Source: Arthrobacter sp. UKPF54-2 (lineage in GTDB: Bacteria > Actinomycetota > Actinomycetes > Actinomycetales > Micrococcaceae). Taken from it: a stretch of DNA of 64,000 nt. Below the pieces are notes generated by a model. The model did not search any database, had not been told where the DNA came from, and saw only the letters and a program-made list of their open reading frames with translations. Made by a program: the position numbers and the translations under genes. The stretch covers positions 3,100,001 to 3,164,000 of the forward strand of contig NZ_CP040174.1 in assembly GCF_007858535.1 (NCBI RefSeq). Direction: 5' to 3'. Below are positions 1 through 64,000 of this stretch, piece after piece. Position 1 is the stretch's first letter. The number at the start of each line of letters is the position of its first letter.

Positions 1-189
1 CAGCACGTCATAGCCGTTTTTGAGCGGCAGCATCAGATCCAGCAGGATCACGTCGTAGCTGTTTTCGGTTGCCGCGGAAAGCCCGCTCACGCCGTCGTGC
101 GTGACGTCGACGACGAACCCCTCGTTGCTCAGCCCGCGGCGCACCGTTTCGGCGAGCGCCGCCTCGTCCTCCACCATCAGGATCCTCAC
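1..189 (-). CDS. Response regulator receiver domain (N-terminal part, cut by window edge)
   Basis: Only the first 63 residues are in the window. They form the start of a CheY-like receiver domain: the acidic cluster VEDE near residues 6-9, then the phospho-acceptor Asp in the LLDLMLP motif, the usual two-component pattern (probably an OmpR-type DNA-binding regulator, but the output domain lies outside). The chosen start is a GTG whose last two bases are shared with the TGA stop of the upstream LigD-polymerase gene (GTGA overlap), so the two are probably translationally coupled. Family assignment is firm; signal and targets cannot be told. Confidence 0.8.
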   Translation of the reverse strand, partial: MRILMVEDEAALAETVRRGLSNEGFVVDVTHDGVSGLSAATENSYDVILLDLMLPLKNGYDVL

Positions 190-1220
190 GGTTGCCCGGG
201 CTCCTTGTTCCGGGCCCGACTGGGCTGCACCCGCGGCGGTTCGCCCGGCATCTTCGGAAAGTCCGGCGGGAAGGGAAGCTCGCCGAGGCCCGCGGCCAGG
301 TCCCGTTCCCACCACCCGAGCAGGGCCTCGAGGGAGCCTGGGCTGTTGTGCATGCCGGCCCACGGATCCCCGGTGGCCTGCAGCCGGCCGGGGACGGTCG
401 CGACGGTGTACTGCAGGGGGTCCGCGTCGTCCAGCTCGTCCCACTCCAGCGGGCAGGAGACGGTCGCGGCGGGCAGCGCCCGCGGGCTGTAGGCGCCGGC
501 GATGGTGCGGTCCCGGTTGGCCTGGTTGAAGTCCACAAAGACCCTGGCGCCGCGCTCTTCCTTCCACCAGGCCGTGGTGACCTGCTCCGGCATCCGGCGT
601 TCGAGTTCGCGCGCGGCGGCAATGACGGCGTGCCGGACCTCGAGGAATTCATGGGCCGGCTCGATCGGTGCGAAAACGTGCAGCCCGCGGTTACCGGAGG
701 TCTTGATGAAGCCCGTCAACCCCGCCTCGGCCAGCACCTGGCGCAGCTCCCGGGCGGCGGGGATCGCGTCCTTGAACCAGGTGCCAGGCTGCGGATCCAG
801 GTCGATCCGCAGCTGGTCCGGATTGTCCGGATTCGCAGCCCTGGACGCCCAGGGGTGGAAGACCACGGTGTTCATCTGGACCGCCCAGACCGCGGCGGCA
901 ATCTCATCGATCACCAGCTGGGGGTGGGAGCGGCCGCTCGGATAGACCACATCCACTGCCCGCACGAAGTCCGGGGCCCCCTTGGGCGGGTTCTTCGAAA
1001 AGAACTGTTCGCCGTCGACGTTGCCGGAGAACCGTTGCAGCGTGATAGGCCGGTCACCGTTGGCGGCCAGAAAGGCAGCCCCGACGGCGATCATGTAATG
1101 CGCCAGATCCAGCTTGCTCACCCCCGCCTCGGGCCAGAGCAGCCTGCTGGGACTGGAGATCCTCAGCTCCCTGCTGCCATCCGGTCCTTCAACGGAAACC
1201 ATCGTTTCTTCCCGCGCCAT
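186..1220 (-). CDS. Stand-alone LigD-type polymerase/primase domain protein
   Basis: 344 residues corresponding to the polymerase (archaeo-eukaryotic primase-like) domain of bacterial DNA ligase D, which fills in ends during non-homologous end joining. Visible family motifs are the catalytic pair in IDLDP (Asp140 and Asp142), KTSGNRGLH at 173-181, and the third Asp at 230 followed by RDRTIAGAYSPRALP. There is no ligase or nuclease domain and no Ku gene nearby, so it is a separate polymerase, as is common in Actinobacteria. The downstream response-regulator start overlaps its stop. The C-terminal tail (about 315-344) is Pro/Arg-rich. The exact cellular role (end joining or other repair) is inferred. 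Confidence 0.88.
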   Translation of the reverse strand: MAREETMVSVEGPDGSRELRISSPSRLLWPEAGVSKLDLAHYMIAVGAAFLAANGDRPITLQRFSGNVDGEQFFSKNPPKGAPDFVRAVDVVYPSGRSHPQLVIDEIAAAVWAVQMNTVVFHPWASRAANPDNPDQLRIDLDPQPGTWFKDAIPAARELRQVLAEAGLTGFIKTSGNRGLHVFAPIEPAHEFLEVRHAVIAAARELERRMPEQVTTAWWKEERGARVFVDFNQANRDRTIAGAYSPRALPAATVSCPLEWDELDDADPLQYTVATVPGRLQATGDPWAGMHNSPGSLEALLGWWERDLAAGLGELPFPPDFPKMPGEPPRVQPSRARNKEPGQP

Positions 1221-1272
1221 GAGGACAAGCTACCCCGGGCCGCTGCCCAGTGAAAGGGCGCCGGGGCCAGGA

Positions 1273-3819
1273 TCAGGGGCGGCGGACGGTCTTGTAGATT
1301 TCGAACCACGCCACACCCGCGGCAGCTGCCGCCACCGCCAGCAGCCAGTCCCCCGGCGCCAGCGGCCCCAGATCGAAGGCGCCCCGCAACCCCGGGACGC
1401 TGAGCAGCACCACCAGCAGCAGCGCCGCGCCGCCGACCACCCATTTCAGCGTGCGGTTCCGGCGCTCGCGGAAGGTGCGCCAGACCGGCAGCCGCCAGGA
1501 CCGGTTCACGAGGATCAGCGCGAGGTTGCCCAGGACAAGGGTGGCGAACGAGATCGAGCGGATCACGTCGTCGGGCTGCCCGGCGCCGAGGCTCCAGAGG
1601 TAGACGGCGACGACGGCGGCCAGCACGGAGAACCCCTGGCAGGCGGCGATGGCCAGCACCCGGGGCCCAAAGATCCCCTGGCCGGCCTGGCGCGGCGGCT
1701 GGTCCATGATCGCCGGGTCGATCTCCTCGGCTTCGAACACTACGGAGCAGGCCGGGTCGATGATGAGTTCCAGGAAGGCGATCTGCACCGGGAGCAGCAC
1801 CAGCGGCCACTCGCTGACGAAGACCGGCAGGAGGGACATCCCGACAATCGGGACGTGTACGGCGATCGTGTAGGCGAGGGCTTTGCGCAGGTTGTCGAAG
1901 ATGCCGCGGCCCTGCCGGATGCCGCCGGCGATCGAGCTGAAGTCGTCGTCGGTGATGACCAGGTCGGCGGACTCGCGGGCCACGTCGGTGCCGCGCGCGC
2001 CCATCGCAATGCCGATGTCCGCCGCGCGCAGGGCCGGGGCGTCGTTGACGCCGTCACCGGTCATTCCGACTACCTCGCCGTTGGCTTTGAGGGCGCGGAT
2101 GAGCCGCAGTTTCTGCTCCGGCACCATCCGGGCGAAGACGCTGACGGTGCGGATGCGCCGGGCAAGCTCGTCGTCCGTCATGGCCTCCAGCCCGGGGCCG
2201 GTGATGACGCCGGCCCCGTGGTCCAGGCCGATCTCGCGGGCGATCGCCTGGGCGGTGCCGGGGTAGTCGCCGGTGATCATCACGGTCCGGACCCCGGCCC
2301 GGGCGCAGGCCGCGACGGCGTCGGCCGCGCCGGGCCGCAGCGGGTCGTGCAGGCCCACCAGGCCCAGGTATTCGAAGTCGAAATCGAGCTGCTGTGCCGG
2401 CAGCTGCCCGGCCCGGTCGAAAGCGGCGCGCGCCACGGCGAGGACCCGCTGGCCGCTGGCAGTGGCCTGTTCCACGTCTGCCATCAGGGCCGCGCGCCGC
2501 TCCGGGTCCAGGCGGCACAGCCGGGCAATCGCTTCCGGGGCGCCCTTGGCGGCCACCACGTAGCGGCTTCCGTCCGGGGCGCGCCAGACGTGCGAGAGGG
2601 CGAGCACCGCCTCGGAGAGCGGGTATTCCCGGACCAGTTCCCAGTCGGTGTGCAGGTGCCCGGAGCCGTCCAGGTACCGGGCTCCCACCGCTTTGAAGGC
2701 CTTGTCCATCGGGTCGAAGGGGTCCACCGGGGAGGCCAGCACGCCGAATTCGGCGATCGTGTGGAACGCCTCCGGCAGGGGTCCGTCATCGAGGGTGTGA
2801 CTCTGTCCGCCGACCAGCAGTTCGCGGACGGTCATACTGTTCAGCGTCAAGGTGCCCGTCTTGTCCACGCAGATGACGGTCGCCGAGCCAAGGGCTTCAA
2901 TGACCGGCGAGCGCCGGGTCAGGACGTGCTTCTGCGACATCCGCCACGCGCCGAGGGCCAGGAACACCGTCAGCACCACCGGGAACTCCTCGGGGAGCAT
3001 CGCCATCGCGGTCGCGATCCCGGCCAGCAGGCCCTCCAGCCAGTTTCCTCGGGTCAGTCCGTACACTGTGACGACGACGGCGGCGGCCGCCAGCCCGAAC
3101 ACGGCCAGGTAGCGGACCAGCCGGTCAATTTCGCGCTGCAGCGGCGTGGGTTCCTCCTCGATCGAGCGCAGGGCCGAGCCGATCCGGCCCAGTTCCGTGC
3201 CCGCTCCGGTGGCCTTGACCAAGGCCACGCCGTGCCCTTTCACCACCAGGGTGCCGGAGAAGACCCAGGGCGTCGCGTCCCCGCCGGGACGTCCCATCGC
3301 TGTGTCCGTGCCGGGCTGCGCCGGGGCCTTACGCACCGGAACGGACTCCCCCGTCAAGGCGGACTCGTCCGCCGAGAAGTTCCGGGCCTCCAGCAGCACC
3401 GCATCGGCCGGGACCCGGTCCCCCTCGGCCAGCAGGGCGATGTCCCCGCGCACCACGTCCCGTCCGGCGATGCGCACCTGTTCCCCGTCACGGAGCACGA
3501 GGGCCCGCGGCGAGGACAGGTCCCGGAGCGCCGCGAGCGCGTGCTCCGTCTTGCGCTCCTGGTAGATGGAGATGCCGATCACCACCACGACGAAGGACAT
3601 CAGCAGCGCACCGTCGAGCGGTTCAGCGAGGAGGAAGTTCACCGTGCCGGCGCCGAGCAGGAGCAGCAGCATGGGCTGGCGGATCACGGCCCAGGCCTGC
3701 TGCAGGAGATTCCGCGGTTTGGCGGTCGGAAGCTCGTTCGGCCCCTCGGCCGCCAGCCGCCGGGCAGCCTCCGCCGAGGTGAGGCCCTCCGCGAGGGCGG
3801 TGCCCGGATCCGGTGCCAT
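1273..3819 (-). CDS. Cation-translocating P-type ATPase
   Basis: 848-residue membrane pump that uses ATP to move a cation. The order of domains is typical of type II P-ATPases: N-terminal cation-ATPase segment, membrane pair (about 50-85), actuator domain with TGES at 156-159, membrane pair, phosphorylation site DKTGTLT at 319-325, KGAPE at 425-429 in the nucleotide domain, GDGVNDAP at 588-595, then C-terminal helices. The membrane ion-site motif is PEEFP (276-280), where Ca pumps have PEGLP, so the ion cannot be named (Ca, Mg or other). The start ATG overlaps by one base the TGA of the upstream cyclopropane synthase gene, indicating coupled translation. Confidence 0.9.
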   Translation of the reverse strand: MAPDPGTALAEGLTSAEAARRLAAEGPNELPTAKPRNLLQQAWAVIRQPMLLLLLGAGTVNFLLAEPLDGALLMSFVVVVIGISIYQERKTEHALAALRDLSSPRALVLRDGEQVRIAGRDVVRGDIALLAEGDRVPADAVLLEARNFSADESALTGESVPVRKAPAQPGTDTAMGRPGGDATPWVFSGTLVVKGHGVALVKATGAGTELGRIGSALRSIEEEPTPLQREIDRLVRYLAVFGLAAAAVVVTVYGLTRGNWLEGLLAGIATAMAMLPEEFPVVLTVFLALGAWRMSQKHVLTRRSPVIEALGSATVICVDKTGTLTLNSMTVRELLVGGQSHTLDDGPLPEAFHTIAEFGVLASPVDPFDPMDKAFKAVGARYLDGSGHLHTDWELVREYPLSEAVLALSHVWRAPDGSRYVVAAKGAPEAIARLCRLDPERRAALMADVEQATASGQRVLAVARAAFDRAGQLPAQQLDFDFEYLGLVGLHDPLRPGAADAVAACARAGVRTVMITGDYPGTAQAIAREIGLDHGAGVITGPGLEAMTDDELARRIRTVSVFARMVPEQKLRLIRALKANGEVVGMTGDGVNDAPALRAADIGIAMGARGTDVARESADLVITDDDFSSIAGGIRQGRGIFDNLRKALAYTIAVHVPIVGMSLLPVFVSEWPLVLLPVQIAFLELIIDPACSVVFEAEEIDPAIMDQPPRQAGQGIFGPRVLAIAACQGFSVLAAVVAVYLWSLGAGQPDDVIRSISFATLVLGNLALILVNRSWRLPVWRTFRERRNRTLKWVVGGAALLLVVLLSVPGLRGAFDLGPLAPGDWLLAVAAAAAGVAWFEIYKTVRRP

Positions 3820-5102
3820 CAGAGCCAGGCGGTTCGGCGCAGCGGGGGTTCGGCTCCGCCGGCACGCCGGACCAGGACCTGGTTGACGCCGGTGGTGCCC
3901 GCCTCGAACCCCAGCGCGCTGGCCGCCATGTAGAGCCGCCAGACCCGGGCCCGGCCCAGGCTGCTGGCCTGCACGGCCTCGTCCCAGTGGGTCTCCAGGT
4001 TCTGCACCCAGGCCCGCAGGGTCAGCGCGTAGTGCGGGCGCAGGGCCTCGACGTCGAGCACCTCCAGGCCGCCTCCCTCGAGGGCGCCGATCATCTCGGC
4101 CAGACTGAGCATCTCGCCGTCCGGGAAAACGTAGCGCGGAATGAAGGAGTCGGGATCCGGGGCGGTGGGTCCGGCGTTCCAGGAGATGGCGTGGTTCAAC
4201 AGCTGGCCGCCGGGGCGCAGCAGCCCGTGCAGCAAGGAGGCGTAGCCGCTGATCTGTTCGCGGCCCACATGCTCAGACATGCCGATGGAACTGATCGCGT
4301 CGAAGGGGCCGTCGTCCACGTCGCGGTAGTCCTGGGTCCGGATCTCCACGCGGTCCGTCAGCCCGGCGTCCGCGACCCGCTTGCGCGCCAGTTCGGCTTG
4401 TTCGTGGGAGAGCGTGATGCCGACGACGTCGGCCCCGTAGTTCCGGGCGGCGTGCAGGGCGAAGCTGCCCCAGCCGCAGCCGACGTCCAGGACCCGCATC
4501 CCGGGCCGGAGTCCGAGCTTGCGGCAGACCAGGTCCAGTTTGGCCTCCTGCGCCGCGTCGAGCCCGGTGTCCGGGCTGTCCCAGACGGCGCAGGAGTAGA
4601 CCAGGGACGGGCCGAGCACGAGGGAGTAGAAACGGTTGCCGACGTCGTAGTGGTGCGAGATGGCGGCGGCGTCGCGTTTCCGGGAGTGACGGCGGCCGGT
4701 GCGCGCGACGCGGGCCTCCTCCGGCGGGGGCGCCGGGTTGGGGCCGAGCGCGCCGAGGCGCACCGCGGTCGCGGCCAGGCGTCCGAGGTCCCGGAGCGCG
4801 GGCCGGCGGAACGGCCCCGGCTCGGCGAACTTTCCCGCCGAGCTGAGCGCGGCGAAGCTGGCGAAGATGTCGCCGGGGGCCTCGATGTCGCCGGCAACGT
4901 ATGCCCGTGCCAGGCCCAGTTGCCCGGGCGAGAAGAGGATCCGCCTTAGCGCCCGGCGTGAGTGGAACACCACCAGCGGCGCTCCCTCGGGTCCGGCCTC
5001 CGAGCCATCCCAAGCGCGGAGGCGGAGCGGGATGTCCTTGGTCCCGAGCACAATGGCCAGCGCCCCGGCAAGCCGCGGCGCAGCCCCAACAGTAGTCGAC
5101 AT
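3819..5102 (-). CDS. Cyclopropane-fatty-acyl-phospholipid synthase family methyltransferase
   Basis: 427-residue SAM-dependent enzyme of the CFA synthase family, which adds a methylene (or related methyl) group to the double bond of membrane phospholipid acyl chains. Motifs seen: HHYDVGN (150-156), YSCAVW near 169, the SAM-binding loop VLDVGCGWGS (204-213), and a downstream SIGMSEHVG segment typical of the family. Residues 1-130 match the family's N-terminal lipid-binding part in length. The gene is first in a two-gene operon with the P-type ATPase (TGATG overlap at 3817-3821). Whether the product is a cyclopropane or a methyl-branched acid is not decided by the sequence. Confidence 0.9.
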   Translation of the reverse strand: MSTTVGAAPRLAGALAIVLGTKDIPLRLRAWDGSEAGPEGAPLVVFHSRRALRRILFSPGQLGLARAYVAGDIEAPGDIFASFAALSSAGKFAEPGPFRRPALRDLGRLAATAVRLGALGPNPAPPPEEARVARTGRRHSRKRDAAAISHHYDVGNRFYSLVLGPSLVYSCAVWDSPDTGLDAAQEAKLDLVCRKLGLRPGMRVLDVGCGWGSFALHAARNYGADVVGITLSHEQAELARKRVADAGLTDRVEIRTQDYRDVDDGPFDAISSIGMSEHVGREQISGYASLLHGLLRPGGQLLNHAISWNAGPTAPDPDSFIPRYVFPDGEMLSLAEMIGALEGGGLEVLDVEALRPHYALTLRAWVQNLETHWDEAVQASSLGRARVWRLYMAASALGFEAGTTGVNQVLVRRAGGAEPPLRRTAWL

Positions 5103-5267
5103 GCTTCTTTCCTCTCAGCCGGTGGCGTGTCCCTGCCCCAATCTATGGCCAACCGGCGCACCGGGACAGAGGCCGGACGTCCCGGAAGCCCGCGGTGGAG
5201 AACCGCCGGCGGGCGGCATCGCGGCCCGTTCTGGTGCTCGCCGCGGCCGGTGGTTAGGGTGGCTCAC

Positions 5268-5603
5268 ATGGCTGAGGCTTTTTCGTCCCTGGTGGACGCA
5301 TTCAGGAATGTCGGGGTGTCCCGCGCATACGGCGAGCCCGTGCAGCTCGGCGGCGAGGAACTCATCCCAGTGGCGCTGGTGTCCTTCGGGTTTGGCGGCG
5401 GCAGCGCGCCCGCCTCGGACGACGCCCCGGCCGGGGCGGGCGGCGGAGGCGGCGGCTTCGTCCTGCCGCTGGGGGTGTACGCCCCCGGTAAAGGCGGCGG
5501 CACCGTGTTCCGGCCCAACCCCATCGCCGTGCTGATGGGCCTGGTGCCGGTGGTCTGCGCCGTCGGGTTATCCCTGCGCGGAATCCTGCATGGCCGCCGC
5601 TGA
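5268..5603 (+). CDS. GerW/YtfJ-like protein
   Basis: 111 residues. It resembles the GerW (YtfJ) family, first described as a Bacillus spore germination protein but widespread in non-sporulating bacteria: an N-terminal helix, then a Gly-rich core (FGFGGGS, residues 41-47), a second Gly run (GGGGGGF) and a hydrophobic C-terminal segment (about 86-105) that may be a membrane anchor. The ATG at 5268 is the only start that keeps the conserved N-terminus without running into the divergent promoter region. The last 14 bases overlap the next gene. Function in this organism is unknown; sporulation is not implied. Confidence 0.7.
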   Translation: MAEAFSSLVDAFRNVGVSRAYGEPVQLGGEELIPVALVSFGFGGGSAPASDDAPAGAGGGGGGFVLPLGVYAPGKGGGTVFRPNPIAVLMGLVPVVCAVGLSLRGILHGRR

Positions 5604-6258
5604 ACTTCCGATCAAGATCGACGTCGGCGACACCGCAGTCTCGGCGGTATATGCCCGCCCCGCGGATGCCGCCGCCACCCTGGTGGTGGCCCACGGCGCC
5701 GGCGCCGGGATGGAGCACCCGTTGCTGCGCGGCTTCACCGGAGCCTTGAACGACGCCGGCATCGCCACACTGCGGTTCAACTTCCCGTACCGCGAGGCGG
5801 GCCGGAAGTTCCCGGACCGTCCGCCGGCCGCCATATCCGCTTGGCGCGCCGCCATGGACGCGGCCGCCGCGCGCGCCGAAGGTGAACCGCTCTGGGCCGC
5901 CGGGAAGTCCTTCGGCGGCCGGATGGCGTCGATGGCCGTGGCGGAGGGCATGCCGGCCGCGGGGCTGGTGTACTTGGGCTATCCGCTGCATCCGCCGGGC
6001 AAACCGGAGAAGCTGCGCGACGAGCATCTCTACGGGCTCACTGTGCCGATGCTGTTCCTACAGGGCAGCAGGGACACCTTCGCCACCCCAGGGCTGCTGG
6101 AATCCGTGGTGGCACGCATCGGAGGCGCTGCGACGCTTCAGTGGTGTGAAGGCGGGGACCACTCCTTCGCCGTGGCGGGGAGGAAGCGGGCGCCGGAGGA
6201 GATCGGGGCGGACCTCGCGGCGGCCGCGGCGGAGTTTATCCGGCAGCACAGCCCCTGA
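5590..6258 (+). CDS. Alpha/beta hydrolase (dienelactone hydrolase-like, KANL3/TEX30 type)
   Basis: 222-residue cytosolic alpha/beta hydrolase. The catalytic triad is readable: nucleophile Ser107 in GKSFG, Asp162 in GSRDTF and His191 in GGDHSF; the oxyanion segment is AHGAGAG (34-40). The compact size and the HGAGAG loop match the small TEX30/KANL3-like group rather than lipases. It overlaps the GerW-like gene by 14 bases, so both are probably one transcript. The natural substrate is unknown. Confidence 0.85.
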   Translation: MAAAELPIKIDVGDTAVSAVYARPADAAATLVVAHGAGAGMEHPLLRGFTGALNDAGIATLRFNFPYREAGRKFPDRPPAAISAWRAAMDAAAARAEGEPLWAAGKSFGGRMASMAVAEGMPAAGLVYLGYPLHPPGKPEKLRDEHLYGLTVPMLFLQGSRDTFATPGLLESVVARIGGAATLQWCEGGDHSFAVAGRKRAPEEIGADLAAAAAEFIRQHSP

Positions 6259-6308
6259 TTCCGGGGCGGTGGTTCCCATCCCGGCGCCCACGCTGAATGA
6301 TGGTGCCC

Positions 6309-6530
6309 ATGAGCAAACCATATGAAGCCTCCCGCCGCGTCGAGTCCGACAACCCCGAGGCAGTCGAGTCAGCGGTCCGCGCGGCGACCCAGGAGCTCCG
6401 TGACGAGCTGCAGCGCGACGGGATCGAGGTCAGCTTCCAGGACCTGGCCCTGCTGGGCCATTCGGAGTCCTGGGACGGGGAAGGCCAGCGCTGGGTCCAT
6501 GTGGCCTGGGATGGCGCTGAGGCCGGGTAG
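6309..6530 (+). CDS. Small conserved hypothetical protein
   Basis: 73 residues, acidic and rich in charged helix-formers in its first half, ending in a WVHVAWDG stretch. I do not recognise the family. Three in-frame ATGs (6297, 6300, 6309) are possible and none has a clear ribosome binding site; 6309 (MSKPYEA) is preferred because it begins the well-structured part. No cysteines, signal peptide or membrane segment. Confidence 0.5.
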   Translation: MSKPYEASRRVESDNPEAVESAVRAATQELRDELQRDGIEVSFQDLALLGHSESWDGEGQRWVHVAWDGAEAG

Positions 6531-6577
6531 GACCGCCGGCTGTTCCGTGTGACACTCACCGGGCATATGATCCCGTC

Positions 6578-6973
6578 ATGGGCGCCAAGCTGTTTGCCTA
6601 CCTCAGCTACCCCGATGCCCCTGCCGCCCTGGAGTGGATGGAGCGGGTCGGGTTCGCCGTGGTCCGCCGCCAGGACGGCGACGACGGCCGGGTCATCCAC
6701 GCGGAAGTCCGCCTGGGCGATGCCGTCGTGATGGTGGCCAGCAACGACGCCGACTACGAGCGGCCCGGGCTGCTCAGCCAGTCGACCGGCCAGGGCCTGT
6801 ATCTGCTCCTCGACGACGTCGACGGCTTTTACCGCAACGCCCTCGCCGCCGGGGCGACGAGTGTGATCGAACCCGAAAGCGCCGCATGGGGTGCCCGGCG
6901 GGCGCGGGTCCTGGACCCGCAGGGACAGGAGTGGAGTGCCGGGACGTACGAACCCGGCCTCGCCTGGGACTGA
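6578..6973 (+). CDS. VOC-family protein (glyoxalase/bleomycin-resistance fold)
   Basis: 131 residues with the vicinal-oxygen-chelate pattern: a beta-alpha-beta-beta-beta module starting LFAYLSYPDAPAALEWM, ending in the family's DPQGQEW-type strand. Many such proteins are of the PhnB/YdeM-like group with no proven substrate; resistance or lyase activity cannot be inferred. It ends 28 bases before the convergent hrpB stop. Confidence 0.75.
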   Translation: MGAKLFAYLSYPDAPAALEWMERVGFAVVRRQDGDDGRVIHAEVRLGDAVVMVASNDADYERPGLLSQSTGQGLYLLLDDVDGFYRNALAAGATSVIEPESAAWGARRARVLDPQGQEWSAGTYEPGLAWD

Positions 6974-7001
6974 CCCGCAGGGACCCTCCCGGCAGTAACA
7001 C

Positions 7002-9677
7002 TTACATCCGGCTCTTGACCTTGGCGGTTGCCGGCGCGCTCCAAGGGTCCTCCGGCCACGGGTGTTTCGGATAACGGCCGCGCATCTCCGCCCGGACCTG
7101 CGCGTAGGGTCCTGACCAGAAGGACGCCAGGTCATCGGTCACCGCGAGCGGCCGCCGGGCCGGCGAGAGCAGGTGGAAGAGCACCGGCACCCGGCCGTCC
7201 ACCAGCCGCGGCGTCCGGTCCCAGCCGAAGACCTCCTGCAGCTTGACCGCCACAACAGGCCGGCCGCCGTCGTCCGCCTCCGGATAATCAATCCGGATCC
7301 GTGAGCCGCTCGGCACCGCCAGCGTCTCCGGCGCCAGCTCCCCCAGCCGGGACGCTTCCGGCCAGGGCAGCAGCCGTCGCAGCGGCTCAGCCAGGCCGAT
7401 GCTGCCGGTGGGGGCGCCGCCGGCCAGGGCCTCGAGTTCCGGGGCCAGCCACTCGTCCAGCCGGGCCAGCAGGGCCGGCTCCGACACATCGGGCCAGGGG
7501 TCCCCCAATTCGCGGTGCAGCAGGGCCAGCCGCCGGCGGAGGGCGTCCGCCGCTGCTGACCAGCCGATTGTTTGGAGTCCCGACTGGCCGAGGGCGCGCG
7601 CCACGGCGGCCCGGCCTTCCGCCGCCGACGGCTTCACCGGCGTGGAGGAGAGCACGATGGCGCCCAGGCGGCGCTCGCGGCGGGCGGTGACCCGGCCCTG
7701 GCCAAACTTGGCCTCCACGGTGTCGCCGATCAGGTGCCGGGCGGTGGCCTCCGCAGCGCCGGCGGTCAGCGGGGCGGCGGAGCGGATGACGGCTCCGGTG
7801 CCGGCCGCGTCCTGCCCTTCGGCGCGCGAAACCTCGGCGACGGCCAGCCACTCGTGCCCGGCGAGGCGGCTGCCGGCGGGAAGTCCGGCCCGGGTGCCGG
7901 AGGAGAGCAGGTACCGTTCCGCCGGTCCCGGTACCCGGCGGGCCACCCGGTCCGGAAAGGCGAGGGCGACGACGAACCCGGTAGCTTCCGGTCCGCCGGC
8001 GGCCACTGCCTTCACCGGCGCCGCCGCGGTGCGGGACTCCGGGGCGCGCGCGATCGCCTCCATCCGCCGCACATCCTCGGCCCAGCGCCTGGATCCGGGA
8101 TCCCGGCCGGACCGCAGGGCGTGCAGGAGTCCGGGCAGATCGGCGCCCGGGGCGCGCTGCCCGCCGGCGACGACGGCGACGGCCTCGGCGGCCGTGCGGT
8201 TCCCGACGGCGGCCGCACCGTCCAGCAGGGCGCGGGCGAGCCGGGGGTCTGCGGGGACCCTGGCCAACGTTTTGCCCAGGTCCGTGGCGAGGCCGTCGGG
8301 TCCGACGGCGCCGAGTTCCCGCAGGACGCCGATGGCCTCATCCATGGCCGCGGGGGGCGGCGCGTCCGGGAGGGCCAGTCCGGCGCCGCCGGGGGAACCC
8401 CAGCAGGCCAGGACCAGGGCCGCGGCCGTGAGGTCGGCGACGGCGATCTCCGGGGTCTGGTGCGCGGGGGCGGCGCCGTAGCTCCTCTGGTCGTAGCAAC
8501 GCACCACCCGTCCGGGGCCCTGCCGGGCGGCGCGTCCGGCGCGCTGGTCCGCGGAGGCCCGGGAGCAGGAGACTGTCACGAGGCCGGTCATCCCGCGCCC
8601 GGCATCGCGCCGCGGTTCGCGGGACAGGCCGGAGTCAACCACCAGGCGGACGCCCGGAACAGTCAGCGAGGATTCGGCGAGCGCCGTGGAGACGATGATC
8701 CGCGCGGGGTCGCCGGGGCCACGGCCGGACACAGCCCGGTCCTGCGCGCGTGCATCCGCCTGGCCGTGCAACTCCAGCACCTCGGCGCCCACCCGGCCGC
8801 GCAGCCGGGACGCGACGTGGGAGACCTCCCGGGCGCCCGGAACGAAGACCAGGGCGTCGATGTCCTCCCCGGCGGCGAGCGCCGCGGCATGGGCGCCCGC
8901 GGCCGTGTCCGCCACATGGTCCAGGAAGGATCGGGTCACGCCGCGGGCGTCCAGCCGCGGACCCGGGGCCGGCGCCCACTCGACCTCCAGCGGGTACAGC
9001 GCGGACGGGCAGCCGACCACGGGGGCCGGGGCGCCGGCGTCGGGCGGGACGTCGGCGTCGGGCGGGGTGTCGGCGTCGGGCGGGGTCTCCCCCAGCAGGG
9101 CGGCAAAACGGGGCGCGTCCAGGGTGGCCGACATCGCGACGAGGCTGAGGTCCCCGCGCAGCTGCCGCACCTCGGCCAGCATGCCGAGCAGCAGGTCGGT
9201 CTCCAGGCCGCGTTCGTGGACCTCATCGAGGACCACCGCGCCGGTGCCTTCCAGGCCCGGGTCGGCCAGCAGCCGGCGCAGCAGGATGCCGGGCGTCACG
9301 AACTCGATCCAGGTTCCGGGGCCGGCCTGGCTCTCGCCGCGGACCGTGTAGCCGACGCGCCCGCCCAGCTTGCTGCCGTCCAGGCCGGCGAGGCGCCGGG
9401 CGGCCGAACGCGCGGCGACGCGGCGTGGCTGGGTCACCACGATGCGCTGCGGACGGCTGCCGCACCCGTGCAGGACGAGGTTGGCCAGCAGCGGAGGCAC
9501 GAGCGTGGTCTTGCCGGTGCCGGGCGGGGCCTCCACCACGGCAGCGCCGGACGGGGCTCCGGCGCGCAGCACGTCCGCCAGCGTCCCCAGCGAGCCGGCG
9601 TACACCAGGCCGGCTCCGATGGCCTCGAGATCGAACGGCCGGTGCGCTGGTTCGGGGGCGGCGGGCGTTGAAGTCAC
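7002..9677 (-). CDS. hrpB: ATP-dependent RNA helicase HrpB
   Basis: 891-residue DEAH-box helicase. Motifs in order: Walker A PPGTGKTT (51-58), TQPRRVAARS (motif Ia), DEVHERG (151-157), SAT (183-185), then the helicase C domain with DSGLSREPR and QRAGRAARQGPG, and the HrpB-type C-terminal domain. An odd feature is a proline/aspartate linker just after motif III, encoded by three 18-bp tandem repeats (9037-9090). The role of HrpB in bacteria is poorly defined; RNA remodelling is the family expectation. Confidence 0.92.
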   Translation of the reverse strand: MTSTPAAPEPAHRPFDLEAIGAGLVYAGSLGTLADVLRAGAPSGAAVVEAPPGTGKTTLVPPLLANLVLHGCGSRPQRIVVTQPRRVAARSAARRLAGLDGSKLGGRVGYTVRGESQAGPGTWIEFVTPGILLRRLLADPGLEGTGAVVLDEVHERGLETDLLLGMLAEVRQLRGDLSLVAMSATLDAPRFAALLGETPPDADTPPDADVPPDAGAPAPVVGCPSALYPLEVEWAPAPGPRLDARGVTRSFLDHVADTAAGAHAAALAAGEDIDALVFVPGAREVSHVASRLRGRVGAEVLELHGQADARAQDRAVSGRGPGDPARIIVSTALAESSLTVPGVRLVVDSGLSREPRRDAGRGMTGLVTVSCSRASADQRAGRAARQGPGRVVRCYDQRSYGAAPAHQTPEIAVADLTAAALVLACWGSPGGAGLALPDAPPPAAMDEAIGVLRELGAVGPDGLATDLGKTLARVPADPRLARALLDGAAAVGNRTAAEAVAVVAGGQRAPGADLPGLLHALRSGRDPGSRRWAEDVRRMEAIARAPESRTAAAPVKAVAAGGPEATGFVVALAFPDRVARRVPGPAERYLLSSGTRAGLPAGSRLAGHEWLAVAEVSRAEGQDAAGTGAVIRSAAPLTAGAAEATARHLIGDTVEAKFGQGRVTARRERRLGAIVLSSTPVKPSAAEGRAAVARALGQSGLQTIGWSAAADALRRRLALLHRELGDPWPDVSEPALLARLDEWLAPELEALAGGAPTGSIGLAEPLRRLLPWPEASRLGELAPETLAVPSGSRIRIDYPEADDGGRPVVAVKLQEVFGWDRTPRLVDGRVPVLFHLLSPARRPLAVTDDLASFWSGPYAQVRAEMRGRYPKHPWPEDPWSAPATAKVKSRM
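9037..9090. repeat. Three tandem 18-bp repeats inside hrpB
   Basis: Three consecutive copies of a GC-only-rich 18-bp unit beginning gcgtcgggcggg, the first two differing by two bases and the third by further changes at its end. On the coding strand they give a repeated PPDADx hexapeptide in a loop of the helicase. In frame, so length change by whole units would be tolerated. Confidence 0.85.
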
Positions 9678-9748
9678 CCCTTCATTGTCACCGCAAAGTG
9701 GTCACGGCCCGATTCGCCCCGGAAATGCGGGAGACTGGAACCCTACCG

Positions 9749-10033
9749 ATGACGAAGGCGGAACCATTGATCAAGCTCCAGCAGGACGCCGAAGACTTTA
9801 TCCGCATGAAGCGGCACTTCCCCGCCAGCACCCCCATCACCATCACCTTTGCTGACGGATCCAGCGAAGAGTTCACCGGCCGGCAGCTGAATGCAGCTTA
9901 CGACGCCGCCCTGGCCGAGTACCGCGCGCAAAACCACCTCGACGCGAAGGGATTCTCCCGGGCGCCGAAGAAAAAGGCCGGCTCGGGCAACATGATCGAG
10001 TTCGTGCGCGTCCACCCCGGCATGGGCGGCTAG
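9749..10033 (+). CDS. Conserved hypothetical protein
   Basis: 94 residues: a helical N-terminus ([18 protein letters not shown]), a short beta segment ([17 protein letters not shown]) and a basic tail. Not recognised. The start at 9749 (MTKAEPL) is chosen because upstream in-frame codons run antisense into hrpB. It is divergent from hrpB, separated by 71 bases. Confidence 0.55.
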
Positions 10034-10190
10034 CCGGCGGAACTGCTTGCCGCCGCATTCCGCGTCGGTGACGAGATCCGGTCCGCTGCGGAACAAACCG
10101 GCCGGGCCGGGTGTTGGCCCCTACTGTGCCCTGAAACCTAACCCTCTCCCCCACGACCGCTACCGCCTAACTGACACTTACTGGAGAAGA

Positions 10191-11234
10191 ATGCTTACCG
10201 TAAACGCTTACGCCGCGCCGTCCGCCACAGGGGACCTTGTCCCCACCACCATCGAGCGCCGGGATGTCGGGGCGCACGACGTCCTGATCGAGATCAAGTT
10301 CGCCGGCATCTGCCATTCGGACATCCACACCGTCCGCGGCGACTGGGGCCCGCAGTCCTACCCGCTCGCCCCGGGCCACGAGATCGCCGGCATCGTCACC
10401 GAGGTCGGCTCCGCCGTCACCAAGCATGGCGTCGGCGACCGCGTCGGCGTCGGCTGCATGGTGAACTCCTGTGGCGAGTGCGCCAACTGCCAGGCCGGCG
10501 AGGAACAGTACTGCCTTAAGGGCAACACCGGGACCTACGGCGCCGTGGACCGCGACGGCACCATCACCCAGGGCGGCTACTCCACCCACGTCGTCGTGAC
10601 CGAAGACTTCGTCGTGCGGATCCCCGAGGGCATCGAGCTCGACGTCGCAGCTCCCCTGCTGTGCGCCGGCATCACCACCTACTCGCCGCTGCGCCACTGG
10701 AACGCCGGACCGGGCAAGAAGGTGGCCGTCGTCGGTCTCGGCGGCCTGGGACACATGGCCGTCAAGCTCGCCCACGCGATGGGCGCCGAGGTCACGGTGC
10801 TCTCGCAGTCGCTGAAGAAGCAGGAGGACGGGCTGCGCCTGGGCGCGGACCACTACTACGCCACGAGCGACGAGACCACCTTCAGCGACCTCGCCGGCAG
10901 CTTCGACCTGATCATCAACACGGTCAGCGCCTCGATCGACATCAGCTCCTACCTGCAGCTGCTCAAGCTCGACGGAACGCTGGTGAACGTCGGCGCGCCC
11001 GCCGAGCCGCTGCCGGTGAACGCGTTCGCCCTGATTGGCGGCCGGCGCTCCTTCGCCGGTTCCATGATCGGCGGCATCCGCCAGACGCAGGAAATGCTCG
11101 ACTTCTGCGCCGAGCACCACCTCGGGGCCGAAATCGAGGTCATCCCGGCCGAGAAGATCAACGAGGCCTACGAGCGTGTGCTGGCCTCCGACGTCCGCTA
11201 CCGGTTCGTGATCGACACCGCCACCCTGGCCTAG
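10191..11234 (+). CDS. Zinc-dependent NAD(P) alcohol dehydrogenase (CAD/YahK type)
   Basis: 347-residue medium-chain dehydrogenase/reductase. Catalytic zinc ligands Cys41 (GICHSD) and His63-Glu64 (GHE); structural zinc cysteines 94, 97, 100 and 108; Rossmann loop GLGGLGH. The CHSDIH and YGAVD signatures place it with the cinnamyl-alcohol-dehydrogenase-like, NADPH-preferring aldehyde reductases such as YahK; coenzyme choice is inferred. The ATG at 10191 follows a purine-rich ribosome site (ggagaag), and a strong terminator follows the gene, so it is probably monocistronic. Confidence 0.9.
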
Positions 11235-11280
11235 ACCGCGCGCGGCGGTTCCCCGCCGCGGTTACGGATTAACGCCACAC

Positions 11281-11322
11281 AAACGGTCCGGCGCTAGGGA
11301 TTTCCGCAGCGCCGGACCGTTT
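11281..11322 (+). terminator. Hairpin terminator after the alcohol dehydrogenase gene
   Basis: A perfect 15-bp stem (11281-11295 pairs with 11308-11322) around a 12-base loop, 47 bases after the stop codon at 11234. The right arm ends in ttt followed by c, so the U-tract is short, but the stem is strong. Confidence 0.85.
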
Positions 11323-11410
11323 CCGCGTCCCGGCCGCGTCGCGGGCCCTCCGGCCCTTGCCGGGCGGAGGGCCGCAGAGGAGGATGGCCTGAAACCCCAG
11401 GAGGTCCGCC

Positions 11411-12436
11411 ATGACGCAGCCCGGCAGGCCGAACCCCGCCGCGGCGGCATCCTTCCGCCTGATCCAGCTGGCGCTGCTCCCGCTGGGGGCCGTGGGCTAC
11501 CTGTGGTCCCTGCCCAAACTGCTCGTGTACAGCCACCGGACCGCCGTGTCCGCCACCCTGCTCGCCTCGCTCTACACGCGGTACATGCAGCACCGGCTGG
11601 GGACGCGGTTGGACGCGCCCGCCGAGGACCTGATGCGGGTCATGGCGAACGTCTCCCGGATCGGATTCGGCCTCGTGGCCGCCCCGACAACCGTAGCCCG
11701 CCGGCTCACCGGCTACGTGCCGAGGATCTACCGTTACCCCTACGACGGCGAGCCGCCGTTGAGCCACCAGGAGACGGCGCGGACCAGCTTCTACGACGCC
11801 GCCCTCGAACGTCACCTGCCCGGCATCGACCAGCTCGTCATCCTGGGTGCCGGCTTCGACACCCGCGCCTTCCGGGTGGGTGCCGCCGGCCGGCCGCGCT
11901 GCTTCGAACTGGACAAGCCGCGCACCCAGGCCTTCAAGCTCAGCATGCTCTCACGGGCGGGACTGCCTGCCGGCCGGGTGCGCTACGTGGCCGCCGACCT
12001 CCGGCAGGACGACTGGTATGCCCGGCTCGAGGCCGCTGGATTCGACCCGGCGCTGCCGGCGTTTTTCCTTTGGGAGGCGGTCACCATGTACCTGGACCGT
12101 GCGGCGGTCGAGGCGACGCTGCGCCGGATCGCGTCAACGGCTCCGGGCAGCGCCGTAGCCTTCGACTATTTCTCGGCGCAGATGCTGGCGTCCCGCTCCC
12201 CTTACATGCGCTTCGCCCGCGCCGCCACCGCGTTCGCGGGCGAACCGCTCGATTTCGGCATCGACACCACGCCGCCGGCCCGGGACCGCGTCGCGGAATT
12301 TCTCCGGCCCTTCGGTCTGACCGTGGAGGAGCACCGGAACTTCGGCCGGGAATCCCGACGGCGCGGCGCCCCGGCCGGGTTCGTCGTCGCCGTCGTCCGC
12401 CGGAGCGCGGAACCCCCGCCGGCAAGCCGGCGTTAA
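11411..12436 (+). CDS. Class I SAM-dependent methyltransferase, leucine carboxyl methyltransferase (LCMT/PPM) family
   Basis: 341 residues. The SAM loop ILGAGFDTRAFR lies at about 144-155 and is preceded by TSFYDAALE, the usual start of the LCMT/TIGR00027-type methyltransferases common in actinobacteria. Unusually, the first 60 residues contain a hydrophobic stretch (about 17-40) that could associate with the membrane. The start ATG sits 8 bases after a ggagg ribosome site (ccaggaggtccgcc). Substrate (often an O-methylated secondary metabolite or carboxylate) is unknown. Confidence 0.8.
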   Translation: MTQPGRPNPAAAASFRLIQLALLPLGAVGYLWSLPKLLVYSHRTAVSATLLASLYTRYMQHRLGTRLDAPAEDLMRVMANVSRIGFGLVAAPTTVARRLTGYVPRIYRYPYDGEPPLSHQETARTSFYDAALERHLPGIDQLVILGAGFDTRAFRVGAAGRPRCFELDKPRTQAFKLSMLSRAGLPAGRVRYVAADLRQDDWYARLEAAGFDPALPAFFLWEAVTMYLDRAAVEATLRRIASTAPGSAVAFDYFSAQMLASRSPYMRFARAATAFAGEPLDFGIDTTPPARDRVAEFLRPFGLTVEEHRNFGRESRRRGAPAGFVVAVVRRSAEPPPASRR

Positions 12437-12560
12437 CCTTTCGACGGCCTTCCCGTCGCTTGGATATCACTGTCCGGAAATGCGGCTGCAATAATGCGGG
12501 TGCAAGCTGGAAGGGGCTCCGCAGGGTGTCCCGCTGGTTGCAAGAGAGAGCAGAGCTGCC

Positions 12561-13064
12561 GTGAATCCCTTGATTATCCTGACCGCAGCGACCGGTCCAC
12601 GCGAGGGCGTCCGGCCGGCCGCAGCGATCCGGCCCATCCGGGCCGACGACATTCCCCGGCTCGATGCGATGTACCGGGACGCCTACGCCCACGCCCTGCC
12701 CCAGCCCCCGGAACGCGCGGTCGGATGGATCGACGCGCTGCTCGACGGGGCCGAGGGCCGGCACGTTCCGGAGGCCTCCGCGGTCCTGGCCGGGCCCGAT
12801 GGCCAACTCGCCGCGGCCATCATCGTCACCGAGCCCGCGTCCGGCACCGCCGAAGCCTGGGATTCCGTGATCGCTGAACTGTTCACCCACCCGGACCACC
12901 GCCGGCAGGGCCTGGCGGAGGAGCTGCTGGGCCACTGCCTGCACGTGCTGCACACCCTGGGCCGCACGAGGGTGGCGGTCGCCGTGGACAGCGGCAATTC
13001 GGCCGCGCTGGCGCTGTATCTCTCGCGGGACTTCCGCCGGCTGGCCGACGACGACGGCGACTGA
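12561..13064 (+). CDS. GNAT-family N-acetyltransferase
   Basis: 167 residues starting at GTG. The acetyl-CoA site is seen in ELFTHPDHRRQGLAEELL, the V/I-x-x-x-x-R/Q-x-x-G/A pattern of the GNAT fold, followed by the C-terminal NSAALALYLSRDFRR strand-helix. The first 20 residues are probably disordered. The acceptor is not predictable. Confidence 0.8.
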   Translation: MNPLIILTAATGPREGVRPAAAIRPIRADDIPRLDAMYRDAYAHALPQPPERAVGWIDALLDGAEGRHVPEASAVLAGPDGQLAAAIIVTEPASGTAEAWDSVIAELFTHPDHRRQGLAEELLGHCLHVLHTLGRTRVAVAVDSGNSAALALYLSRDFRRLADDDGD

Positions 13065-13145
13065 ACTGCCGACATCGCCCCGGAACGCCGGTACCCACGG
13101 CGGCCCCCTTCCACGGACGCGGGAGCCGGTGCTAGCTTGTTGCGG

Positions 13146-14081
13146 ATGAACGTCCTCGACTGGCTGCTCGACTCCGACCCCGCCATCCGCTGGCAGGCGC
13201 TGCGGGACCTGACGGATGCACCGCCGGAGGAAGCCTCCGCACAGCGTTCCCGTGTTGCGGCCGAAGGCTGGGGTGCCCGCCTGCTGGCCCTGCAGGGCGA
13301 CGACGGCCAGTGGGACGGCGGCACGCATTTTCCCGTCCCTTTTGACGGCGCCGAGCCGGGCCAACCGTGGACCGCTACAACGTTCAGCCTCCTGCTCCTC
13401 CGGGAGTTCGGCCTGGACCCCCACAGCAACGAAGCCCGGCACGCCGTCGGCCGGGTCCGGGCCAACAGCCGCTGGGAAGAAGGCGGCCAGCCCTACTTCG
13501 ACGGCGAGGTGGAACCCTGCATCAACGGAATGGCCGTCGCCCTGGGCGCCTACTTCGGCGAGGACGTCGACGGCATCGTTGCCCGGCTGCTCGACGAACA
13601 GCTCGACGACGGCGGCTGGAACTGCGAAGCGGAAAGAGGGTCCACACGATCCTCGGTTGACACCACCATCAACGTCCTCGAGGGACTGCTCGAGTTCGGC
13701 CGCGCCACCGGCGGCACACCCGACGTCGCCGCGGCGAGGCAGCGAGGCGAGGAGTACCTGCTGGAGCGCGGCCTGCTCCGCCGGAAAAGCACCGGGGAGC
13801 TGGTCAATCCGGCCTGGCTGCAGTTCTCCTACCCCACCCGCTGGCACTACGACGTGCTCCGCGGCCTGGACTATTTCCGGGACGCCGGGGCTCCCCCGGA
13901 CCCGCGGATGGCCGAGGCCCTGGACCTGGTGCGTTCCAAGCGCCAGGCCGACGGGACGTGGCTGCTGGAGAACAGCCATCCCGGCCGGATCCACTTCCCA
14001 CTGGAGGAAGGCGACGGGCTGCCCAGCCGCTGGAACACCCTCCGGGCGCTGAGGGTCCTGGCGTGGGCGGAACACGCCTAA
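13146..14081 (+). CDS. Squalene-cyclase-like alpha/alpha-toroid protein
   Basis: 311 residues beginning MNVLDWLLDSDPAIRWQALRDL, with repeated short motifs of the prenyltransferase/squalene cyclase alpha-alpha barrel type (LLALQGDDGQWDGG, LLDEQLDDGGWNCE, LVRSKRQADGTWLLE): the Q-x-x-D-G-x-W signature recurs three times. The catalytic DxDD motif of true terpene cyclases is absent, so this is a fold assignment, not a cyclase claim. The ATG at 13146 is preferred over an earlier TTG at 13137. Confidence 0.75.
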   Translation: MNVLDWLLDSDPAIRWQALRDLTDAPPEEASAQRSRVAAEGWGARLLALQGDDGQWDGGTHFPVPFDGAEPGQPWTATTFSLLLLREFGLDPHSNEARHAVGRVRANSRWEEGGQPYFDGEVEPCINGMAVALGAYFGEDVDGIVARLLDEQLDDGGWNCEAERGSTRSSVDTTINVLEGLLEFGRATGGTPDVAAARQRGEEYLLERGLLRRKSTGELVNPAWLQFSYPTRWHYDVLRGLDYFRDAGAPPDPRMAEALDLVRSKRQADGTWLLENSHPGRIHFPLEEGDGLPSRWNTLRALRVLAWAEHA

Positions 14082-14150
14082 AACATATTTGTCACTTCGA
14101 TGGAAATATGGCTACATTTGCCTTTAGTCATCGAGGTTTCTGGGGGAAAT

Positions 14151-14327
14151 ATGAACAAGGCGCAGCGCCGCGCTCACACGGAGCCGCCCTGCCCGGCGTG
14201 CGGATCGCGGGTCGTCCCGACCTGGAAGGACGAGCGATCGCAGGCCGAACGCCAACCGGACTGGCGTGTCAGCGCACGTCAGTGCAGCAGCCAGAACTGC
14301 ACCATGAACGATCCGCAGAACTGGTAG
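14151..14327 (+). CDS. Small zinc-ribbon-like protein
   Basis: 58 residues with a CPACGS motif near residue 12 and a second pair CSSQNC near 45, which together could hold one Zn ion. It is preceded by a good ribosome site (ggggga, 14142-14147) and by an AT-rich stretch (14081-14140) that looks like a promoter. The family is not recognised; it could bind nucleic acid or be a small adaptor. An upstream ATG at 14100 is possible but has no ribosome site. Confidence 0.6.
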   Translation: MNKAQRRAHTEPPCPACGSRVVPTWKDERSQAERQPDWRVSARQCSSQNCTMNDPQNW

Positions 14328-14346
14328 CAGCATCGCCGGCGCAACA

Positions 14347-14718
14347 CTAGTTGCCGACGATTTCCTCGGCGTTTTCCTGCACCCAGCCAAAGAGCGGCAG
14401 CAGGTGGCCGGCGAGTTCACGGCCCCGCAGCGTCAGGCTGTAGTCCACCCGCGGCGGAATGGTCGGCCGCGCCTCCCGGTGCACCAGGCCGTCGCGTTCG
14501 AGCGTCTTCAACGTCTGCGCCAGCATCTTTTCGCTAATGCCTTCTGCCCGTCGGCGCAATTCGCTCCAGCGCTGCTGACCGTCAGCAAGCGCTATCAGAA
14601 TCAGCACCCCCCACTTGCTCGTCACGTGGTCCAACAGGGTTCGGCCGGCGCAGCCGGCAGGAAATACGGGGGCCTCTGTATGCCGCGAGGCCCGGGATGA
14701 TTCAAAACTAACCGTCAC
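14347..14718 (-). CDS. HxlR-family transcriptional regulator (QorR-like)
   Basis: 123-residue winged-helix protein: SKWGVLILIAL-x-WSELRRRAEGISEKMLAQTLKTLERDGLVHR is the HxlR DNA-binding pattern. A single Cys (residue 23, PAGCAGRTLL) lies at the position where redox-sensing members such as YodB and QorR have their reactive cysteine. It is divergent from a qorB-like gene, the same arrangement as qorR/qorB in E. coli, so it probably represses that gene and itself in response to quinones or electrophiles. The start is GTG with an upstream aagg. Confidence 0.85.
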   Translation of the reverse strand: MTVSFESSRASRHTEAPVFPAGCAGRTLLDHVTSKWGVLILIALADGQQRWSELRRRAEGISEKMLAQTLKTLERDGLVHREARPTIPPRVDYSLTLRGRELAGHLLPLFGWVQENAEEIVGN

Positions 14719-14740
14719 TTTCGTACCTTACCTGAAAGTG
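14716..14740. promoter_or_regulatory. Candidate HxlR operator in the hxlR/qorB intergenic region
   Basis: A perfect 7-bp inverted repeat, cactttc (14716-14722) and gaaagtg (14734-14740), with an 11-base spacer that contains gtacctta. It overlaps the GTG start of the HxlR gene, so binding would block its own expression, and it lies 81 bases before the qorB start. Confidence 0.55.
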
Positions 14741-14820
14741 CATACTCTCTTGCGGGAAGTATCGGGGAAGTTGGCCGGTTGTCGCCTCCGGAAGAACAAA
14801 TCCCGCGAAAGGACATTTCC

Positions 14821-15684
14821 ATGAGCATCGTTGTTACCGGCGCCACCGGACAACTTGGCCGCCTTGTCATCGAGTCCCTCCTGCAGCGCGGCGTCCCCGC
14901 GGGGCAGATCGCCGCCACCGGACGCGCCGTCGAACGGCTGGCCGACTTCGCCGGCCGGGGCGTCCAGGTCAGGGCCATGGACTACGACGACGCCGCCACG
15001 GTCACCAACGCCCTTAGCGGCGCCACGAAGGTGCTGCTGATTTCCGGGAGCGAAGTCGGCCGGCGGGTGCAACAGCACCGCGCCGTGATCGACGCCGCCG
15101 TCGCCGAGGGCGTCGAACTGATCGCCTACACCAGCATCGCCAATGCGGAGAGCACGGGCATGAAGCTGGCCGCTGAGCACCAGGCCACGGAGGTCCTGCT
15201 GGAACAATCAGGACTCCCCTACGTGCTCCTGCGCAACGGCTGGTACCTGGAGAACTACACCGAGCAACTGCAGGGCACCCTCTCGCAGGGCGCATTTGCC
15301 GGCAGCGCAGGCGAAGGCAGGGTCAGCGCCGCGGCCCGCGCCGACTACGCCGAGGCAGCCGCTGCCGCGCTGCTGGCCGAGGCCCAAGCCGGGAAAGTTT
15401 ACGAACTTGGCGGCGACGAGGCCTTCTCCATGGCCGAACTCGCCGGCGAGATCACAGCCGCCAGCCGGCAGCCGATCTCCTATCAGGACCTGCCCGCCAG
15501 CGACTACGCGGCCATGCTGGCAGGCTTCGGCGTGCCCTCCGACTTCGCCGACATCCTTGCTGACTCGGACCTGGGGATCGCCCGAGGCGACCTCCACGTC
15601 ACCACCAAGCACCTGCGCACGCTGATCGGCCGGCCCACCACCCCCATGTCCGAGGCAGTCCGCTCGGCAGTATCCGCCCTGTAA
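14821..15684 (+). CDS. qorB: NmrA-like NAD(P)H:quinone oxidoreductase, QorB type
   Basis: 287 residues of the atypical short-chain-dehydrogenase/NmrA group. The nucleotide loop VTGATGQLGRLV is at 4-15, then the QorB-like YTSIANAEST and LRNGWYLENY segments. QorB reduces quinones with NADPH. The start ATG is 6 bases after an aaagga ribosome site. The divergent HxlR gene supports the name. An earlier in-frame ATG at 14779 lies before the ribosome site and is rejected. Confidence 0.85.
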   Translation: MSIVVTGATGQLGRLVIESLLQRGVPAGQIAATGRAVERLADFAGRGVQVRAMDYDDAATVTNALSGATKVLLISGSEVGRRVQQHRAVIDAAVAEGVELIAYTSIANAESTGMKLAAEHQATEVLLEQSGLPYVLLRNGWYLENYTEQLQGTLSQGAFAGSAGEGRVSAAARADYAEAAAAALLAEAQAGKVYELGGDEAFSMAELAGEITAASRQPISYQDLPASDYAAMLAGFGVPSDFADILADSDLGIARGDLHVTTKHLRTLIGRPTTPMSEAVRSAVSAL

Positions 15685-15698
15685 CCGGCCTGGTCAGC

Positions 15699-15726
15699 CC
15701 GCCCGCTGCTGTTATGCCGCGGGCGG
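15699..15726 (+). terminator. Possible terminator hairpin after qorB
   Basis: 8-bp perfect GC stem (15699-15706 with 15719-15726) and a 12-base loop, 15 bases after the stop. No T-run follows, so termination is uncertain. Confidence 0.4.
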
Positions 15727-15776
15727 TTCCGGGCCCAGCCGCGGTTCCGGGCCCAGCCGCGGTTCCGGGCCCAGCC
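15723..15776. repeat. Three perfect tandem copies of an 18-bp unit
   Basis: The unit gcggttccgggcccagcc is repeated three times with no mismatch (15723-15740, 15741-15758, 15759-15776) in the gap before the Nudix gene. Each unit contains gggccc. The length is a multiple of three and an open frame passes through it (AVPGPA repeated), but the Nudix gene has a better start downstream. Confidence 0.95.
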
Positions 15777-15842
15777 ATGCTTGTTTTCCCCAGGCTCGCG
15801 TCCGAAGATGGCCCGAAGCCGGCCCATGGATTGGAGGTCCCC

Positions 15843-16316
15843 TTGACGGTTCGGAGCGCAGGGCTGCTGCTGTACCGGCGCGGAGCGGAATCCCCGCTGG
15901 AGGTCTGGATCGCGCACATGGGCGGACCGTTCTGGGCCCGCAAGGACGCCGCCGCCTGGTCCATCCCCAAAGGCGAATACTCCGAGGACGAGGACGCCCT
16001 GGCGGCCGCCGTGCGGGAGTTCACCGAGGAGATGGGAACGCCTCCGCCGCCCGCGGACTACTTTCCCCTGGGCAGCTTCCGGCAGGCCTCCGGCAAGATC
16101 ATCACGGTGTTCGCGGCCGAAGCCGATTTCCGGCCGGAGCGCATTGCCAGCAACACCTTTTCGCTGGAATGGCCGAAAGGGTCCGGTGTCATCCGGGACT
16201 TCCCGGAGATCGACGACGCCGCGTGGTTCAGCGAGCCCGCGGCGCGTGTCAAACTGGTGCGCGGTCAGCTGCCGGTCCTGGACGCGCTGCTGGATCATCT
16301 GCGCCGGACCGCCTAG
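15843..16316 (+). CDS. Nudix hydrolase
   Basis: 157 residues. The Nudix box G-x5-E-x7-REFTEEMG is seen from GEYSEDED to EEMGT, giving Mg-dependent cleavage of a nucleoside diphosphate linked to another group. The TTG start at 15843 is chosen because ggagg lies 5 bases before it (15833-15837); a longer reading from ATG 15777 or from within the 18-bp repeats would add low-complexity sequence. The WAHMGGPFWARKDAAAWSIPKG lead-in resembles the actinobacterial NUDIX group of unknown substrate. Confidence 0.8.
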   Translation: MTVRSAGLLLYRRGAESPLEVWIAHMGGPFWARKDAAAWSIPKGEYSEDEDALAAAVREFTEEMGTPPPPADYFPLGSFRQASGKIITVFAAEADFRPERIASNTFSLEWPKGSGVIRDFPEIDDAAWFSEPAARVKLVRGQLPVLDALLDHLRRTA

Positions 16317-16357
16317 GGTCCCCGCGAACCGCCCCGTTCCGGCCCCCGATCGGCGAA

Positions 16358-16406
16358 TGTGACAGGGCTGTATTGAAATGTCACAAAGGAGCCAACTAGT
16401 GTGACA
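16358..16406. promoter_or_regulatory. Array of three TGTGACA/TGTCACA heptamers at exact 21-bp intervals before ggt
   Basis: TGTGACA at 16358-16364, its inverse TGTCACA at 16379-16385, and TGTGACA again at 16400-16406. Starts are exactly 21 bases apart (two helical turns), so all would face the same side of the DNA. The array ends 34 bases before the proposed ggt start and surrounds a TTGAAA that could be a -35 box. The binding protein is unknown. Confidence 0.6.
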
Positions 16407-16440
16407 AGCGTTGTCAGTTCACATGAGCCCGGGAGCGAGC

Positions 16441-18267
16441 ATGCACCAAGTAGGACGTCGACTGTCCGCCGTTACGGCGACGCTGGCCCTGAGCGTGGCA
16501 GGCGGCGCCGTCGCCAGCCCCGCATCCGCCGACCCGCGTGAGACTGAGAAGACCGCGACCGCAACCGGCTACGGCGGCGCCGTGAGCACGGTGGACCCGG
16601 AGGCCTCGGCCGCGGCGATTGAAGTGCTCCGCAAGGGCGGCAACGCGGCGGACGCCGCCGTCGCCGCGGCCGCCACCCTGGGGGTGACCGAACCGTACAG
16701 CGCCGGAATCGGCGGCGGCGGCTACTTTGTGTACTACGACGCGAAAGCCGGCACGGTCGGCACGGTCGACGGGCGCGAAACGGCGCCCGCCGCGATGCCG
16801 CACGATGCCTTCATCAACCGGGACACCGGACAGCCCTACCGCTTTACTCCGGAGTTGGTCACCAGCGGCGTCGCCGTCGGTGTCCCCGGCACGCCGGCCA
16901 CCTGGGACCGTGTCCTCCGCCGCTGGGGAAGCCTCGACCTCGGCGACGCCCTCGAGCCGGCCATCAAGGTGGCAAACCGCGGCTTCACCGTCGATGCGAC
17001 GTTCCGCCAGCAGACGCTGGACAACAAAGCCCGTTTTGCGGCCTTCCCCGCGACCAGCGCCCTCTTCCTGCCCGGCGGTGACGCCCCCGCCGTCGGCAGT
17101 GTCTTTCAAAACCACGATCTGGCCGCCACCTACCGGCTCCTCGCAAAGCAGGGCACGGACGCCTTCTACCGCGGCCCGCTCGCGGCGGACATCGCGGCCG
17201 CCGTGCAGGCTCCGCCGAAGGCGGCCGACACCCCGCTGCCTGTTCCGGCCGGGTACATGACCACGGCGGACCTGGCCGCCTACGGCACCCGGGACCAGGA
17301 CTCGACCCACGTGAACTACCGCGGCCTGGACGTCTTCGGCATGGCCCCCTCCAGCAGCGGCGGCACCACCGTCGGCGAGGCGCTGAACATCCTGGACCCC
17401 GCCAACCTCGCAGCCATGTCAAAGGGAAGCGCCCTCCACCGCTACCTCGAGGCCAGCGCGTTGGCGTTCGCCGACCGCGGCAAGTACGTAGGGGATCCGG
17501 CCCAGGTGGACGTCCCCACCGCCGTCCTCACCGATCCGCTTTTCGGCAAGGAACGCGCATGCCTGATCGACCCGCTGCGCGCCGCGGCCAAGCCGGTGGC
17601 ACCGGGGAATGTGTCCGCTTACGACGGCGCGTGCCCGGCGTCGTCCGCGGCCCCCGCCGAGGACAAGGACACCGAGAACATCTCGACCACCAATCTGACG
17701 GTCGCGGACAAGTGGGGCAACGTGGCCGAGTACACCCTCACGATCGAGCAGACCGGCGGCTCCGGCATGGTGGTGCCCGGCCGGGGTTTCCTGCTCAACA
17801 ACGAACTGACCGACTTCTCCACCGTGTATGACCCGAAAGACCCCAACCGGATTGAACCCGGCAAGCGGCCGCGGTCCTCGATGTCGCCGACCATCATCCT
17901 CAAGGACGGGGCGCCGTTCCTGGCCCTCGGGTCCCCGGGCGGCTCGACCATCATCACCACGGTCCTGCAGACCATCCTGAACCGGGTGGACCTGGGCATG
18001 ACCATTTCCGAGGCCATTGCGGCGCCGCGCGCCTCGCAGCGGAACACGGCCAAGGTCACCGCCGAGCCGGAGTTCATCGCCGCGTACGGCGGCGCGCTGG
18101 CACCGTTCGGGCACCGGTTCACCCCGTCCGGGGATGCGTTCACGTCGGCGGCGGAGATTGGCGCGGCCACGGCGATCGAGTTCGGGCCGGGCGGGCGCCT
18201 GATCGCGGCCGCCGAGCCGGTCCGGCGCGGCGGCGGTTCCGCAATGGTGCTGAAGCAGGCGCGGTAG
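16441..18267 (+). CDS. ggt: Secreted gamma-glutamyltransferase
   Basis: 608 residues. The N-terminus (RRLSAVTATLALSVAGGAVASPASA) is a signal peptide, so it acts outside the membrane. Gamma-glutamyltransferases cut themselves into two chains before a Thr that becomes the catalytic nucleophile; here this is Thr416 in STTNLTVAD, followed by Asn where most family members have His (TTH). Substrate-binding motifs FLLNNELTDF, KRPRSSMSPTI and LGSPGGSTIITT are present. ATG 16441 is chosen for its ggagc site 5 bases upstream and because it directly begins the signal peptide. Role: use of glutathione or other gamma-glutamyl compounds as nitrogen source. Confidence 0.9.
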   Translation: MHQVGRRLSAVTATLALSVAGGAVASPASADPRETEKTATATGYGGAVSTVDPEASAAAIEVLRKGGNAADAAVAAAATLGVTEPYSAGIGGGGYFVYYDAKAGTVGTVDGRETAPAAMPHDAFINRDTGQPYRFTPELVTSGVAVGVPGTPATWDRVLRRWGSLDLGDALEPAIKVANRGFTVDATFRQQTLDNKARFAAFPATSALFLPGGDAPAVGSVFQNHDLAATYRLLAKQGTDAFYRGPLAADIAAAVQAPPKAADTPLPVPAGYMTTADLAAYGTRDQDSTHVNYRGLDVFGMAPSSSGGTTVGEALNILDPANLAAMSKGSALHRYLEASALAFADRGKYVGDPAQVDVPTAVLTDPLFGKERACLIDPLRAAAKPVAPGNVSAYDGACPASSAAPAEDKDTENISTTNLTVADKWGNVAEYTLTIEQTGGSGMVVPGRGFLLNNELTDFSTVYDPKDPNRIEPGKRPRSSMSPTIILKDGAPFLALGSPGGSTIITTVLQTILNRVDLGMTISEAIAAPRASQRNTAKVTAEPEFIAAYGGALAPFGHRFTPSGDAFTSAAEIGAATAIEFGPGGRLIAAAEPVRRGGGSAMVLKQAR

Positions 18268-18304
18268 GCGCGGGCCGCTCCGCGTGAGCCGGTCGCCCGG
18301 TCCG

Positions 18305-18811
18305 TCAGTGCGCGGGGTTCAGGCCCTTTACATAGGCAGCCTGCCCGGCGTGCTGGAGGCAGTCGGCGAGGGTGCTGACCAGCCGCACCCCGAGGGTGAC
18401 CGGCGGGTCCCAGCGGGTGTCAATGACGCGGTCGAGGTCCCCGGCGGCAAGGACCGCAAGGAACCCGGCGGTCTGCCGGTGCACGGCGTCGTAGTAGGCG
18501 AGCAGCAGGTCCGGGGGCACCTGCACCGCATCGACCTGGCCGGAGCTGTGACCGTAGCCGGTGTCCTTCGGGGACAGCGGAAGGCCGAACCTGTCGGCGA
18601 ATCCCTGCGACGTCCAGACCTGGTCCAGTCCGGCGGCGTGGGCAAGCTGCGCGTCCTCCACCCGGGCCAGGTGCCAGAGCAGCCACGCGATCGAGTTCCC
18701 GTTCCCCGCGGGGCGCCGGGAGAGCGTGTCAGCGTCGACGCCGTCGATGACGGCCGCAACCGTCTCGCGGATCCGGCCGAAGGCGTCCAGCAGCAGTTGC
18801 GTCGCGTCCAT
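18305..18811 (-). CDS. DinB-superfamily protein (mycothiol-transferase-like, DUF664)
   Basis: 168-residue four-helix protein. The motif WLLWHLARVEDAQ with downstream histidines (near GYGHSS and CLQHAGQAAYVKG) gives the metal-site His pattern of the DinB/DUF664 family, to which mycothiol- and bacillithiol-dependent transferases belong. The start at 18811 has a gaaggga ribosome site; the longer frame to 18901 lacks one. Activity as a thiol transferase is a family inference. Confidence 0.75.
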   Translation of the reverse strand: MDATQLLLDAFGRIRETVAAVIDGVDADTLSRRPAGNGNSIAWLLWHLARVEDAQLAHAAGLDQVWTSQGFADRFGLPLSPKDTGYGHSSGQVDAVQVPPDLLLAYYDAVHRQTAGFLAVLAAGDLDRVIDTRWDPPVTLGVRLVSTLADCLQHAGQAAYVKGLNPAH

Positions 18812-18957
18812 GTCAGTCCCTTCGTGTGCAAAGTGGCGGCGCCCCATGCTTGCACGGACAAAGCCCGTTGCGCTATCACTTTTGGGCGTTCCCAGGGGCA
18901 AAGTCGAATGCTGGGAGTGACCATACGTGACAGCACAACGGGCCGGGCCGGAGCAGG

Positions 18958-20259
18958 TTAGGCGGAAACGCGCTCCGCGTGGGCGGCACGGGCCTCGCGG
19001 ACTGCCGGCACGCCGTCGCCGTCCTGGCCGTAAAGCCAGTCGTTGTAGCGGAAGTCGTTGTCCTTGCGGCTCTTGAACAGCAGGTTCCTCAGCGTCCGGG
19101 CCAGCCCGGAGACGTGCCAGGATTCACCCCAGACGCGGGCGGTGCGCTGGACCCGTGCGGTACGGGCGGCACGGATGCTGTTGAACTCCCGGATCGCGCC
19201 GTCCCACGCGTCCGGGTTCACGCCGTCGTCGGTGAAGACCGTCCCCACCGTGGCGTCCTGCAGCACGGCGGCGTCCTCAAGCGCCTGGCAGGCGCCCTGG
19301 GCCAGGTACTGGAGCATCGGGTGGGCGGCGTCGCCCATCAGGACCATCCGCCCGGCCACCCAGTTTTCGATCGGATCGCGGTCGTACATGGGCCAGCGGA
19401 TGCCGGTGGCGAGGTTCTTCAGCGCTTCCTGGACCGCGGGGACACAGTCCTTGTAGGCGGCCTCCAGTTCGTCCACCCCGCCGTACTGCTCCTCGCCGCG
19501 TTCGAAGGATGCGGACTTGAAGACCGCCACGGTGTTCAGCAGCTCGCCCTTGCGCAGCGGGTACTGCACCAGGTGGCAGTCCGGGCCCAGGTAGACGATG
19601 ACGTCCTCGAGGTCGGCCTTGGGCGTGTTTTCGGTGATCGGCACGGTGCCGCGGTAGGCGACGTAAGCCGAGGGGACCGGCTCATCGTCGGCGACGAGCG
19701 GGCGGAGCGTGGACTTGAGCCCGTCGGCGCCGATCACGACGTCGGCCTCGTAATCCACTCCGGCGGCAGTGTGGGCCACACCGCGGCCGTTGACGGTTTC
19801 AACGCTCTCGACCATCACGTCGTTGACCAGCGTGACGCCGGCGGCCTCGCAGCCCTCGAGCAGGACCCGGTGCAGGTCGCTGCGGTGGATCACGACGTAC
19901 GGGGCGCCGTAGCGTTCGGCGAATTCCCCGCCGAGGCTCTGGCGGGTGAGTTCCTCCCCCGTGACGGCGTCGCGGAAGACCAGGTGCTTGGGCTGGACGC
20001 CGATTTCCAGTGCCTTCTCCAGCAGGCCCCAGCGCTGCAGGACGCGGGACGCGTTCGGGGCCATCTGCAGCCCGGCGCCGACCTCGCCGAATTCGGGCGC
20101 GCGCTCCACGAGGGTGACGTTGGCGCCGTTCTCACGCAGCGCGAGGGCGCCGGCCAGTCCGGCCATGCCCCCTCCGATGACGAGGACGTCGGTGGACTGG
20201 CCGCCGGAGGGCAGTCCGTCGGTAGACAGGGAACCGGCGGACGGGACGTGCTTAGACAT
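18958..20259 (-). CDS. 3-hydroxybenzoate 6-monooxygenase (FAD-dependent)
   Basis: 433-residue class A flavoprotein hydroxylase. FAD dinucleotide loop VIGGGMAGLAGALAL (about 26-40), the DG motif GADGLKSTLR and the GDAAHPMLQYLAQGACQALEDA motif are present. Such enzymes convert 3-hydroxybenzoate, NADH and O2 to gentisate. The gene lies with the transporter (8-base overlap) and divergent from gentisate dioxygenase and the two following ring-cleavage enzymes, which makes the assignment to 3-hydroxybenzoate (rather than salicylate) strong. First step of the gentisate pathway of this window. Confidence 0.88.
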   Translation of the reverse strand: MSKHVPSAGSLSTDGLPSGGQSTDVLVIGGGMAGLAGALALRENGANVTLVERAPEFGEVGAGLQMAPNASRVLQRWGLLEKALEIGVQPKHLVFRDAVTGEELTRQSLGGEFAERYGAPYVVIHRSDLHRVLLEGCEAAGVTLVNDVMVESVETVNGRGVAHTAAGVDYEADVVIGADGLKSTLRPLVADDEPVPSAYVAYRGTVPITENTPKADLEDVIVYLGPDCHLVQYPLRKGELLNTVAVFKSASFERGEEQYGGVDELEAAYKDCVPAVQEALKNLATGIRWPMYDRDPIENWVAGRMVLMGDAAHPMLQYLAQGACQALEDAAVLQDATVGTVFTDDGVNPDAWDGAIREFNSIRAARTARVQRTARVWGESWHVSGLARTLRNLLFKSRKDNDFRYNDWLYGQDGDGVPAVREARAAHAERVSA

Positions 20260-21610
20260 TGCTTGCTCCTGATGGTGACGAGGGGATCGAGAGGTTGGAT
20301 TTGAGTTTCAGGCCGACGGCGACCAGCAGGGCCGCCGCGATGGCGGCCGCGCCGGCGAAGGCGACGAAGTTGGAATTGACGCCCAGTCCGGCCGCCAGCA
20401 GGAGGCCGCCCACCTGGGGTGCGGCGACGGCGCCGATCCGGCCGGTTCCCAGCGCCCAGCCCAGCGCGGTCCCGCGCAGGTGTCCGGGATAGTGGCTCGC
20501 GACGGCGGCGATGATCAGGCACTGGGTGCCGTGGGTTCCGACGCCGGCGAGGACCAGCATGAGGTAGACGACCGTGACCGGCGGGCCGGTCACGAGGACC
20601 ACGAGGGCGACGGCGGCGACGGCGGCCGCGGCGATCGCCGTCGGGATCGGGCCGAACCGGGTCCCGGCCCAGGCCGTGATGACCGAGCCGGCCACCGCGC
20701 CAAGGTTCAGGGCCAGGGCAAAGGTCAGGGCGGAGCCCAGGTTGTAGCCAGCCAGCTGCATGAGGTTGGGCAGCCAGGTGCCGAGGCCGTACCAGGCGAA
20801 CAGGGTGGCGATCGTGGCCACGGCAAACAGCATGCTGATCCCCAGGTAGGGGGCCCGGAGCAGGGACGAGAAGCCGGCCGGCTCCTTGATGCCGTGGGCG
20901 CCCGCGGCGGCCCGTCGGCCCGCCCTGCCGGCCGCCCTTGGTGCGGCGCCGGCCGGCGCGAGCGTCTCCGGCAGGTACTTGACGCCGAGCGGCACCACGA
21001 TCACCAGGGCCAGCACGGCCACCAGGAACATGGATTCCCAGCCGAACGCGGGGATGAGCTGGATGCCGACGAGGGCGGCGATGGAGCCGCCGATCGGGAC
21101 CCCGGACATCATCAGGGTGGCGATGGTGGACCGCCATTTGGTGGGCACCAGTTCCGCGACCAGGGCATTGGCCGAGGGCACCAGCCCGCCGAGTCCGATG
21201 CCCGCCAGCAGGCGCAGTGCGCCGAACACGGGGGCGTTAGGCGCGAACGCGCAGAGAACGGTGAAGAGCGAGAAGACGATGGCGCAGCCGAGGATGGTCC
21301 GGCGGCGGCCCCAGGAGTCGGCCATCCGGCCGGCGAAAATGGCGCCGATCATCATGCCGACGAAGGCCATGGATCCGATGGTCCCGGCGGTGGCCTTGCT
21401 CAGGCCCCAGCCCGTCTCGGAGATCAGCGAGGACTGGACGGTGCCGTAAACGATCAGGTCATACCCGTCGAAGACCACCAGGAGCCAGCAGACGAGGACC
21501 GCGGCCGCCGAGCCTTTGGAAAAACGGGAAGCGGGCCCGTCCGCGCCGGCGGAGGCGGCAGTCCCCGGCGCGGACCGTTGCGGCGCTGCAACAGATGGTG
21601 TGTGATTCAT
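20252..21610 (-). CDS. Aromatic acid:H+ symporter (AAHS, MFS family)
   Basis: 452 residues, 12 predicted membrane helices. The first helix carries FDGYDLIVYGTVQ, the DGYD signature of aromatic acid permeases such as PcaK. The GRMADSWGRRRT loop between helices 2 and 3 is the MFS motif A. It is transcribed with the hydroxylase and is most likely the uptake system for 3-hydroxybenzoate (gentisate is possible). ATG 21610 is chosen; the reading upstream would cross the operator. Confidence 0.9.
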   Translation of the reverse strand: MNHTPSVAAPQRSAPGTAASAGADGPASRFSKGSAAAVLVCWLLVVFDGYDLIVYGTVQSSLISETGWGLSKATAGTIGSMAFVGMMIGAIFAGRMADSWGRRRTILGCAIVFSLFTVLCAFAPNAPVFGALRLLAGIGLGGLVPSANALVAELVPTKWRSTIATLMMSGVPIGGSIAALVGIQLIPAFGWESMFLVAVLALVIVVPLGVKYLPETLAPAGAAPRAAGRAGRRAAAGAHGIKEPAGFSSLLRAPYLGISMLFAVATIATLFAWYGLGTWLPNLMQLAGYNLGSALTFALALNLGAVAGSVITAWAGTRFGPIPTAIAAAAVAAVALVVLVTGPPVTVVYLMLVLAGVGTHGTQCLIIAAVASHYPGHLRGTALGWALGTGRIGAVAAPQVGGLLLAAGLGVNSNFVAFAGAAAIAAALLVAVGLKLKSNLSIPSSPSGASNV

Positions 21611-21651
21611 GCCACTCACTGTCCTAGCCCCTGCAGGTGAACCACAATACA

Positions 21652-21668
21652 ATTCTGATGTGCAGAAT
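21652..21668. promoter_or_regulatory. IclR-type operator, copy 1 (transporter/iclR side)
   Basis: Palindrome ATTCTG-N5-CAGAAT. It lies 41 bases upstream of the transporter ATG and covers the likely GTG start of the IclR gene. The identical half-sites and spacing recur at 22527-22543. Confidence 0.7.
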
Positions 21669-22481
21669 GAGCCAGCGCCCAGGTCAGCCCGGAAGCCCGT
21701 GCAGAAGCGGCCCACCTATTCGATCGAGGCGGTCGACAACGCCCTGCAGCTCCTGCAGCTGCTCCGCGACGGCGGAGCGCTGCGGCTCAAGGACGCCGCC
21801 GAGGAGCTGGGAGTGGCTCCGTCCACCGCCCACCGCCTGCTCGCCATGCTCGTATACCGGGGCTTCGCCGTGCAGGACGAGACCCGCCGGTACGTCCCCG
21901 GCCCGGCCATGGGCGTCGGCCCGGCCGGGCTCGCCTGGACGCGGCTGCTGCGCACCCTCGCCCAGCCGCACATGGAATTGCTCTCCGCCCGGCTCAACGA
22001 GACCGTGAACCTGATGGTGCGCGTTGGCACAAAAGTGCGGTTCCTGGCCACGGTGGAGGGAAACAACGTGTTGCGGGTGGGTGACCGGCAGGGAACCGTG
22101 ATGCCGGCCAACAGGACCTCCGGCGGCAAGGCCATGCTCGCGGAACTGGATCCGCCGATGATCGAGCAGCTCTTCCGCAGCAACAACGCCGAGATCGGCG
22201 GGGACACCATCCCGGACGCCGAGTACCCGGCCTTCCTGCGCGAGCTGGAGTCGACCCGCAGCAACGGCTTCGCAGCCAATTTCGAGGGCACCGAGGAAGG
22301 GGTGAGCGCGCTCGGCATGGCCCTGCACAACCGCCGCGGCCTCGTTGTGGGGGCGCTCAGCGTCGCCACTCCGGCCACCCGGTTCCGCCGGGTGTTCGAC
22401 GCCGGGCTCGTCCCCGCGCTGCGGGAGACCTGCCGGCAGCTCGAGATCGACATCGCCGCGAACCCGGCCGAGCCGGACTGA
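21660..22481 (+). CDS. IclR-family regulator of the gentisate cluster
   Basis: 273 residues if started at GTG 21660. The N-terminal winged helix (YSIEAVDNALQLLQLL...LRLKDAAEELGVAPSTAHRLLAMLVYRGF) is followed by the IclR ligand domain with NRTSGGKAMLAEL. The start is uncertain: ATG 21609 would overlap the divergent transporter's ATG, GTG 21660 lies inside the operator (a leaderless mRNA is possible), GTG 21699 has a very close ggaag. It lies between the two arms of the gentisate genes and very probably controls both through the repeated ATTCTG-N5-CAGAAT sites. Confidence 0.85.
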   Translation: MQNEPAPRSARKPVQKRPTYSIEAVDNALQLLQLLRDGGALRLKDAAEELGVAPSTAHRLLAMLVYRGFAVQDETRRYVPGPAMGVGPAGLAWTRLLRTLAQPHMELLSARLNETVNLMVRVGTKVRFLATVEGNNVLRVGDRQGTVMPANRTSGGKAMLAELDPPMIEQLFRSNNAEIGGDTIPDAEYPAFLRELESTRSNGFAANFEGTEEGVSALGMALHNRRGLVVGALSVATPATRFRRVFDAGLVPALRETCRQLEIDIAANPAEPD

Positions 22482-22526
22482 GCCGGACTGAGCCGCGGGC
22501 GGCGAGCCCGGTAGCCCCCGCGAGCA

Positions 22527-22543
22527 ATTCTGACCAGCAGAAT
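22527..22543. promoter_or_regulatory. IclR-type operator, copy 2 (gtdA side)
   Basis: ATTCTG-N5-CAGAAT, the same palindrome as at 21652-21668 with a different spacer, 78 bases upstream of the gtdA start. Two matching 12-base specified sites flanking the regulator gene are very unlikely to be chance. Confidence 0.75.
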
Positions 22544-22620
22544 ATGTTGGAGGTCACACCCGGGGCTCCGTATGGTCGAACTACGCCTAAAACCTGTTCT
22601 GACCTACCGAGGAGGCCCAC

Positions 22621-23754
22621 GTGTCCATCAGCGCCGAGAACACGACCCATGAATCAGTGGCTGCGGGCCACACAGCCCCCGAACCCACGCCCGAAGAGGC
22701 CGCGCAGCTTCAGGAGCTGTACCGCGACTTTGACCGCGAGAACCTGATCCCGCTCTGGACCGAGATCGCGGACCTCATGCCGATGGTCCCGAGCCCGAAG
22801 GCCGTCCCCCACGTCTGGCGGTGGAGCGACCTGTACCCGCTGGCGGCCCGCGCCGGCGATCTGGTCCCGGTGGGCCGCGGCGGCGAACGCCGCGCCATTG
22901 CCCTCGCCAACCCGGGCCTGGGCAACACCCCCTACGCCACCCCCACCCTGTGGGCAGCCATCCAGTACCTCGGGGCCCGCGAGACCGCCCCGGAACACCG
23001 CCACTCGCAGAACGCCTTCCGCTTCGTCGTCGAAGGCGAAGGCGTCTGGACCGTGGTGAACGGTGACCCGGTGCGGATGTCCCGCGGCGACTTCCTGCTC
23101 ACCCCGGGCTGGAACTTCCACGGCCACCACAACGACACCGATGAGCCGATGGCCTGGATCGACGGCCTGGACATCCCGTTTGTGCACTACGCCGACGCCG
23201 GCTTCTTCGAGTTCGGCACGGAGAGGGTCACCGACGAAGCCACCCCGGACATCTCACGTTCCGAACGGCTCTGGGCCCACCCGGGCCTGCGCCCGCTCTC
23301 CGGACTGGACGACACCACCAGCTCCCCGATCGCCGCCTACCGCTGGGAATACACGGACCGCGCCCTGCGCGAGCAGCTGCTGTTGGAGGACGAGGGCCAC
23401 CCGGCCACCGTGTCCCAGGGCCACGCCGCCGTCCGCTTCACCAACCCCACCACCGGCGGCGACGTGATGCCGACCATCCGGGCCGAAGTCCACCGCCTCC
23501 GCGCCGGCGCCGGCACCGAGACGGTGCGCGAGGTCGGTTCCAGCGTCTGGCAGGTCTTCGAGGGCCGCGGCTCCGTGGTCCTGGACGGCGAGACCCGGAC
23601 CCTGGAAAAGGGCGACCTGTTCGTGGTCCCGTCTTGGGCGGCCTGGTCGCTCCAGGCCGAGAGCGAGTTCGATCTCTTCCGCTTCAGCGACGCCCCCATT
23701 TTCGAACGGCTGAACTTCAACCGCACCTACATCGAAGGACGCAAGAACGCATGA
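22621..23754 (+). CDS. gtdA: Gentisate 1,2-dioxygenase
   Basis: 377-residue bicupin. The first cupin carries EHRHSQNAFRFVVEGEG, with the histidines and Glu that hold the active-site Fe(II); the second cupin (from VHRLRAGAGTETVREVGSSVWQVF) lacks a full ligand set, as is usual for this family. It cleaves gentisate between the carboxyl and adjacent hydroxyl carbons to maleylpyruvate. Start GTG 22621 follows a strong gaggagg site. The stop overlaps the next start (ATGA). Confidence 0.93.
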   Translation: MSISAENTTHESVAAGHTAPEPTPEEAAQLQELYRDFDRENLIPLWTEIADLMPMVPSPKAVPHVWRWSDLYPLAARAGDLVPVGRGGERRAIALANPGLGNTPYATPTLWAAIQYLGARETAPEHRHSQNAFRFVVEGEGVWTVVNGDPVRMSRGDFLLTPGWNFHGHHNDTDEPMAWIDGLDIPFVHYADAGFFEFGTERVTDEATPDISRSERLWAHPGLRPLSGLDDTTSSPIAAYRWEYTDRALREQLLLEDEGHPATVSQGHAAVRFTNPTTGGDVMPTIRAEVHRLRAGAGTETVREVGSSVWQVFEGRGSVVLDGETRTLEKGDLFVVPSWAAWSLQAESEFDLFRFSDAPIFERLNFNRTYIEGRKNA

Positions 23755-24575
23755 AACTCCTTACCCTCCGCACCGGAAACGGCTCGACCAAGGCCGTGCG
23801 CCAGGACGGCGACACCTTGACCGAGATCGACGGTTTCGCCGACGTCGGAGCCCTGCTCCGCACCGAAGGCTGGGAAGCGACCGCTCGGAACGCCGACGGC
23901 GCCACCCACCCGCTCGAAGGCGCGGACCTCGACGCCGTGGTCCCCTCCCCCGGCAAGATCATCTGCGTGGGCCACAACTACCGCAACCACATCAAGGAAA
24001 TGGGCCGGGAAGTCCCGGAGTTCCCCACCCTGTTCGCCAAGTACGCCGAATCCCTGATCGGCCCGAACGACGACCTGGCCCTCCCGCAGGAATCCGACAC
24101 GGTGGATTGGGAGTCCGAACTCGCCGTCGTCATCGGCAAGAAGGGCCGCCGGATTTCCGAAGCCGACGCCGCGGACCACATCGCCGGGTACGCCGTCCTC
24201 AACGACGTGTCCATGCGCGACTACCAGTTCCGCACCGTCCAGTGGCTGCAGGGCAAGACCTGGGAGAAGTCCACCCCGTTCGGCCCGGCCCTGGTCACCA
24301 AGGACGAGTTCAGCGGCGGCCTGATGACCACCGCCGTGGACGGCGAGATCCAGCAGAGCACCCCCACCGGCGACGTCGTCTTCACGCCGGAATTCCTGGT
24401 CTCCTACATCTCCACCATCATCACGCTGAACCCGGGGGACGTCATCGCCACCGGCACCCCGGGAGGCGTGGGCCACGCCCAGGACCCGAAGCGCTACCTG
24501 CAGGAGGGCCAGCTCCTGATCACAAGCATCGAGGGCCTGGGCGAGCTGAAGAACCGCGTGGTCAAGGAAGCCTGA
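23751..24575 (+). CDS. Fumarylpyruvate hydrolase (fumarylacetoacetate hydrolase family)
   Basis: 274 residues with the FAH C-terminal domain: KIICVGHNYRNHIKEMG, then ESELAVVIGKKGRRI, whose acidic residues bind the metal, and the closing NPGDVIATGTPGGVGHA motif. In this cluster it should hydrolyse fumarylpyruvate to fumarate and pyruvate, the last step of the gentisate route. Start ATG 23751 overlaps the gtdA stop; the stop overlaps the following ATG (TGATG). Confidence 0.92.
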   Translation: MKLLTLRTGNGSTKAVRQDGDTLTEIDGFADVGALLRTEGWEATARNADGATHPLEGADLDAVVPSPGKIICVGHNYRNHIKEMGREVPEFPTLFAKYAESLIGPNDDLALPQESDTVDWESELAVVIGKKGRRISEADAADHIAGYAVLNDVSMRDYQFRTVQWLQGKTWEKSTPFGPALVTKDEFSGGLMTTAVDGEIQQSTPTGDVVFTPEFLVSYISTIITLNPGDVIATGTPGGVGHAQDPKRYLQEGQLLITSIEGLGELKNRVVKEA

Positions 24576-25333
24576 TGGTTGCCCGCCACGACCAGACGAC
24601 GGACCCGGAGCTGCTGGCGGCCCTGCTGCAGGCGCGCCGGGGCACGGCGTTTTTCGCCCGCAAGCTCAACGAGCTCTCCGACGCGGACCTCGACGGCGAC
24701 TCGCTGCTGCCGGGCTGGACCCGGCGCCACATCACTGCGCACATCGGCTACAACGCCCGGGCGATCGCCCGGCTCATCGAGTGGGCGGCCACCGGCGTGG
24801 AGACTCCGATGTACGCTTCCACCGACGTCCGGGACCACGAGATCGACTTCGGGGCCACGCTGAGTCCGATCGCGCTGCGGCACCTGTTCGACCACTCCGC
24901 CGTGCACCTGAACGTGGAATGGCGGGACCTGCCCGAGGACGCATGGCACCACAAAGTGCGCACCATCCAGGGCCGGGAGGTTCCCGCCACCGAGACGGTC
25001 TGGATGCGCAGCCGGGAAGTCTGGATGCACGCCGTCGACCTGGCCAACGGCGCTGCCTTCCGTGACATTCCGGTCCCGGTCCTGGAGCGCCTGCTCAAGG
25101 ACATCACCGGGGCGTGGAAGACCCGCGGCACCGACGCGGGACTCGTGGTCAAAGTCACCGACCACGATCTGACGTTCGGGGACACGGCGTCGGCGTCCCC
25201 GACCGTGGTCTCCGGGCCGCTGGCGGGCGTCGTCGAATGGGCCGCGGGCCGCGGCAACGGCGGCGTCACCGCCGTCGTACCCGGCAGTGAGTCAACCAAC
25301 GCTCCGGTTCCGGCCGCGCCGAAGTGGATCTGA
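24575..25333 (+). CDS. Mycothiol-dependent maleylpyruvate isomerase
   Basis: 252 residues of the MDMPI/DinB-like family. The zinc site is readable: His56 (HITAHIGYN), Glu148 and His152 (SREVWMHAVDL), the same spacing as His52/Glu144/His148 of the Corynebacterium glutamicum enzyme. It isomerises maleylpyruvate to fumarylpyruvate using mycothiol, a thiol of Actinobacteria, and so supports the taxonomic call. Coupled to the hydrolase by TGATG and followed by a terminator. Confidence 0.93.
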   Translation: MVARHDQTTDPELLAALLQARRGTAFFARKLNELSDADLDGDSLLPGWTRRHITAHIGYNARAIARLIEWAATGVETPMYASTDVRDHEIDFGATLSPIALRHLFDHSAVHLNVEWRDLPEDAWHHKVRTIQGREVPATETVWMRSREVWMHAVDLANGAAFRDIPVPVLERLLKDITGAWKTRGTDAGLVVKVTDHDLTFGDTASASPTVVSGPLAGVVEWAAGRGNGGVTAVVPGSESTNAPVPAAPKWI

Positions 25334-25359
25334 GCAGCACCAAACGACCGATAAAGCGC

Positions 25360-25398
25360 GAGGCCTCCCCGCCTGAACATTTCAGGTAAGGAGGCCTC
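25360..25398 (+). terminator. Terminator of the gentisate operon
   Basis: 9-bp perfect outer stem (25360-25368 with 25390-25398) enclosing a second small stem (cctga/tcagg), 26 bases after the last stop codon. Confidence 0.75.
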
Positions 25399-25424
25399 CC
25401 GCTTGTGCTTAATTTCCGCGGTCA

Positions 25425-25495
25425 GGGGGCACTTTCAGGGCCAACGTTCGACGCCGGCGCCCTGGCTCACGGCGAGTCCGCGCCAAAGTGCCCCC
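25425..25495. repeat. 71-bp element bounded by an 11-bp inverted repeat
   Basis: GGGGGCACTTT (25425-25435) and its exact complement AAAGTGCCCCC (25485-25495) flank 49 bases without a gene, between the gentisate terminator and the TetR stop. No flanking target duplication is visible. It may be a long-loop terminator for the convergent TetR operon or the remains of a small mobile repeat. Confidence 0.6.
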
Positions 25496-25539
25496 GGAGT
25501 GCAACCGAGGCCGGCGGACGCGAAGATCTTTGGCCCGGA

Positions 25540-26154
25540 TCAGCCCTCGTCGCACAGCAGGTGGAACCAGTTGTCGGCCAGGATCTCGAGGGCGTGTTCG
25601 CGGTTGGGTTCGAACTTCCGCCGCGTCCAGAGGGTGGCCACGTAGTCGAGCGAGGTGAAGGCCAGGGTCCCGCGGATGTGGCGGGTCTCCTCCGTGAAGC
25701 GGCCCGCCAGCTCCATGCCGCGGACCAGGTCGGAAATGACCTCCTCGTGCCAGCCCTCCACCATCTCGCGCACCTCGCGGTCGACGGCGGCGGCCTCGTC
25801 GAGGACGTCGAGGTAGGGCCGGAAGACCGGCCAGAGCGCCGCCCGGGACTCCAGCCAGGCCAGGATCCCCGGGAGCTCCCCGGCGTGCACCACGTCCACC
25901 AGGTCCGGCGCGGTCGATCCGCTCTCCGGGCCGTCAGCACGGTCCAGCACGGCGTTGACGCGTGCCATAAAGTCCCGCATCAGATCGCTGCGCGACGGGT
26001 AGTAGGCGTAGAACGTCACCCGGGTGGTGCCGGCCGCGGCGGCGATCTCGTCGATGGTGGTCGCGGCGTAGCCCTTCTCGGTAAAGAGTTCCAGCGCCCG
26101 TTCCACGATCATGTCGCGGGTGAGTTTCTTCTGGGCTTCTCGCAGCGACGACAT
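25540..26154 (-). CDS. TetR/AcrR-family regulator of the P450/phosphotriesterase cluster
   Basis: 204 residues. The N-terminal helix-turn-helix is classic TetR (ERALELFTEKGYAATTIDEIAAAAGTTRVTFYAYYPSRSDL); the C-terminal ligand domain is not specific. It is the last gene of the minus arm (28 bases after the ferredoxin reductase), so it would be co-expressed with the genes it presumably controls. Likely targets are the two TTGACA-N3-TGTAAA sites in the divergent promoter region at 30.6-30.7 kb; this is inference. Confidence 0.85.
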   Translation of the reverse strand: MSSLREAQKKLTRDMIVERALELFTEKGYAATTIDEIAAAAGTTRVTFYAYYPSRSDLMRDFMARVNAVLDRADGPESGSTAPDLVDVVHAGELPGILAWLESRAALWPVFRPYLDVLDEAAAVDREVREMVEGWHEEVISDLVRGMELAGRFTEETRHIRGTLAFTSLDYVATLWTRRKFEPNREHALEILADNWFHLLCDEG

Positions 26155-26182
26155 GGATCAATCCTAACGGTGCCGTGTGCTG

Positions 26183-27409
26183 TCAGACCCGGGCAGGCGC
26201 CGCCGGGCGCGGCGCGGCCGGGGCGGCACCGGCCGGAGCGGCGTCGGCGAGCCGGCGCAGTTTGGGGATCGGGATCCGGTAGTTGACCGCCGCAGCGGTC
26301 CCGGATCCGTCCGGGTTGCTCCAGCGCAGCAGCACCGAGCCGTCCCCGCTGCCCGGCTCGCAGTAACCGGGGGCACCCTCCACCGGGGTGGGGCCGACCG
26401 CTTTGAGCGTGAGCCCGAAGCCCTCGGTCCAGAAATAGGGCCGGAAGTTGAGCTCCGGCGCCGCATCGCCGTGCAGCAGGCCGACGGCCGCGACCTTCGC
26501 TTGGTCGATGGCGCTCGTCCACAGCGGAACCCGTTGCACGCCGCGGCCGGTGGGGAAGAACGCCACGTCCCCGGCGGCCACGATGTCCGGCCGCACCCTG
26601 CCGCGGGAGTCGACGCGCAGCGCCCCGCCGGTGAGCAGGTCCGTGCCGGCCAGCCAGCCGATGTTGGGCTCATCGCCGACGGCGGTGACCACCAGGTCCG
26701 CTTCCAGGACGGTGCCGTCGGCCAGGGCAACCCTGGCCCGGTCACCGTCGCCTGCCAGGCGGGCCTTCCCGCCGTGCACCACCCGGAGTCCGTGGCGCAG
26801 CGCGGCGGTTGCGAAGATGTCCGCCAGGTGGCCGCCAAGCTGGCGCGCCAGCGGTACGCCGTCCGACACCAGTGTGACCTCGCAGCCCATGTGCAGGCAC
26901 CCGGACGCGACCTCCATGCCGAGGGGTCCGCCGCCGATCACGATGACCGAGGGCCGGGCTGCGACGCGTTCCCTGAGCAGGACCGCGTCCTCGATGGTGC
27001 GCAGGGTCAGTTCCCGGGGGCCGGAGGCTGGCCCGGGCGTCTCGGCTCCCGGCGCGGTGTCCAGGCGCTTCGCCCGGGAGCCGGAGGCGATGACCAGGCC
27101 GTCGTAGGGCAGTTCACCGCCTCCCTCCAGGTGGACCAGCCCGGCGTCGGCGTCCAGGCCCGCGGCGCTCACGCCGAGCAGCTCGGTTGCTTCGTGGCCC
27201 GGTGCCGGGAGTTCGTGCGCCTGGAGGCCGCCGGCATCGTTCCCGCCGTCGCCGTGCAGGAGCGCTTTGGACAGGGCAGACCGGCTGTAGGGCTGGTGGC
27301 GTTCGGCGCCCACCACCGTGAGCTCGCCGTCGAAGCCGGCCGAGCGCAACGAGTCACAGGCGGTGAGGCCGGCGATGCCGTTGCCGACCACCACTATCCT
27401 GCGCATCAT
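26183..27409 (-). CDS. NAD(P)H:ferredoxin reductase (FAD-dependent, P450 partner)
   Basis: 408 residues of the pyridine nucleotide-disulphide fold. FAD loop VVVGNGIAGLTA at the N-terminus, NAD(P) loop VIVIGGGPLGMEVA in the middle, and VAAGDVAFFP of the second FAD motif. Members of this type (putidaredoxin reductase-like) pass electrons from NAD(P)H to the ferredoxin of a bacterial P450. ATG 27409 overlaps the ferredoxin stop (TGATG). The C-terminus is an Ala/Pro-rich tail. Confidence 0.88.
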   Translation of the reverse strand: MMRRIVVVGNGIAGLTACDSLRSAGFDGELTVVGAERHQPYSRSALSKALLHGDGGNDAGGLQAHELPAPGHEATELLGVSAAGLDADAGLVHLEGGGELPYDGLVIASGSRAKRLDTAPGAETPGPASGPRELTLRTIEDAVLLRERVAARPSVIVIGGGPLGMEVASGCLHMGCEVTLVSDGVPLARQLGGHLADIFATAALRHGLRVVHGGKARLAGDGDRARVALADGTVLEADLVVTAVGDEPNIGWLAGTDLLTGGALRVDSRGRVRPDIVAAGDVAFFPTGRGVQRVPLWTSAIDQAKVAAVGLLHGDAAPELNFRPYFWTEGFGLTLKAVGPTPVEGAPGYCEPGSGDGSVLLRWSNPDGSGTAAAVNYRIPIPKLRRLADAAPAGAAPAAPRPAAPARV

Positions 27410-27603
27410 CAGGCGGCGGCCAGCCGCAGCGCGGCCACCGGGCAGACCCGCACCGCGGCCTTGGCGGCGTCGAGCCCGTCGCCGTCGACCTCGTGCACAT
27501 CGATCACCAGTTCGCCGTCGTCGTCGAGGTGCATCAGCTTCGGTGCGGCTTCCTCGCACAGGCCGTGGCCCTCGCAGCGCGGCCGGTCCAGTTCGATCCT
27601 CAC
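27409..27603 (-). CDS. Ferredoxin, actinobacterial P450 type with CxxHxxC cluster motif
   Basis: 64 residues. Iron-sulphur ligands are Cys10, Cys16 and Cys54 (VCP) with His13 in the place of the fourth cysteine (C-E-G-H-G-L-C). This CxxHxxC pattern is known from small ferredoxins located next to actinobacterial P450 genes; cluster type is 3Fe-4S or His-ligated 4Fe-4S. It overlaps the P450 gene by 4 bases and the reductase by 1, so the three make one electron chain. Confidence 0.92.
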   Translation of the reverse strand: MRIELDRPRCEGHGLCEEAAPKLMHLDDDGELVIDVHEVDGDGLDAAKAAVRVCPVAALRLAAA

Positions 27604-28772
27604 GCCGCCACCACCTTTTCGACCTGCAGCGACTCGTGGCTCCGGGTGATGTTGCTCGGCTCCCGGACCTCCGTCGAGATCTCCAGCGACTTCACCCGGC
27701 GGGCGAGGGCCTCGATGATCGCGTGCGCCTCGAGTTTCGCCAGGCCCTGGCCGGCGCAGCCGTGCGGGCCGTAGCCGAAGGAGAGGTGGTCCACCGGGTT
27801 GCGCAGGATGTCAAAGGTGTCCGGATTCTCGTAGTGCCTCGGGTCGCGGTTGCCGGCGCCAAAGAGGATGCCCACCTGGGCGCCGGCCGGAATGGTGACC
27901 CCGTCAATCTCGACGTCGCGGGTGGCCTTGCGGCCCCAGATGTGGACCGGCGCCCAGTAGCGCAGCACCTCGGCGAAGGCGGCCGGAACGAGGTCGGGGT
28001 TGTTCCGGACCAGTTCGAACTGCTCGGGGTGGTGGCCGAGGAGCGCAACGATGTTGCCGATCGAGGCGATGGTCGTGTCCACGCCCGCCCCGAGGTACTG
28101 GTGGATGATGTGCCCCGCGGAGCCCTGGGGAATATCGCCGCGAGCCTCGGCGTCGAAAATGCCGCGGCCGATGGAACCGGGGGCAAGGTCCCCGGCGGTA
28201 ACGGACGAGCACCAACCGTAGAGCTCGCCGGCGATCGGGAAGCTCTCCTGGGTGCGCTGGTTCATTGGGCCAAGGACCTGCATCGCGGCCTGGCCCCAGC
28301 GCAGCATGTTGTCCTTGACGTGCCCCTGGAAACCGATCAGGTCGGCAACGATTTCGATCGGGAAGGCCCGGGCCAGCGAATCGATGGCCTCGAAGCTGCC
28401 GCTGTTGGCCAGTTCGGCGACGAGCTTGTCAGCCTTTTCGTCGATGACGACCTTCAGGCCGCGCAGCGCGCGGGGGGTGAGGTTCTGCGACAGCGTGGCG
28501 CGCAGCTGCGTGTGGACGGGCGGGTCGGAGGCCAGCGAGGTGCCCTGCAGCGCCTCGTTCACCATGGGGTTGAAGCCGATGCTGGTGGACGAGAACGTTT
28601 CCGGATCCGCCAGGGCGTTGCGGATGACGTCGTAGCGGGTCAGGACGTACAGCTCGTTCTTGGGCAGGTGGACCACTGCGGCCTGCTCGCGGAGCGCGGG
28701 GTAGGTGGGGTACGGGTCGACCAGGATGGCGTCATCCCAGATGTCGATGTCGGATTCGAGGGGGGCAGTCAT
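27600..28772 (-). CDS. Cytochrome P450
   Basis: 390-residue soluble bacterial P450. I-helix oxygen-activation motif AGVDTT (229-234), ExxR as EVLR (268-271), and heme loop FGYGPHGCAGQG with the axial Cys339. It has its own ferredoxin and reductase downstream, so a class I three-component monooxygenase is complete. The substrate is unknown; family letter and number would need a search. A gap of 62 bases separates it from the upstream MFS gene. Confidence 0.93.
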   Translation of the reverse strand: MTAPLESDIDIWDDAILVDPYPTYPALREQAAVVHLPKNELYVLTRYDVIRNALADPETFSSTSIGFNPMVNEALQGTSLASDPPVHTQLRATLSQNLTPRALRGLKVVIDEKADKLVAELANSGSFEAIDSLARAFPIEIVADLIGFQGHVKDNMLRWGQAAMQVLGPMNQRTQESFPIAGELYGWCSSVTAGDLAPGSIGRGIFDAEARGDIPQGSAGHIIHQYLGAGVDTTIASIGNIVALLGHHPEQFELVRNNPDLVPAAFAEVLRYWAPVHIWGRKATRDVEIDGVTIPAGAQVGILFGAGNRDPRHYENPDTFDILRNPVDHLSFGYGPHGCAGQGLAKLEAHAIIEALARRVKSLEISTEVREPSNITRSHESLQVEKVVAA

Positions 28773-28834
28773 GGTGTTCTCCTAGGGAAGATTCGGTGGT
28801 GTGAAAGAGCAGTAGTGGGTCGGGGCCGTCAGTC

Positions 28835-30568
28835 TCAGACGGCGGCCGCGGCGCTGGCCTCGGCATTGGCTTCGGTGGTTTCCGCGACGGCGTCGGGCGT
28901 CGGCGCCGTCGACCGTCCCGAGATGAAGAGGGTCAGGACGGCGGAGAGGGCTGCGGCGATGCCCGCAACAAGGTAGACGGCCTGGAAGCCCTGGCCGAGG
29001 GAGGTGCCGGCGGCGCCCTGGATCTGCTGCTGCGCGGAGCCGAGGGCCTGGACCATGCCGTCGACGGCCTGGGCCGGGGCTCCGGACGCCGCTGCCTGGC
29101 CGGAGAACTGCGCGATGACGCCGTCCCAGCCGGAGAGGTAGCCCAGCGGCGGCACGTTCGAGAGCCCCGCGACGGCGTCGGCGGGCAGCCCGGCCGCGCC
29201 GAGGATCCCGGCGAGGGGCCCGGCAAAGACGGTGGCCCCGATTCCGAATGCGATGGCCGACCCGATGACCGGGCCCAGGGCGAAGCCGAGGTCGCGCAGC
29301 AGGTTGGTCGTCGCGGAGGCCATGCCGATGTGCTGCGGCGGGACGGTGTTGATGGCGACGGCGGTGATGGAGCCGACCGTCAGGGCGAACCCGATGCCCA
29401 GCATCAGGAGCGGCGGAATGAACGCGGTCCAGGGCGTTCCGCCGAACGCCTCCGGTGTGCCGAGGGCGTAGGTCGAGAGCCAGAAGGCGGAGACGGCCAC
29501 AAAGGCGAAGCCGGCCGTGAGGACCCAGCGCGGGGCCACGTGGTGGATGAGCCAGCCCACCACCGGGATGAAGGCAAAAGCGGGCCCCTGGATGAAGACG
29601 AACAGCACGCCCACCTTCCAGGCTTCGGCGAGGGCGAGGCCGCCGACGGCGACGCTGGTGCTGTAGCAGACCGCGAGGAAGGCGAACATGCCGGTGACGG
29701 CAACAATGCCGGTGATCGAGTAGGCGCTGTTCCGGAACAGGGAGAGATGGATCAGCGGCTGCTTGGTGCGCAGCTCGATGACAACAAAGGCGACAAGGAG
29801 GGCGCCGCCAGCAACGTAGCTAGCGACCACCTCGGCGCTGCCGAAGCCGGCGTCGACCGCCTGGACGGTGGCGAACAGGACCGCGATTAGGCCGAGCGCG
29901 AGCGTCACCTGGCCGGGCAGGTCCAGCTTGCGTCCCTCGGCCGCGGCCGAGTCCTTGGCGCGGACCGCCACGATGAGGACGGCGACGGCGATCGCGGCGG
30001 CGACGTAGTAGGCCACGCGCCAGCCGCTGAAGGCGTTGGGGGCGCCCGCGGCGGGACCCGCCACGGTGAAGGCCGCCGCCGTCACGCCTGCAAGCATCGG
30101 TGAAATGACCGCGCCCAGGGACAGGAAACCGGCCCAGGTGGCGATGACCTTCGCCCTGGCCCGGTGGTCGGGGGTGATGGCGGCGATCATCGACAGCGAG
30201 ATGGGGAAGAGTATGCCGGCACCGATGCCGCCGACTGCCTGGGCCGCGATCATCATCTCGGTGGTGGTGGCCAGCGCCGCGAGGACGGAGCCTGCGACGC
30301 TGATCGCGGCGCCCGCGTAGAGCAGCTTCTTGCGGCCGAACAGGTCACCGAGGAGTCCCCAGCTGAGCTCGAACACCACGATGCCCATCATGAACATGCC
30401 GGCGATCCAGGTCAGGCCGGCGCCCGAGGTGTGGAACTCCACCGCAAAGGTGCCGTTGAGGGCGCCCGGCAGTGCGTTGGTGATCTGGGCCAGCGTGACC
30501 GCGCTGTAGGCGGCCACGAACGTGGCTCGTACAGATCCGCGGCTCGGCACCGGTGTGCTCTGACTCAT
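28835..30568 (-). CDS. MFS transporter, 14-helix DHA2 type
   Basis: 577 residues, about 14 hydrophobic helices, with LGDLFGRKKLLYAGA (MFS motif A) after helix 2. An extra periplasmic loop of about 60 residues rich in Ala/Gln lies before the last helix (near PPLGYLSGWDGVIAQF...LGSAQQQIQGA). First gene of the minus arm; the ATG has an aaaggag ribosome site. In a catabolic cluster it may import the substrate or export a toxic intermediate. Confidence 0.85.
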   Translation of the reverse strand: MSQSTPVPSRGSVRATFVAAYSAVTLAQITNALPGALNGTFAVEFHTSGAGLTWIAGMFMMGIVVFELSWGLLGDLFGRKKLLYAGAAISVAGSVLAALATTTEMMIAAQAVGGIGAGILFPISLSMIAAITPDHRARAKVIATWAGFLSLGAVISPMLAGVTAAAFTVAGPAAGAPNAFSGWRVAYYVAAAIAVAVLIVAVRAKDSAAAEGRKLDLPGQVTLALGLIAVLFATVQAVDAGFGSAEVVASYVAGGALLVAFVVIELRTKQPLIHLSLFRNSAYSITGIVAVTGMFAFLAVCYSTSVAVGGLALAEAWKVGVLFVFIQGPAFAFIPVVGWLIHHVAPRWVLTAGFAFVAVSAFWLSTYALGTPEAFGGTPWTAFIPPLLMLGIGFALTVGSITAVAINTVPPQHIGMASATTNLLRDLGFALGPVIGSAIAFGIGATVFAGPLAGILGAAGLPADAVAGLSNVPPLGYLSGWDGVIAQFSGQAAASGAPAQAVDGMVQALGSAQQQIQGAAGTSLGQGFQAVYLVAGIAAALSAVLTLFISGRSTAPTPDAVAETTEANAEASAAAAV

Positions 30569-30626
30569 CGATGAAACTCCTTTGTTTCGGAAGTGATGTG
30601 GCGTTCACCACAGTGTGGAGTCAAGC

Positions 30627-30641
30627 TTTACAGACTGTCAA
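30627..30641 (-). promoter_or_regulatory. Candidate TetR operator over the -35 region of the minus arm
   Basis: Read on the minus strand: TTGACA-GTC-TGTAAA, a near-palindrome whose first six bases match a perfect -35 box for the MFS-P450 operon. The same 12 specified bases recur on the plus strand at 30711-30725. Confidence 0.6.
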
Positions 30642-30660
30642 GAGCGCATACGCAATGTTT

Positions 30661-30672
30661 CGTTCATGAACG
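30661..30672. promoter_or_regulatory. 12-bp perfect palindrome between the two arms
   Basis: CGTTCATGAACG lies between the two TTGACA-N3-TGTAAA sites (19 and 38 bases away). It could be a site for a second regulator; nothing in the window identifies the protein. Confidence 0.4.
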
Positions 30673-30710
30673 TTCCGATGGCCGCTTGACCGTACGTGCC
30701 GATTATTTCC

Positions 30711-30725
30711 TTGACACGATGTAAA
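30711..30725 (+). promoter_or_regulatory. Candidate TetR operator over the -35 region of the plus arm
   Basis: TTGACA-CGA-TGTAAA. TTGACA serves as a -35 box with TGATGC 17 bases later as a weak -10. Identical flanking bases (CTTGACA-N4-GTAAAGC) are found in the mirror copy at 30627-30641, so one protein probably controls both operons. Confidence 0.6.
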
Positions 30726-30823
30726 GCATTGTGTGATGCTGGCAACACCGCAACGGAGCGCTGGCACGCAAGGCTCCGCGGCCCCCCTGCACACTGCACC
30801 CGATCTTCAAGGGAGAAGCCCCC

Positions 30824-31831
30824 GTGAGTCACCCCAGCCCCGCCACCGCCGCAGCGCTTGTTGCCCCCGACGGGCGCACCGTCAACACGGTCCTGGGCCC
30901 CGTGCCCGCTTCCGACCTGGGGGCGGTGGCGGTCCACGAGGCCCTGCTCTCGGTGCTCCCCGGCGCCCAGTACGCCCCGGATATCTCGATGGACCGGGCC
31001 GACATTTTCGACGTCCTGGCGGCGAAGCTCACGGACTTCCGCGAACACGGCGGACAGACGATCGTCGACAGCACCGGCATGTTCCACGGCCGGGACCTCA
31101 AGCTCTACGAGGCGCTCTCCCGCTCCACCGGCGTCCACATCGTCGCCTCCACGGGCCTGGGACCGGAGGAAGAACTCGGCGGCTACTTCCTGACGCCGCA
31201 AACCAACCCGCCCACGCCGTGGCCGGCGGACAAGTTTGGTGACCTCTTCGGCAAGGAGGTCACCGAGGGAATGGTGGTCCCCCGCGTCGAGCGCCGCGCC
31301 GCGGCCGGCATCGTCGCCACGATCGCCGACCGCGCCGGCATGACCCCCACCGAGGAAAGCCTGTTCCGCGGCTCCGCACGCGCCGCCAAGAGCACCGGCG
31401 TCCCGCTCTCCATCCGCTTCGGCGCCGACGCCCTGCACGACCTCGACGTCGTCCTGGACGAAGAGCTCGGCCCCGACCGGGTGCTCGTCGGGGACCTGGA
31501 CCGCAGGGACGCTGCCGGGTCCGCTGCCGGGGTGGCCGGCCGGGGGGCCTTCGTCGGCATTGACCACGTTGGCCTCAATGACGACCCGGACCACCTCACC
31601 GACCACGAGCGCGCCGCCCTGGTCCTCGAGCTCGTTGCGGCCGGCCACGCCGACAAGATCATCCTCTCGGGCAACTCGATCGGCGTCGCCAAAGGCCTGC
31701 CGGAGTACAACCTGCCATACAGCCACGTCCTGTCCACGTTTATGCCGTTCCTCCAGTCCCAGGGCCTGAGCGATGAGGACGCCCGGCGCATCCTCGTCGA
31801 CAACCCGCGGACCCTGCTGGCCGTGCGCTGA
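30824..31831 (+). CDS. Phosphotriesterase-family homologue lacking metal ligands (probable pseudoenzyme)
   Basis: 335 residues clearly of the phosphotriesterase (amidohydrolase superfamily) fold: NTVLGPVP...VAVHEA, GQTIVDSTG, VHIVASTG, GADALHDLDVVLDEE, DRVLVGDLDR, YSHVLSTFMPFL and the ILVDNPRTLL ending. Against its neighbour the binuclear-metal ligands are lost: HEH is H38-E-A40, the bridging Lys is Ala165, the third His is Arg198, the fourth is Asp224 (GDLDR for GHLDR), and the Asp is Asn284. Only His38 remains. The reading frame is intact with a GTG start and a good ribosome site, so it is not simply decayed. It may be a structural partner or ligand-binding protein for the next gene product. 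Confidence 0.85.
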   Translation: MSHPSPATAAALVAPDGRTVNTVLGPVPASDLGAVAVHEALLSVLPGAQYAPDISMDRADIFDVLAAKLTDFREHGGQTIVDSTGMFHGRDLKLYEALSRSTGVHIVASTGLGPEEELGGYFLTPQTNPPTPWPADKFGDLFGKEVTEGMVVPRVERRAAAGIVATIADRAGMTPTEESLFRGSARAAKSTGVPLSIRFGADALHDLDVVLDEELGPDRVLVGDLDRRDAAGSAAGVAGRGAFVGIDHVGLNDDPDHLTDHERAALVLELVAAGHADKIILSGNSIGVAKGLPEYNLPYSHVLSTFMPFLQSQGLSDEDARRILVDNPRTLLAVR

Positions 31832-31878
31832 GCCCGGCGCACCACACCCATTTAGCTTTCGAACCCTGAGGTGAAGAA

Positions 31879-32832
31879 ATGACCAAGGTCAACACGGTGC
31901 TGGGAACCATCCCGGCCGAAGAACTGGAAATCGTGGCGGTCCACGAACACATCGGCTACGGCATGCCCGGGTCCGAGCTGGACAGCCGGTGGTGGAAGTC
32001 GCCGGAGCAGGCCTACGAGGAGACGGTGCCGAAGTTGCGGAAGTTCCGTGACTACGGCGGCGGCACCTTTGTGGACGCCACGGGCATCTGCAACGGCCGC
32101 GACGTCGACTACTACAAGTCGCTGTCCGCCAAAACCGGCGTGCACATCGTCGCCTGCACCGGCTTCGTTGGCGGGGACACCGCTCTGCCGCACTTCTCCC
32201 GCGCGTCGGTGGACTACCTGACTAAGGTCTTTATCCACGAGATCACCGTCGGCATCGGCAACACCGGCGCCAAAGCCGGCGTCATCAAGGTCGGCGTCAG
32301 CCGCGGCGGCCGCATGACGGACCTGGACAAGCGCATCTACCGGGCCGCGGCCCGCGCCGCCGTCGTCACCGGCGCCCCGATCCTGACCCACCTGGCCATC
32401 GATCCCGAACCGGCCGTCACCATCTTCAACGAGGAGGGCCTGGCGCTGGACCGCGTGCTCTTCGGCCACGCCGACGACGGCCTGAACGCACCGATCACCC
32501 CGCACGACTGGATCTACGAACAGGGCGGCCGGATCGGCTTCGACACCTTCGGCTACGACCTCGAGCTCCCGGACCCGCCGTTCTGGGGCCGCAAGCGCGC
32601 CGAACGCATGGAGCACTTCGTCAAGCTCGTGAACAAGGGCTACGCGGACAAGCTCCTGGTCTCCGCCGACGCGAACTGCAGCCCGCTGGGCTGGCCGGGC
32701 GTGAAGGGCCACACCATCAACTACATCTTCGAGGACATGATCCCCGACATGCGCGCGGCCGGCATCGACGACGCCACGCTCAAACTCCTGCTCGAGGACA
32801 ACCCCGCCGACTTCCTGTCGCTGAGCGCCTGA
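31879..32832 (+). CDS. Phosphotriesterase-family metal-dependent hydrolase/lactonase
   Basis: 317 residues with a complete ligand set: His22 and His24 (VHEHI), Lys137 (GVIKVG; expected to be carboxylated), His171 (LTHLAID), His197 (FGHADDG) and Asp264 (SADAN). Such enzymes hydrolyse lactones, esters or phosphotriesters with two metal ions. It follows its inactive-looking paralogue by 47 bases and belongs to the same operon. The real substrate is unknown; given the neighbouring oxygenases a lactone or aryl ester is more likely than an organophosphate. Confidence 0.88.
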   Translation: MTKVNTVLGTIPAEELEIVAVHEHIGYGMPGSELDSRWWKSPEQAYEETVPKLRKFRDYGGGTFVDATGICNGRDVDYYKSLSAKTGVHIVACTGFVGGDTALPHFSRASVDYLTKVFIHEITVGIGNTGAKAGVIKVGVSRGGRMTDLDKRIYRAAARAAVVTGAPILTHLAIDPEPAVTIFNEEGLALDRVLFGHADDGLNAPITPHDWIYEQGGRIGFDTFGYDLELPDPPFWGRKRAERMEHFVKLVNKGYADKLLVSADANCSPLGWPGVKGHTINYIFEDMIPDMRAAGIDDATLKLLLEDNPADFLSLSA

Positions 32833-32908
32833 GCCGCGCAGACCACCACCCCGTACCGTCCCCCTGACCGGCCTCGGCCACGTCAGAGTCAAGAAAGAGG
32901 CTTACCCA

Positions 32909-34048
32909 ATGAAGGCTGAAGACATCAAAAACCTCAAGATCGCCATCGTCGGCGCCGGCTACGGCGGCGCCGCTGCCGCCAAGGCCCTGAGCCTGCTCGG
33001 CGCCGACGTCACGGTCTACGAACAGGCTCCGCAGATGGGCGAGGTCGGCGCCGGGATCGGCCTGCGCCCGGCCACCATGGCCCGGTTCCGCCAGTGGGGG
33101 ATCTTCGACGCGGTCGCGAACGTCAGTTCACCGAGCGACTACTTCGAGATCCTCACGGCCACCGGTGAACCGATCATGAAGGACACCTGGCCGGAGTTCG
33201 GGGACCAAAAGCAAACCCACCTCATCCACCGCCGCGACTTCATCGAGGCACTGCTCGGCGTGCTTCCCGACGGCATGGTGAAGCTCGGCCACCGGCTGCA
33301 GAGCATCGAGGACAAGGGTGGCCGCTCCGTCCTGACCTTCGCCAACGGGGAGAGCGTCGAGGCCGACCTGGTGGTCGGCGCCGACGGCATCAAGTCCGTG
33401 GTGCGCGAGCAGCTCTTCAGCACCAAGGGCCCGGTGTTCTCGGGCGAACACGCCTACCGGGTGGTGATCTCCGCCGACGACGCCCACGGCCTGGTGGTCG
33501 ACGACAATCTGCGGATGTACATGGGCCGGGGCACCAAGGTCTACCTGCTGCCGCTGCGCCACCGCAACCAGATGTCCTTCGACATCACCGCCCTGAACCC
33601 GGACGGCACCTGGGCGCCGTCCATCAGCAAGGAAGACCTGCTGAAGACGGTGGAAGGCTTCGACGAGCGGATCGTGGGGATCGCCCGCGGCCTGGACATG
33701 GACACCGTCAACATCCGCGCGGTCTACGACATCGACCCCGTCGACACCTGGCACACCGACTCGGTGGTCCTCATGGGCGACGCCGCCCATTCCATGCTGC
33801 ACCACCAGGGCCAGGGTGCGAACTCCGCCATCGAGGACGCCGGAGCCCTCGCCGACGCCCTGGCCCAGGCTCCCTCGGTCAAGGAGGCGCTGGCCCTGTT
33901 CCAGGCGACCCGCAAGCCGGTGACGGACGAGCTGCAGCGCATCTCGCGCCAGGGCTGGTCCGAGGAAGAGGTCAACGACGTCTTCCCCGGCCAGAAGCCC
34001 TCCTCCCAGGAACCCTCCACCCGGCAGCCCGCCGCGGCGAAGGCCTGA
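32909..34048 (+). CDS. FAD-dependent aromatic hydroxylase (class A flavoprotein monooxygenase)
   Basis: 379 residues. FAD loop IVGAGYGGAAAAKAL (13-27), DG motif VVGADGIKSVVR, and GDAAHSMLHHQGQGANSAIEDA. The overall pattern resembles salicylate hydroxylase and 6-hydroxynicotinate 3-monooxygenase. The last 25 residues are a Pro/Gln/Ser-rich tail. It is separated by 76 bases from the phosphotriesterase gene and by 4 bases from the following esterase. It would hydroxylate a phenolic or heteroaromatic intermediate; which one is not shown. Confidence 0.85.
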   Translation: MKAEDIKNLKIAIVGAGYGGAAAAKALSLLGADVTVYEQAPQMGEVGAGIGLRPATMARFRQWGIFDAVANVSSPSDYFEILTATGEPIMKDTWPEFGDQKQTHLIHRRDFIEALLGVLPDGMVKLGHRLQSIEDKGGRSVLTFANGESVEADLVVGADGIKSVVREQLFSTKGPVFSGEHAYRVVISADDAHGLVVDDNLRMYMGRGTKVYLLPLRHRNQMSFDITALNPDGTWAPSISKEDLLKTVEGFDERIVGIARGLDMDTVNIRAVYDIDPVDTWHTDSVVLMGDAAHSMLHHQGQGANSAIEDAGALADALAQAPSVKEALALFQATRKPVTDELQRISRQGWSEEEVNDVFPGQKPSSQEPSTRQPAAAKA

Positions 34049-34052
34049 CGCC

Positions 34053-34991
34053 ATGACCATCCACCCCGAAATCGCCAAAATCCTGGCCACACTGCCGGCA
34101 CCCGATGGTTCCCCTTTGGACCCCGCCGCCATGCGCGCGGGCGAGGCCGCCCAGGTCCCGCCGCTGCAGGAGCGTCTGCCGGTGCACAACGTCCAGGACG
34201 CCACGGCCGCGACGCCGTCCGGCGACGTCCCGGTGCGGATCTACACCCCGGCCGAGGCAGATTCCTACGGCCTGCTGGTGTACTTCCACGGCGGCGCGTT
34301 CTTCCTCGGCAGCCTGGACACGCACGACCACGTCGCGCGGGCCCTGGCCAAGGAAACCGGCCACAAAGTCATCTCGGTCGGCTACCGCCTCGCCCCCGAG
34401 GCCGCCTTCCCCGCCGGGCTCGACGACTGCTACGCCGTGGTCCGCTGGGCCGCCGAACAGGCCGCCGAACAGGGCGCCGCGCTGAAATGGGACGGCAAGA
34501 CCCTCGCCATCGCCGGCGACAGCTCGGGCGGCAACTTCGTCGCCGCCGTCGCCGCAAAAGCCCACGACGACGGGTTCTTCGGGATCACCCACCAGGTGCT
34601 CTACTACCCCTCCCTTGACCTGGACTTCGACGTCGAACGTTACGCCTCCCTACGGGAGAACGCCGAAGGCTACGGACTCGAGACGGCCGGCCTCAAACCG
34701 TTCAACGCGTTCTACCTCGACGGCGGAGCGGACCCGGCGGACCCGCTCGTCTCCCCCATCAAGCGCCGGGACCTCGCCGGCCTGCCGCCCGCCCTGGTCA
34801 TCACCGCCGAGCATGACCCGCTCCGCGACGAGGGCGAACTCTACGGCCGGCGACTCAGGGAAGCCGGCGTGGAGGCCACCGTGAGCCGCTACGCCGGCGC
34901 GAACCACGGCTTCGTCGCCAACTTCTCCTGGATTCCGGAGTTCTACGCGGCCATCGAGGAAACCGCTACGTTCCTCGGCGGTGGACAATGA
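34053..34991 (+). CDS. Alpha/beta hydrolase of the hormone-sensitive-lipase family (esterase)
   Basis: 312 residues. Oxyanion motif HGGAF (79-83), nucleophile Ser157 in GDSSG, Asp255 in AEHDPLRDEG and His285 in GANHGF: a complete HSL-type triad. These are carboxylesterases for short acyl or aryl esters. Its stop overlaps the next start (ATGA at 34988-34991). Confidence 0.9.
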   Translation: MTIHPEIAKILATLPAPDGSPLDPAAMRAGEAAQVPPLQERLPVHNVQDATAATPSGDVPVRIYTPAEADSYGLLVYFHGGAFFLGSLDTHDHVARALAKETGHKVISVGYRLAPEAAFPAGLDDCYAVVRWAAEQAAEQGAALKWDGKTLAIAGDSSGGNFVAAVAAKAHDDGFFGITHQVLYYPSLDLDFDVERYASLRENAEGYGLETAGLKPFNAFYLDGGADPADPLVSPIKRRDLAGLPPALVITAEHDPLRDEGELYGRRLREAGVEATVSRYAGANHGFVANFSWIPEFYAAIEETATFLGGGQ

Positions 34992-35956
34992 CCGGGCCGG
35001 TGGCCGTCCACCCCCTGGTCTCCCCGTGGGGACGGTTCGGTCTGTACAGCTTCTTCATCGATGCCCCGGAGCCGGCGATCGTGGACACCGGCATCGCTTC
35101 CTCGCCGGCCGAAGGGATGGTGCCGGCCCTTGAGGCGATCGGCCGCCGGATCGAGGATGTGCGCTGGATCCTGCTCACCCACGGGCACATCGACCATATC
35201 GGCGGTGCCCATGCCCTGTGGGAGCTCACCGGCCGGCGGGCGCAGGTGGTGATCCACGAGGCCGACGCACCGATGCTGCGCTCGCGCCGGGCCCACGTGG
35301 ACGAATACCTTGCCGGGCGGGGGCAGTACCTGAACGACCCGGGCGGCGAGGCCGGCCTGGCCGCCGCCGCCAACGCCGTGATCTCCGGCGAGCTGGAGCC
35401 CGACGTGCTGGTACGCGGCGGCGAGAAAATCTCCCTCGGCGGGGACGTCACCGTGTCGGTCCACTCGATCCCGGGCCACACCGCCGGGTCCGTCGCCTAC
35501 GTCCTGGACGGCCAAAACGACGTGTTCGTCGGCGACGCCGTCCAGGTCCACGGCGCCGCCAACGGCTTCCCCGGATTTGTGGACCCGGCCGGCTACCGCT
35601 CGTCCCTGAACTACCTCAGGGACACGGTCCGGCCGCGGCACCTCTACCTCGGGCACCCGTACCGCCGCGCCGACGGCACCCCCTACGGCGTCGAGCTCGA
35701 CGCCGTGCAGGCGCGGGAAGCGCTCCAGGGAAGCCTGGACATTGAAGCGCGCGTCAGCGGCGCGGCCCGCGGCGCCCTGGCCGCCGGGCTGCAGGACACG
35801 GACTCGCCCTACTCGCCGTTCGCCGGCGCCGCCGAGGAACTCGGCTACCAGGGCGACCCATGCCTGGAGCCGTCCCCGTTCTTCACGACCCTGCACGGCT
35901 ACCGCACAACGTTGGACCACACGACCGAAGATGAGGAGCTGCGTGCTCATGGATGA
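34988..35956 (+). CDS. MBL-fold metallo-hydrolase
   Basis: 322 residues. Zinc motif H65-G-H67-I-D69-H70 in LLTHGHIDHIGG, then IPGHTAGSVAYV and the bridging Asp in VGDAVQVHG. The fold covers lactonases, thioesterases and glyoxalase-II-like enzymes; context (esterase before, CocE-like hydrolase after) fits ring-opening or ester hydrolysis. It overlaps both neighbours, so it is fully within the operon. Confidence 0.88.
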   Translation: MTGPVAVHPLVSPWGRFGLYSFFIDAPEPAIVDTGIASSPAEGMVPALEAIGRRIEDVRWILLTHGHIDHIGGAHALWELTGRRAQVVIHEADAPMLRSRRAHVDEYLAGRGQYLNDPGGEAGLAAAANAVISGELEPDVLVRGGEKISLGGDVTVSVHSIPGHTAGSVAYVLDGQNDVFVGDAVQVHGAANGFPGFVDPAGYRSSLNYLRDTVRPRHLYLGHPYRRADGTPYGVELDAVQAREALQGSLDIEARVSGAARGALAAGLQDTDSPYSPFAGAAEELGYQGDPCLEPSPFFTTLHGYRTTLDHTTEDEELRAHG

Positions 35957-37682
35957 CTTTCAACTGGTAACTGCCGGCGGCGAGAAAATTGCCGCCCGCA
36001 AGGACCTCCGGGTCCCGATGCGCGACGGCGTCGAACTCGCCGCGGACGCCTACCAGGGCGCCGAGGACAAACCGCGGCCGGCGCTGGTGGCCCTGAGCCC
36101 GTACGGCAAGGAACTGCAGGCCCTGGCGCTGACCACACCGCCGCAGCGGCGCCCCAGCCCGATGTGGGACGGCTGCATCGAGGCCGGCGACATCGCCCGC
36201 ATCGTGAAGGAGGACTACGTCCACGTCATCGGTGACCTGCGCGGCTCCGGCCACTCCGGCGGCGAGCACATCGGCAACTACAACGCCGGCGGCGTTTCCC
36301 TGGGCCAGGACGCGTACGACTTCATCGAGTGGGTCGCGGCGCAGCCATGGTGCGACGGCAACGTCGGCATGGTGGGCATCTCATACTTCGGGTCCATGCA
36401 GGTCCTGGCCGCCGCCGAGCGTCCGCCGCACCTGAAGGCGATCTTTGTCTCCGGCGGACACTTCGACTTCTACGAGACCACCTACCACGGCGGCATCATG
36501 TGGTTTATGCCCCGCGCCGCCCGCGAGGGCCGCGGCGGCGACTCCGGCTGGGCGTTCACCGACGGGGTCAAGTCCCGCATGATCGAGCAGTACTCCCCCG
36601 CGCAGCTCAAGGACCTCGTCGCCCAACGGCTTCAGGATCCCGACGTCGCCGCCTGGCCGAACCTGGTCCATGTCCTGCACTACCCGAAGAACCACGAAGC
36701 ATGGTTCGACATCGTGATGAACGAACTCGACGGCGACTGGTACGAGGAGCGCAACCCCATCACGCTGGCCCCAAACATCGACATTCCGGTCTGGCTGCAG
36801 ATCGACCAGGGCCGCGGCTGGACCATGGACGGCACGATTGAGCTCTTCAAAGCCCTCAAGGGTCCCAAGAAGCTGGACATCGGCCCGTACCCGCCGATGC
36901 AGTCGCGGCCCTTCATCGAGGAGCACGACAAGATGTTCCGCTGGTACGACTACTGGATCAAGGGCGACGACAACGGCGTGATGGACGAACCGGCCGTGAG
37001 CGTCTTCGTGGAAGGCTCCCGCGAGCTGGTGACCGCCGGGGCGTGGCCGCCCAAAGACATCGAGTACAGGCCGCTCTACCTGCGTCCGCGGCGCAAACTC
37101 TCGGCCGAGCCGGAGCTGATGGGGGCCGAATACGCGGCCCCGGACGGCTTCTACCAGGCGCCGTTGACCGTGACGGACAAGGTGGAGATCCTCAGCTGGT
37201 CCACGCCGCCGTTCGAGGAAGACACGGAAATGATCGGCACCGGCGCCGCGCACATCTTCGCCGAAATCGACCAGCCGGATACCAACTTCATCCTGCGTCT
37301 GTGGGACTACGCCCCCAACGGGAAGCGGCAGCTCATCACCAGCGGCTACCTCAAGGCCTCGCACCGCGAGCTTGACGAACGGAGCACCGAAGGCAGCCCG
37401 GTCCATCCGCACACCCGCGCCGTTCCGGTGGAACCGGGGACGATCGAGGAATACGTGCTGCGCCTCTACCCCTTCGCGAACACGTTTAAGCCGGGCCACA
37501 CCCTCACGGTGGAGCTGTCCAATGACGAGCCGCTGGCCGACGAGCACAATGCCCTGCTGCCGCCGGACGCCTTCCACCTTCCGGTGGGCCGGCCCGTCAC
37601 CCACAAGATCTACCGCGACGCCGCGCACCCGTCCCGGCTCCTCCTGCCGTTCACCACGCAGAAGCCGGCCGCGGACGGCTGA
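35949..37682 (+). CDS. CocE/NonD-family hydrolase with an atypical triad
   Basis: 577 residues; N-terminal alpha/beta hydrolase (X-Pro dipeptidyl-peptidase S15 type) with DLRGSGHSGGE and the nucleophile Ser145 in GISYFG, and a C-terminal jelly-roll (about 400-577) as in cocaine esterase. The triad His normally lies in a GPWxH motif; here the equivalent stretch is IGPYPPMQSR (311-320) without His, and the usual acid position (about 288-290) is Gly/Arg. Whether other residues (Asp286, Asp294, His326) take over is open. ATG 35949 is used; GTG 35943 is equally close to the gaggag site. Last gene of the plus arm. Confidence 0.82.
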   Translation: MDDFQLVTAGGEKIAARKDLRVPMRDGVELAADAYQGAEDKPRPALVALSPYGKELQALALTTPPQRRPSPMWDGCIEAGDIARIVKEDYVHVIGDLRGSGHSGGEHIGNYNAGGVSLGQDAYDFIEWVAAQPWCDGNVGMVGISYFGSMQVLAAAERPPHLKAIFVSGGHFDFYETTYHGGIMWFMPRAAREGRGGDSGWAFTDGVKSRMIEQYSPAQLKDLVAQRLQDPDVAAWPNLVHVLHYPKNHEAWFDIVMNELDGDWYEERNPITLAPNIDIPVWLQIDQGRGWTMDGTIELFKALKGPKKLDIGPYPPMQSRPFIEEHDKMFRWYDYWIKGDDNGVMDEPAVSVFVEGSRELVTAGAWPPKDIEYRPLYLRPRRKLSAEPELMGAEYAAPDGFYQAPLTVTDKVEILSWSTPPFEEDTEMIGTGAAHIFAEIDQPDTNFILRLWDYAPNGKRQLITSGYLKASHRELDERSTEGSPVHPHTRAVPVEPGTIEEYVLRLYPFANTFKPGHTLTVELSNDEPLADEHNALLPPDAFHLPVGRPVTHKIYRDAAHPSRLLLPFTTQKPAADG

Positions 37683-37717
37683 TCCCGGCGCAGACCACGC
37701 TGACCAGGCGCGGACCC

Positions 37718-38077
37718 TCAGTCGTGCACGGGCTCGCCCGTGACTCGATGGTCCGCGTGGTTCAGGCCCTCCATCACCAGGCGGGCCAAGTGTCCGCCGG
37801 CGATGCTGTACACCACGCGGCGGCTGTCCTTTTGGGTGCTCACGAGCCCGCTCATGCGCAGCTTGGCCAGATGCTGGCTGACGGACGTCCTGGACGCGCC
37901 GGTGCGCTTCACCAGGGAGGACACATCGGAGGGTTCCTGGGCGAGGAGCCAGAGGATGTGCAGCCGGGTCGGGTCCGAGAGCATCCGGAAGGTGGCCGTG
38001 GCGGCGTCGAGGCGCCGGGCGTCAGGTGCCGAGTTATGGTGCAGGCTGGGCTCGTTCGCCCGCTTTACGCTGTCCAC
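37718..38077 (-). CDS. ArsR/SmtB-family metal sensor, NmtR/CzrA-like
   Basis: 119 residues. The winged helix (FRMLSDPTRLHILWLLAQE...TSVSQHLAKLRMSGLV) is ArsR type. In the last helix His96, His107 and His110 have exactly the H-x10-H-x2-H spacing of the alpha-5 metal site of CzrA and NmtR; the preceding Asp ligand is Gly94 here. A further His118 lies in the C-terminal tail, as in nickel/cobalt sensors. The GTG start has a gaagggg ribosome site. It is co-transcribed with the MFS gene 4 bases upstream and probably represses it until Ni, Co or Zn binds. Confidence 0.82.
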   Translation of the reverse strand: MDSVKRANEPSLHHNSAPDARRLDAATATFRMLSDPTRLHILWLLAQEPSDVSSLVKRTGASRTSVSQHLAKLRMSGLVSTQKDSRRVVYSIAGGHLARLVMEGLNHADHRVTGEPVHD

Positions 38078-38081
38078 CCGT

Positions 38082-39311
38082 TCACCCCTTCGTGGATGCC
38101 GGCGCGTGGCTGGTCTTCGCGGTCGCGGGCCAGAATGCCAGCCCGGCCACGGAGCCGAGGGCCGCCACCGCCGCGAGGGCGGCGGCCGCGGCCGGCTGGC
38201 CCGCTGTGGCGCCGATCCAGCCGGCCGCCGGGTAGGTGAGGATGAAGCAGGCGTGGGAGAGGGAGAACTGGGCGGTGAAAATGTAGGAGCGGGTGCTGTC
38301 CGTCGCGGCACGGCGCAGCAGCCGGGCCGACGGTGTGTTGATCATGGACGTTCCGGCTCCGAGCAGCACCCACAGGCCCAGCAGCACGGGCCACGGCCCC
38401 GAGAAGGCCAGCAGCACGAAGGCCCCGGCGAGGCCGACGGAGAGCAGGACGGCCCCCATGGCCATCAGGGTGCGGTCAGCGGTCCGGTCCAGGATCCTGG
38501 GCGCCGCCAGGGCGATCACCATCGATCCGGCGCCGAAACAGGCCAGAGCGACGGCGACGTCGGCGTTGGACCCGCCGAACAGCTCCCGGGCGTACACCAC
38601 GGTGTTGACCAGCACGAGTGCCGTGGCAGCGGCCACCACGAGGTTCAGCGCCATCAGGCCCCGCAGTTCCGGAGTCCTGGCAAAGATCCGGGCTCCCAAG
38701 GTGGTGCGGTGCCACAGCGAACCCTCCAGCGGAGCTGCGTGCGCGGCCGGCAGCGCGGTGGTGATCACCAGCGCCGCCGAGACCAGGAACCCGGCCACGG
38801 TGCCGAGGAACAGTTCGTGGAAGGACAGGACCGTCAGCAGGGCTGCAGCGAGGGCGGGGCTGAGCAGGGATTCGAGGTCGTAGGCAAGGCGCGAGAGTGA
38901 CAGGGCGCGGGTGTAGTGCCGCTCGTCGGGCAGGACCACCGGGATCAGCGCCTGAAAGGCGGGGGTGAACGTTGCCGAGGCACTCTGCAGCACGAAGACC
39001 AGCACGTAGATCTGCCAGGCCTGGTCAACCGCCGGCAGCATCAGAGCGATGCCCGCACGGATCAGGTCCGCGCCAACCAGCACCGCCTTCTTGGGCAGCC
39101 GCTCCACGAGGGCGGCCATCAGGGGCGCCACAAAAACGTAGGCGAGCATCTTGATGGTCAACGCAGTCCCCAGCACGGCGCCGGCGTCACCGCCGGCCAG
39201 GTCAAAGGCCAGCAGACCCAGGGCGACCGTGAGGAGACCGGTGCCAAGCAGGGCAACGATCTGGGCCGAAAAGAGTTTCCGGTAGGCCTTGATGGCCAGA
39301 ACTTCAAACAA
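38082..39311 (-). CDS. MFS transporter, probable metal or drug exporter controlled by the ArsR protein
   Basis: 409 residues, 12 helices, similar to the DHA3/NreB-like MFS group. The start is TTG with gggag 5 bases upstream; no good ATG exists. Pairing with an ArsR/SmtB protein that has a metal-type histidine pattern suggests cation efflux; the protein itself lacks a His-rich tail, so a different cargo is possible. Confidence 0.8.
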   Translation of the reverse strand: MFEVLAIKAYRKLFSAQIVALLGTGLLTVALGLLAFDLAGGDAGAVLGTALTIKMLAYVFVAPLMAALVERLPKKAVLVGADLIRAGIALMLPAVDQAWQIYVLVFVLQSASATFTPAFQALIPVVLPDERHYTRALSLSRLAYDLESLLSPALAAALLTVLSFHELFLGTVAGFLVSAALVITTALPAAHAAPLEGSLWHRTTLGARIFARTPELRGLMALNLVVAAATALVLVNTVVYARELFGGSNADVAVALACFGAGSMVIALAAPRILDRTADRTLMAMGAVLLSVGLAGAFVLLAFSGPWPVLLGLWVLLGAGTSMINTPSARLLRRAATDSTRSYIFTAQFSLSHACFILTYPAAGWIGATAGQPAAAAALAAVAALGSVAGLAFWPATAKTSHAPASTKG

Positions 39312-39347
39312 CGGGGCTCCCAGTCAGGTTGGCGAAGCGTTCAACGC

Positions 39348-39363
39348 GTGCACACGTGTGCAC
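39348..39363. promoter_or_regulatory. 16-bp perfect palindrome, operator of the MFS-arsR operon
   Basis: GTGCACACGTGTGCAC, centred about 44 bases upstream of the MFS TTG start and 40 bases from the end of the IclR gene. Its length and symmetry fit a dimeric ArsR regulator. Confidence 0.65.
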
Positions 39364-39395
39364 TCAATAGCCTACCCGGGAGACGCCCGGCCGGG

Positions 39396-40151
39396 TCAGC
39401 CGAGGCTCAGCTCGTCCGAGATGGCCCTGGCCGCCTCACGCAGGAGCGGAACCGCGCGGTCCGCAAAGGCCTGGTCCACCCGGGACACCGGGCCGGAGAC
39501 CGATATGGCCATCGGGGTCGGCGCGTTGTCGACGGCCATGGCGAAGCACCGGACGCCAAGCTCCTGCTCCTCTTCGTCGACGGCGTAGCCCCGCTGCCGG
39601 ATCGTCTCAAGGTCCCGGAGCAGGGAGTCGATGTCCCCGATGCTTTTGGGCGTGGGAGTAGGCATACCGCTGCGCGACACAATCCCCCGGACGGTCGCGT
39701 CGTCGAGCTGGGCCAGAATCGCCTTGCCCACGCCGGTGGAATGCATATGCGCCCGGCGGCCCACTTCGGTGAACATGCGCATCGAATGCCGCGACGGTAC
39801 CTGGGCGACGTAGATGATCATGTCCGCGTCCAGGACAGCCATGTTGGCGGTCTCCCCCAGCCGGTCCACGAGGGACTTCAGCTGGGGCCGGGCCAGGACA
39901 CCGAGTTGTTTGTTCGCGCCCTCGCCCAGCCGGATCAGCCGCGGCCCCAGCGAGTACCGCCGGTTGGGCAGCTGCCGGACATAGCCCAGGCTGACCAGCG
40001 TGCGCAGCAGCCGGTGGATGGTCGGGAGCGGCAACGAGGTGGAAGAGGAGAGTTCGCTCAGCATGACTTCGCCGCCGGCGTCGGTGATGAGTTCCAGGAG
40101 TTCAAAAACACGCTCGACCGACTGGACGCCTCCGGGGGCTTTTTCAGCCAT
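39396..40151 (-). CDS. IclR-family regulator of the glycolate locus
   Basis: 251 residues: winged helix (VQSVERVFELLELI...LPLPTIHRLLRTLVSLGYVRQ) and IclR ligand domain (HMHSTGVGKAILAQL...RGYAVDEEEQELGVRCFA). It lies just beyond glcD and shares a 15-bp near-palindrome with the glcA and glcB promoters, including one copy 39 bases before its own ATG, so it is probably the glyoxylate/glycolate-responsive regulator with autoregulation. Confidence 0.87.
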   Translation of the reverse strand: MAEKAPGGVQSVERVFELLELITDAGGEVMLSELSSSTSLPLPTIHRLLRTLVSLGYVRQLPNRRYSLGPRLIRLGEGANKQLGVLARPQLKSLVDRLGETANMAVLDADMIIYVAQVPSRHSMRMFTEVGRRAHMHSTGVGKAILAQLDDATVRGIVSRSGMPTPTPKSIGDIDSLLRDLETIRQRGYAVDEEEQELGVRCFAMAVDNAPTPMAISVSGPVSRVDQAFADRAVPLLREAARAISDELSLG

Positions 40152-40189
40152 CTCGCTCTGTCTCCTGCCGGTCCCTGCCGATATCGAAT

Positions 40190-40204
40190 ATCCGCATCGT
40201 GAAA
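40190..40204. promoter_or_regulatory. Candidate IclR site 1 (iclR promoter)
   Basis: ATCCGCATCGTGAAA; matches sites at 43579 and 43753 to the consensus WTCCRCAWHRYGRAA, a near-palindrome. Confidence 0.55.
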
Positions 40205-40264
40205 TTTTTTGCCTGCCGAGTCAAAGATACAACACGGCCGCCTCGGCTCCCCGGGCTCTGCCGC

Positions 40265-40306
40265 CGCCTGCGCGCACGGCCGCGCGGGCGGCCGTGTGCG
40301 CAGGCG
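40265..40306 (-). terminator. Hairpin after glcD
   Basis: 19-bp stem (40265-40283 with 40288-40306) with one G-T wobble and a 4-base loop, directly after the glcD stop on the minus strand. GC-rich without a T-run. Confidence 0.6.
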
Positions 40307-40312
40307 ATCGTC

Positions 40313-41692
40313 CTAGATGGCCTTCCCGGGGTTGAGGATGCCGAGCGGGTCGAAGACCTTCTTGATGGCGTGCTGCAACTCGAGGGACTCGCTGCCCAGT
40401 TCGTCCCGCAGCCAGTCGCGCTTGAGGATTCCGACGCCGTGTTCCCCCGTGAGGGTGCCGCCGAGGCTACGGGCCAGCTCGAACATCTGGCCGAGTGCGG
40501 CCTTGGCCGGGCCTTCCGTGGAGGGCTGGCCGGGCTCAAGCACGATCATCGGGTGCAGGTTGCCGTCGGCGGCGTGGGCGACGGTGAAAATCCGCACCCC
40601 GGTGCGGTGCGAGATTTCCTCGATCCCGGCGACCATCTCGGCGAGCCGGCCGCGGGGCACACCGACGTCGCCGATGCAGACGTCGCCGAGCAGTTCCAGG
40701 GAAGGAATGGCCTCCCGGCGCGCTTTGAGCAGTTCGGCGGTTGTTTCCGGATCCGTGGCCTTTTCGTAGGACGAAGCGAGCGGTTTGATGGCCTCGATCA
40801 GCACCTCCTGTTCCAGGAATGCCCCGTACCCGTCAGTCTGGGCAAGGAGGAAGGCTCCGCCGCGGCTTCGGTAGTCGGTACCCAGTGCCGCGTCGACGGC
40901 CGCCAGGGTCGGTCCGTCCATCAGTTCCAGTACGGACGGGGTCACGCGCGACGAAATGATGGCGGAGGCTGCCTGGGCGGCGGCCACGATGTCCGGGAAG
41001 AAGGCCGCGACGGTCGCCGTCGCCACCGGAAGCGGGCGGAGCCGCAGCGTCGCTTCCACCACGACCCCGAGGGTCCCCTCGGAGCCGATCATGAGCGCGT
41101 TGAGGTCATATCCGGTGACGCCCTTGATCGTTTCCCGGCCGGTCTTAAGGAGCCGGCCGTCCGGCAGGACAACCTTCAGCGCCAGGACGGATTCGCGAGT
41201 GACGCCGTACTTGGCGCACCGCATGCCGCCGGCGTTGGTGGCGATATTTCCGCCGATCGAGCAGATGGCCGTGCTGGCCGGATCCGGGGCGTAGAAGAGC
41301 CCGTGTTCGCCCGCCGCGGCGTTGACCTCCGCGTTGAGGATGCCGGGCTCGACGACGATGATCTGTTCCAAGGGATCCAGCCGCAGGATGCGGTTCATGC
41401 CCGAGACGTCGAGGACGATCTCGCCCGCCTGCGCGGACGAACCCGCGGCCAGGCCGGTGCCGGCACCGCGGGCCACGATCGGCACCCGCGCCGCCGTCGC
41501 ACGGACCATGGTGTCCACCACGTCGTCGATGCTGGTGGCGTACACGACGCCGTCCGGCAGCGTCTCGGGGGTGTAGCCCGACCGGTCGGTGTTGACGTCC
41601 CTGCGGGCAGCTTCCGCCGTCGAACCGTGCCGGGCAGCGGCGACCAGCGTCGCCCCGGCCCCTGAAATGGTCTCACTCACGTTGGTACTCAC
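40313..41692 (-). CDS. glcD: FAD-binding glycolate/D-lactate-type oxidase subunit (GlcD-like)
   Basis: 459 residues with the PCMH/VAO-type FAD domain: IVARGAGTGLAAGS, then IGGNIATNAGGMRC, and the C-terminal FAD oxidase domain ending LTGEHGVGILKRDWL. It oxidises glycolate (or D-lactate) to glyoxylate (or pyruvate). In E. coli GlcD works with GlcE and GlcF; neither is found here, so electrons must leave by another route. It lies 50 bases after glcA in the same direction and next to malate synthase G, which supports glycolate as substrate. Confidence 0.85.
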   Translation of the reverse strand: MSTNVSETISGAGATLVAAARHGSTAEAARRDVNTDRSGYTPETLPDGVVYATSIDDVVDTMVRATAARVPIVARGAGTGLAAGSSAQAGEIVLDVSGMNRILRLDPLEQIIVVEPGILNAEVNAAAGEHGLFYAPDPASTAICSIGGNIATNAGGMRCAKYGVTRESVLALKVVLPDGRLLKTGRETIKGVTGYDLNALMIGSEGTLGVVVEATLRLRPLPVATATVAAFFPDIVAAAQAASAIISSRVTPSVLELMDGPTLAAVDAALGTDYRSRGGAFLLAQTDGYGAFLEQEVLIEAIKPLASSYEKATDPETTAELLKARREAIPSLELLGDVCIGDVGVPRGRLAEMVAGIEEISHRTGVRIFTVAHAADGNLHPMIVLEPGQPSTEGPAKAALGQMFELARSLGGTLTGEHGVGILKRDWLRDELGSESLELQHAIKKVFDPLGILNPGKAI

Positions 41693-41742
41693 AAGATCTG
41701 CTCTCTATCGGTTACTTCGGTTTCTCGATCGGTGCCGGTTGC

Positions 41743-43497
41743 TTAGGGAACCATCCAGCCCAGCACCGGGGTGGACTGCAGGACAATAAGGATGGTCAGG
41801 AAGGCCAGCAGTGCCAGGCTCCAGCCGATGAGCTTCCGGAACAGGACGCTCTCGGCCCCGTCCAGGCCCACGGCAGCCGAGGCAACGGCCAGGTTCTGCA
41901 GGGACAGCATCTTGCCGAGGACCCCGGCGGAGGAGTTGGACGCCGCCATCAGCGTCGGCGACAGGCCCGTTTGCTGGGCTGCGGTCACCTGCAGCTGGCC
42001 GAACAGGGAGTTGGACGAGGTGTCCGAGCCGGTGAGCGCGACGCCGATCCAGCCCAGCAACGGGGACAGGAAGGCGAAGAAACCTCCGGCGGACGCCAGG
42101 GCAATGCCGAGCGAGTTCGTCTGCCCCGAGACGTTCATAACAAACGCCAGGGCCAGCACCGAGGTAACGGAGACGATCGTCCAGCGCAGCTGGAACAGCG
42201 TGTCGCGGTAAATGCGGAGTCCCCGCAGAGGTGCCAGTTTGTACAGCGCCATGGTGATGATGCCCGAGATCAACAGCAGCGTGCCGGTGGCCTTGAGGTG
42301 GTCAAGCTTGAACTTGTGGGCGGCAACCGGTTTCCCGTTGGGATCCACCGCGTCGAGCCCGGGCCATTCGAACGTCACCGAGCCCACTGCTGTGAGCCAG
42401 TTCTTCACACCCGGCAACTGGGCAATCGAGAACACCGCCATGATGATCAGATAGGGGGCAATCGCCATCCACACTTCGCCGTTGGCAGGCCTGACCGCGG
42501 CGTCGCTGCGCTCTCCGGCTGTGCCCGCCCCCGCGGGTGCACCGTTGCGGCTCACGCCACCGAGGCCGGAGGACGTTCCGTAGCCGGTACCGGACTGCGC
42601 ACCGACGCTGGCCAGTTCGGCGTCGGCGGCCTCGCTGTCGGCGAGGTCGTGCATTCCGATGATCTGTGCCGGCTGCCAGTACTTCAGCATGACCAGAACC
42701 ACCGCCACGGTGGCGATGGCGGCGACGACATCGGTGAGCTCCACAACCAGGAAGTTCGAGGCAACGAACTGGGCCAGGCCGAAGACGATGCCCGAGACTA
42801 CGGCCACCGGCCAGGTTTGCCGGACGCCGCGCTTGCCGTCGACGATGAAGACAAGGATGAGCGGGACGATGACGGCGACAAAGGGCGTCTGGCGGCCGGC
42901 CATGGAGCTGAGGTCGTGAAGTGGGATGCCGGTGACACCGTTAAGGGCAATGATCGGCGCGGCCATGGCTCCGAACGCCACGGGGGCCGTATTGGCCAGC
43001 AGCGCCACGATGGCTGACTTCAGTGGCTTCATGCCGGCCGCCATGAGCATCGCACCGGAAATTGCCACCGGGGCGCCGAAGCCTGCCAGGGCCTCCAGCA
43101 GCGCCCCGAAACAGAACGCGATCAGGATCGCCAGGATGCGCAGGTCGTTGGAGATGGAGCGGATGGTCCGGCCCAGTACCTCGAACCAGGGCGTATCCAC
43201 CGTCAGCTTGTAAATCCAGAGCGCATTGATGAGGATCCAGAGGATCGGGAAGATGGCATAGAAGGCGCCCTGGCCGGCGGCGCTGAGCACCTGGCCAAAG
43301 GGCATCTGCCAGCCCACGACTGCGAGCACGATGGACAGCAGCAGGCTCGCGATGGCCGCCTTGGGCGCCTTGACCCGGAAGACGCCCAGCAGGACAAACA
43401 GCAGCAGCAGCGGCAGGGCGGCGACCACGGCTGACATGGCGAGGGAACCCGCTATTGGATCGATGACTTGCTGGAACGGCTCAAACCTGGGACTCAC
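41743..43497 (-). CDS. glcA: Glycolate/L-lactate permease (LctP family)
   Basis: 584 residues and about 14 hydrophobic helices. ALLEALAGFGAPVAISGAML and the closing AASNSSAGVLGKMLSLQNLAVASAAVG are the hallmark motifs of the LctP/GlcA family. A hydrophilic loop (about 285-340, Gly/Ser/Ala-rich) is longer than usual. First gene of the minus transcript, with operator site 2 at 82-96 bases before its start. Glycolate uptake is inferred from glcB and glcD. Confidence 0.9.
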   Translation of the reverse strand: MSPRFEPFQQVIDPIAGSLAMSAVVAALPLLLLFVLLGVFRVKAPKAAIASLLLSIVLAVVGWQMPFGQVLSAAGQGAFYAIFPILWILINALWIYKLTVDTPWFEVLGRTIRSISNDLRILAILIAFCFGALLEALAGFGAPVAISGAMLMAAGMKPLKSAIVALLANTAPVAFGAMAAPIIALNGVTGIPLHDLSSMAGRQTPFVAVIVPLILVFIVDGKRGVRQTWPVAVVSGIVFGLAQFVASNFLVVELTDVVAAIATVAVVLVMLKYWQPAQIIGMHDLADSEAADAELASVGAQSGTGYGTSSGLGGVSRNGAPAGAGTAGERSDAAVRPANGEVWMAIAPYLIIMAVFSIAQLPGVKNWLTAVGSVTFEWPGLDAVDPNGKPVAAHKFKLDHLKATGTLLLISGIITMALYKLAPLRGLRIYRDTLFQLRWTIVSVTSVLALAFVMNVSGQTNSLGIALASAGGFFAFLSPLLGWIGVALTGSDTSSNSLFGQLQVTAAQQTGLSPTLMAASNSSAGVLGKMLSLQNLAVASAAVGLDGAESVLFRKLIGWSLALLAFLTILIVLQSTPVLGWMVP

Positions 43498-43578
43498 AAA
43501 AACTCCTTCGTTTTCTCCGAGCTATCGGTGGGCACTGCGGTGGCAGCGTGCGGCAATCCGCTCAGCCTGCGAGAACTA

Positions 43579-43593
43579 TTCCGCATAGTGGAA
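43579..43593. promoter_or_regulatory. Candidate IclR site 2 (glcA promoter)
   Basis: TTCCGCATAGTGGAA, the best palindrome of the three (TTCC/GGAA arms). Confidence 0.6.
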
Positions 43594-43752
43594 CATATCT
43601 TTTGTTCAGTGATATTCAGTGACTGAGAGTATGTGCGATCCAGATCACAGTCAACCGCCCCTCCCGGCGCGCCGCCCCGCAGCGGCGGGGCCCTCGGGCG
43701 CCGTTGACATGCAGCAGCGGCGATGGGTAGGTTTTATATATTGGTATTTAAC

Positions 43753-43767
43753 TTCCACAATACGAAA
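43753..43767. promoter_or_regulatory. Candidate IclR site 3 (glcB promoter)
   Basis: TTCCACAATACGAAA, within an AT-rich stretch (43734-43770) 24 bases upstream of the glcB ATG. Confidence 0.6.
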
Positions 43768-43790
43768 TCTGATCCTGAGAGGTGGCCGGT

Positions 43791-45977
43791 ATGCCGAATC
43801 ACGTGGAGACAAACGGGCTGAGCGTCGCCGAAGAGCTCTACGCCTTCGTCCGGGACGAAGCACTGCCGGGGACGGGAATCGAGGCTGAAGGCTTCTGGGC
43901 CGGCGCCGCCGCGCTCATCACCGAGTTCTCGCCAAAGGTGCAGGAACTGCTGGAGGTCCGTGACCGTATGCAGCAGCAGATCGACGAGTACCACCGTTCC
44001 CGTGGCGCGGCGCCCGTGGATCCGGAAGAGTACGAGGCATTCCTCCGCTCGATCGGCTACCTCGTCGAGGAGCCCGGGGACTTCTCCATCTCCACTGAGC
44101 GCGTTGACCCCGAGATCGCGACCGTCTCCGGCCCGCAGTTGGTGGTACCCCTGCTGAACGCCCGGTTCGCGGCCAACGCCGCCAATGCCCGCTGGGGCTC
44201 GCTCTACGACGCGCTCTACGGCACCGACGCCATCGACGACGCGGACGGGCGCAAGCACGCCGGCGGTTACAACCCGGTCCGCGGTGCCGCCGTCGTCGCC
44301 CGCGGGCGGCAGTTCCTGGACGCGAACACGCCGCTGGCAGGCGCATCGCACACCGATGTCACCGCCTACCGGATCGCCGACGGCGCCCTCCTGGCCGAGA
44401 CGCCGGACGGCGCGAAGCCGCTGGCCGAGCCGGGCCAGTTCGTGGGCTTCCGGGGAACCGCGGAGGAGCCCGAGTCCGTGCTGCTGGTGCACCACGGACT
44501 GCACGTGGAGATCCAGATTGACCGGGGCCACCCGATCGGCTCGGGCGACGCCGCCGGCGTCAAGGACATCGTGCTGGAGTCCGCCATCACCACCATCATG
44601 GACCTCGAAGACTCCGTCGCGGCGGTAGACGCGGGCGACAAGGTGGCGGGCTACCGCAACTGGCTGCAGCTGATGCAGGGCACCCTGAGCGCCGACGTCG
44701 AAAAGGGCGGTCGGACGTACACCCGGCGGCTGAACGAGGACCGTGGCTACACCGCCCCGGATGGCTCCGAATTGACCCTGCCCGGCCGCTCGCTGCTGCT
44801 GATCCGCCAGGTGGGCCACCTGATGACCAGCGATGCCGTGCTCGACGCCGCCGGCGCACCGGTGCCCGAGGAAATCCTGGACGCCCTGTTTACCAGCCTC
44901 GGTTCCGTGCATGACCTCCGCGGTCCGCACGCCGGCCGGAACTCCCGCGCCGGATCGGTGTACATCGTGAAGCCGAAGATGCACGGACCGGGCGAGGTGG
45001 CCGTGGCCTGCGCCCTGCTGGCCGGCACCGAGGCCGTGCTGGGGCTCGAACCGCTGACCCTCAAGATCGGCATCATGGACGAGGAGCGCCGCACGTCGGC
45101 CAACCTGAAGGCGTGCATCTGGGAGGCGCGGGAACGGGTGGCGTTCATCAATACGGGTTTCCTGGACCGTACCGGAGACGAGATCCACACCTCGATGCTG
45201 GCCGGCCCCATGGTCCGCAAGGCCGAAATGCGCAACTCCAGCTGGATCAAAGCCTACGAGGACGCGAACGTTGACATCGGACTGGAGTGCGGCTTCAGCG
45301 GACGGGCCCAGATCGGCAAGGGCATGTGGGCGGCACCGGACAACATGGCCGACATGCTCGTTCAGAAGGTCGCGCACCCGCTTGCGGGCGCCGACTGCGC
45401 TTGGGTTCCTTCGCCCACCGCCGCGACGCTGCACGCCACCCACTACCACCAGGTCGACGTGGACGCCCGGCAGGCCGAACTCGCCGGGAAACGCCGCTCG
45501 ACCCTGCGGCAGCTGCTGACCATTCCGGTTGGCGACCCTGCCGGGTGGGACGCCGATGCCCGGCGCAACGAGCTGGACAACAACATCCAGAGCAGCCTGG
45601 GCTACATCGTCCGCTGGGTGAACGACGGCGTCGGGTGCTCCAAGGTCCCGGACATCAACGGCACGGCGCTGATGGAGGACCGCGCCACCTGCCGGATCAG
45701 CTCGCAGCACGTGGCCAACTGGCTCCAGCACGGCGTCGTGACCCCGGAGGAAGTGGAGGCATCCCTGCGGCGCATGGCCGCCGTCGTCGACGAACAAAAC
45801 GCCTCGGACCCCGGTTACACGCCCATGTCCCCCGCGTTCGACGGCGAAGCCTTCCTCGCCGCCCGCGAGCTGGTGCTGGAGGGCGCCGCCCAACCATCCG
45901 GCTACACCGAGCCGGTTCTGCACCGGCGCCGCGCTGCGCACAAGCACACCGAGAACCTGGCAAGGAGCGCATCATGA
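43791..45977 (+). CDS. glcB: Malate synthase G
   Basis: 728 residues, the usual length of the monomeric G form. Recognisable segments are [19 protein letters not shown] (catalytic Asp/Glu region), [13 protein letters not shown] and [20 protein letters not shown] with the active-site Glu-Asp pair, and [17 protein letters not shown]. It condenses glyoxylate with acetyl-CoA to malate. ATG 43791 has gagagg 8 bases upstream; a GTG at 43782 overlaps that site. The stop overlaps the glcG start. Confidence 0.95.
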
Positions 45978-46402
45978 CCCTGACACTTGAATCAGCCCAG
46001 TCCATCATCAGCGACGCCCTCGCGGCCGGGGCGCGGCACGGCTTCAAACCGCTCACGGTGGTGGTTCTCGACGCCGGCGGCCACGTGATCGCCGCCGCGC
46101 GCCAGGACGGCGCCTCGAACAACCGCTTTGAGATCGCGCAGGGCAAGGCCTACGGGGCGCTGGCACTCGGGATGGGCTCCCGCGCCATCATGGAGCGCGC
46201 CGAACAGCAGGCCTACTTCATCGCTGCGGTGACCGCCGCCGTGGGCGGCCGGCTCATTCCGGTGCCCGGCGGCGTGCTGGTCCGGGGGCAGGACGGCACG
46301 GTCCTGGGTGCTGTCGGCATCACCGGCGACACCTCGGACAATGACGAGACAGCGGCGACGACGGCGATTGAGGCCGCGGGCCTGACAGCCCAGGCCGCCT
46401 GA
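45974..46402 (+). CDS. glcG: GlcG/HbpS family protein
   Basis: 142 residues: [19 protein letters not shown] and the [27 protein letters not shown] ending are typical of the GlcG/HbpS/PduO-C family, which includes heme-binding and cobalamin-adenosylation-related proteins. In E. coli GlcG is in the glc operon and has no fixed function. The ATGA overlap with glcB couples the two. Confidence 0.9.
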
Positions 46403-46442
46403 TCCTGAGCCGCCAACGCGTGGCCGCCTCAGCGTGGCCGCC

Positions 46443-46483
46443 AAACGGCCATGGCCGGTCCCTTGGACCGGCCATGGCCGTTT
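46443..46483. terminator. Perfect 19-bp hairpin terminator after glcBG
   Basis: Arms 46443-46461 and 46465-46483 pair without mismatch around a 3-base loop, and each arm contains the small palindrome ggccatggcc. The right arm ends in ttt followed by gc, so the U-tract is short. Confidence 0.85.
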
Positions 46484-46571
46484 GCAACGGCAGGAGGAGA
46501 ACCTCGCCGCCACCCCGGCCGAGTTTGTAGACTGGCCGGGAAGTCACCTCTTCGGATGGCAGGGGATGGGA

Positions 46572-47378
46572 ATGCACACGGCTACGTTTCAGGAACTCCA
46601 CCACGCCGCGGCCCCGCTCCTGCTGCCCAACGCATGGGACGCCGGATCCGCCGTCGCCTTCGCGGCAGCGGGCTTCCCGGCGATCGGAACCACCAGTTTT
46701 GGCATTGCGGCAAGTGCCGGCATGCCGGACGGCGGCCGGAGCAGCAAAGCGGCAACCGTGGCGCTCGTGGGACAGCTGTGCCGCCTGCCTGTCCACGTCA
46801 CGGCGGACATCGAAGACGGCTATTCAGACAGCCCTGCCGAGGTGGCGGAACTTGTAGCCCGGCTGTCTGCCATGGGCGTGGCCGGGGTCAACCTGGAGGA
46901 CAGTACGGCCGGGCACCTCATCGATCCTGCGGCCGCCGCCGGCAAGATTGCAGCCATTAAACGACGCAGCCCGGAGGTGTTCATCAACGCCCGGGTGGAC
47001 AACTTCTGGTTCCACGAACAAGCCAGCGTGGATGCCGTGCTGCTCCGTGCCGGCGCCTACGCCGAAGCAGGGGCGGACGGGATCTTCGTCCCCGGGCTGG
47101 TGGTTCCGGAGGACATCCAGACACTCGCCGCCGGCATTGGGCTGCCGCTGAATGTTCTGGCCCATCCCTCCCTGACGGTCGCCGAGTTGGGCGAACTGGG
47201 AGTCCGGCGGGTGAGTTCAGGCTCCCTGCCGTACCGCGCTTCTGTCGACGCCGCCGTGAACGCGGTCACCGCCCTGCGCGAGGGCAAGCCGGCGCCGCAG
47301 GCAACTTCATACTGGGAGATGCAATCGCGGCTGCTGGCCTTCAGCCAGCGCCCGCCGCTCCCCCGAAGCCTCCCCTGA
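46572..47378 (+). CDS. Isocitrate lyase/PEP mutase-superfamily protein
   Basis: 268 residues of the ICL/PEPM barrel: LLLPNAWDAGSAVAF, TADIEDGYSDSPAEV (metal-binding Asp/Glu), GVNLEDS and INARVDNFW. Members cleave or form C-C bonds of oxaloacetate-like acids (methylisocitrate lyase, oxaloacetase, carboxy-PEP mutase). The signature KKCGH of true isocitrate lyases is missing. ATG 46572 is chosen as it is 6 bases after aggggа-like purines; an earlier ATG at 46566 leaves no spacing. Confidence 0.85.
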   Translation: MHTATFQELHHAAAPLLLPNAWDAGSAVAFAAAGFPAIGTTSFGIAASAGMPDGGRSSKAATVALVGQLCRLPVHVTADIEDGYSDSPAEVAELVARLSAMGVAGVNLEDSTAGHLIDPAAAAGKIAAIKRRSPEVFINARVDNFWFHEQASVDAVLLRAGAYAEAGADGIFVPGLVVPEDIQTLAAGIGLPLNVLAHPSLTVAELGELGVRRVSSGSLPYRASVDAAVNAVTALREGKPAPQATSYWEMQSRLLAFSQRPPLPRSLP

Positions 47379-47437
47379 TCCGGCACGGCGGCCGTCGTCC
47401 GACGCGGCCTGGCTCTGGTTTTCGGGTATATCGGGAC

Positions 47438-47455
47438 GTATCGTTAAGTATCGTT
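47438..47455. promoter_or_regulatory. Direct repeat GTATCGTT before the PadR gene
   Basis: GTATCGTT at 47438-47445 and again at 47448-47455, one helical turn apart, preceded by GTATATCG at 47426. Probably the PadR binding site for autoregulation, 23 bases before its start. Confidence 0.5.
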
Positions 47456-47478
47456 CGTGATCCACCGAGGAGAACACC

Positions 47479-48021
47479 ATGCGCAATTCACACCCGATGG
47501 GCGGCTTCGGCGGCCCCAACATGGACAACATGTGGCAAGCAGTCGAAGATCTGCGTTCAAGGTTCGAGAAGCGTGCAGGCACCCGTGCCGGGCGGGGCGA
47601 GGTGCGCTCGGCCGTGCTGGCCCTGCTCGCCGAACGGCCCATGCACGGCTACCAGATCATCCGCGAAATCGAGGAGCGCAGCAACGGCAGCTGGAAACCG
47701 AGTGCCGGCTCCGTCTACCCCACACTGCAGCTGCTCGCCGACGAGGGGCTGATCCGGGCCGAAGAGTCCAACGGACGCAAAATCTACTCGCTGACCGACG
47801 CCGGGCGCGAGGAAGTGGCGCACGCCGACGCGTCAGCGCCCTGGGAGGAAACGGGACCCGCCTCCGGCCCGGGCTTCGCGGCACTCCCCAAGGCCGGCGT
47901 CGAGCTCGCGCAGGCCGCCGCGCAAGTGGGCCGCACCGGCTCCCCCGAGCAGGTGAAGCAGGCGGTGGCGGTGCTCGACGAGGCACGCCGCCGGCTGTAC
48001 TCGATCCTCGCCCAGGACTGA
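47479..48021 (+). CDS. PadR-family transcriptional regulator
   Basis: 180 residues. A short disordered N-terminus rich in Gly/Met/Asn, then the PadR winged helix (AVLALLAERPMHGYQIIREIEERSNGSWKPSAGSVYPTLQLLADEGLIRAEE) and a helical C-terminus. A clear gaggag precedes the ATG. It is followed at once by an ABC1-kinase gene that it may control. Confidence 0.9.
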   Translation: MRNSHPMGGFGGPNMDNMWQAVEDLRSRFEKRAGTRAGRGEVRSAVLALLAERPMHGYQIIREIEERSNGSWKPSAGSVYPTLQLLADEGLIRAEESNGRKIYSLTDAGREEVAHADASAPWEETGPASGPGFAALPKAGVELAQAAAQVGRTGSPEQVKQAVAVLDEARRRLYSILAQD

Positions 48022-48026
48022 CAGGG

Positions 48027-49739
48027 GTGCCGGCGGCCGGTCGGGCCCGGGCAGCTCCGGTGCCAGGCGCCGGGAACACCCGCGCGCGCTACCGCCGCAT
48101 CCTGCGCTTCGCCGCGTGGCACCTCGCGGTCACCTGGTGGTTCGAGCTGCTCCTCCCCCGCGTCGGCCTGGGCGGAATTGCCGGGCGCACGCGGACGAAG
48201 CGGATGCAGAACTTCGCCCGGCGCTTCCACGCGCTCGCGGTGGAACTGGGCGGCCTGATGATCAAGGTTGGACAATTCCTCTCCTCCAGGCTGGATGTGC
48301 TCCCGCCCGAGATCACCAAGGAGTTGGAGGGGCTGCAGGACGAGGTCCCGCCCGTCCCCTTTCCGGCCATCCGGGCCCTCGCCGAGGCGGAGCTGGGCGC
48401 GCCGCTGGAGCAGGTTTTCGCCTCCGTTGAAGAAACACCCATCGCCGCAGCTTCCCTCGGGCAGGCCCACCGGGCGCAGCTCCTGCCCGCCAATGCCGCC
48501 GACGCCGGGCTCCACAGTGTGGTCGTGAAGGTGCAGCGCCCGGGGATCGAGGAGATCGTCGACGTCGACCTGGCGGCGCTGCGCAAGGTGGGCGGCTGGC
48601 TCAGCCACGTCCGCCTGGTCTCCGACCGCGCGGACATGCCCGCCCTGGTTGAGGAGTTTGCGCAGATCTGTCTCGAGGAGATCGATTATTTGCATGAGGC
48701 GGCGAACGCCGAGCGCTTCGCGGCTGATTTCGCCGACGACGACCGGGTGGATGTGCCCCTCGTCGCCTGGGAATGGAGCACCCGCCGGGTCCTGGTGCTC
48801 GAGGACGTCGCGGCGATCAAGATCACCGATGCGGTGGCCCTTCGTGCGGCCGGCATCGATCCGGCCCAGGTGGCTCCGGTCTTCGCGTCGGTGATGTTCG
48901 ACCAGCTGTTCGCCAACGGCTTCTTCCACGCCGACCCGCACCCCGGCAACATCTTTGTCACCCCGGTGCCTGATTCTTCCGCCGGGCACCCCTGGAAGCT
49001 GACGTTCATCGACTTCGGCATGATGGGCGAGGTTCCGCCGGGCACCCGACGGGGGCTGCGGACGCTGCTGATCGCCGCGGCCTCGCGTGACGGCAAGGGC
49101 CTGGTCGGCGCGATCAGCGACGTCGGCGTGCTGGTGCCGTCGGCCGACAGGGTGGAGCTTGAGCGGGCGATGACGCAGCTCTTCGCCCGCTTCGGCGGGA
49201 TGGGTTTCGCCCAGCTCCGGGAGGTGAACCAGCGGGAGTTCCTCGAGTTCGCCGTCGAGTTCGGGGACCTGGTCCGCTCGCTGCCGTTCCAGTTGCCGGA
49301 GAACTTCCTGCTCATCATCCGGGCCATGTCGCTGACCTCGGGGGTGTGCAGTTCGCTGGATGCGGAGTTCAATCTCTGGGACTCGGTCGAACCCTATGCG
49401 GCACGCCTGCTCCGCGACGAGAGCGGCAACGTGGTGCAGGACGTGGCCCAGCAGGCGCTCGACGCCGCCGGGACCGCCCTGCGCCTGCCGAAACGCCTGG
49501 ACGGGCTGGTCACCCGGATCGAGGAGGGTTCACTGGCCGTGGCCAATCCGCGGCTGGAGCGCCAGCTGGCACGGCTGGACCGCACGGTGCAGCGGTCAGT
49601 CTCGGCGCTGGTCTTCGCCGCCCTGCTGATCGCGGGGTCCGTGCTGCGGACGGACGACGCCGTCCTCGGCAGTGTGCTGATGCTCGCGTCGTTGGTTCCG
49701 CTGCTGCACGGGCTGTGGGTGGGGCGCCGCGGCCTGTGA
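48027..49739 (+). CDS. ABC1/UbiB-family atypical kinase
   Basis: 570 residues from GTG 48027 (the start could also be GTG 48060). Kinase-like motifs: KVGQFLSSRLDVLP, the Ala-rich nucleotide loop AAASLGQAH, VVVKVQRPG (Lys), FFHADPHPGNI (catalytic loop) and DFGMMG. Two hydrophobic helices at the C-terminus (about 530-565) anchor it in the membrane. UbiB-like proteins act in isoprenoid quinone or lipid metabolism. Only 5 bases separate it from padR, so they are one operon. The stop abuts the convergent stop at 49740. Confidence 0.9.
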   Translation: MPAAGRARAAPVPGAGNTRARYRRILRFAAWHLAVTWWFELLLPRVGLGGIAGRTRTKRMQNFARRFHALAVELGGLMIKVGQFLSSRLDVLPPEITKELEGLQDEVPPVPFPAIRALAEAELGAPLEQVFASVEETPIAAASLGQAHRAQLLPANAADAGLHSVVVKVQRPGIEEIVDVDLAALRKVGGWLSHVRLVSDRADMPALVEEFAQICLEEIDYLHEAANAERFAADFADDDRVDVPLVAWEWSTRRVLVLEDVAAIKITDAVALRAAGIDPAQVAPVFASVMFDQLFANGFFHADPHPGNIFVTPVPDSSAGHPWKLTFIDFGMMGEVPPGTRRGLRTLLIAAASRDGKGLVGAISDVGVLVPSADRVELERAMTQLFARFGGMGFAQLREVNQREFLEFAVEFGDLVRSLPFQLPENFLLIIRAMSLTSGVCSSLDAEFNLWDSVEPYAARLLRDESGNVVQDVAQQALDAAGTALRLPKRLDGLVTRIEEGSLAVANPRLERQLARLDRTVQRSVSALVFAALLIAGSVLRTDDAVLGSVLMLASLVPLLHGLWVGRRGL

Positions 49740-50201
49740 TCAGTACTCGCCCTTGATCACGAAGTAGGAACCGCGGATCACACCGGCCAGCTTCGATTTC
49801 TGCCGGGCGAACTTGAATGCTGCCAGTTCCTCCGGGACCTCCATGCCATCGGACAGTTTGAAGCCGACGGCACGCTTCCCGCCGTCCTCGATGCTGTACA
49901 TAACGTTGATGGACAGTCCGGACTCGTAGAAGACGTAGTCCATCCTCAGGCCGTCGACCTCGAAGCCGGTGGCTTCGAGCGGCCGCGAGCCGATGACGAT
50001 GCCGCGTTCTGTTTGGAGGATGCGGCTCACCCGGTCCACGACCTCCGGAACCTCGCCGGCCGGGCTCACGGTGAAGGCGTGGTCATATTTATTGCGGTAG
50101 TAGCGGGCCTCGTTGGCGCGCAGTCCGGCCAGCGCCTCGGCAACCGGGGATGTTTCCAGGCCCACGGTGGAAACGTTCTGGAAATCAACGACGTATGGCA
50201 T
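49740..50201 (-). CDS. Conserved hypothetical protein
   Basis: 153 residues, single domain, no signal or membrane segment. It begins MPYVVDFQNVSTVGLETSP and is rich in beta structure (RGIVIGSRPLEATGFEVDGLRMDYVFYESGLSINVMYSIEDGG). I cannot name the family. Its stop directly abuts that of the ABC1-kinase gene on the other strand. Confidence 0.65.
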   Translation of the reverse strand: MPYVVDFQNVSTVGLETSPVAEALAGLRANEARYYRNKYDHAFTVSPAGEVPEVVDRVSRILQTERGIVIGSRPLEATGFEVDGLRMDYVFYESGLSINVMYSIEDGGKRAVGFKLSDGMEVPEELAAFKFARQKSKLAGVIRGSYFVIKGEY

Positions 50202-50270
50202 GCGCCCTCCCGGGGTAGACGTGTGGTGGACTAACGATAACGCGGCGCCCGGCTGAAGGCGGCGGCGCCG

Positions 50271-51344
50271 TCACCAGCCGCCGCGGGTGGGCGTATGCCC
50301 CTTGCGGGCATCGTCGGGCATGGCCATCTCGGCCCGCAGGCCCAGGAGCCGGACCGGACGGCCCGCCTCGATTCCGGCGGCCAGGTCCAGGGCCCGGGCG
50401 AGGACTTCGCTGCGGTCAAAAGTCTCCGGTATCTTCCGCGCGTGGGTCGTGGTGACGAACGGGGCGTACCTGATCTTCAGGGTCAGTCCAATCACGGGCC
50501 GGCCCTCAGCGGCAACATCCTCAAGGACCCGCGCCGCCAGTTCCCGGACGGCGTCGTGCACCTGCCCGGGGTCGGTCAGGTCCTGTTGAAAGGTGGTCTC
50601 GCGGCTGTGCCCGCGCGGGATCCACGGGGTGTCATCCACAACTCTGGTGCCGTCTCCGCGTCCGAGTTCCGCGTACCAGGGGCCCATCCGGGGGCCGAAC
50701 TCCGGGACCAGGCCTTGGGGGTCGGCCGCGGCGAGCTCGGCGACGGTGGTGATGCCGAGTTTGGCCAGCCGGGCGGAGACTTTGGTTCCAACTCCCCACA
50801 GCTCCCGGGTGGGCCGGGCGCCCATGACCTCGAGCCAGTTCGCGGCGGTGAGCCTGAAGACTCCGGCCGGTTTGCCGAATCCGGTGGCCACCTTGGCCCG
50901 GACCAGGGTGTCGCCGATGCCGACGCTGCAGTGCAGCAGCGTGTGCTCCAGGACGGCGGCCTGGATGTGCCGGGCTTAGGCTTCCGGATCCGCCGTCTCG
51001 ATGCCAACAAACGCTTCGTCCCAGCCCAGCACTTGGACCGTCGCGCCGGGCTGGGCGCGCAGGGTCGCCATCACCGTCTCAGACGCCGCGAGGTAGGCCT
51101 CCTGATCGACGGGCAGGATCACGGCGTCGGGCACTTTGCGGGCCGCCACGCGCAGGGGCATTCCGGAGCCCACGCCGAACGCCCGGGCTTCGTAGGAGGC
51201 GGTCGAGACCACGGCCCGTTCGGAAGGGTCGCCCCGGCCGCCGACAATGATGGGCCTGCCCGCCAGTTCCGGCCGCCGCAGCACCTCGACCGCCGCGATG
51301 AACTGGTCCAGGTCGACGTGCAGCACCCACCGGATTGCGCTCAC
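50271..51344 (-). pseudogene. dinB: DNA polymerase IV (Y family) interrupted by an in-frame TAA
   Basis: The whole length (358 codons) reads as one Y-family polymerase, but codon 123 (50976-50978 on the minus strand) is TAA. Before it: HVDLDQFIAAVEVLRRPELAGRP and GWDEAFV (catalytic Asp/Glu). After it in the same frame: HCSVGIGDTLVRAKVATGFGKPAGVF, helix-hairpin-helix (LWGVGTKVSARLAKLG) and the little-finger domain. No other lesion is visible, so the change is recent or a sequencing error. The N-terminal piece alone lacks fingers/thumb closure and should be inactive. Confidence 0.88.
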
Positions 51345-51357
51345 GGCACCAGTCTGC

Positions 51358-52017
51358 CTAATGACGGGGGCGACGGGTGAAGATCATGTGGACGACTCCC
51401 GCCGGGGACGGAGTCGTTTCGATGTCGAAGCGCTCTTCGAGTCCCTCGAGGGAATCCCAGAGCCGTTCACCCCGGCCCAGGATGATCGGCACGACAACAA
51501 TGTGCATGTGGTCGATCAGATCGGCCTCGAGGAACTGCCGGACTGTGCTGACGCCGCCGCCGATCCGGACGTCGAGGTCACCGGCCAGGGCTTGTGCCTG
51601 CTTGAGCGCAGTGACCGGGTCGGCGTCCACGAAGTGGAAGGTGGTTCCGCCGTCCATTTCCAGTACCGGCCGGGGATGGTGGGTCAGCACAACCACCGGG
51701 GTGTGGAAGACAGGGTTATCGCCCCACCACCCCTTCCATTCCTCGTCCGCCCAGGGGCCGCGCTGCGGGCCGAATTTGTTCCGGCCCATGATCTCCACAC
51801 CGACACCCGGCCCCCAGCCGCTCGCAAACGCCTCGTCGACGCCGAACGACCCGTCCGACTCCCCGTGGAAACCCATCTGGCGGAAGGTGCGCGTCTCGAA
51901 AGCCCACTGCATCAGCCGCGAACCTGCATGGCCGAACGGAGCGTCGAGTTCCTGGCCCTCGCCGGTGCCGAAGCCGTCGAGGGAGATCGAGAAGTTGTGC
52001 ACGCGGACGAGGGACAT
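51358..52017 (-). CDS. Dihydrofolate reductase-family protein (RibD C-terminal type)
   Basis: 219 residues. It begins VRVHNFSISLDGFG, includes GRNKFGP and the nucleotide-binding DVRIGGGVSTVRQFLEADLIDHMHIVVVPIILGRGERLW. These small reductases are related to the RibD reductase domain; physiological role unknown. Confidence 0.88.
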   Translation of the reverse strand: MSLVRVHNFSISLDGFGTGEGQELDAPFGHAGSRLMQWAFETRTFRQMGFHGESDGSFGVDEAFASGWGPGVGVEIMGRNKFGPQRGPWADEEWKGWWGDNPVFHTPVVVLTHHPRPVLEMDGGTTFHFVDADPVTALKQAQALAGDLDVRIGGGVSTVRQFLEADLIDHMHIVVVPIILGRGERLWDSLEGLEERFDIETTPSPAGVVHMIFTRRPRH

Positions 52018-52075
52018 ATCAGCTCCTGGGGTGCTCGTAGGTTGGAGTCACCTTATGGTGATCGCACCCAACGAC

Positions 52076-52891
52076 TCAAGAGGTGCCCGTCTTGGCGGCG
52101 TAGTCCGCCGCCTGGTCCCGCACCTGGCGCAGGTAGGAACCGGACTGGTTGTAGGCGTAGACGGCGTCGGTCCAGCCTTGCGCGGTGGAAAGGTCACGGC
52201 CGTGCGCGCACAGATAGGCCGCCGCGCTGAGGGCGGCGTCGTCAATATTGAACGGGTCCGCGATTCCGTCGCCGTTCCCGTCCCGGCCCGCGAGCTGCCA
52301 CGTGGAGGGAATGAACTGCATGGGTCCGACGGCGTGGTCCCAGCGGACGTCGCCGTCGAGGGCTCCGCCGTCCGTGTCGGCGATGGCGGCGAATCCGGCG
52401 CCGTTGAGGCTCGGGCCAATGATCGGCCCGCTCGCCTGCCCTGCGGTGTTGAGGCTGCCGCCGCCGTAGCTTCCGTGGGCCGTTTCGACGAAGCCGACGG
52501 CGGCCACCGTGTTCCAGCCGATCCCGCACTTTGGAGTGAGATCGTTGGCCGTGGCCGCTGCGGCAACGTAGGCCCGGAGCGCGCGGGCCGGGATCCCGGT
52601 CTGCCCGGCCGCCCGGATCAGCCACTCGGCATCAGCGCTGCGGGTCACGTTGACGGCGGTGGTGAGGCCTGCGGAAGAGGCGGCGAGTTTCGCCCCCGCC
52701 CGCGGCGGCGGAGCCAGTGCCCCGCCGGCGTCGGCACCGGGCTGCCGGACAGCCCAGAACGAGAATGCGGTGATGACGCAAAGCGCGAACACGCTGAAGA
52801 CCAAAAGACGTTTGAGACGGAGCACCGACCAATCAAACCATCCCTGACCGGTGGCCGCCGCCTGGGGGGTGGCTGGGCTGGTTTTCCTCAC
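52076..52891 (-). CDS. Membrane-anchored lytic transglycosylase (SLT type)
   Basis: 271 residues. An N-terminal hydrophobic helix (LLVFSVFALCVITAFSFWAV) anchors it outside the membrane. The catalytic Glu is in VAAVGFVETAHGSYGG, followed by DHAVGPMQFIPSTW and DPFNIDDAALSAAAYLC, typical for MltB-like peptidoglycan transglycosylases. The GTG start overlaps the DUF2182 stop (GTGA), which makes it the third gene of an operon with two DUF proteins. Confidence 0.88.
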   Translation of the reverse strand: MRKTSPATPQAAATGQGWFDWSVLRLKRLLVFSVFALCVITAFSFWAVRQPGADAGGALAPPPRAGAKLAASSAGLTTAVNVTRSADAEWLIRAAGQTGIPARALRAYVAAAATANDLTPKCGIGWNTVAAVGFVETAHGSYGGGSLNTAGQASGPIIGPSLNGAGFAAIADTDGGALDGDVRWDHAVGPMQFIPSTWQLAGRDGNGDGIADPFNIDDAALSAAAYLCAHGRDLSTAQGWTDAVYAYNQSGSYLRQVRDQAADYAAKTGTS

Positions 52892-53655
52892 ATGCCCGCG
52901 GTCATATAGAGCCCCGGCAGCAGCTCCGGGTGCGCCGGGACGAAGAGCGCGAACACGATCAGGGCGACGCCGGTGACGCGGCTGAGCGCCGGCCCGTACT
53001 TCCACGTCTTCTCCAGGAAGATGACGACCGTGATGCCCGCCATCCACGCCAGGTTCATCACGCCAACAGCGATCAGCACCACCATGAGACCCCAGCAGCA
53101 GCCCACGCAATACGCGCCGTGGTAGAGGCCGACCCGGACGTCCCGAAGGCGGCCCTTGTACCCCGAGACGTGCAACAGGAATGCCACGGGCGACCGGCAG
53201 TGCCTGAGACATAAATCCTTCAGCGGTGTCAGTTGATAAAGGCCTGCCGCCGCGAGCACCCCGGCTCCCACCCAGGGTGCGGCATCTGCCGCGCCCTCAG
53301 CGAGCAAACCGGAGAGCTCCGCGGCCGCGTAGGCAACGACCCCGAATCCGATCCACGTCAAGAGATAGCCGCCAACCAGGGCGGTTGTCCGGAGGGCACG
53401 GACCCGGCGGCTGCGGACGGCGCGGACCGACCTGAGGTACATCGACGTGAGCGGCGCCAGCGACGGCAGCATCATGGCCGCCATCATCAGCGCCCACACC
53501 CCCAGGAATGCCCACAGTCCCAGTCCCATGGTTCCCGGTCCCATGGACATGTCGCCGAGGCCGGAGAACGTGAAATACCACGCCAGAGCGGCGCAACCGA
53601 TTAGCGCCAGCTCTGCGGCATGGTGGCTGAGCGTCAGGCTGCTCCTGCCCGGCAC
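52888..53655 (-). CDS. DUF2182 integral membrane protein
   Basis: 255 residues, about six or seven helices. The WALMMAAMMLPSLAPLTSMYLRSVR segment and LKDLCLRHCRSPVAFL with GLYHGAYCVGCCW are the conserved Met/Cys/His-rich parts of DUF2182, suggesting metal binding. The GTG start directly follows the DUF1326 stop (TAAGTG). Confidence 0.85.
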   Translation of the reverse strand: MPGRSSLTLSHHAAELALIGCAALAWYFTFSGLGDMSMGPGTMGLGLWAFLGVWALMMAAMMLPSLAPLTSMYLRSVRAVRSRRVRALRTTALVGGYLLTWIGFGVVAYAAAELSGLLAEGAADAAPWVGAGVLAAAGLYQLTPLKDLCLRHCRSPVAFLLHVSGYKGRLRDVRVGLYHGAYCVGCCWGLMVVLIAVGVMNLAWMAGITVVIFLEKTWKYGPALSRVTGVALIVFALFVPAHPELLPGLYMTAGM

Positions 53656-54261
53656 TTAAGCGGACCAGGCGAAAGGGGCCGAGAAAGAGTTCTTGCCGAC
53701 GTTGTCCCAGCTCATTCCGAATACGTCCACCCGGGAGGTGCTAGATGTGCCGACTGCCAGCGTGTCGGCCGGGAACCCGACGCCACTGATTTTCACGCCC
53801 CGCCCCGTGGGATCCAGGGGAGACACGAAATCCTCGACCACCATGTCGACGGCGCCGCCAATCCGGACCTGGTGAACCCTGCCCTCATCGGCGTAGGCCA
53901 TGGTGAGGGACTCCATGCCCGCCATTTCACCAATCAAGGGGGCGAGGCCCTCCATCGGTCCGCCGAGCTGGCCACCGAAGACTGCACCGAGCGCTTCGGC
54001 CTGCTCGGCTGAGGCGCTGGCGTCCAGGAGAACTCCGACTTTCCAGCCGCCGTCACTCATCAGCGCCGGTGTATCGGCGACAACACAGACTGTCAGACCA
54101 CCGACGTCGACACCATTCACTTCGCCGGTATCGACGTGGAAGGCCAGTGCCACGTTGCAGCGTTCGTTATCCGCCGGTGCGGTCAGCCCTGACGTTGAAC
54201 AGGGACAGGCCATGTCGCAATTGCAATTCTCAAAATATGTGCCCTCGATATGCCACGGCAT
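53656..54261 (-). CDS. DUF1326 protein
   Basis: 201 residues beginning MPWHIEGTYFENCNCDMACPCS, the Cys-rich signature of DUF1326; the rest is a beta-rich domain. DUF1326 and DUF2182 are found together in many genomes, and no function has been proven. ATG 54261 has an aaggag 7 bases before it; a longer frame to 54285 is not needed. Confidence 0.85.
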   Translation of the reverse strand: MPWHIEGTYFENCNCDMACPCSTSGLTAPADNERCNVALAFHVDTGEVNGVDVGGLTVCVVADTPALMSDGGWKVGVLLDASASAEQAEALGAVFGGQLGGPMEGLAPLIGEMAGMESLTMAYADEGRVHQVRIGGAVDMVVEDFVSPLDPTGRGVKISGVGFPADTLAVGTSSTSRVDVFGMSWDNVGKNSFSAPFAWSA

Positions 54262-54294
54262 GTCGGGCTCCTTTCGAAGAGGCACCCCCCAAAA

Positions 54295-54672
54295 TTAAGT
54301 CTCCTCGCGGCTATGGGTCGGGTCAAGGTCCACGTCGGGCCGGCCGGGCCAGACACGGTCCGCCAGTGAGAGTACGGGCGCAAGTGCCGGGTTGTCCGAG
54401 GCCCCGCGCCAGGTCATCCGCAGACAGATCGGCAGCGTCTCGTCAAGCACCCGCAGGAAGCGCACGTGCGGGTCCGTCACGTTCTCCGCCACGGAGGAAA
54501 CCGGAAGCGAGCACCCGACTTCGGCACCGACCAGGGCCATCGCGGTCCAGGAATCCGGCGCCCTTTGCACGATGTCGGGATCGAACCCGGCTCCAAGGCT
54601 GAGCCTGCGCAGCCGGTCGCCGAGGACTGAGCCCTCGTGCGGGGGAAGCGCCACGAAATCCTGCGCATTGGC
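54295..54672 (-). pseudogene. LysR-type regulator, C-terminal remnant
   Basis: About 125 codons matching the end of a LysR ligand domain of the CatR/CbnR kind (DFVALPPHEGSVLGDRLRRLSLGAGF...IVQRAPDSWTAMALVGAEVG). The DNA-binding half is missing; upstream in the same frame the similarity gives way near 54655-54672 to sequences of other genes. Confidence 0.7.
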
Positions 54673-54747
54673 CGCACCACGCTGTACCGCAAGATGCGCG
54701 CCCTGAAAATTGCCGACGATGAACGCATGGTCGCTCCCGGGGCGTAG
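54643..54747 (+). pseudogene. Fis-type helix-turn-helix remnant
   Basis: The plus strand reads HEILRIGRTTLYRKMRALKI then 11 codons and TAG at 54745. This is the C-terminal HTH of a Fis-family activator; nothing of its N-terminal domains remains upstream. Confidence 0.6.
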
Positions 54748-54803
54748 CCTTCGGGCGGCGACGCGGTCCCCGGCGACTTCGGCGAACCCGGGGGCGTCCG
54801 CAG
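54748..54803 (-). pseudogene. NmrA-family gene fragment
   Basis: On the minus strand ADAPGFAEVAGDRVAAR, which matches DADAPRVVEVAGDRVTAR of the intact NmrA gene at 56123-57037. A run of 22 bases is identical between 54760-54781 and 56414-56435. Confidence 0.65.
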
Positions 54804-54928
54804 AACGAGGCGTGTTCGCTCATGCAGTAGGCCCGGGGAGCGCCGGCTGACGAAGGGACCGCCGGAACCCGGGCACCACGCGAAGACAGACCACTTGAAC
54901 AACGGCCGCTAAGCCAGGAGCGTGGGAC

Positions 54929-55999
54929 TTACCCCCGTACCGTGTAGCTCGCCAGAACAGCCTTGTGGTCCGTCGGCCAGGGCACATCCGCCAGCAGGAA
55001 CGGGTCTTTCCCGGACTCGGCGACCCGCTGATTCCGCACAATCGATTCCCGCGGGCCTACGACCTGCGCATCTTTCAGCTTCAATCGGGCATCCGGGTGG
55101 TGGAAGACGTAGTCAATCCGGTCCCGTTCGTCCGCCTCCGGCGCCCAGGTCAGCGATTCGACTGCGGCGTTGTGATTGCTCGCGGGCCACGTGAATCCAG
55201 GATGCGTGACCGGGCTGGGGTGTTGGCGCCGATAGGCATCCACGAACCCGGCATCTTCAAGCGCCTGCGTCGAAGCCCAGCGCAGAACTACACCATTGTG
55301 GTCGAAAAGCTGCGCAGTTCGGCGCGTCCAATCCAACGTCGAAGGCTCGTTGAAATCACCGCCGAGGATTACGAGGCGTCCACGTTGCCGCTCCTTGCCC
55401 GCATCCACGATGAACCGTTCGATCACCTGCGGCCGTCCGGAAGCCGCATTGACCCGGGCAACCGCCGCCACATCGGTGACCGGACCGGTGGGAATCTTGT
55501 TCCAGCCGTACCCGGAGTACTCACCGCTGGGAGCGCCCGGGCCATAAGCGCGGGGCAGGTACGTTGCGTACCACTGGTACTGCAAATGGGCCGCATAGGC
55601 GGCGATTTCGACAGAGCCCACTGTCACGACCGCCTTCGTCATGTACGGAAGTGCGGTCGCCTCACCGATCGGGTACGCCGAAATGATCGCGTTGTCCCCG
55701 GTCCTCCTGTGCTGAAAGTTCAGCCCGGAGGCGTTGAGCTTGGCCACGATATCCGGGGTCGTCTCGCTCGCCTCCGCGATAAAGACCAGAGTTGCGCCGG
55801 ATTCCTTGATGATGTCAGCGATCATGCCAACACCGCCGGGGACCTGGGTGCCGCCGTGCCAGGCATTGATGACCAGGACCTTGAGCGTGGACTCGGACGA
55901 CGACGCCGCAGCCGAAGCGGCTCCTGCCATGGACAACGCCCCTAGCGCCGCAGCACCAGTAATTCCTCGGACAACGCTCCGACGTGAGACCTGGTTCAT
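54929..55999 (-). CDS. Tat-exported endonuclease/exonuclease/phosphatase-family protein
   Basis: 356 residues. The N-terminus SRRSVVRGITGAAALGALSMAGAASA is a twin-arginine signal. The mature part is an EEP fold: LVINAWHGG, LVFIAEASE (metal Glu), LVILGGDFNEPS and DRIDYVFHH, and PWPTDHKAVLA (His). Such secreted proteins cleave phosphodiesters (nucleic acid or lipids). ATG 55999 has ggaaggaa upstream; the longer frame to 56092 lacks a start signal. Confidence 0.88.
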   Translation of the reverse strand: MNQVSRRSVVRGITGAAALGALSMAGAASAAASSSESTLKVLVINAWHGGTQVPGGVGMIADIIKESGATLVFIAEASETTPDIVAKLNASGLNFQHRRTGDNAIISAYPIGEATALPYMTKAVVTVGSVEIAAYAAHLQYQWYATYLPRAYGPGAPSGEYSGYGWNKIPTGPVTDVAAVARVNAASGRPQVIERFIVDAGKERQRGRLVILGGDFNEPSTLDWTRRTAQLFDHNGVVLRWASTQALEDAGFVDAYRRQHPSPVTHPGFTWPASNHNAAVESLTWAPEADERDRIDYVFHHPDARLKLKDAQVVGPRESIVRNQRVAESGKDPFLLADVPWPTDHKAVLASYTVRG

Positions 56000-56122
56000 C
56001 GATTTCCTTCCTCGCATGGATTGGGTCTCAAACGCTATTGAGCGTGCGTGAATAGGAAGTTCCCTTCGTAGTTGGATTCCGGTTAACGCCATGCGAACGG
56101 GCGACGTCGCGGCCGGTGGGGA

Positions 56123-57037
56123 TTAGCGGGTCGGCCCCGACTCCAGCAGGTGCGCTTCCAGGACGTCGCGGACCGAGGTCCATTCGTGGGGCCCGTAGCG
56201 GTCGTTGTCGACGTGCCGGAGTTCGGCTTCGCCGCTGAACATGCTGACGAAGTACTGCATGCCCTGCCAGGCGGGGAAGGCCTCGCCTTTGTCTTTGGAC
56301 AAGCGCCGGCCGACCTTGCTCATCGCCAGCAGGGTCCCGGTCGTTCCGGCCCACTGCGGCGAAAAGGATTCTCCGGTGAGTTCGGTCATGGTTTGGGCGA
56401 TGCTGCGGGCGGTGACGCGGTCCCCGGCGACTTCGACCACCCGGGGCGCGTCCGCATCGAGGGCCACCAGCGCGACGACGCGAGCGACGTCGTCCTTGGT
56501 CGTAAAGTCGAGGATTTGGTCCGGTGAGGACCAGTACAGGACCCGGTGGCGGGAGAAGAGGATCATCGGCGCCTGCCCGGTGAGCATGTCTGCGAACGCG
56601 CCGTTGAGCACGGACGTCACGCGAAGAGGTGCGGCGTCGAGTTCCGCGGCGAACTCGCGCCGCAGCTCGAAGTTGCGGTTGCTGCCGGGGGTGATCCGGC
56701 GGTAGTCGGCGGAGTAGTCCGACGGGATGAACCGTGGCACTCCGGCTTCGACGGCGGCGGCGAGGAGCGCACGCTGGACGTCGACAATGACCGGGCGCGC
56801 GCCGCTGACCGCCGAGACGACGGTGTCGACTCCGGACAACGATGACACAAGGGCGGCCCGGTCCGTGTAGTCGACCTCATGGATCCCCACGCGCTCCTGG
56901 CCGCCGTAGATTCCGTGGGCCTTGCCGCTGCCGGGGCGGGTCAGGACCCGGACGAGGGTGTCGCGCCGGAGGAGCTCGCGAACAAGGCGTTGGCCGAGGT
57001 CACCGGTGGCTCCGGCGACGAGGACGGTACTGGTCAT
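56123..57037 (-). CDS. NmrA-family NAD(P)-binding protein
   Basis: 304 residues: VLVAGATGDLGQRLVREL (Rossmann), VDTVVSAVSGARP, FIPSDYSADYRRI, and a C-terminal region typical of NmrA/isoflavone-reductase-like aromatic alcohol reductases. A fragment of a second copy lies at 54748-54803. Substrate unknown. Confidence 0.82.
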   Translation of the reverse strand: MTSTVLVAGATGDLGQRLVRELLRRDTLVRVLTRPGSGKAHGIYGGQERVGIHEVDYTDRAALVSSLSGVDTVVSAVSGARPVIVDVQRALLAAAVEAGVPRFIPSDYSADYRRITPGSNRNFELRREFAAELDAAPLRVTSVLNGAFADMLTGQAPMILFSRHRVLYWSSPDQILDFTTKDDVARVVALVALDADAPRVVEVAGDRVTARSIAQTMTELTGESFSPQWAGTTGTLLAMSKVGRRLSKDKGEAFPAWQGMQYFVSMFSGEAELRHVDNDRYGPHEWTSVRDVLEAHLLESGPTR

Positions 57038-57400
57038 GGTGTGCTCTTCCAGGTGAAGTTGGTGGCAGGACGCCGGTGGAGCGGCCGATTCGGTCGGCCG
57101 GCGGTTACCCGAGACTCTACCCGTGAATCGCGGCCGGATACCGCGCAGCCACCCGGCCTGGACTCAGCATCCGCCCAGTCTTCTGGCCTTCACTTGGGGC
57201 GTAAAGTGCATCACCCCCTACCCCGACGGCGGCTGCGCCTGCGCCTGGCCTGGGGAACCCCTGGCTGCCGGAAGACCCGTTAAGGAGTCGTTATACCCCT
57301 TGGCGCATTGCGCTGAGCAGAGGTTACCGGACGAGCCTGAGAGGGCGGGCTCCGCAGGTCAATGGTGCCGCCGTGAGGCTGGACGGGTTGCGCCGCCCGA
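57038..57400. other. Intergenic region without a supported gene
   Basis: A 363-base gap upstream of the NmrA gene and downstream of the M20 gene (both minus). It should hold the NmrA promoter. A weak palindrome, CACTTGGGGCGTAAAGTG (57191-57208), is the only structure noticed. A plus-strand open frame from 57123 runs antisense into the M20 gene and is not supported. Confidence 0.5.
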
Positions 57401-58669
57401 TCAGTGTTTCCCGAGCCAGGCCGCTGCGGCGACCACGAGGGCAGCTGTCCCGGAAGTCAGCGTGGGCTGGAGGACGGGTGCGAACTTTGGCGAATGGTTC
57501 GCGGGGATGTCCGTGATGATGCGGCCAGCGGCCCCCGCTGCGCGGTAGGTTCCGGGGTCCACGCCGCCGATGCCCCAGTAGGTGTACGGGACGCCGAGTG
57601 CGGTGGGGATGTCGCTGAAGTCCTCACTTGCGGTCTGCCGCCCGTAGTTTTCGATGGCTTCGGCCGGGAAGTACTCGGCGAACGCGTCAGCAACCCTGGC
57701 GGTGACGTCGGCGTCGTTGTCGGTGAGCGGGTAGCTGTTGTAGAGCTCGATATTTGGCTCCTTGGGTGAGCCCGACGCCACCGACTCGGCCTTGGCGATC
57801 CGCTCGATGGCCCTGAGGATCTGGTCCCGGGTGGCCTTGTTGTAGGTGCGGATGTTCAGTTCGAGGACGGCGTGGTCGTCGATGATGTTGCTCTTGGCAC
57901 CGACGCCGATTTTTCCCACGGTGAGCACCGCGAACTCGCCCGGTTGGACCTCGCGCGAGACGACAGCCTGGAGCCGCACCACGACCATTGCGGCCAGGAC
58001 TGCCGGGTCGATCGAGAGGTGCGGCATCGAGCCGTGGCTGCCGCGCCCATAGAGGGTGATGTGGATGCTGTCCGCCATCGAGAGAAACGGGCCGGGATAC
58101 GTGCTCACGGTCCCGGCGGGGTGCGCCAGGACATGCTGGGCGAGAGCAACATCAGGCCGGGGAAAGAGGTCTGCCAGGCCGTCGTCGACCATGCCCCGTG
58201 CGCCGTCGCCGAGCTCCTCGGCGGGCTGGAAGAGCACCACAAGGGTGCCGGCCCAGGCATCGAGCTCCTCGCTGAAGAGCCGCGCCGCGCCGAGGAGGCT
58301 CGACATGTGGACGTCGTGGCCGCACGCATGCATGACGGCCGTCTGGGTTCCCTGGTCGTCCATTTCCACGGCCGTGCTCGAGTACTCGAGGCCCGTGGCC
58401 TCCGCGACGGGGAGCGCGTCCATGTCCGCGCGCACGAGCACGGTCGGTCCATCGCCATTGGTGAGGATACCCACGACTCCCGTGCCGCCGATGTTGGAGT
58501 GGACCTGGAAGCCGAAGCTTGTCAGCTGCTCAGCCACGATTCCTGCCGTGCGTTCCTCGCGGTGGCTCAGCTCGGGGTTCCGGTGGAAGTCCTTGTACAG
58601 CGATTCCTGCCAGTCTCTGAGGGAATCCTGTCCGGACAGGATCGTGCGTGCAGCTCCGATTGATGCCAT
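57401..58669 (-). CDS. M20-family amidohydrolase (hippurate/N-acyl-amino-acid hydrolase type)
   Basis: 422 residues. Metal site HACGHDVH, catalytic QPAEELGDGARGM, then RGSHGSMPHLSIDP of the dimer domain, and ASEDFSDIP near the end. Such enzymes remove acyl groups from amino acids (hippurate, indole-acetyl conjugates). It follows the MFS gene by 61 bases and the two are probably one operon for use of an N-acyl amino acid. Confidence 0.88.
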   Translation of the reverse strand: MASIGAARTILSGQDSLRDWQESLYKDFHRNPELSHREERTAGIVAEQLTSFGFQVHSNIGGTGVVGILTNGDGPTVLVRADMDALPVAEATGLEYSSTAVEMDDQGTQTAVMHACGHDVHMSSLLGAARLFSEELDAWAGTLVVLFQPAEELGDGARGMVDDGLADLFPRPDVALAQHVLAHPAGTVSTYPGPFLSMADSIHITLYGRGSHGSMPHLSIDPAVLAAMVVVRLQAVVSREVQPGEFAVLTVGKIGVGAKSNIIDDHAVLELNIRTYNKATRDQILRAIERIAKAESVASGSPKEPNIELYNSYPLTDNDADVTARVADAFAEYFPAEAIENYGRQTASEDFSDIPTALGVPYTYWGIGGVDPGTYRAAGAAGRIITDIPANHSPKFAPVLQPTLTSGTAALVVAAAAWLGKH

Positions 58670-58730
58670 TGCTCCTTATGCCTTCCTGTGATCCGCGGCG
58701 TCGTCGCGGACACCACTGCTATGTTGCAGG

Positions 58731-60242
58731 CTACGCCTCGGCGTGCTCCCTGCCTTTGGGGACGGTGGCCATGATCGAGACGACCGCGATGATCACCATG
58801 ACCACGTTGAACAGGAGCGCGACGACGGCGGCCTGCCGGACCGCAGTGTTGTCGGTGCGGCCCTGGTTGATGAGGACATCGCCGACGAACTGGGCTCCCG
58901 AGCTGCTGAAAGCGCTGAAGAGTGCGAGGGAGATCGCGGCCCCGATCGCGCCGCCCAGCGAGGAGGCCATCTTGTAGATGCCGGAGCCGGCACCGGCCTG
59001 ATCGGCGGGAAGGTTAGCCAGCGCGGCGTCCGTGGACGGCGTTGCGTAGAACGCGAGGCCGAGGCCGAATAGTGCGTAGGCCACGACGGCGAGCCAACGG
59101 TACTCGGAGAGCAGGAGGTTGGTGGGCAGCAGCAGAACGCTCGCAACGCCGACGATCAAGGATCCCCAGATCATGGGCTGGCGGGGACCAAAGCGCTGCA
59201 GGAGCTTTTCGCCGAGGCGAATGAACGCGATGATCATGATCGCGTAGCCGATGGTCAACAAGCCCGCATCGGAAGCGGTCATGCCTCCGGCGATCTGGAG
59301 GAGCTGCTGGGTCACGATGAGCAGGCCGATCGTGCCATTGAGGAGAAAATTCGAGATCGTGGCGCCGGTGAAAGTGCGGTTCTTGAACAGCTCGAAGTTA
59401 ATGAACGGCTTGACCGCACGGCCTTCGATCCGCACCAGCAAGACAAGGCCTGCGACGGCGACGACGAACAGCCCGATCGTGGTCGGGGTGAGCCATCCAA
59501 TCTTCGAGCCGAAGATCAGCACGATCATGAGCGCGAGCATCGAGACCATGAAGACCAGTACACCGGCGAGATCGAACGTGAACGTGCCCGTCTGGGCCAC
59601 CTTGCTCTCCGGCGTGCCGCTCATGAGGAGGATCGAGATGACCGAGATGACGATCGAGGCGATGAAGATCCAGCGCCATCCCACAAACGTCGCCACGTAG
59701 CCGCCGAAGATCGAGGCGAGCCCCGATCCGCCCCACGAGCCGATGGACCACATGGATACTGCGCGCTGACGGCCAGGACCGTCCCAGTACGTCTTCACGA
59801 GCGCCATGGTGGCAGGCATGATGCACGCCGCCGAGAGGCCCTGGATAGCGCGGCCGCCGAGCAGAAGCGGCAGGGCAACCGGCCCGGCGGCCAGCACGAT
59901 CATGAGAGATCCAAGGATGCCCAGGCCGTTGCCGATCAAGCTGATCCGGACGCGGCCGATCCGGTCGGCGAGGCCGCCCGCCACCACGATGAACATGCCG
60001 GAGAAGAGGGCGGTGATCGACACCGCCAGGTTCATCGCAGCGACATCGACGAGGGGCGTCGCCCAGGTCTTGTGGACCGGGTCTGAATAGGCGCCGTTGA
60101 TCTCGACGAGGATGTTTGGGGCAACGGTTCCCGTTGTGCCGGCGAACAGCCAGAAGGTGATGACGCCGAGCACGATGCCCAGCAGCAGCTTGTCGTTGCC
60201 CTGAAACGTGGTTCGGGCAGGTGCAGGGATGGTGCTTGCCAT
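58731..60242 (-). CDS. MFS transporter, 14-helix DHA2 type
   Basis: 503 residues, about 14 helices; GGLADRIGRVRISLIGN is motif A and GGRAIQGLSAACIMPATMALVK the antiporter-like motif C region. It is co-directional with the M20 hydrolase. Uptake of its substrate or export are both possible. Confidence 0.85.
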   Translation of the reverse strand: MASTIPAPARTTFQGNDKLLLGIVLGVITFWLFAGTTGTVAPNILVEINGAYSDPVHKTWATPLVDVAAMNLAVSITALFSGMFIVVAGGLADRIGRVRISLIGNGLGILGSLMIVLAAGPVALPLLLGGRAIQGLSAACIMPATMALVKTYWDGPGRQRAVSMWSIGSWGGSGLASIFGGYVATFVGWRWIFIASIVISVISILLMSGTPESKVAQTGTFTFDLAGVLVFMVSMLALMIVLIFGSKIGWLTPTTIGLFVVAVAGLVLLVRIEGRAVKPFINFELFKNRTFTGATISNFLLNGTIGLLIVTQQLLQIAGGMTASDAGLLTIGYAIMIIAFIRLGEKLLQRFGPRQPMIWGSLIVGVASVLLLPTNLLLSEYRWLAVVAYALFGLGLAFYATPSTDAALANLPADQAGAGSGIYKMASSLGGAIGAAISLALFSAFSSSGAQFVGDVLINQGRTDNTAVRQAAVVALLFNVVMVIIAVVSIMATVPKGREHAEA

Positions 60243-60575
60243 GACAACTCCTCGTTGCCCTGGCCCAGGCGGACGCGAAATTTGGCTTAGGAGCGTGCTG
60301 GACTGGGCGGTACTGCTTGTCGTTGTGAGTTAGGCTCCGGAAGGTATTCTGGGGCGGTGTCTGCCCTCTCGGATGCAGGCGAATTTCAATTGACGGCGCC
60401 TGGGCAAACGGGCGCCAACTCATTGGGCTACAGTCCTGATATAGACCCAACCGCCCCTTTTTGCCTAGAGCACACCGGTCCCCCGTGCTTGGGTCAAGCC
60501 CGTCCATGAACAGGTACCGCAAGGCAACCCCGTCGACCAACGAGGCAAGGACGCCGGCCTCAGTAAAGGCCCAAC
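60243..60575. other. Intergenic region
   Basis: Contains the promoter region of the MFS-M20 operon. No gene or clear repeat is seen here. Confidence 0.5.
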
Positions 60576-60600
60576 AAAAAAGGGCCCCACAGAGGCCCTC
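60576..60600 (-). terminator. Terminator of the tRNA-Leu gene
   Basis: On the minus strand a gagggcc/ggccc stem-loop followed by TTTTTT (60576-60581), 58 bases beyond the tRNA 3' end. Confidence 0.85.
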
Positions 60601-60658
60601 ATGGGAACAGTCTGTCCACCCCCAGAAGCCCAAAGGCCCCAGACCAATAAAAACACTG

Positions 60659-60740
60659 TGCCCGAGGTGGGACTCGAACCCACACACCTTTCGATACCGC
60701 ATTTTGAGTGCGGCGCGTCTGCCAATTCCGCCACTCGGGC
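60659..60740 (-). tRNA. tRNA-Leu (anticodon CAA)
   Basis: 82 bases on the minus strand. The acceptor stem GCCCGAG pairs with CTCGGGC, the anticodon arm is CCGCA-CTCAAAA-TGCGG with anticodon CAA, a variable arm is present, and the T arm has GGTTCGAGTCC. CCA is not encoded. Leu reading UUG. Confidence 0.95.
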
Positions 60741-60948
60741 GCGGAGTACACCGGCTGTCATATTCGCTTGCCACAGGGGTGCTGTGAGCAACGCGATCGC
60801 TTCCGGTGCGCGAAATTACTCTACATGCAGATAGGCTGAATTCCAGAATCGCGCCAGTGACGCCGCATCGATCCCAACCGGCCCCCAGTACCCCGGCGGA
60901 CTTGCCTACGATGGTCCAGGTCCGCCCGTACCTTTACAAGGAGTTCCC

Positions 60949-61554
60949 GTGTCAGAACAGACGGAGTCAACCCCCACTTCCCAGCCGGCGCGCCGCGTCG
61001 TGGTCGCCGAGGATGAGACCCTCATCCGCCTGGACATCATCGAGATCCTGCGCGGCGAGGGCTACGACGTCGTCGGCGAAGCGGACAACGGCGAGAAGGC
61101 CGTCCAGCTCGCCGAGGAACTGAAGCCGGACCTGGTCCTGATGGACGTCAAGATGCCTGTAATGGACGGCATTTCCGCCGCCGAAAAGATCGTCAAGGCT
61201 CGGATCGCTCCCGTAGTGTTGCTGACCGCCTTCAGCCAGAAGGAACTCGTCGAGCGGGCCCGCGATGCCGGCGCCATGGCCTACGTGGTCAAGCCCTTCA
61301 CCCCGGCGGACCTGATCCCGGCCCTGGAGATCGCACTCTCCCGGCACGAGGAAATCAAGGCCCTCGAAAGCGAGGTCAGCGACCTGCAGGAGCAGTTCGC
61401 CACCCGCAAGCTCGTGGAACGCGCCAAGAGCCTCCTCACCACCAAGATGGGCCTGACCGAGCCGGAAGCCTTCCGCTGGATCCAGAAGACCTCGATGGAC
61501 CGCCGCCTCAGCATGCGCGAGGTCGCCGAGACCATCATCAACCAGGTCAACTAA
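60949..61554 (+). CDS. pdtaR: ANTAR-domain response regulator PdtaR
   Basis: 201 residues: receiver domain with the phospho-acceptor Asp66 in LMDVKMP and the conserved Lys in YVVKPF, a coiled-coil linker (HEEIKALESEVSDLQEQF) and the ANTAR RNA-binding domain (RKLVERAKSLLTTKMGLTEPEAFRWIQKTSMDRRLSMREVAETI). ANTAR proteins bind tandem hairpins in mRNA leaders and prevent termination. GTG start with a strong aaggag. The kinase (PdtaS) is not in the window. Confidence 0.93.
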   Translation: MSEQTESTPTSQPARRVVVAEDETLIRLDIIEILRGEGYDVVGEADNGEKAVQLAEELKPDLVLMDVKMPVMDGISAAEKIVKARIAPVVLLTAFSQKELVERARDAGAMAYVVKPFTPADLIPALEIALSRHEEIKALESEVSDLQEQFATRKLVERAKSLLTTKMGLTEPEAFRWIQKTSMDRRLSMREVAETIINQVN

Positions 61555-61578
61555 GCCGCCGCCTCGTCGGCAGACAGC

Positions 61579-61627
61579 AACGAGAAGGGCCCCGCCGCTG
61601 GATTCCAGCGGCGGGGCCCTTCTCGTT
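61579..61627. terminator. 23-bp perfect bidirectional terminator between pdtaR and pyk
   Basis: Arms 61579-61601 and 61605-61627 pair perfectly around a 3-base loop; a short T-run follows on the plus side. It serves the two convergent genes. Confidence 0.9.
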
Positions 61628-61641
61628 TTGACGCGGAAGAA

Positions 61642-63141
61642 CTAGATCTTGCTGTTCTTCTTCTTCTTTTCCGGCCAGGGGCCGAGCTTGTCCTTGGCCC
61701 CGGCGTTCTCGCCGTGGCTGCCGGCGTCGGCGAGGTCGCCGACCTTGTGGACCTTGAGCATGTTCGTGGAACCGGCCTTGCCGGGAGGCGAACCGGCAGC
61801 GATGACCACCATGTCGCCGTCGTCGACGAGGTCCATTTCCAGCAGGCTGCGGTCAACCTGGGCGGTCATCTCGTCGGTGTGGCCCACCATCGGGACCAGC
61901 ACCGGCTGGATGCCCCAGGTCAGCGCGAGCTGGTTCCAGACGTGCTCCACCGGGGTGAACGCGAAGACCGGACGGATCGGGCGCAGCCGGGACAGGCGGC
62001 GCGCGGAGTCACCGGACTGGGTGAAGGTACAGATGTACTTTGCTTCCAGCTGGTCGGCGATTTCGACGGCGGCACGGGTGATCGCGCCGCCGCGGGTCTT
62101 AGGCTTGGTGCCCAGCGGCGGGACGCGCTCCAGGCCGTGGACCTCGGTGGATTCGATGATCCGGGCCATGGTCTTGACGGTCTCTATCGGGTACTTGCCC
62201 ACGCTGGTCTCGCCCGAGAGCATCACGGCGTCGGCGCCGTCGAGCACAGCGTTGGCGCAGTCGGAGGCCTCGGCGCGCGTCGGGCGCGGGTTGTCGATCA
62301 TGGATTCGAGCACCTGGGTGGCCACAATGACCGGCTTCGCCCAGCGGCGGGCGAGCTCGACGGCGCGCTTCTGCACGATCGGCACTTCCTCGAGCGGGAG
62401 CTCCACGCCGAGGTCGCCGCGGGCCACCATAATGGCGTCGAAGGCGTCGATGATTTCCGGGAGCTGCTCCACGGCCTGCGGCTTTTCGATCTTGGCGATC
62501 ACCGGCACGCGGCGGCCTTCTTCGTCCATGATTTCGTGGACGCGCTTGATGTCCGAGGCGTCGCGGACGAACGACAGGGCCACCATGTCCACACCGCGGC
62601 GCATGGCCCAGCGCAGGTCGTCCTCGTCCTTTTCGCTCAGCGCGGGGACGTTGACGGCGACGCCGGGCAAGTTGATGCCCTTGTTGTTGGACACGTAGCC
62701 GCCCACGGTCACGGTGGCGACGACCTTGACGTCGTCGACCTCAACGGCGCGCAGGGCGACCTTGCCATCGTCGATCAGCAGTGCATCCCCGGGGTTGACG
62801 TCCTCGGTAAGGCTCTTGAGCGTCGTGGAGCAGATGTCCTTGGTGCCGGGGACGTCCTCGGTGGTGATCGTGAAGGTGTCACCGACGGCGAGCAGGTGCG
62901 GGCCGTCCACAAAGCGGCCGAGGCGGATCTTCGGGCCCTGCAGGTCGGCCATGATGGCGACGGCCTTGCCGAGCTGCCCGGCGGCCTTGCGCACGTTGTC
63001 GTATGTGTTGTCGTGCACGGAGTAGTCTCCGTGGCTCATGTTCATCCGGGCCACATCGACCCCGGCTTCCAGCACGGCGAGCGTGTTCTCGAAGCTCGCG
63101 ATCGCCGGTCCGAAGGTGGCCACAATTTTAGCGCGTCTCAT
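61642..63141 (-). CDS. pyk: Pyruvate kinase
   Basis: 499 residues: MADLQGPKIRLGRF near the start, VIAKIEKPQAVEQLPEI with the catalytic Lys, IMVARGDLGVELP (signature), and the C-terminal allosteric domain with GDSARRLSRLRP. Converts PEP and ADP to pyruvate and ATP. The C-terminal tail ends in a Lys-rich run. Confidence 0.97.
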   Translation of the reverse strand: MRRAKIVATFGPAIASFENTLAVLEAGVDVARMNMSHGDYSVHDNTYDNVRKAAGQLGKAVAIMADLQGPKIRLGRFVDGPHLLAVGDTFTITTEDVPGTKDICSTTLKSLTEDVNPGDALLIDDGKVALRAVEVDDVKVVATVTVGGYVSNNKGINLPGVAVNVPALSEKDEDDLRWAMRRGVDMVALSFVRDASDIKRVHEIMDEEGRRVPVIAKIEKPQAVEQLPEIIDAFDAIMVARGDLGVELPLEEVPIVQKRAVELARRWAKPVIVATQVLESMIDNPRPTRAEASDCANAVLDGADAVMLSGETSVGKYPIETVKTMARIIESTEVHGLERVPPLGTKPKTRGGAITRAAVEIADQLEAKYICTFTQSGDSARRLSRLRPIRPVFAFTPVEHVWNQLALTWGIQPVLVPMVGHTDEMTAQVDRSLLEMDLVDDGDMVVIAAGSPPGKAGSTNMLKVHKVGDLADAGSHGENAGAKDKLGPWPEKKKKNSKI

Positions 63142-63233
63142 ATACCTACCCTAGTTGTCTCTTGGTTGTTTTAAGTTGTCGCGGGGACGAACGGCCGGTG
63201 TCCGGCACGGGCCTGGCGGGCGCCGGGACCGGG

Positions 63234-64000
63234 CTAGAGGACGGCGATCGCCCGGTCGGTCGGCGCCACGGGCGCCGGGAGAATGGTGCTGCCCATCAGG
63301 AACTTGTCCACGGCGGCGGCGCAGGCGCGGCCCTCGGCGATCGCCCAGACAATCAGGGACTGGCCGCGGCCGGCGTCGCCGGCGACGAAGACCCCTTCGG
63401 TGTTGGTCATGTAGTAGCCGTCCCGGGCCACGTTGCCGCGGCCGTCGAATTCGGCGTGGACCTGTTCGGTGATGCCGGCGGGTTCGGCGCCGGTGAAGCC
63501 CAGGGACAGGAAGACGAGGTCCGCCGGGATGATCCGCTCGGTGCCGGCCTTGGGCAGCCGCTTGCCGTCGACGAATTCGGTCTCCGCGACCTTCACGCCG
63601 GTCAGCTTGCCGTTCTCGCCGACGAATTCGACGGTGGACGCCAGATAGGTGCGTTCGCCGCCTTCCTCGTGGGCGCTGGCCACCTCGAACAGGGTGGGGA
63701 ACGTCGGCCAGGGCTGGTGCGCGGCGCGCTCGGCGGACGGCTGCTTGCCGATCGCGAGTGTGGTCACGGACGCGGCCTGGTGCCGGTGCGCGGTGCCGAG
63801 GCAGTCCGCGCCGGTGTCGCCGCCGCCCAGGATCACCACGTGCTTGCCGGCGGCGTTGATCTGGTTCTCCACGGTCTCGCCGGCCACAACACGGTTGGCG
63901 GGGACCAGGTAGTCCATCGCGAAGTGCACGCCCTCGAGCTCGCGGCCCGGGATCGGCAGGTCACGCGGGACGGTGGCGCCGGTGGCGACCACAACGGCGT
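63234..64000 (-). CDS. gltD: Glutamate synthase small subunit (C-terminal part, cut by window edge)
   Basis: About 255 residues of the C-terminal half: [37 protein letters not shown] (NADPH loop), LGFTGAEP and [22 protein letters not shown] (FAD motif). Characteristic of the beta subunit of NADPH-dependent glutamate synthase. The N-terminus lies outside the window. Confidence 0.93.

Follow-up and report, generated by a model that had tools for sequence, protein, structure and literature searches.

Eleven genes of Arthrobacter sp. UKPF54-2, arranged as two divergent arms, may constitute a horizontally mobile catabolic unit under TetR control. It would turn a single, specific aromatic compound of plant or soil origin into intermediates of common ring-cleavage routes. 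We give this reading a probability of about 0.5. It draws on the conservation of gene order, the co-inheritance of a cytochrome P450, a palindrome repeated at both arms, and recurrent aromatic-degradation genes nearby. One enzyme pair in the cluster presents a new detail: a metal-free phosphotriesterase homologue, PTE1, is retained beside an intact one, PTE2.

Organization of the cluster

In the window, the whole 64,000-nucleotide stretch of DNA that was analysed, family matches were obtained for all eleven genes, confirming the two divergent arms and the 255-base gap between them (30569–30823) described in the initial annotation:

25540–26154, minus strand: TetR-family regulator (Pfam PF00440, 55 bits)
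26183–27409, minus strand: ferredoxin reductase, FdR (Pyr_redox_2, PF07992, 153 bits)
27409–27603, minus strand: small ferredoxin, Fdx, with a CEGHGLC...CP motif (PF13459, 49.7 bits)
27600–28772, minus strand: cytochrome P450 (PF00067)
28835–30568, minus strand: MFS transporter, DHA2-like (PF07690, 123.5 bits)
30627–30641: operator-like palindrome TTTACAGACTGTCAA; overlaps a TTGACA box directed into the minus arm
30711–30725: operator-like palindrome TTGACACGATGTAAA; overlaps a TTGACA box directed into the plus arm
30824–31831, plus strand: PTE1, phosphotriesterase homologue without metal ligands, probable pseudoenzyme (PF02126, 126 bits)
31879–32832, plus strand: PTE2, phosphotriesterase homologue that keeps the full set of six metal ligands (PF02126, 170 bits)
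32909–34048, plus strand: FMO, class A FAD hydroxylase (PF01494)
34053–34991, plus strand: HSL-family esterase, GDSSGG motif (PF07859, 230 bits)
34988–35956, plus strand: MBL-fold hydrolase, HGHIDH motif (PF00753, 73 bits)
35949–37682, plus strand: CocE/NonD-type hydrolase (TIGR00976, 227 bits, cut-off 66.3)

The starts of FdR, Fdx and CocE are revised ones, with the ATG of FdR at 27409. Stop and start codons overlap, as annotated, at four junctions: FdR/Fdx by 1 base, Fdx/P450 by 4, HSL/MBL by 4 and MBL/CocE by 8. GC3 is 0.88–0.94 in nine of the ten ORFs measured and 0.84 in the tenth, an over-extended reductase ORF. The TetR gene ends the minus arm in most Arthrobacter loci.

Conservation and spread

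A search for the gene order in other Actinobacteria, the check proposed with the initial annotation, covered 80 named actinobacterial loci, a taxonomically uneven set made up of the best 80 of 183. In 65 of them PTE1-PTE2-FMO-HSL-MBL-CocE is contiguous, in the same order and on one strand. This core is kept together from Arthrobacter to Streptomyces and is present in 18 of 197 genomes of the family sample, and in one of the 395 other genomes of the phylum sample. On plasmid p2 of Caballeronia insecticola, ten of the eleven genes lie together on one strand, at 46–75% identity.

The P450 is co-inherited with the core. A match occurs in 16 of the 18 family genomes that have the core and in 1 of the 179 that lack it (Fisher p = 2e-20, with genomes treated as independent though they are related), and in seven core-positive genomes it lies on another contig than the core. 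It is absent from two core-positive genomes of the family (G102, G126) and from G245 of the phylum sample, and it is present without the core in G069. In some genomes the two arms lie apart, and their orientations vary; G151 keeps both, as two separate loci (L113 and L120).

A palindrome common to both arms

The palindrome TTKACA-N3-TGTMAA occurs once at each arm and at three sites in the genome in all, with none for the reversed control; the looser form TTNACANNNTGTNAA has two matches in the 64 kb, where none is expected. Since one copy lies at each arm and the genome holds only three sites, the two arms are likely to be co-regulated; the TetR protein may bind the palindromes. Upstream of PTE1, at least one copy was found in 36 of 80 relatives, including 21 with both copies, and none in the other 44. 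A sigma-70 scan of positions 25200–38000 returned no full promoter (0.5 expected), the TTGACA boxes being hexamer matches only, and a terminator scan of the same interval returned three against 6.2 expected, not above chance. Gene-order conservation, P450 co-occurrence and the shared palindrome support the earlier proposal of a dedicated, co-regulated pathway that would join hydroxylation to hydrolysis.

The PTE1/PTE2 pair

Enzymes of the phosphotriesterase family bind metal through six ligands (HxH, K, H, H, D). The initial annotation named two phosphotriesterase homologues; both indeed match PF02126, but only the second carries the ligands. PTE2 retains all six in 82 of 82 sequences. PTE1 has lost five in all 82 and keeps the first His alone: the second His, Lys, third His, fourth His and Asp are replaced in every readable row of an alignment in which 10 of the 82 rows are gapped at the HxH positions. 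PTE1 is under purifying selection as judged by dN/dS (the MFS value of L022 was left out of this run, a different transporter having been compared), and its structure model has a mean pLDDT of 82.5. A near-invariant Arg occupies the position of the third metal-binding His, and a GYFLTPQT..PP.PWPA loop is invariant.

PTE1 is a probable pseudoenzyme, and its ligand loss, purifying selection and position next to intact PTE2 suggest an active/inactive hydrolase pair. A more tentative proposal, which we judge less likely than not, is an obligate hetero-oligomer of PTE1 with PTE2, whose metal-free subunit would use the Arg and the loop to shape or gate the PTE2 active site. Together with the P450, FMO and the three other hydrolases, it would make up an as yet undescribed pathway acting on an aromatic natural product of wide occurrence. 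The retention of a metal-free homologue also makes PTE1 well suited to studying the role of an inactive enzyme copy.

The P450 and its substrate site

Among Protein Data Bank sequences, the nearest solved relatives of the P450 are CYP199A enzymes: PbdA (257 bits) and CYP199A4 (213 bits). CYP199A P450s, including PbdA of Rhodococcus jostii RHA1 and CYP199A4, are described as O-demethylases of para-methoxybenzoates, with an Arg/Ser/Ser benzoate-carboxylate site conserved across CYP199A (PMC11530827). In an alignment with the cluster P450 this site (Arg84/Ser87/Ser237) is missing, with a deletion, Gly and Gln in its place. Gly77, His224 and Gln225 of the cluster P450 are invariant in 48 of 48 orthologs, as are the GTS and HQY motifs that align with the PbdA substrate site. 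PbdA-like methoxybenzoate demethylation was dropped as a candidate reaction because the carboxylate residues are absent.

Other enzymes and the transporter

FMO resembles 6-hydroxynicotinate, tropone and salicylate monooxygenases and is also near hydroxybenzoate enzymes; its structure model has a mean pLDDT of 87.4. The HSL esterase scores 306 bits against LipP1, under the cut-off of 350, and the best solved relative of the MBL-fold hydrolase reaches only 44 bits. The CocE-like protein passes the TIGR00976 cut-off as a CocE/NonD hydrolase; cocaine-type ester hydrolysis was dropped, the match to cocaine esterase being just 111 bits. The opening of several ester or lactone bonds, proposed with the initial annotation, is a prediction from enzyme class. 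The best NCBIfam match of the MFS protein is the DHA2 efflux model TIGR00711 (111 bits, under the cut-off of 230), and its gene lies outside the conserved core.

Aromatic context

In addition to what had been annotated, a gentisate-type operon lies directly upstream of the cluster, at about 18958–25333:

18958–20259, minus strand: 3-hydroxybenzoate 6-hydroxylase-like (NF006021, 352 bits; cut-off 459 not reached)
20252–21715, minus strand: aromatic acid/H+ symporter-like, start probably over-extended (TIGR00895, 271 bits; cut-off 419 not reached)
21609–22481, plus strand: IclR-type regulator (NF045644, 109 bits, and TIGR02431, 107 bits; both under cut-off)
22621–23754, plus strand: gentisate 1,2-dioxygenase-like (TIGR02272, best family, 272 bits; cut-off 442 not reached)
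23754–24575, plus strand: fumarylacetoacetate-hydrolase-family protein, start approximate
24570–25333, plus strand: mycothiol-dependent maleylpyruvate isomerase family, start approximate (TIGR03083, 122 bits; cut-off 50 passed)

The gentisate 1,2-dioxygenase cut-off of 442 bits is not reached in any of the 197 genomes of the family sample. Among the 80 loci, which extend no further than 10 kb from PTE2, 21 contain at least two gentisate-type genes, across several genera, and 13 contain at least two of the genes pcaI, pcaJ and thiolase. In Nocardia (L065), thiolase-pcaI-pcaJ directly follows CocE, and in Caballeronia a Phenol_MetA_deg protein comes after CocE. Some loci (L006, L032, L041, L057, L115, L119, L120, L124) carry an aromatic-acid symporter-like gene inside the core; the one scanned scored 329 bits, under the cut-off of 419.

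The gentisate link is optional: of the 18 core-positive family genomes, 12 have no gentisate dioxygenase, and just three of the other six have it at a distance of about 12 kb or less from PTE1. Gentisate as an obligatory outlet was dropped on this count. A homogentisate route was likewise dropped (0 of 19 core-positive genomes). An intradiol dioxygenase match is present in 18 of 18 core-positive versus 115 of 179 other family genomes (p = 0.0006, again with related genomes treated as independent), though intradiol genes (133 of 197) and pcaI-type genes (157 of 197) are common in the family anyway. Because all 19 core-positive genomes examined have such a match, nothing requires ring opening without a dioxygenase inside the core, and this candidate was dropped too. 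The substrate had initially been called ring or terpene-like. A ring is favoured by the gentisate and pca genes that some relatives have near the core, the in-core symporter-like gene and the intradiol dioxygenase; no result is specific to a terpene.

Proposed function and alternatives

In the proposed catabolic unit, the compound would release the TetR repressor from the two palindromes overlapping the TTGACA boxes, the putative promoters of both arms. The MFS protein would move the compound, into or out of the cell. The P450, with its ferredoxin and reductase, would carry out an essential hydroxylation or O-dealkylation; PTE2, with PTE1 as non-catalytic partner, and the HSL, MBL and CocE enzymes would cut ester, lactone or amide bonds, and FMO would hydroxylate a freed aromatic acid, roles predicted from family membership. 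Products would enter the intradiol/3-oxoadipate pathway and, in hosts like the present strain, the adjoining gentisate operon as well.

A detoxification or resistance unit, in which TetR senses a toxic natural product that is exported by the MFS protein and inactivated by the P450, FMO and hydrolases, with no carbon gained, is unlikely, although a TetR regulator and efflux beside modifying enzymes are a common resistance layout. Similarity to DHA2 efflux models and the patchy distribution of the core speak for it; however, the MFS gene is not part of that core, in which some relatives have a symporter-like gene instead, and the gentisate and pca neighbours point to assimilation.

Catabolism of a non-aromatic compound, such as a terpenoid, steroid side chain or macrolactone, would agree with the missing benzoate-carboxylate residues, and P450s and lactone hydrolases do serve such pathways. 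We judge it distinctly improbable: dehydrogenase, CoA ligase and beta-oxidation families were not found among the eleven genes, the nearest relatives of FMO are nicotinate, tropone and hydroxybenzoate enzymes, and aromatic neighbours recur.

That two unrelated operons merely lie back to back fits the separable, variously oriented arms, but is very unlikely given that the P450 and core are co-inherited even on different contigs, that both arms have the same palindrome, and that both gene sets lie together on the Caballeronia plasmid. Organophosphate pollutant degradation is also very unlikely: PTE2 keeps its metal ligands and is related to parathion hydrolase (125 bits), but falls far under the 500-bit cut-off of the OPH model NF041153 (111 bits; PTE1, 65.5), PTE homologues in nature often act as lactonases or esterases, and these genes are broadly conserved in soil actinobacteria. 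A biosynthetic tailoring cluster is just as improbable, for although a P450, FMO and hydrolases can tailor secondary metabolites, no scaffold synthase was found among the proteins scanned and ring-cleavage genes are the neighbours.

Since the gene set has stayed together in genera from Arthrobacter to Streptomyces and also occurs on a plasmid of Caballeronia, its target should be a single compound often encountered by bacteria in soil. P450 co-inheritance, palindromes and neighbours make the substrate question testable through the inducer.

Comparison with known systems

The initial annotation did not recognise this gene combination, and neither the order nor a substrate was found described in titles and abstract openings of the open-access literature searched, outside which most subscription journals lie. 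The Corynebacterium cre cluster for p-cresol likewise employs a P450 plus redox partners in aromatic catabolism, but it starts with phosphorylation by the PEP-synthase-like CreHI, which has no counterpart among the proteins scanned here. Gentisate pathway clusters (3HB6H, gentisate dioxygenase, maleylpyruvate isomerase, fumarylpyruvate hydrolase) adjoin the cluster here and lie near the core in several genera, but are not obligatory companions. CYP199A enzymes, the best solved relatives of the P450, serve aromatic-acid catabolism, whereas the cluster P450 lacks their carboxylate site and has its own invariant GTS/HQY motifs. The phosphotriesterase family (PTE/OPH and PTE-like lactonases) shares PF02126 with both proteins and the metal ligands with PTE2; what differs here is that PTE1 keeps only the first His and that the two always stand in tandem, in an operon linked to a P450.

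Eleven genes in two divergent arms

The initial annotation proposed an eleven-gene divergent catabolic cluster that would act on a ring or terpene-like substrate and open ester or lactone bonds. All eleven genes lie where they had been placed, each with a clear family match, in two arms that diverge from a 255-base gap:

25540–30568, minus strand: genes for MFS, P450, ferredoxin (Fdx), ferredoxin reductase (FdR) and TetR
30569–30823: intergenic gap
30824–37682, plus strand: the core, namely PTE1 and PTE2 (phosphotriesterase homologues), FMO (FAD hydroxylase), HSL, MBL and CocE

The overlapping stop/start codons are also present, at four junctions (FdR/Fdx, Fdx/P450, HSL/MBL and MBL/CocE), as expected of operons. 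A family search of the eleven proteins found no dioxygenase, dehydrogenase or CoA-ligase families among them. A gentisate-type operon, missing from the initial annotation, lies upstream, finishing shortly before the TetR gene, and encodes a 3-hydroxybenzoate 6-hydroxylase-like protein, an aromatic-acid symporter-like protein, an IclR regulator, a gentisate dioxygenase-like protein, an FAH-family hydrolase and a mycothiol-dependent isomerase, the last being the only one to exceed its NCBIfam cut-off. Long ORFs at 37740–41665 (plus strand) have low third-position GC (0.69–0.74) and look spurious; a lactate-permease-like gene at 41743–43497 (minus strand) was recognised by eye.

The core is conserved in order and patchy in distribution

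Contigs of named genomes were scanned with PTE2, yielding 183 relatives, and in 65 of the best 80, which were kept, the core is complete, in the same order and on one strand. Hosts among the 80 include Arthrobacter, Kocuria, Georgenia, Streptomyces, Actinomadura, Nocardia, Rhodococcus, Micromonospora and Nonomuraea. The 15 exceptions comprise contig ends or a divided core block (L031, L047, L028); an inverted MBL gene (L006, L024, L032, L035, L040, L041, L048, L057, L062), accompanied by an inserted symporter-like gene in L006, L032, L041 and L057 and by other insertions in L035; swapped HSL and FMO with inverted MBL (L036); an MFS gene inserted in the core (L068); and an HSL that was not recovered (L009). 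In the Actinomadura locus, CocE was matched as two pieces (L062:14171-15893). Plasmid p2 of Caballeronia insecticola carries TetR-P450-Fdx-FdR-PTE1-PTE2-FMO-HSL-MBL-CocE on one strand at 46–75% identity, with its own MFS gene further on, outside the matched block. We found no description of this gene order among the open-access papers searched. The original observation stands, on firmer ground than first claimed.

A PTE1 ortholog is present in 18 of 197 family-sample genomes (E < 1e-80; next best genome 1.7e-23) and in 1 of 395 other genomes of the phylum sample (threshold 1e-60), a patchiness that fits horizontal spread. One PTE1 homologue, matched as two overlapping pieces (G104:C1:3358202-3359157), suggests a broken reading frame.

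The P450 is inherited with the core

P450 and core form one system. A close P450 homologue occurs in 16 of 18 core-positive (PTE1 ortholog-bearing) versus 1 of 179 core-negative family genomes (Fisher p 2e-20, genomes treated as independent), and in 7 of the 16 it lies on a different contig from PTE1 (G004, G007, G085, G133, G136, G148, G151). G151 retains both the minus arm (MFS, P450, Fdx, FdR, TetR) and the core, as separate loci. Among stretches from these seven genomes, five (L108, L109, L111, L112, L113) have the P450 accompanied by ferredoxin and reductase, with a LysR gene in the first four; in L110 it stands without them, the genes for ferredoxin, reductase and LysR being found beside the core (L122). 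A partial P450 match lies beside MBL and CocE in L118. No P450 match was found in core-positive G102 and G126 or in G245, the core-bearing phylum-sample genome; G069 has the P450 and no core.

In four family P450 loci, a small stand-alone HtaA-domain protein (57–86 bits in the three scanned; L109 by similarity) is encoded close to the P450 gene:

L108:7696-8163
L109
L110:10410-10883
L114:9132-9638 (the G069 locus)

The intergenic gap carries a paired palindrome

Two copies of TTKACA-N3-TGTMAA lie in the gap (30627–30641 and 30711–30725), and each overlaps a TTGACA box directed into the respective arm. The window contains two matches to the pattern TTNACANNNTGTNAA, versus none expected; a tighter form has three sites genome-wide, and its reversed control none. 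We infer that the local TetR binds these palindromes. A consensus scan of 25200–38000 found no complete sigma-70 promoter. The third site, a perfect intergenic copy and the only other one in the genome (G000:C1:1216294-1216308, L105), is flanked by an aldehyde-dehydrogenase-like gene and a PucR-like regulator, both judged by eye. Among the best 80 of 183 relatives, at least one copy lies upstream of PTE1 in 36, both in 21 and none in 44; the bearers are mostly Arthrobacter, with Sinomonas, Streptomyces, Micromonospora, Streptosporangium, Nonomuraea and Nocardia. In 10 of the 80 loci, the surroundings of the core include a GntR gene, always from the same family, so control varies with lineage.

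PTE1 has lost its metal ligands

PTE1 and PTE2 (82 sequences each: 80 loci, window and Caballeronia) were compared at the phosphotriesterase metal-ligand positions HxH, Lys, His, His and Asp, with an alignment to solved phosphotriesterases as reference. PTE2 keeps all of them in 82/82. In PTE1, the second His is replaced by Ala or Ser (10/82 rows gapped there), Lys by Ala/Thr/Val, the third His by Arg (81/82; Leu in one), the fourth His by Gly/Asp/Glu, and Asp by Asn/Ser/Gly/Arg. PTE1 is under constraint despite this loss: against eight Arthrobacter or Pseudarthrobacter relatives, dN/dS is 0.145–0.228 for PTE1 and 0.030–0.082 for PTE2. Invariant PTE1 segments (34 sequences) include GYFLTPQT and PP.PWPA, part of whose loop falls below pLDDT 50 in a model averaging 82.5. 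The two genes adjoin in 80/80 loci. The simplest reading is that they function jointly, perhaps in a putative complex.

Neighbouring genes favour an aromatic route

Among the best 80 of 183 relatives, in loci reaching at most 10 kb from PTE2, at least two gentisate-type genes occur in 21 (14 outside Arthrobacter and Pseudarthrobacter) and at least two of pcaI, pcaJ and thiolase in 13. In Nocardia L065, CocE is followed directly by thiolase-pcaI-pcaJ; the best scores of this thiolase are with 3-oxoadipyl-CoA thiolase models, whose cut-offs it does not reach, and it exceeds the cut-off of the general thiolase model. In L066, a short ORF between CocE and pcaI (15751-16068) resembles, by eye, thiolase ends with the middle missing. 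Some relatives hold an aromatic-acid/H+ symporter-like gene within the core (329 bits in the one scanned; cut-off 419), and a Phenol_MetA_deg protein comes next after the Caballeronia cluster.

Intradiol dioxygenase occurs in 18/18 core-positive versus 115/179 core-negative family genomes (p 0.0006), and gentisate dioxygenase in 6/18 versus 16/179 (p 0.007), close to PTE1 in 3 of the 6; homogentisate dioxygenase was found in 0/19 core-positive genomes. The P450 excepted, these differences are modest. Together, neighbours and dioxygenase counts favour an aromatic route that would drain generally into the intradiol/3-oxoadipate pathway and optionally into gentisate. The pathway first proposed stands in outline, its ring branch favoured over the terpene-like one and one hydrolase fewer likely to be working.

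The enzymes compared with solved relatives

FMO is similar to 6-hydroxynicotinate, tropone, 4-hydroxybenzoate and salicylate monooxygenases, with scores that lie close together and are modest throughout (148 to 124 bits). HSL matches many esterases (best 210 bits), which points to no particular substrate; the solved relatives of MBL and CocE are all remote (44 and 111 bits, respectively). The structures nearest the P450 are CYP199A enzymes, the best being PbdA of RHA1 (257 bits), in which the carboxylate of benzoate is bound by Arg84, Ser87 and Ser237 (PMC11530827). In the alignment, Arg84 falls in a deletion of the window P450, while Ser87 and Ser237 are replaced by Gly77 and Gln225, both fixed in 48/48 orthologs. 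With the carboxylate-binding residues absent and Gly77 and Gln225 fixed, the P450 likely acts on a substrate that differs from that of CYP199A yet is constant.
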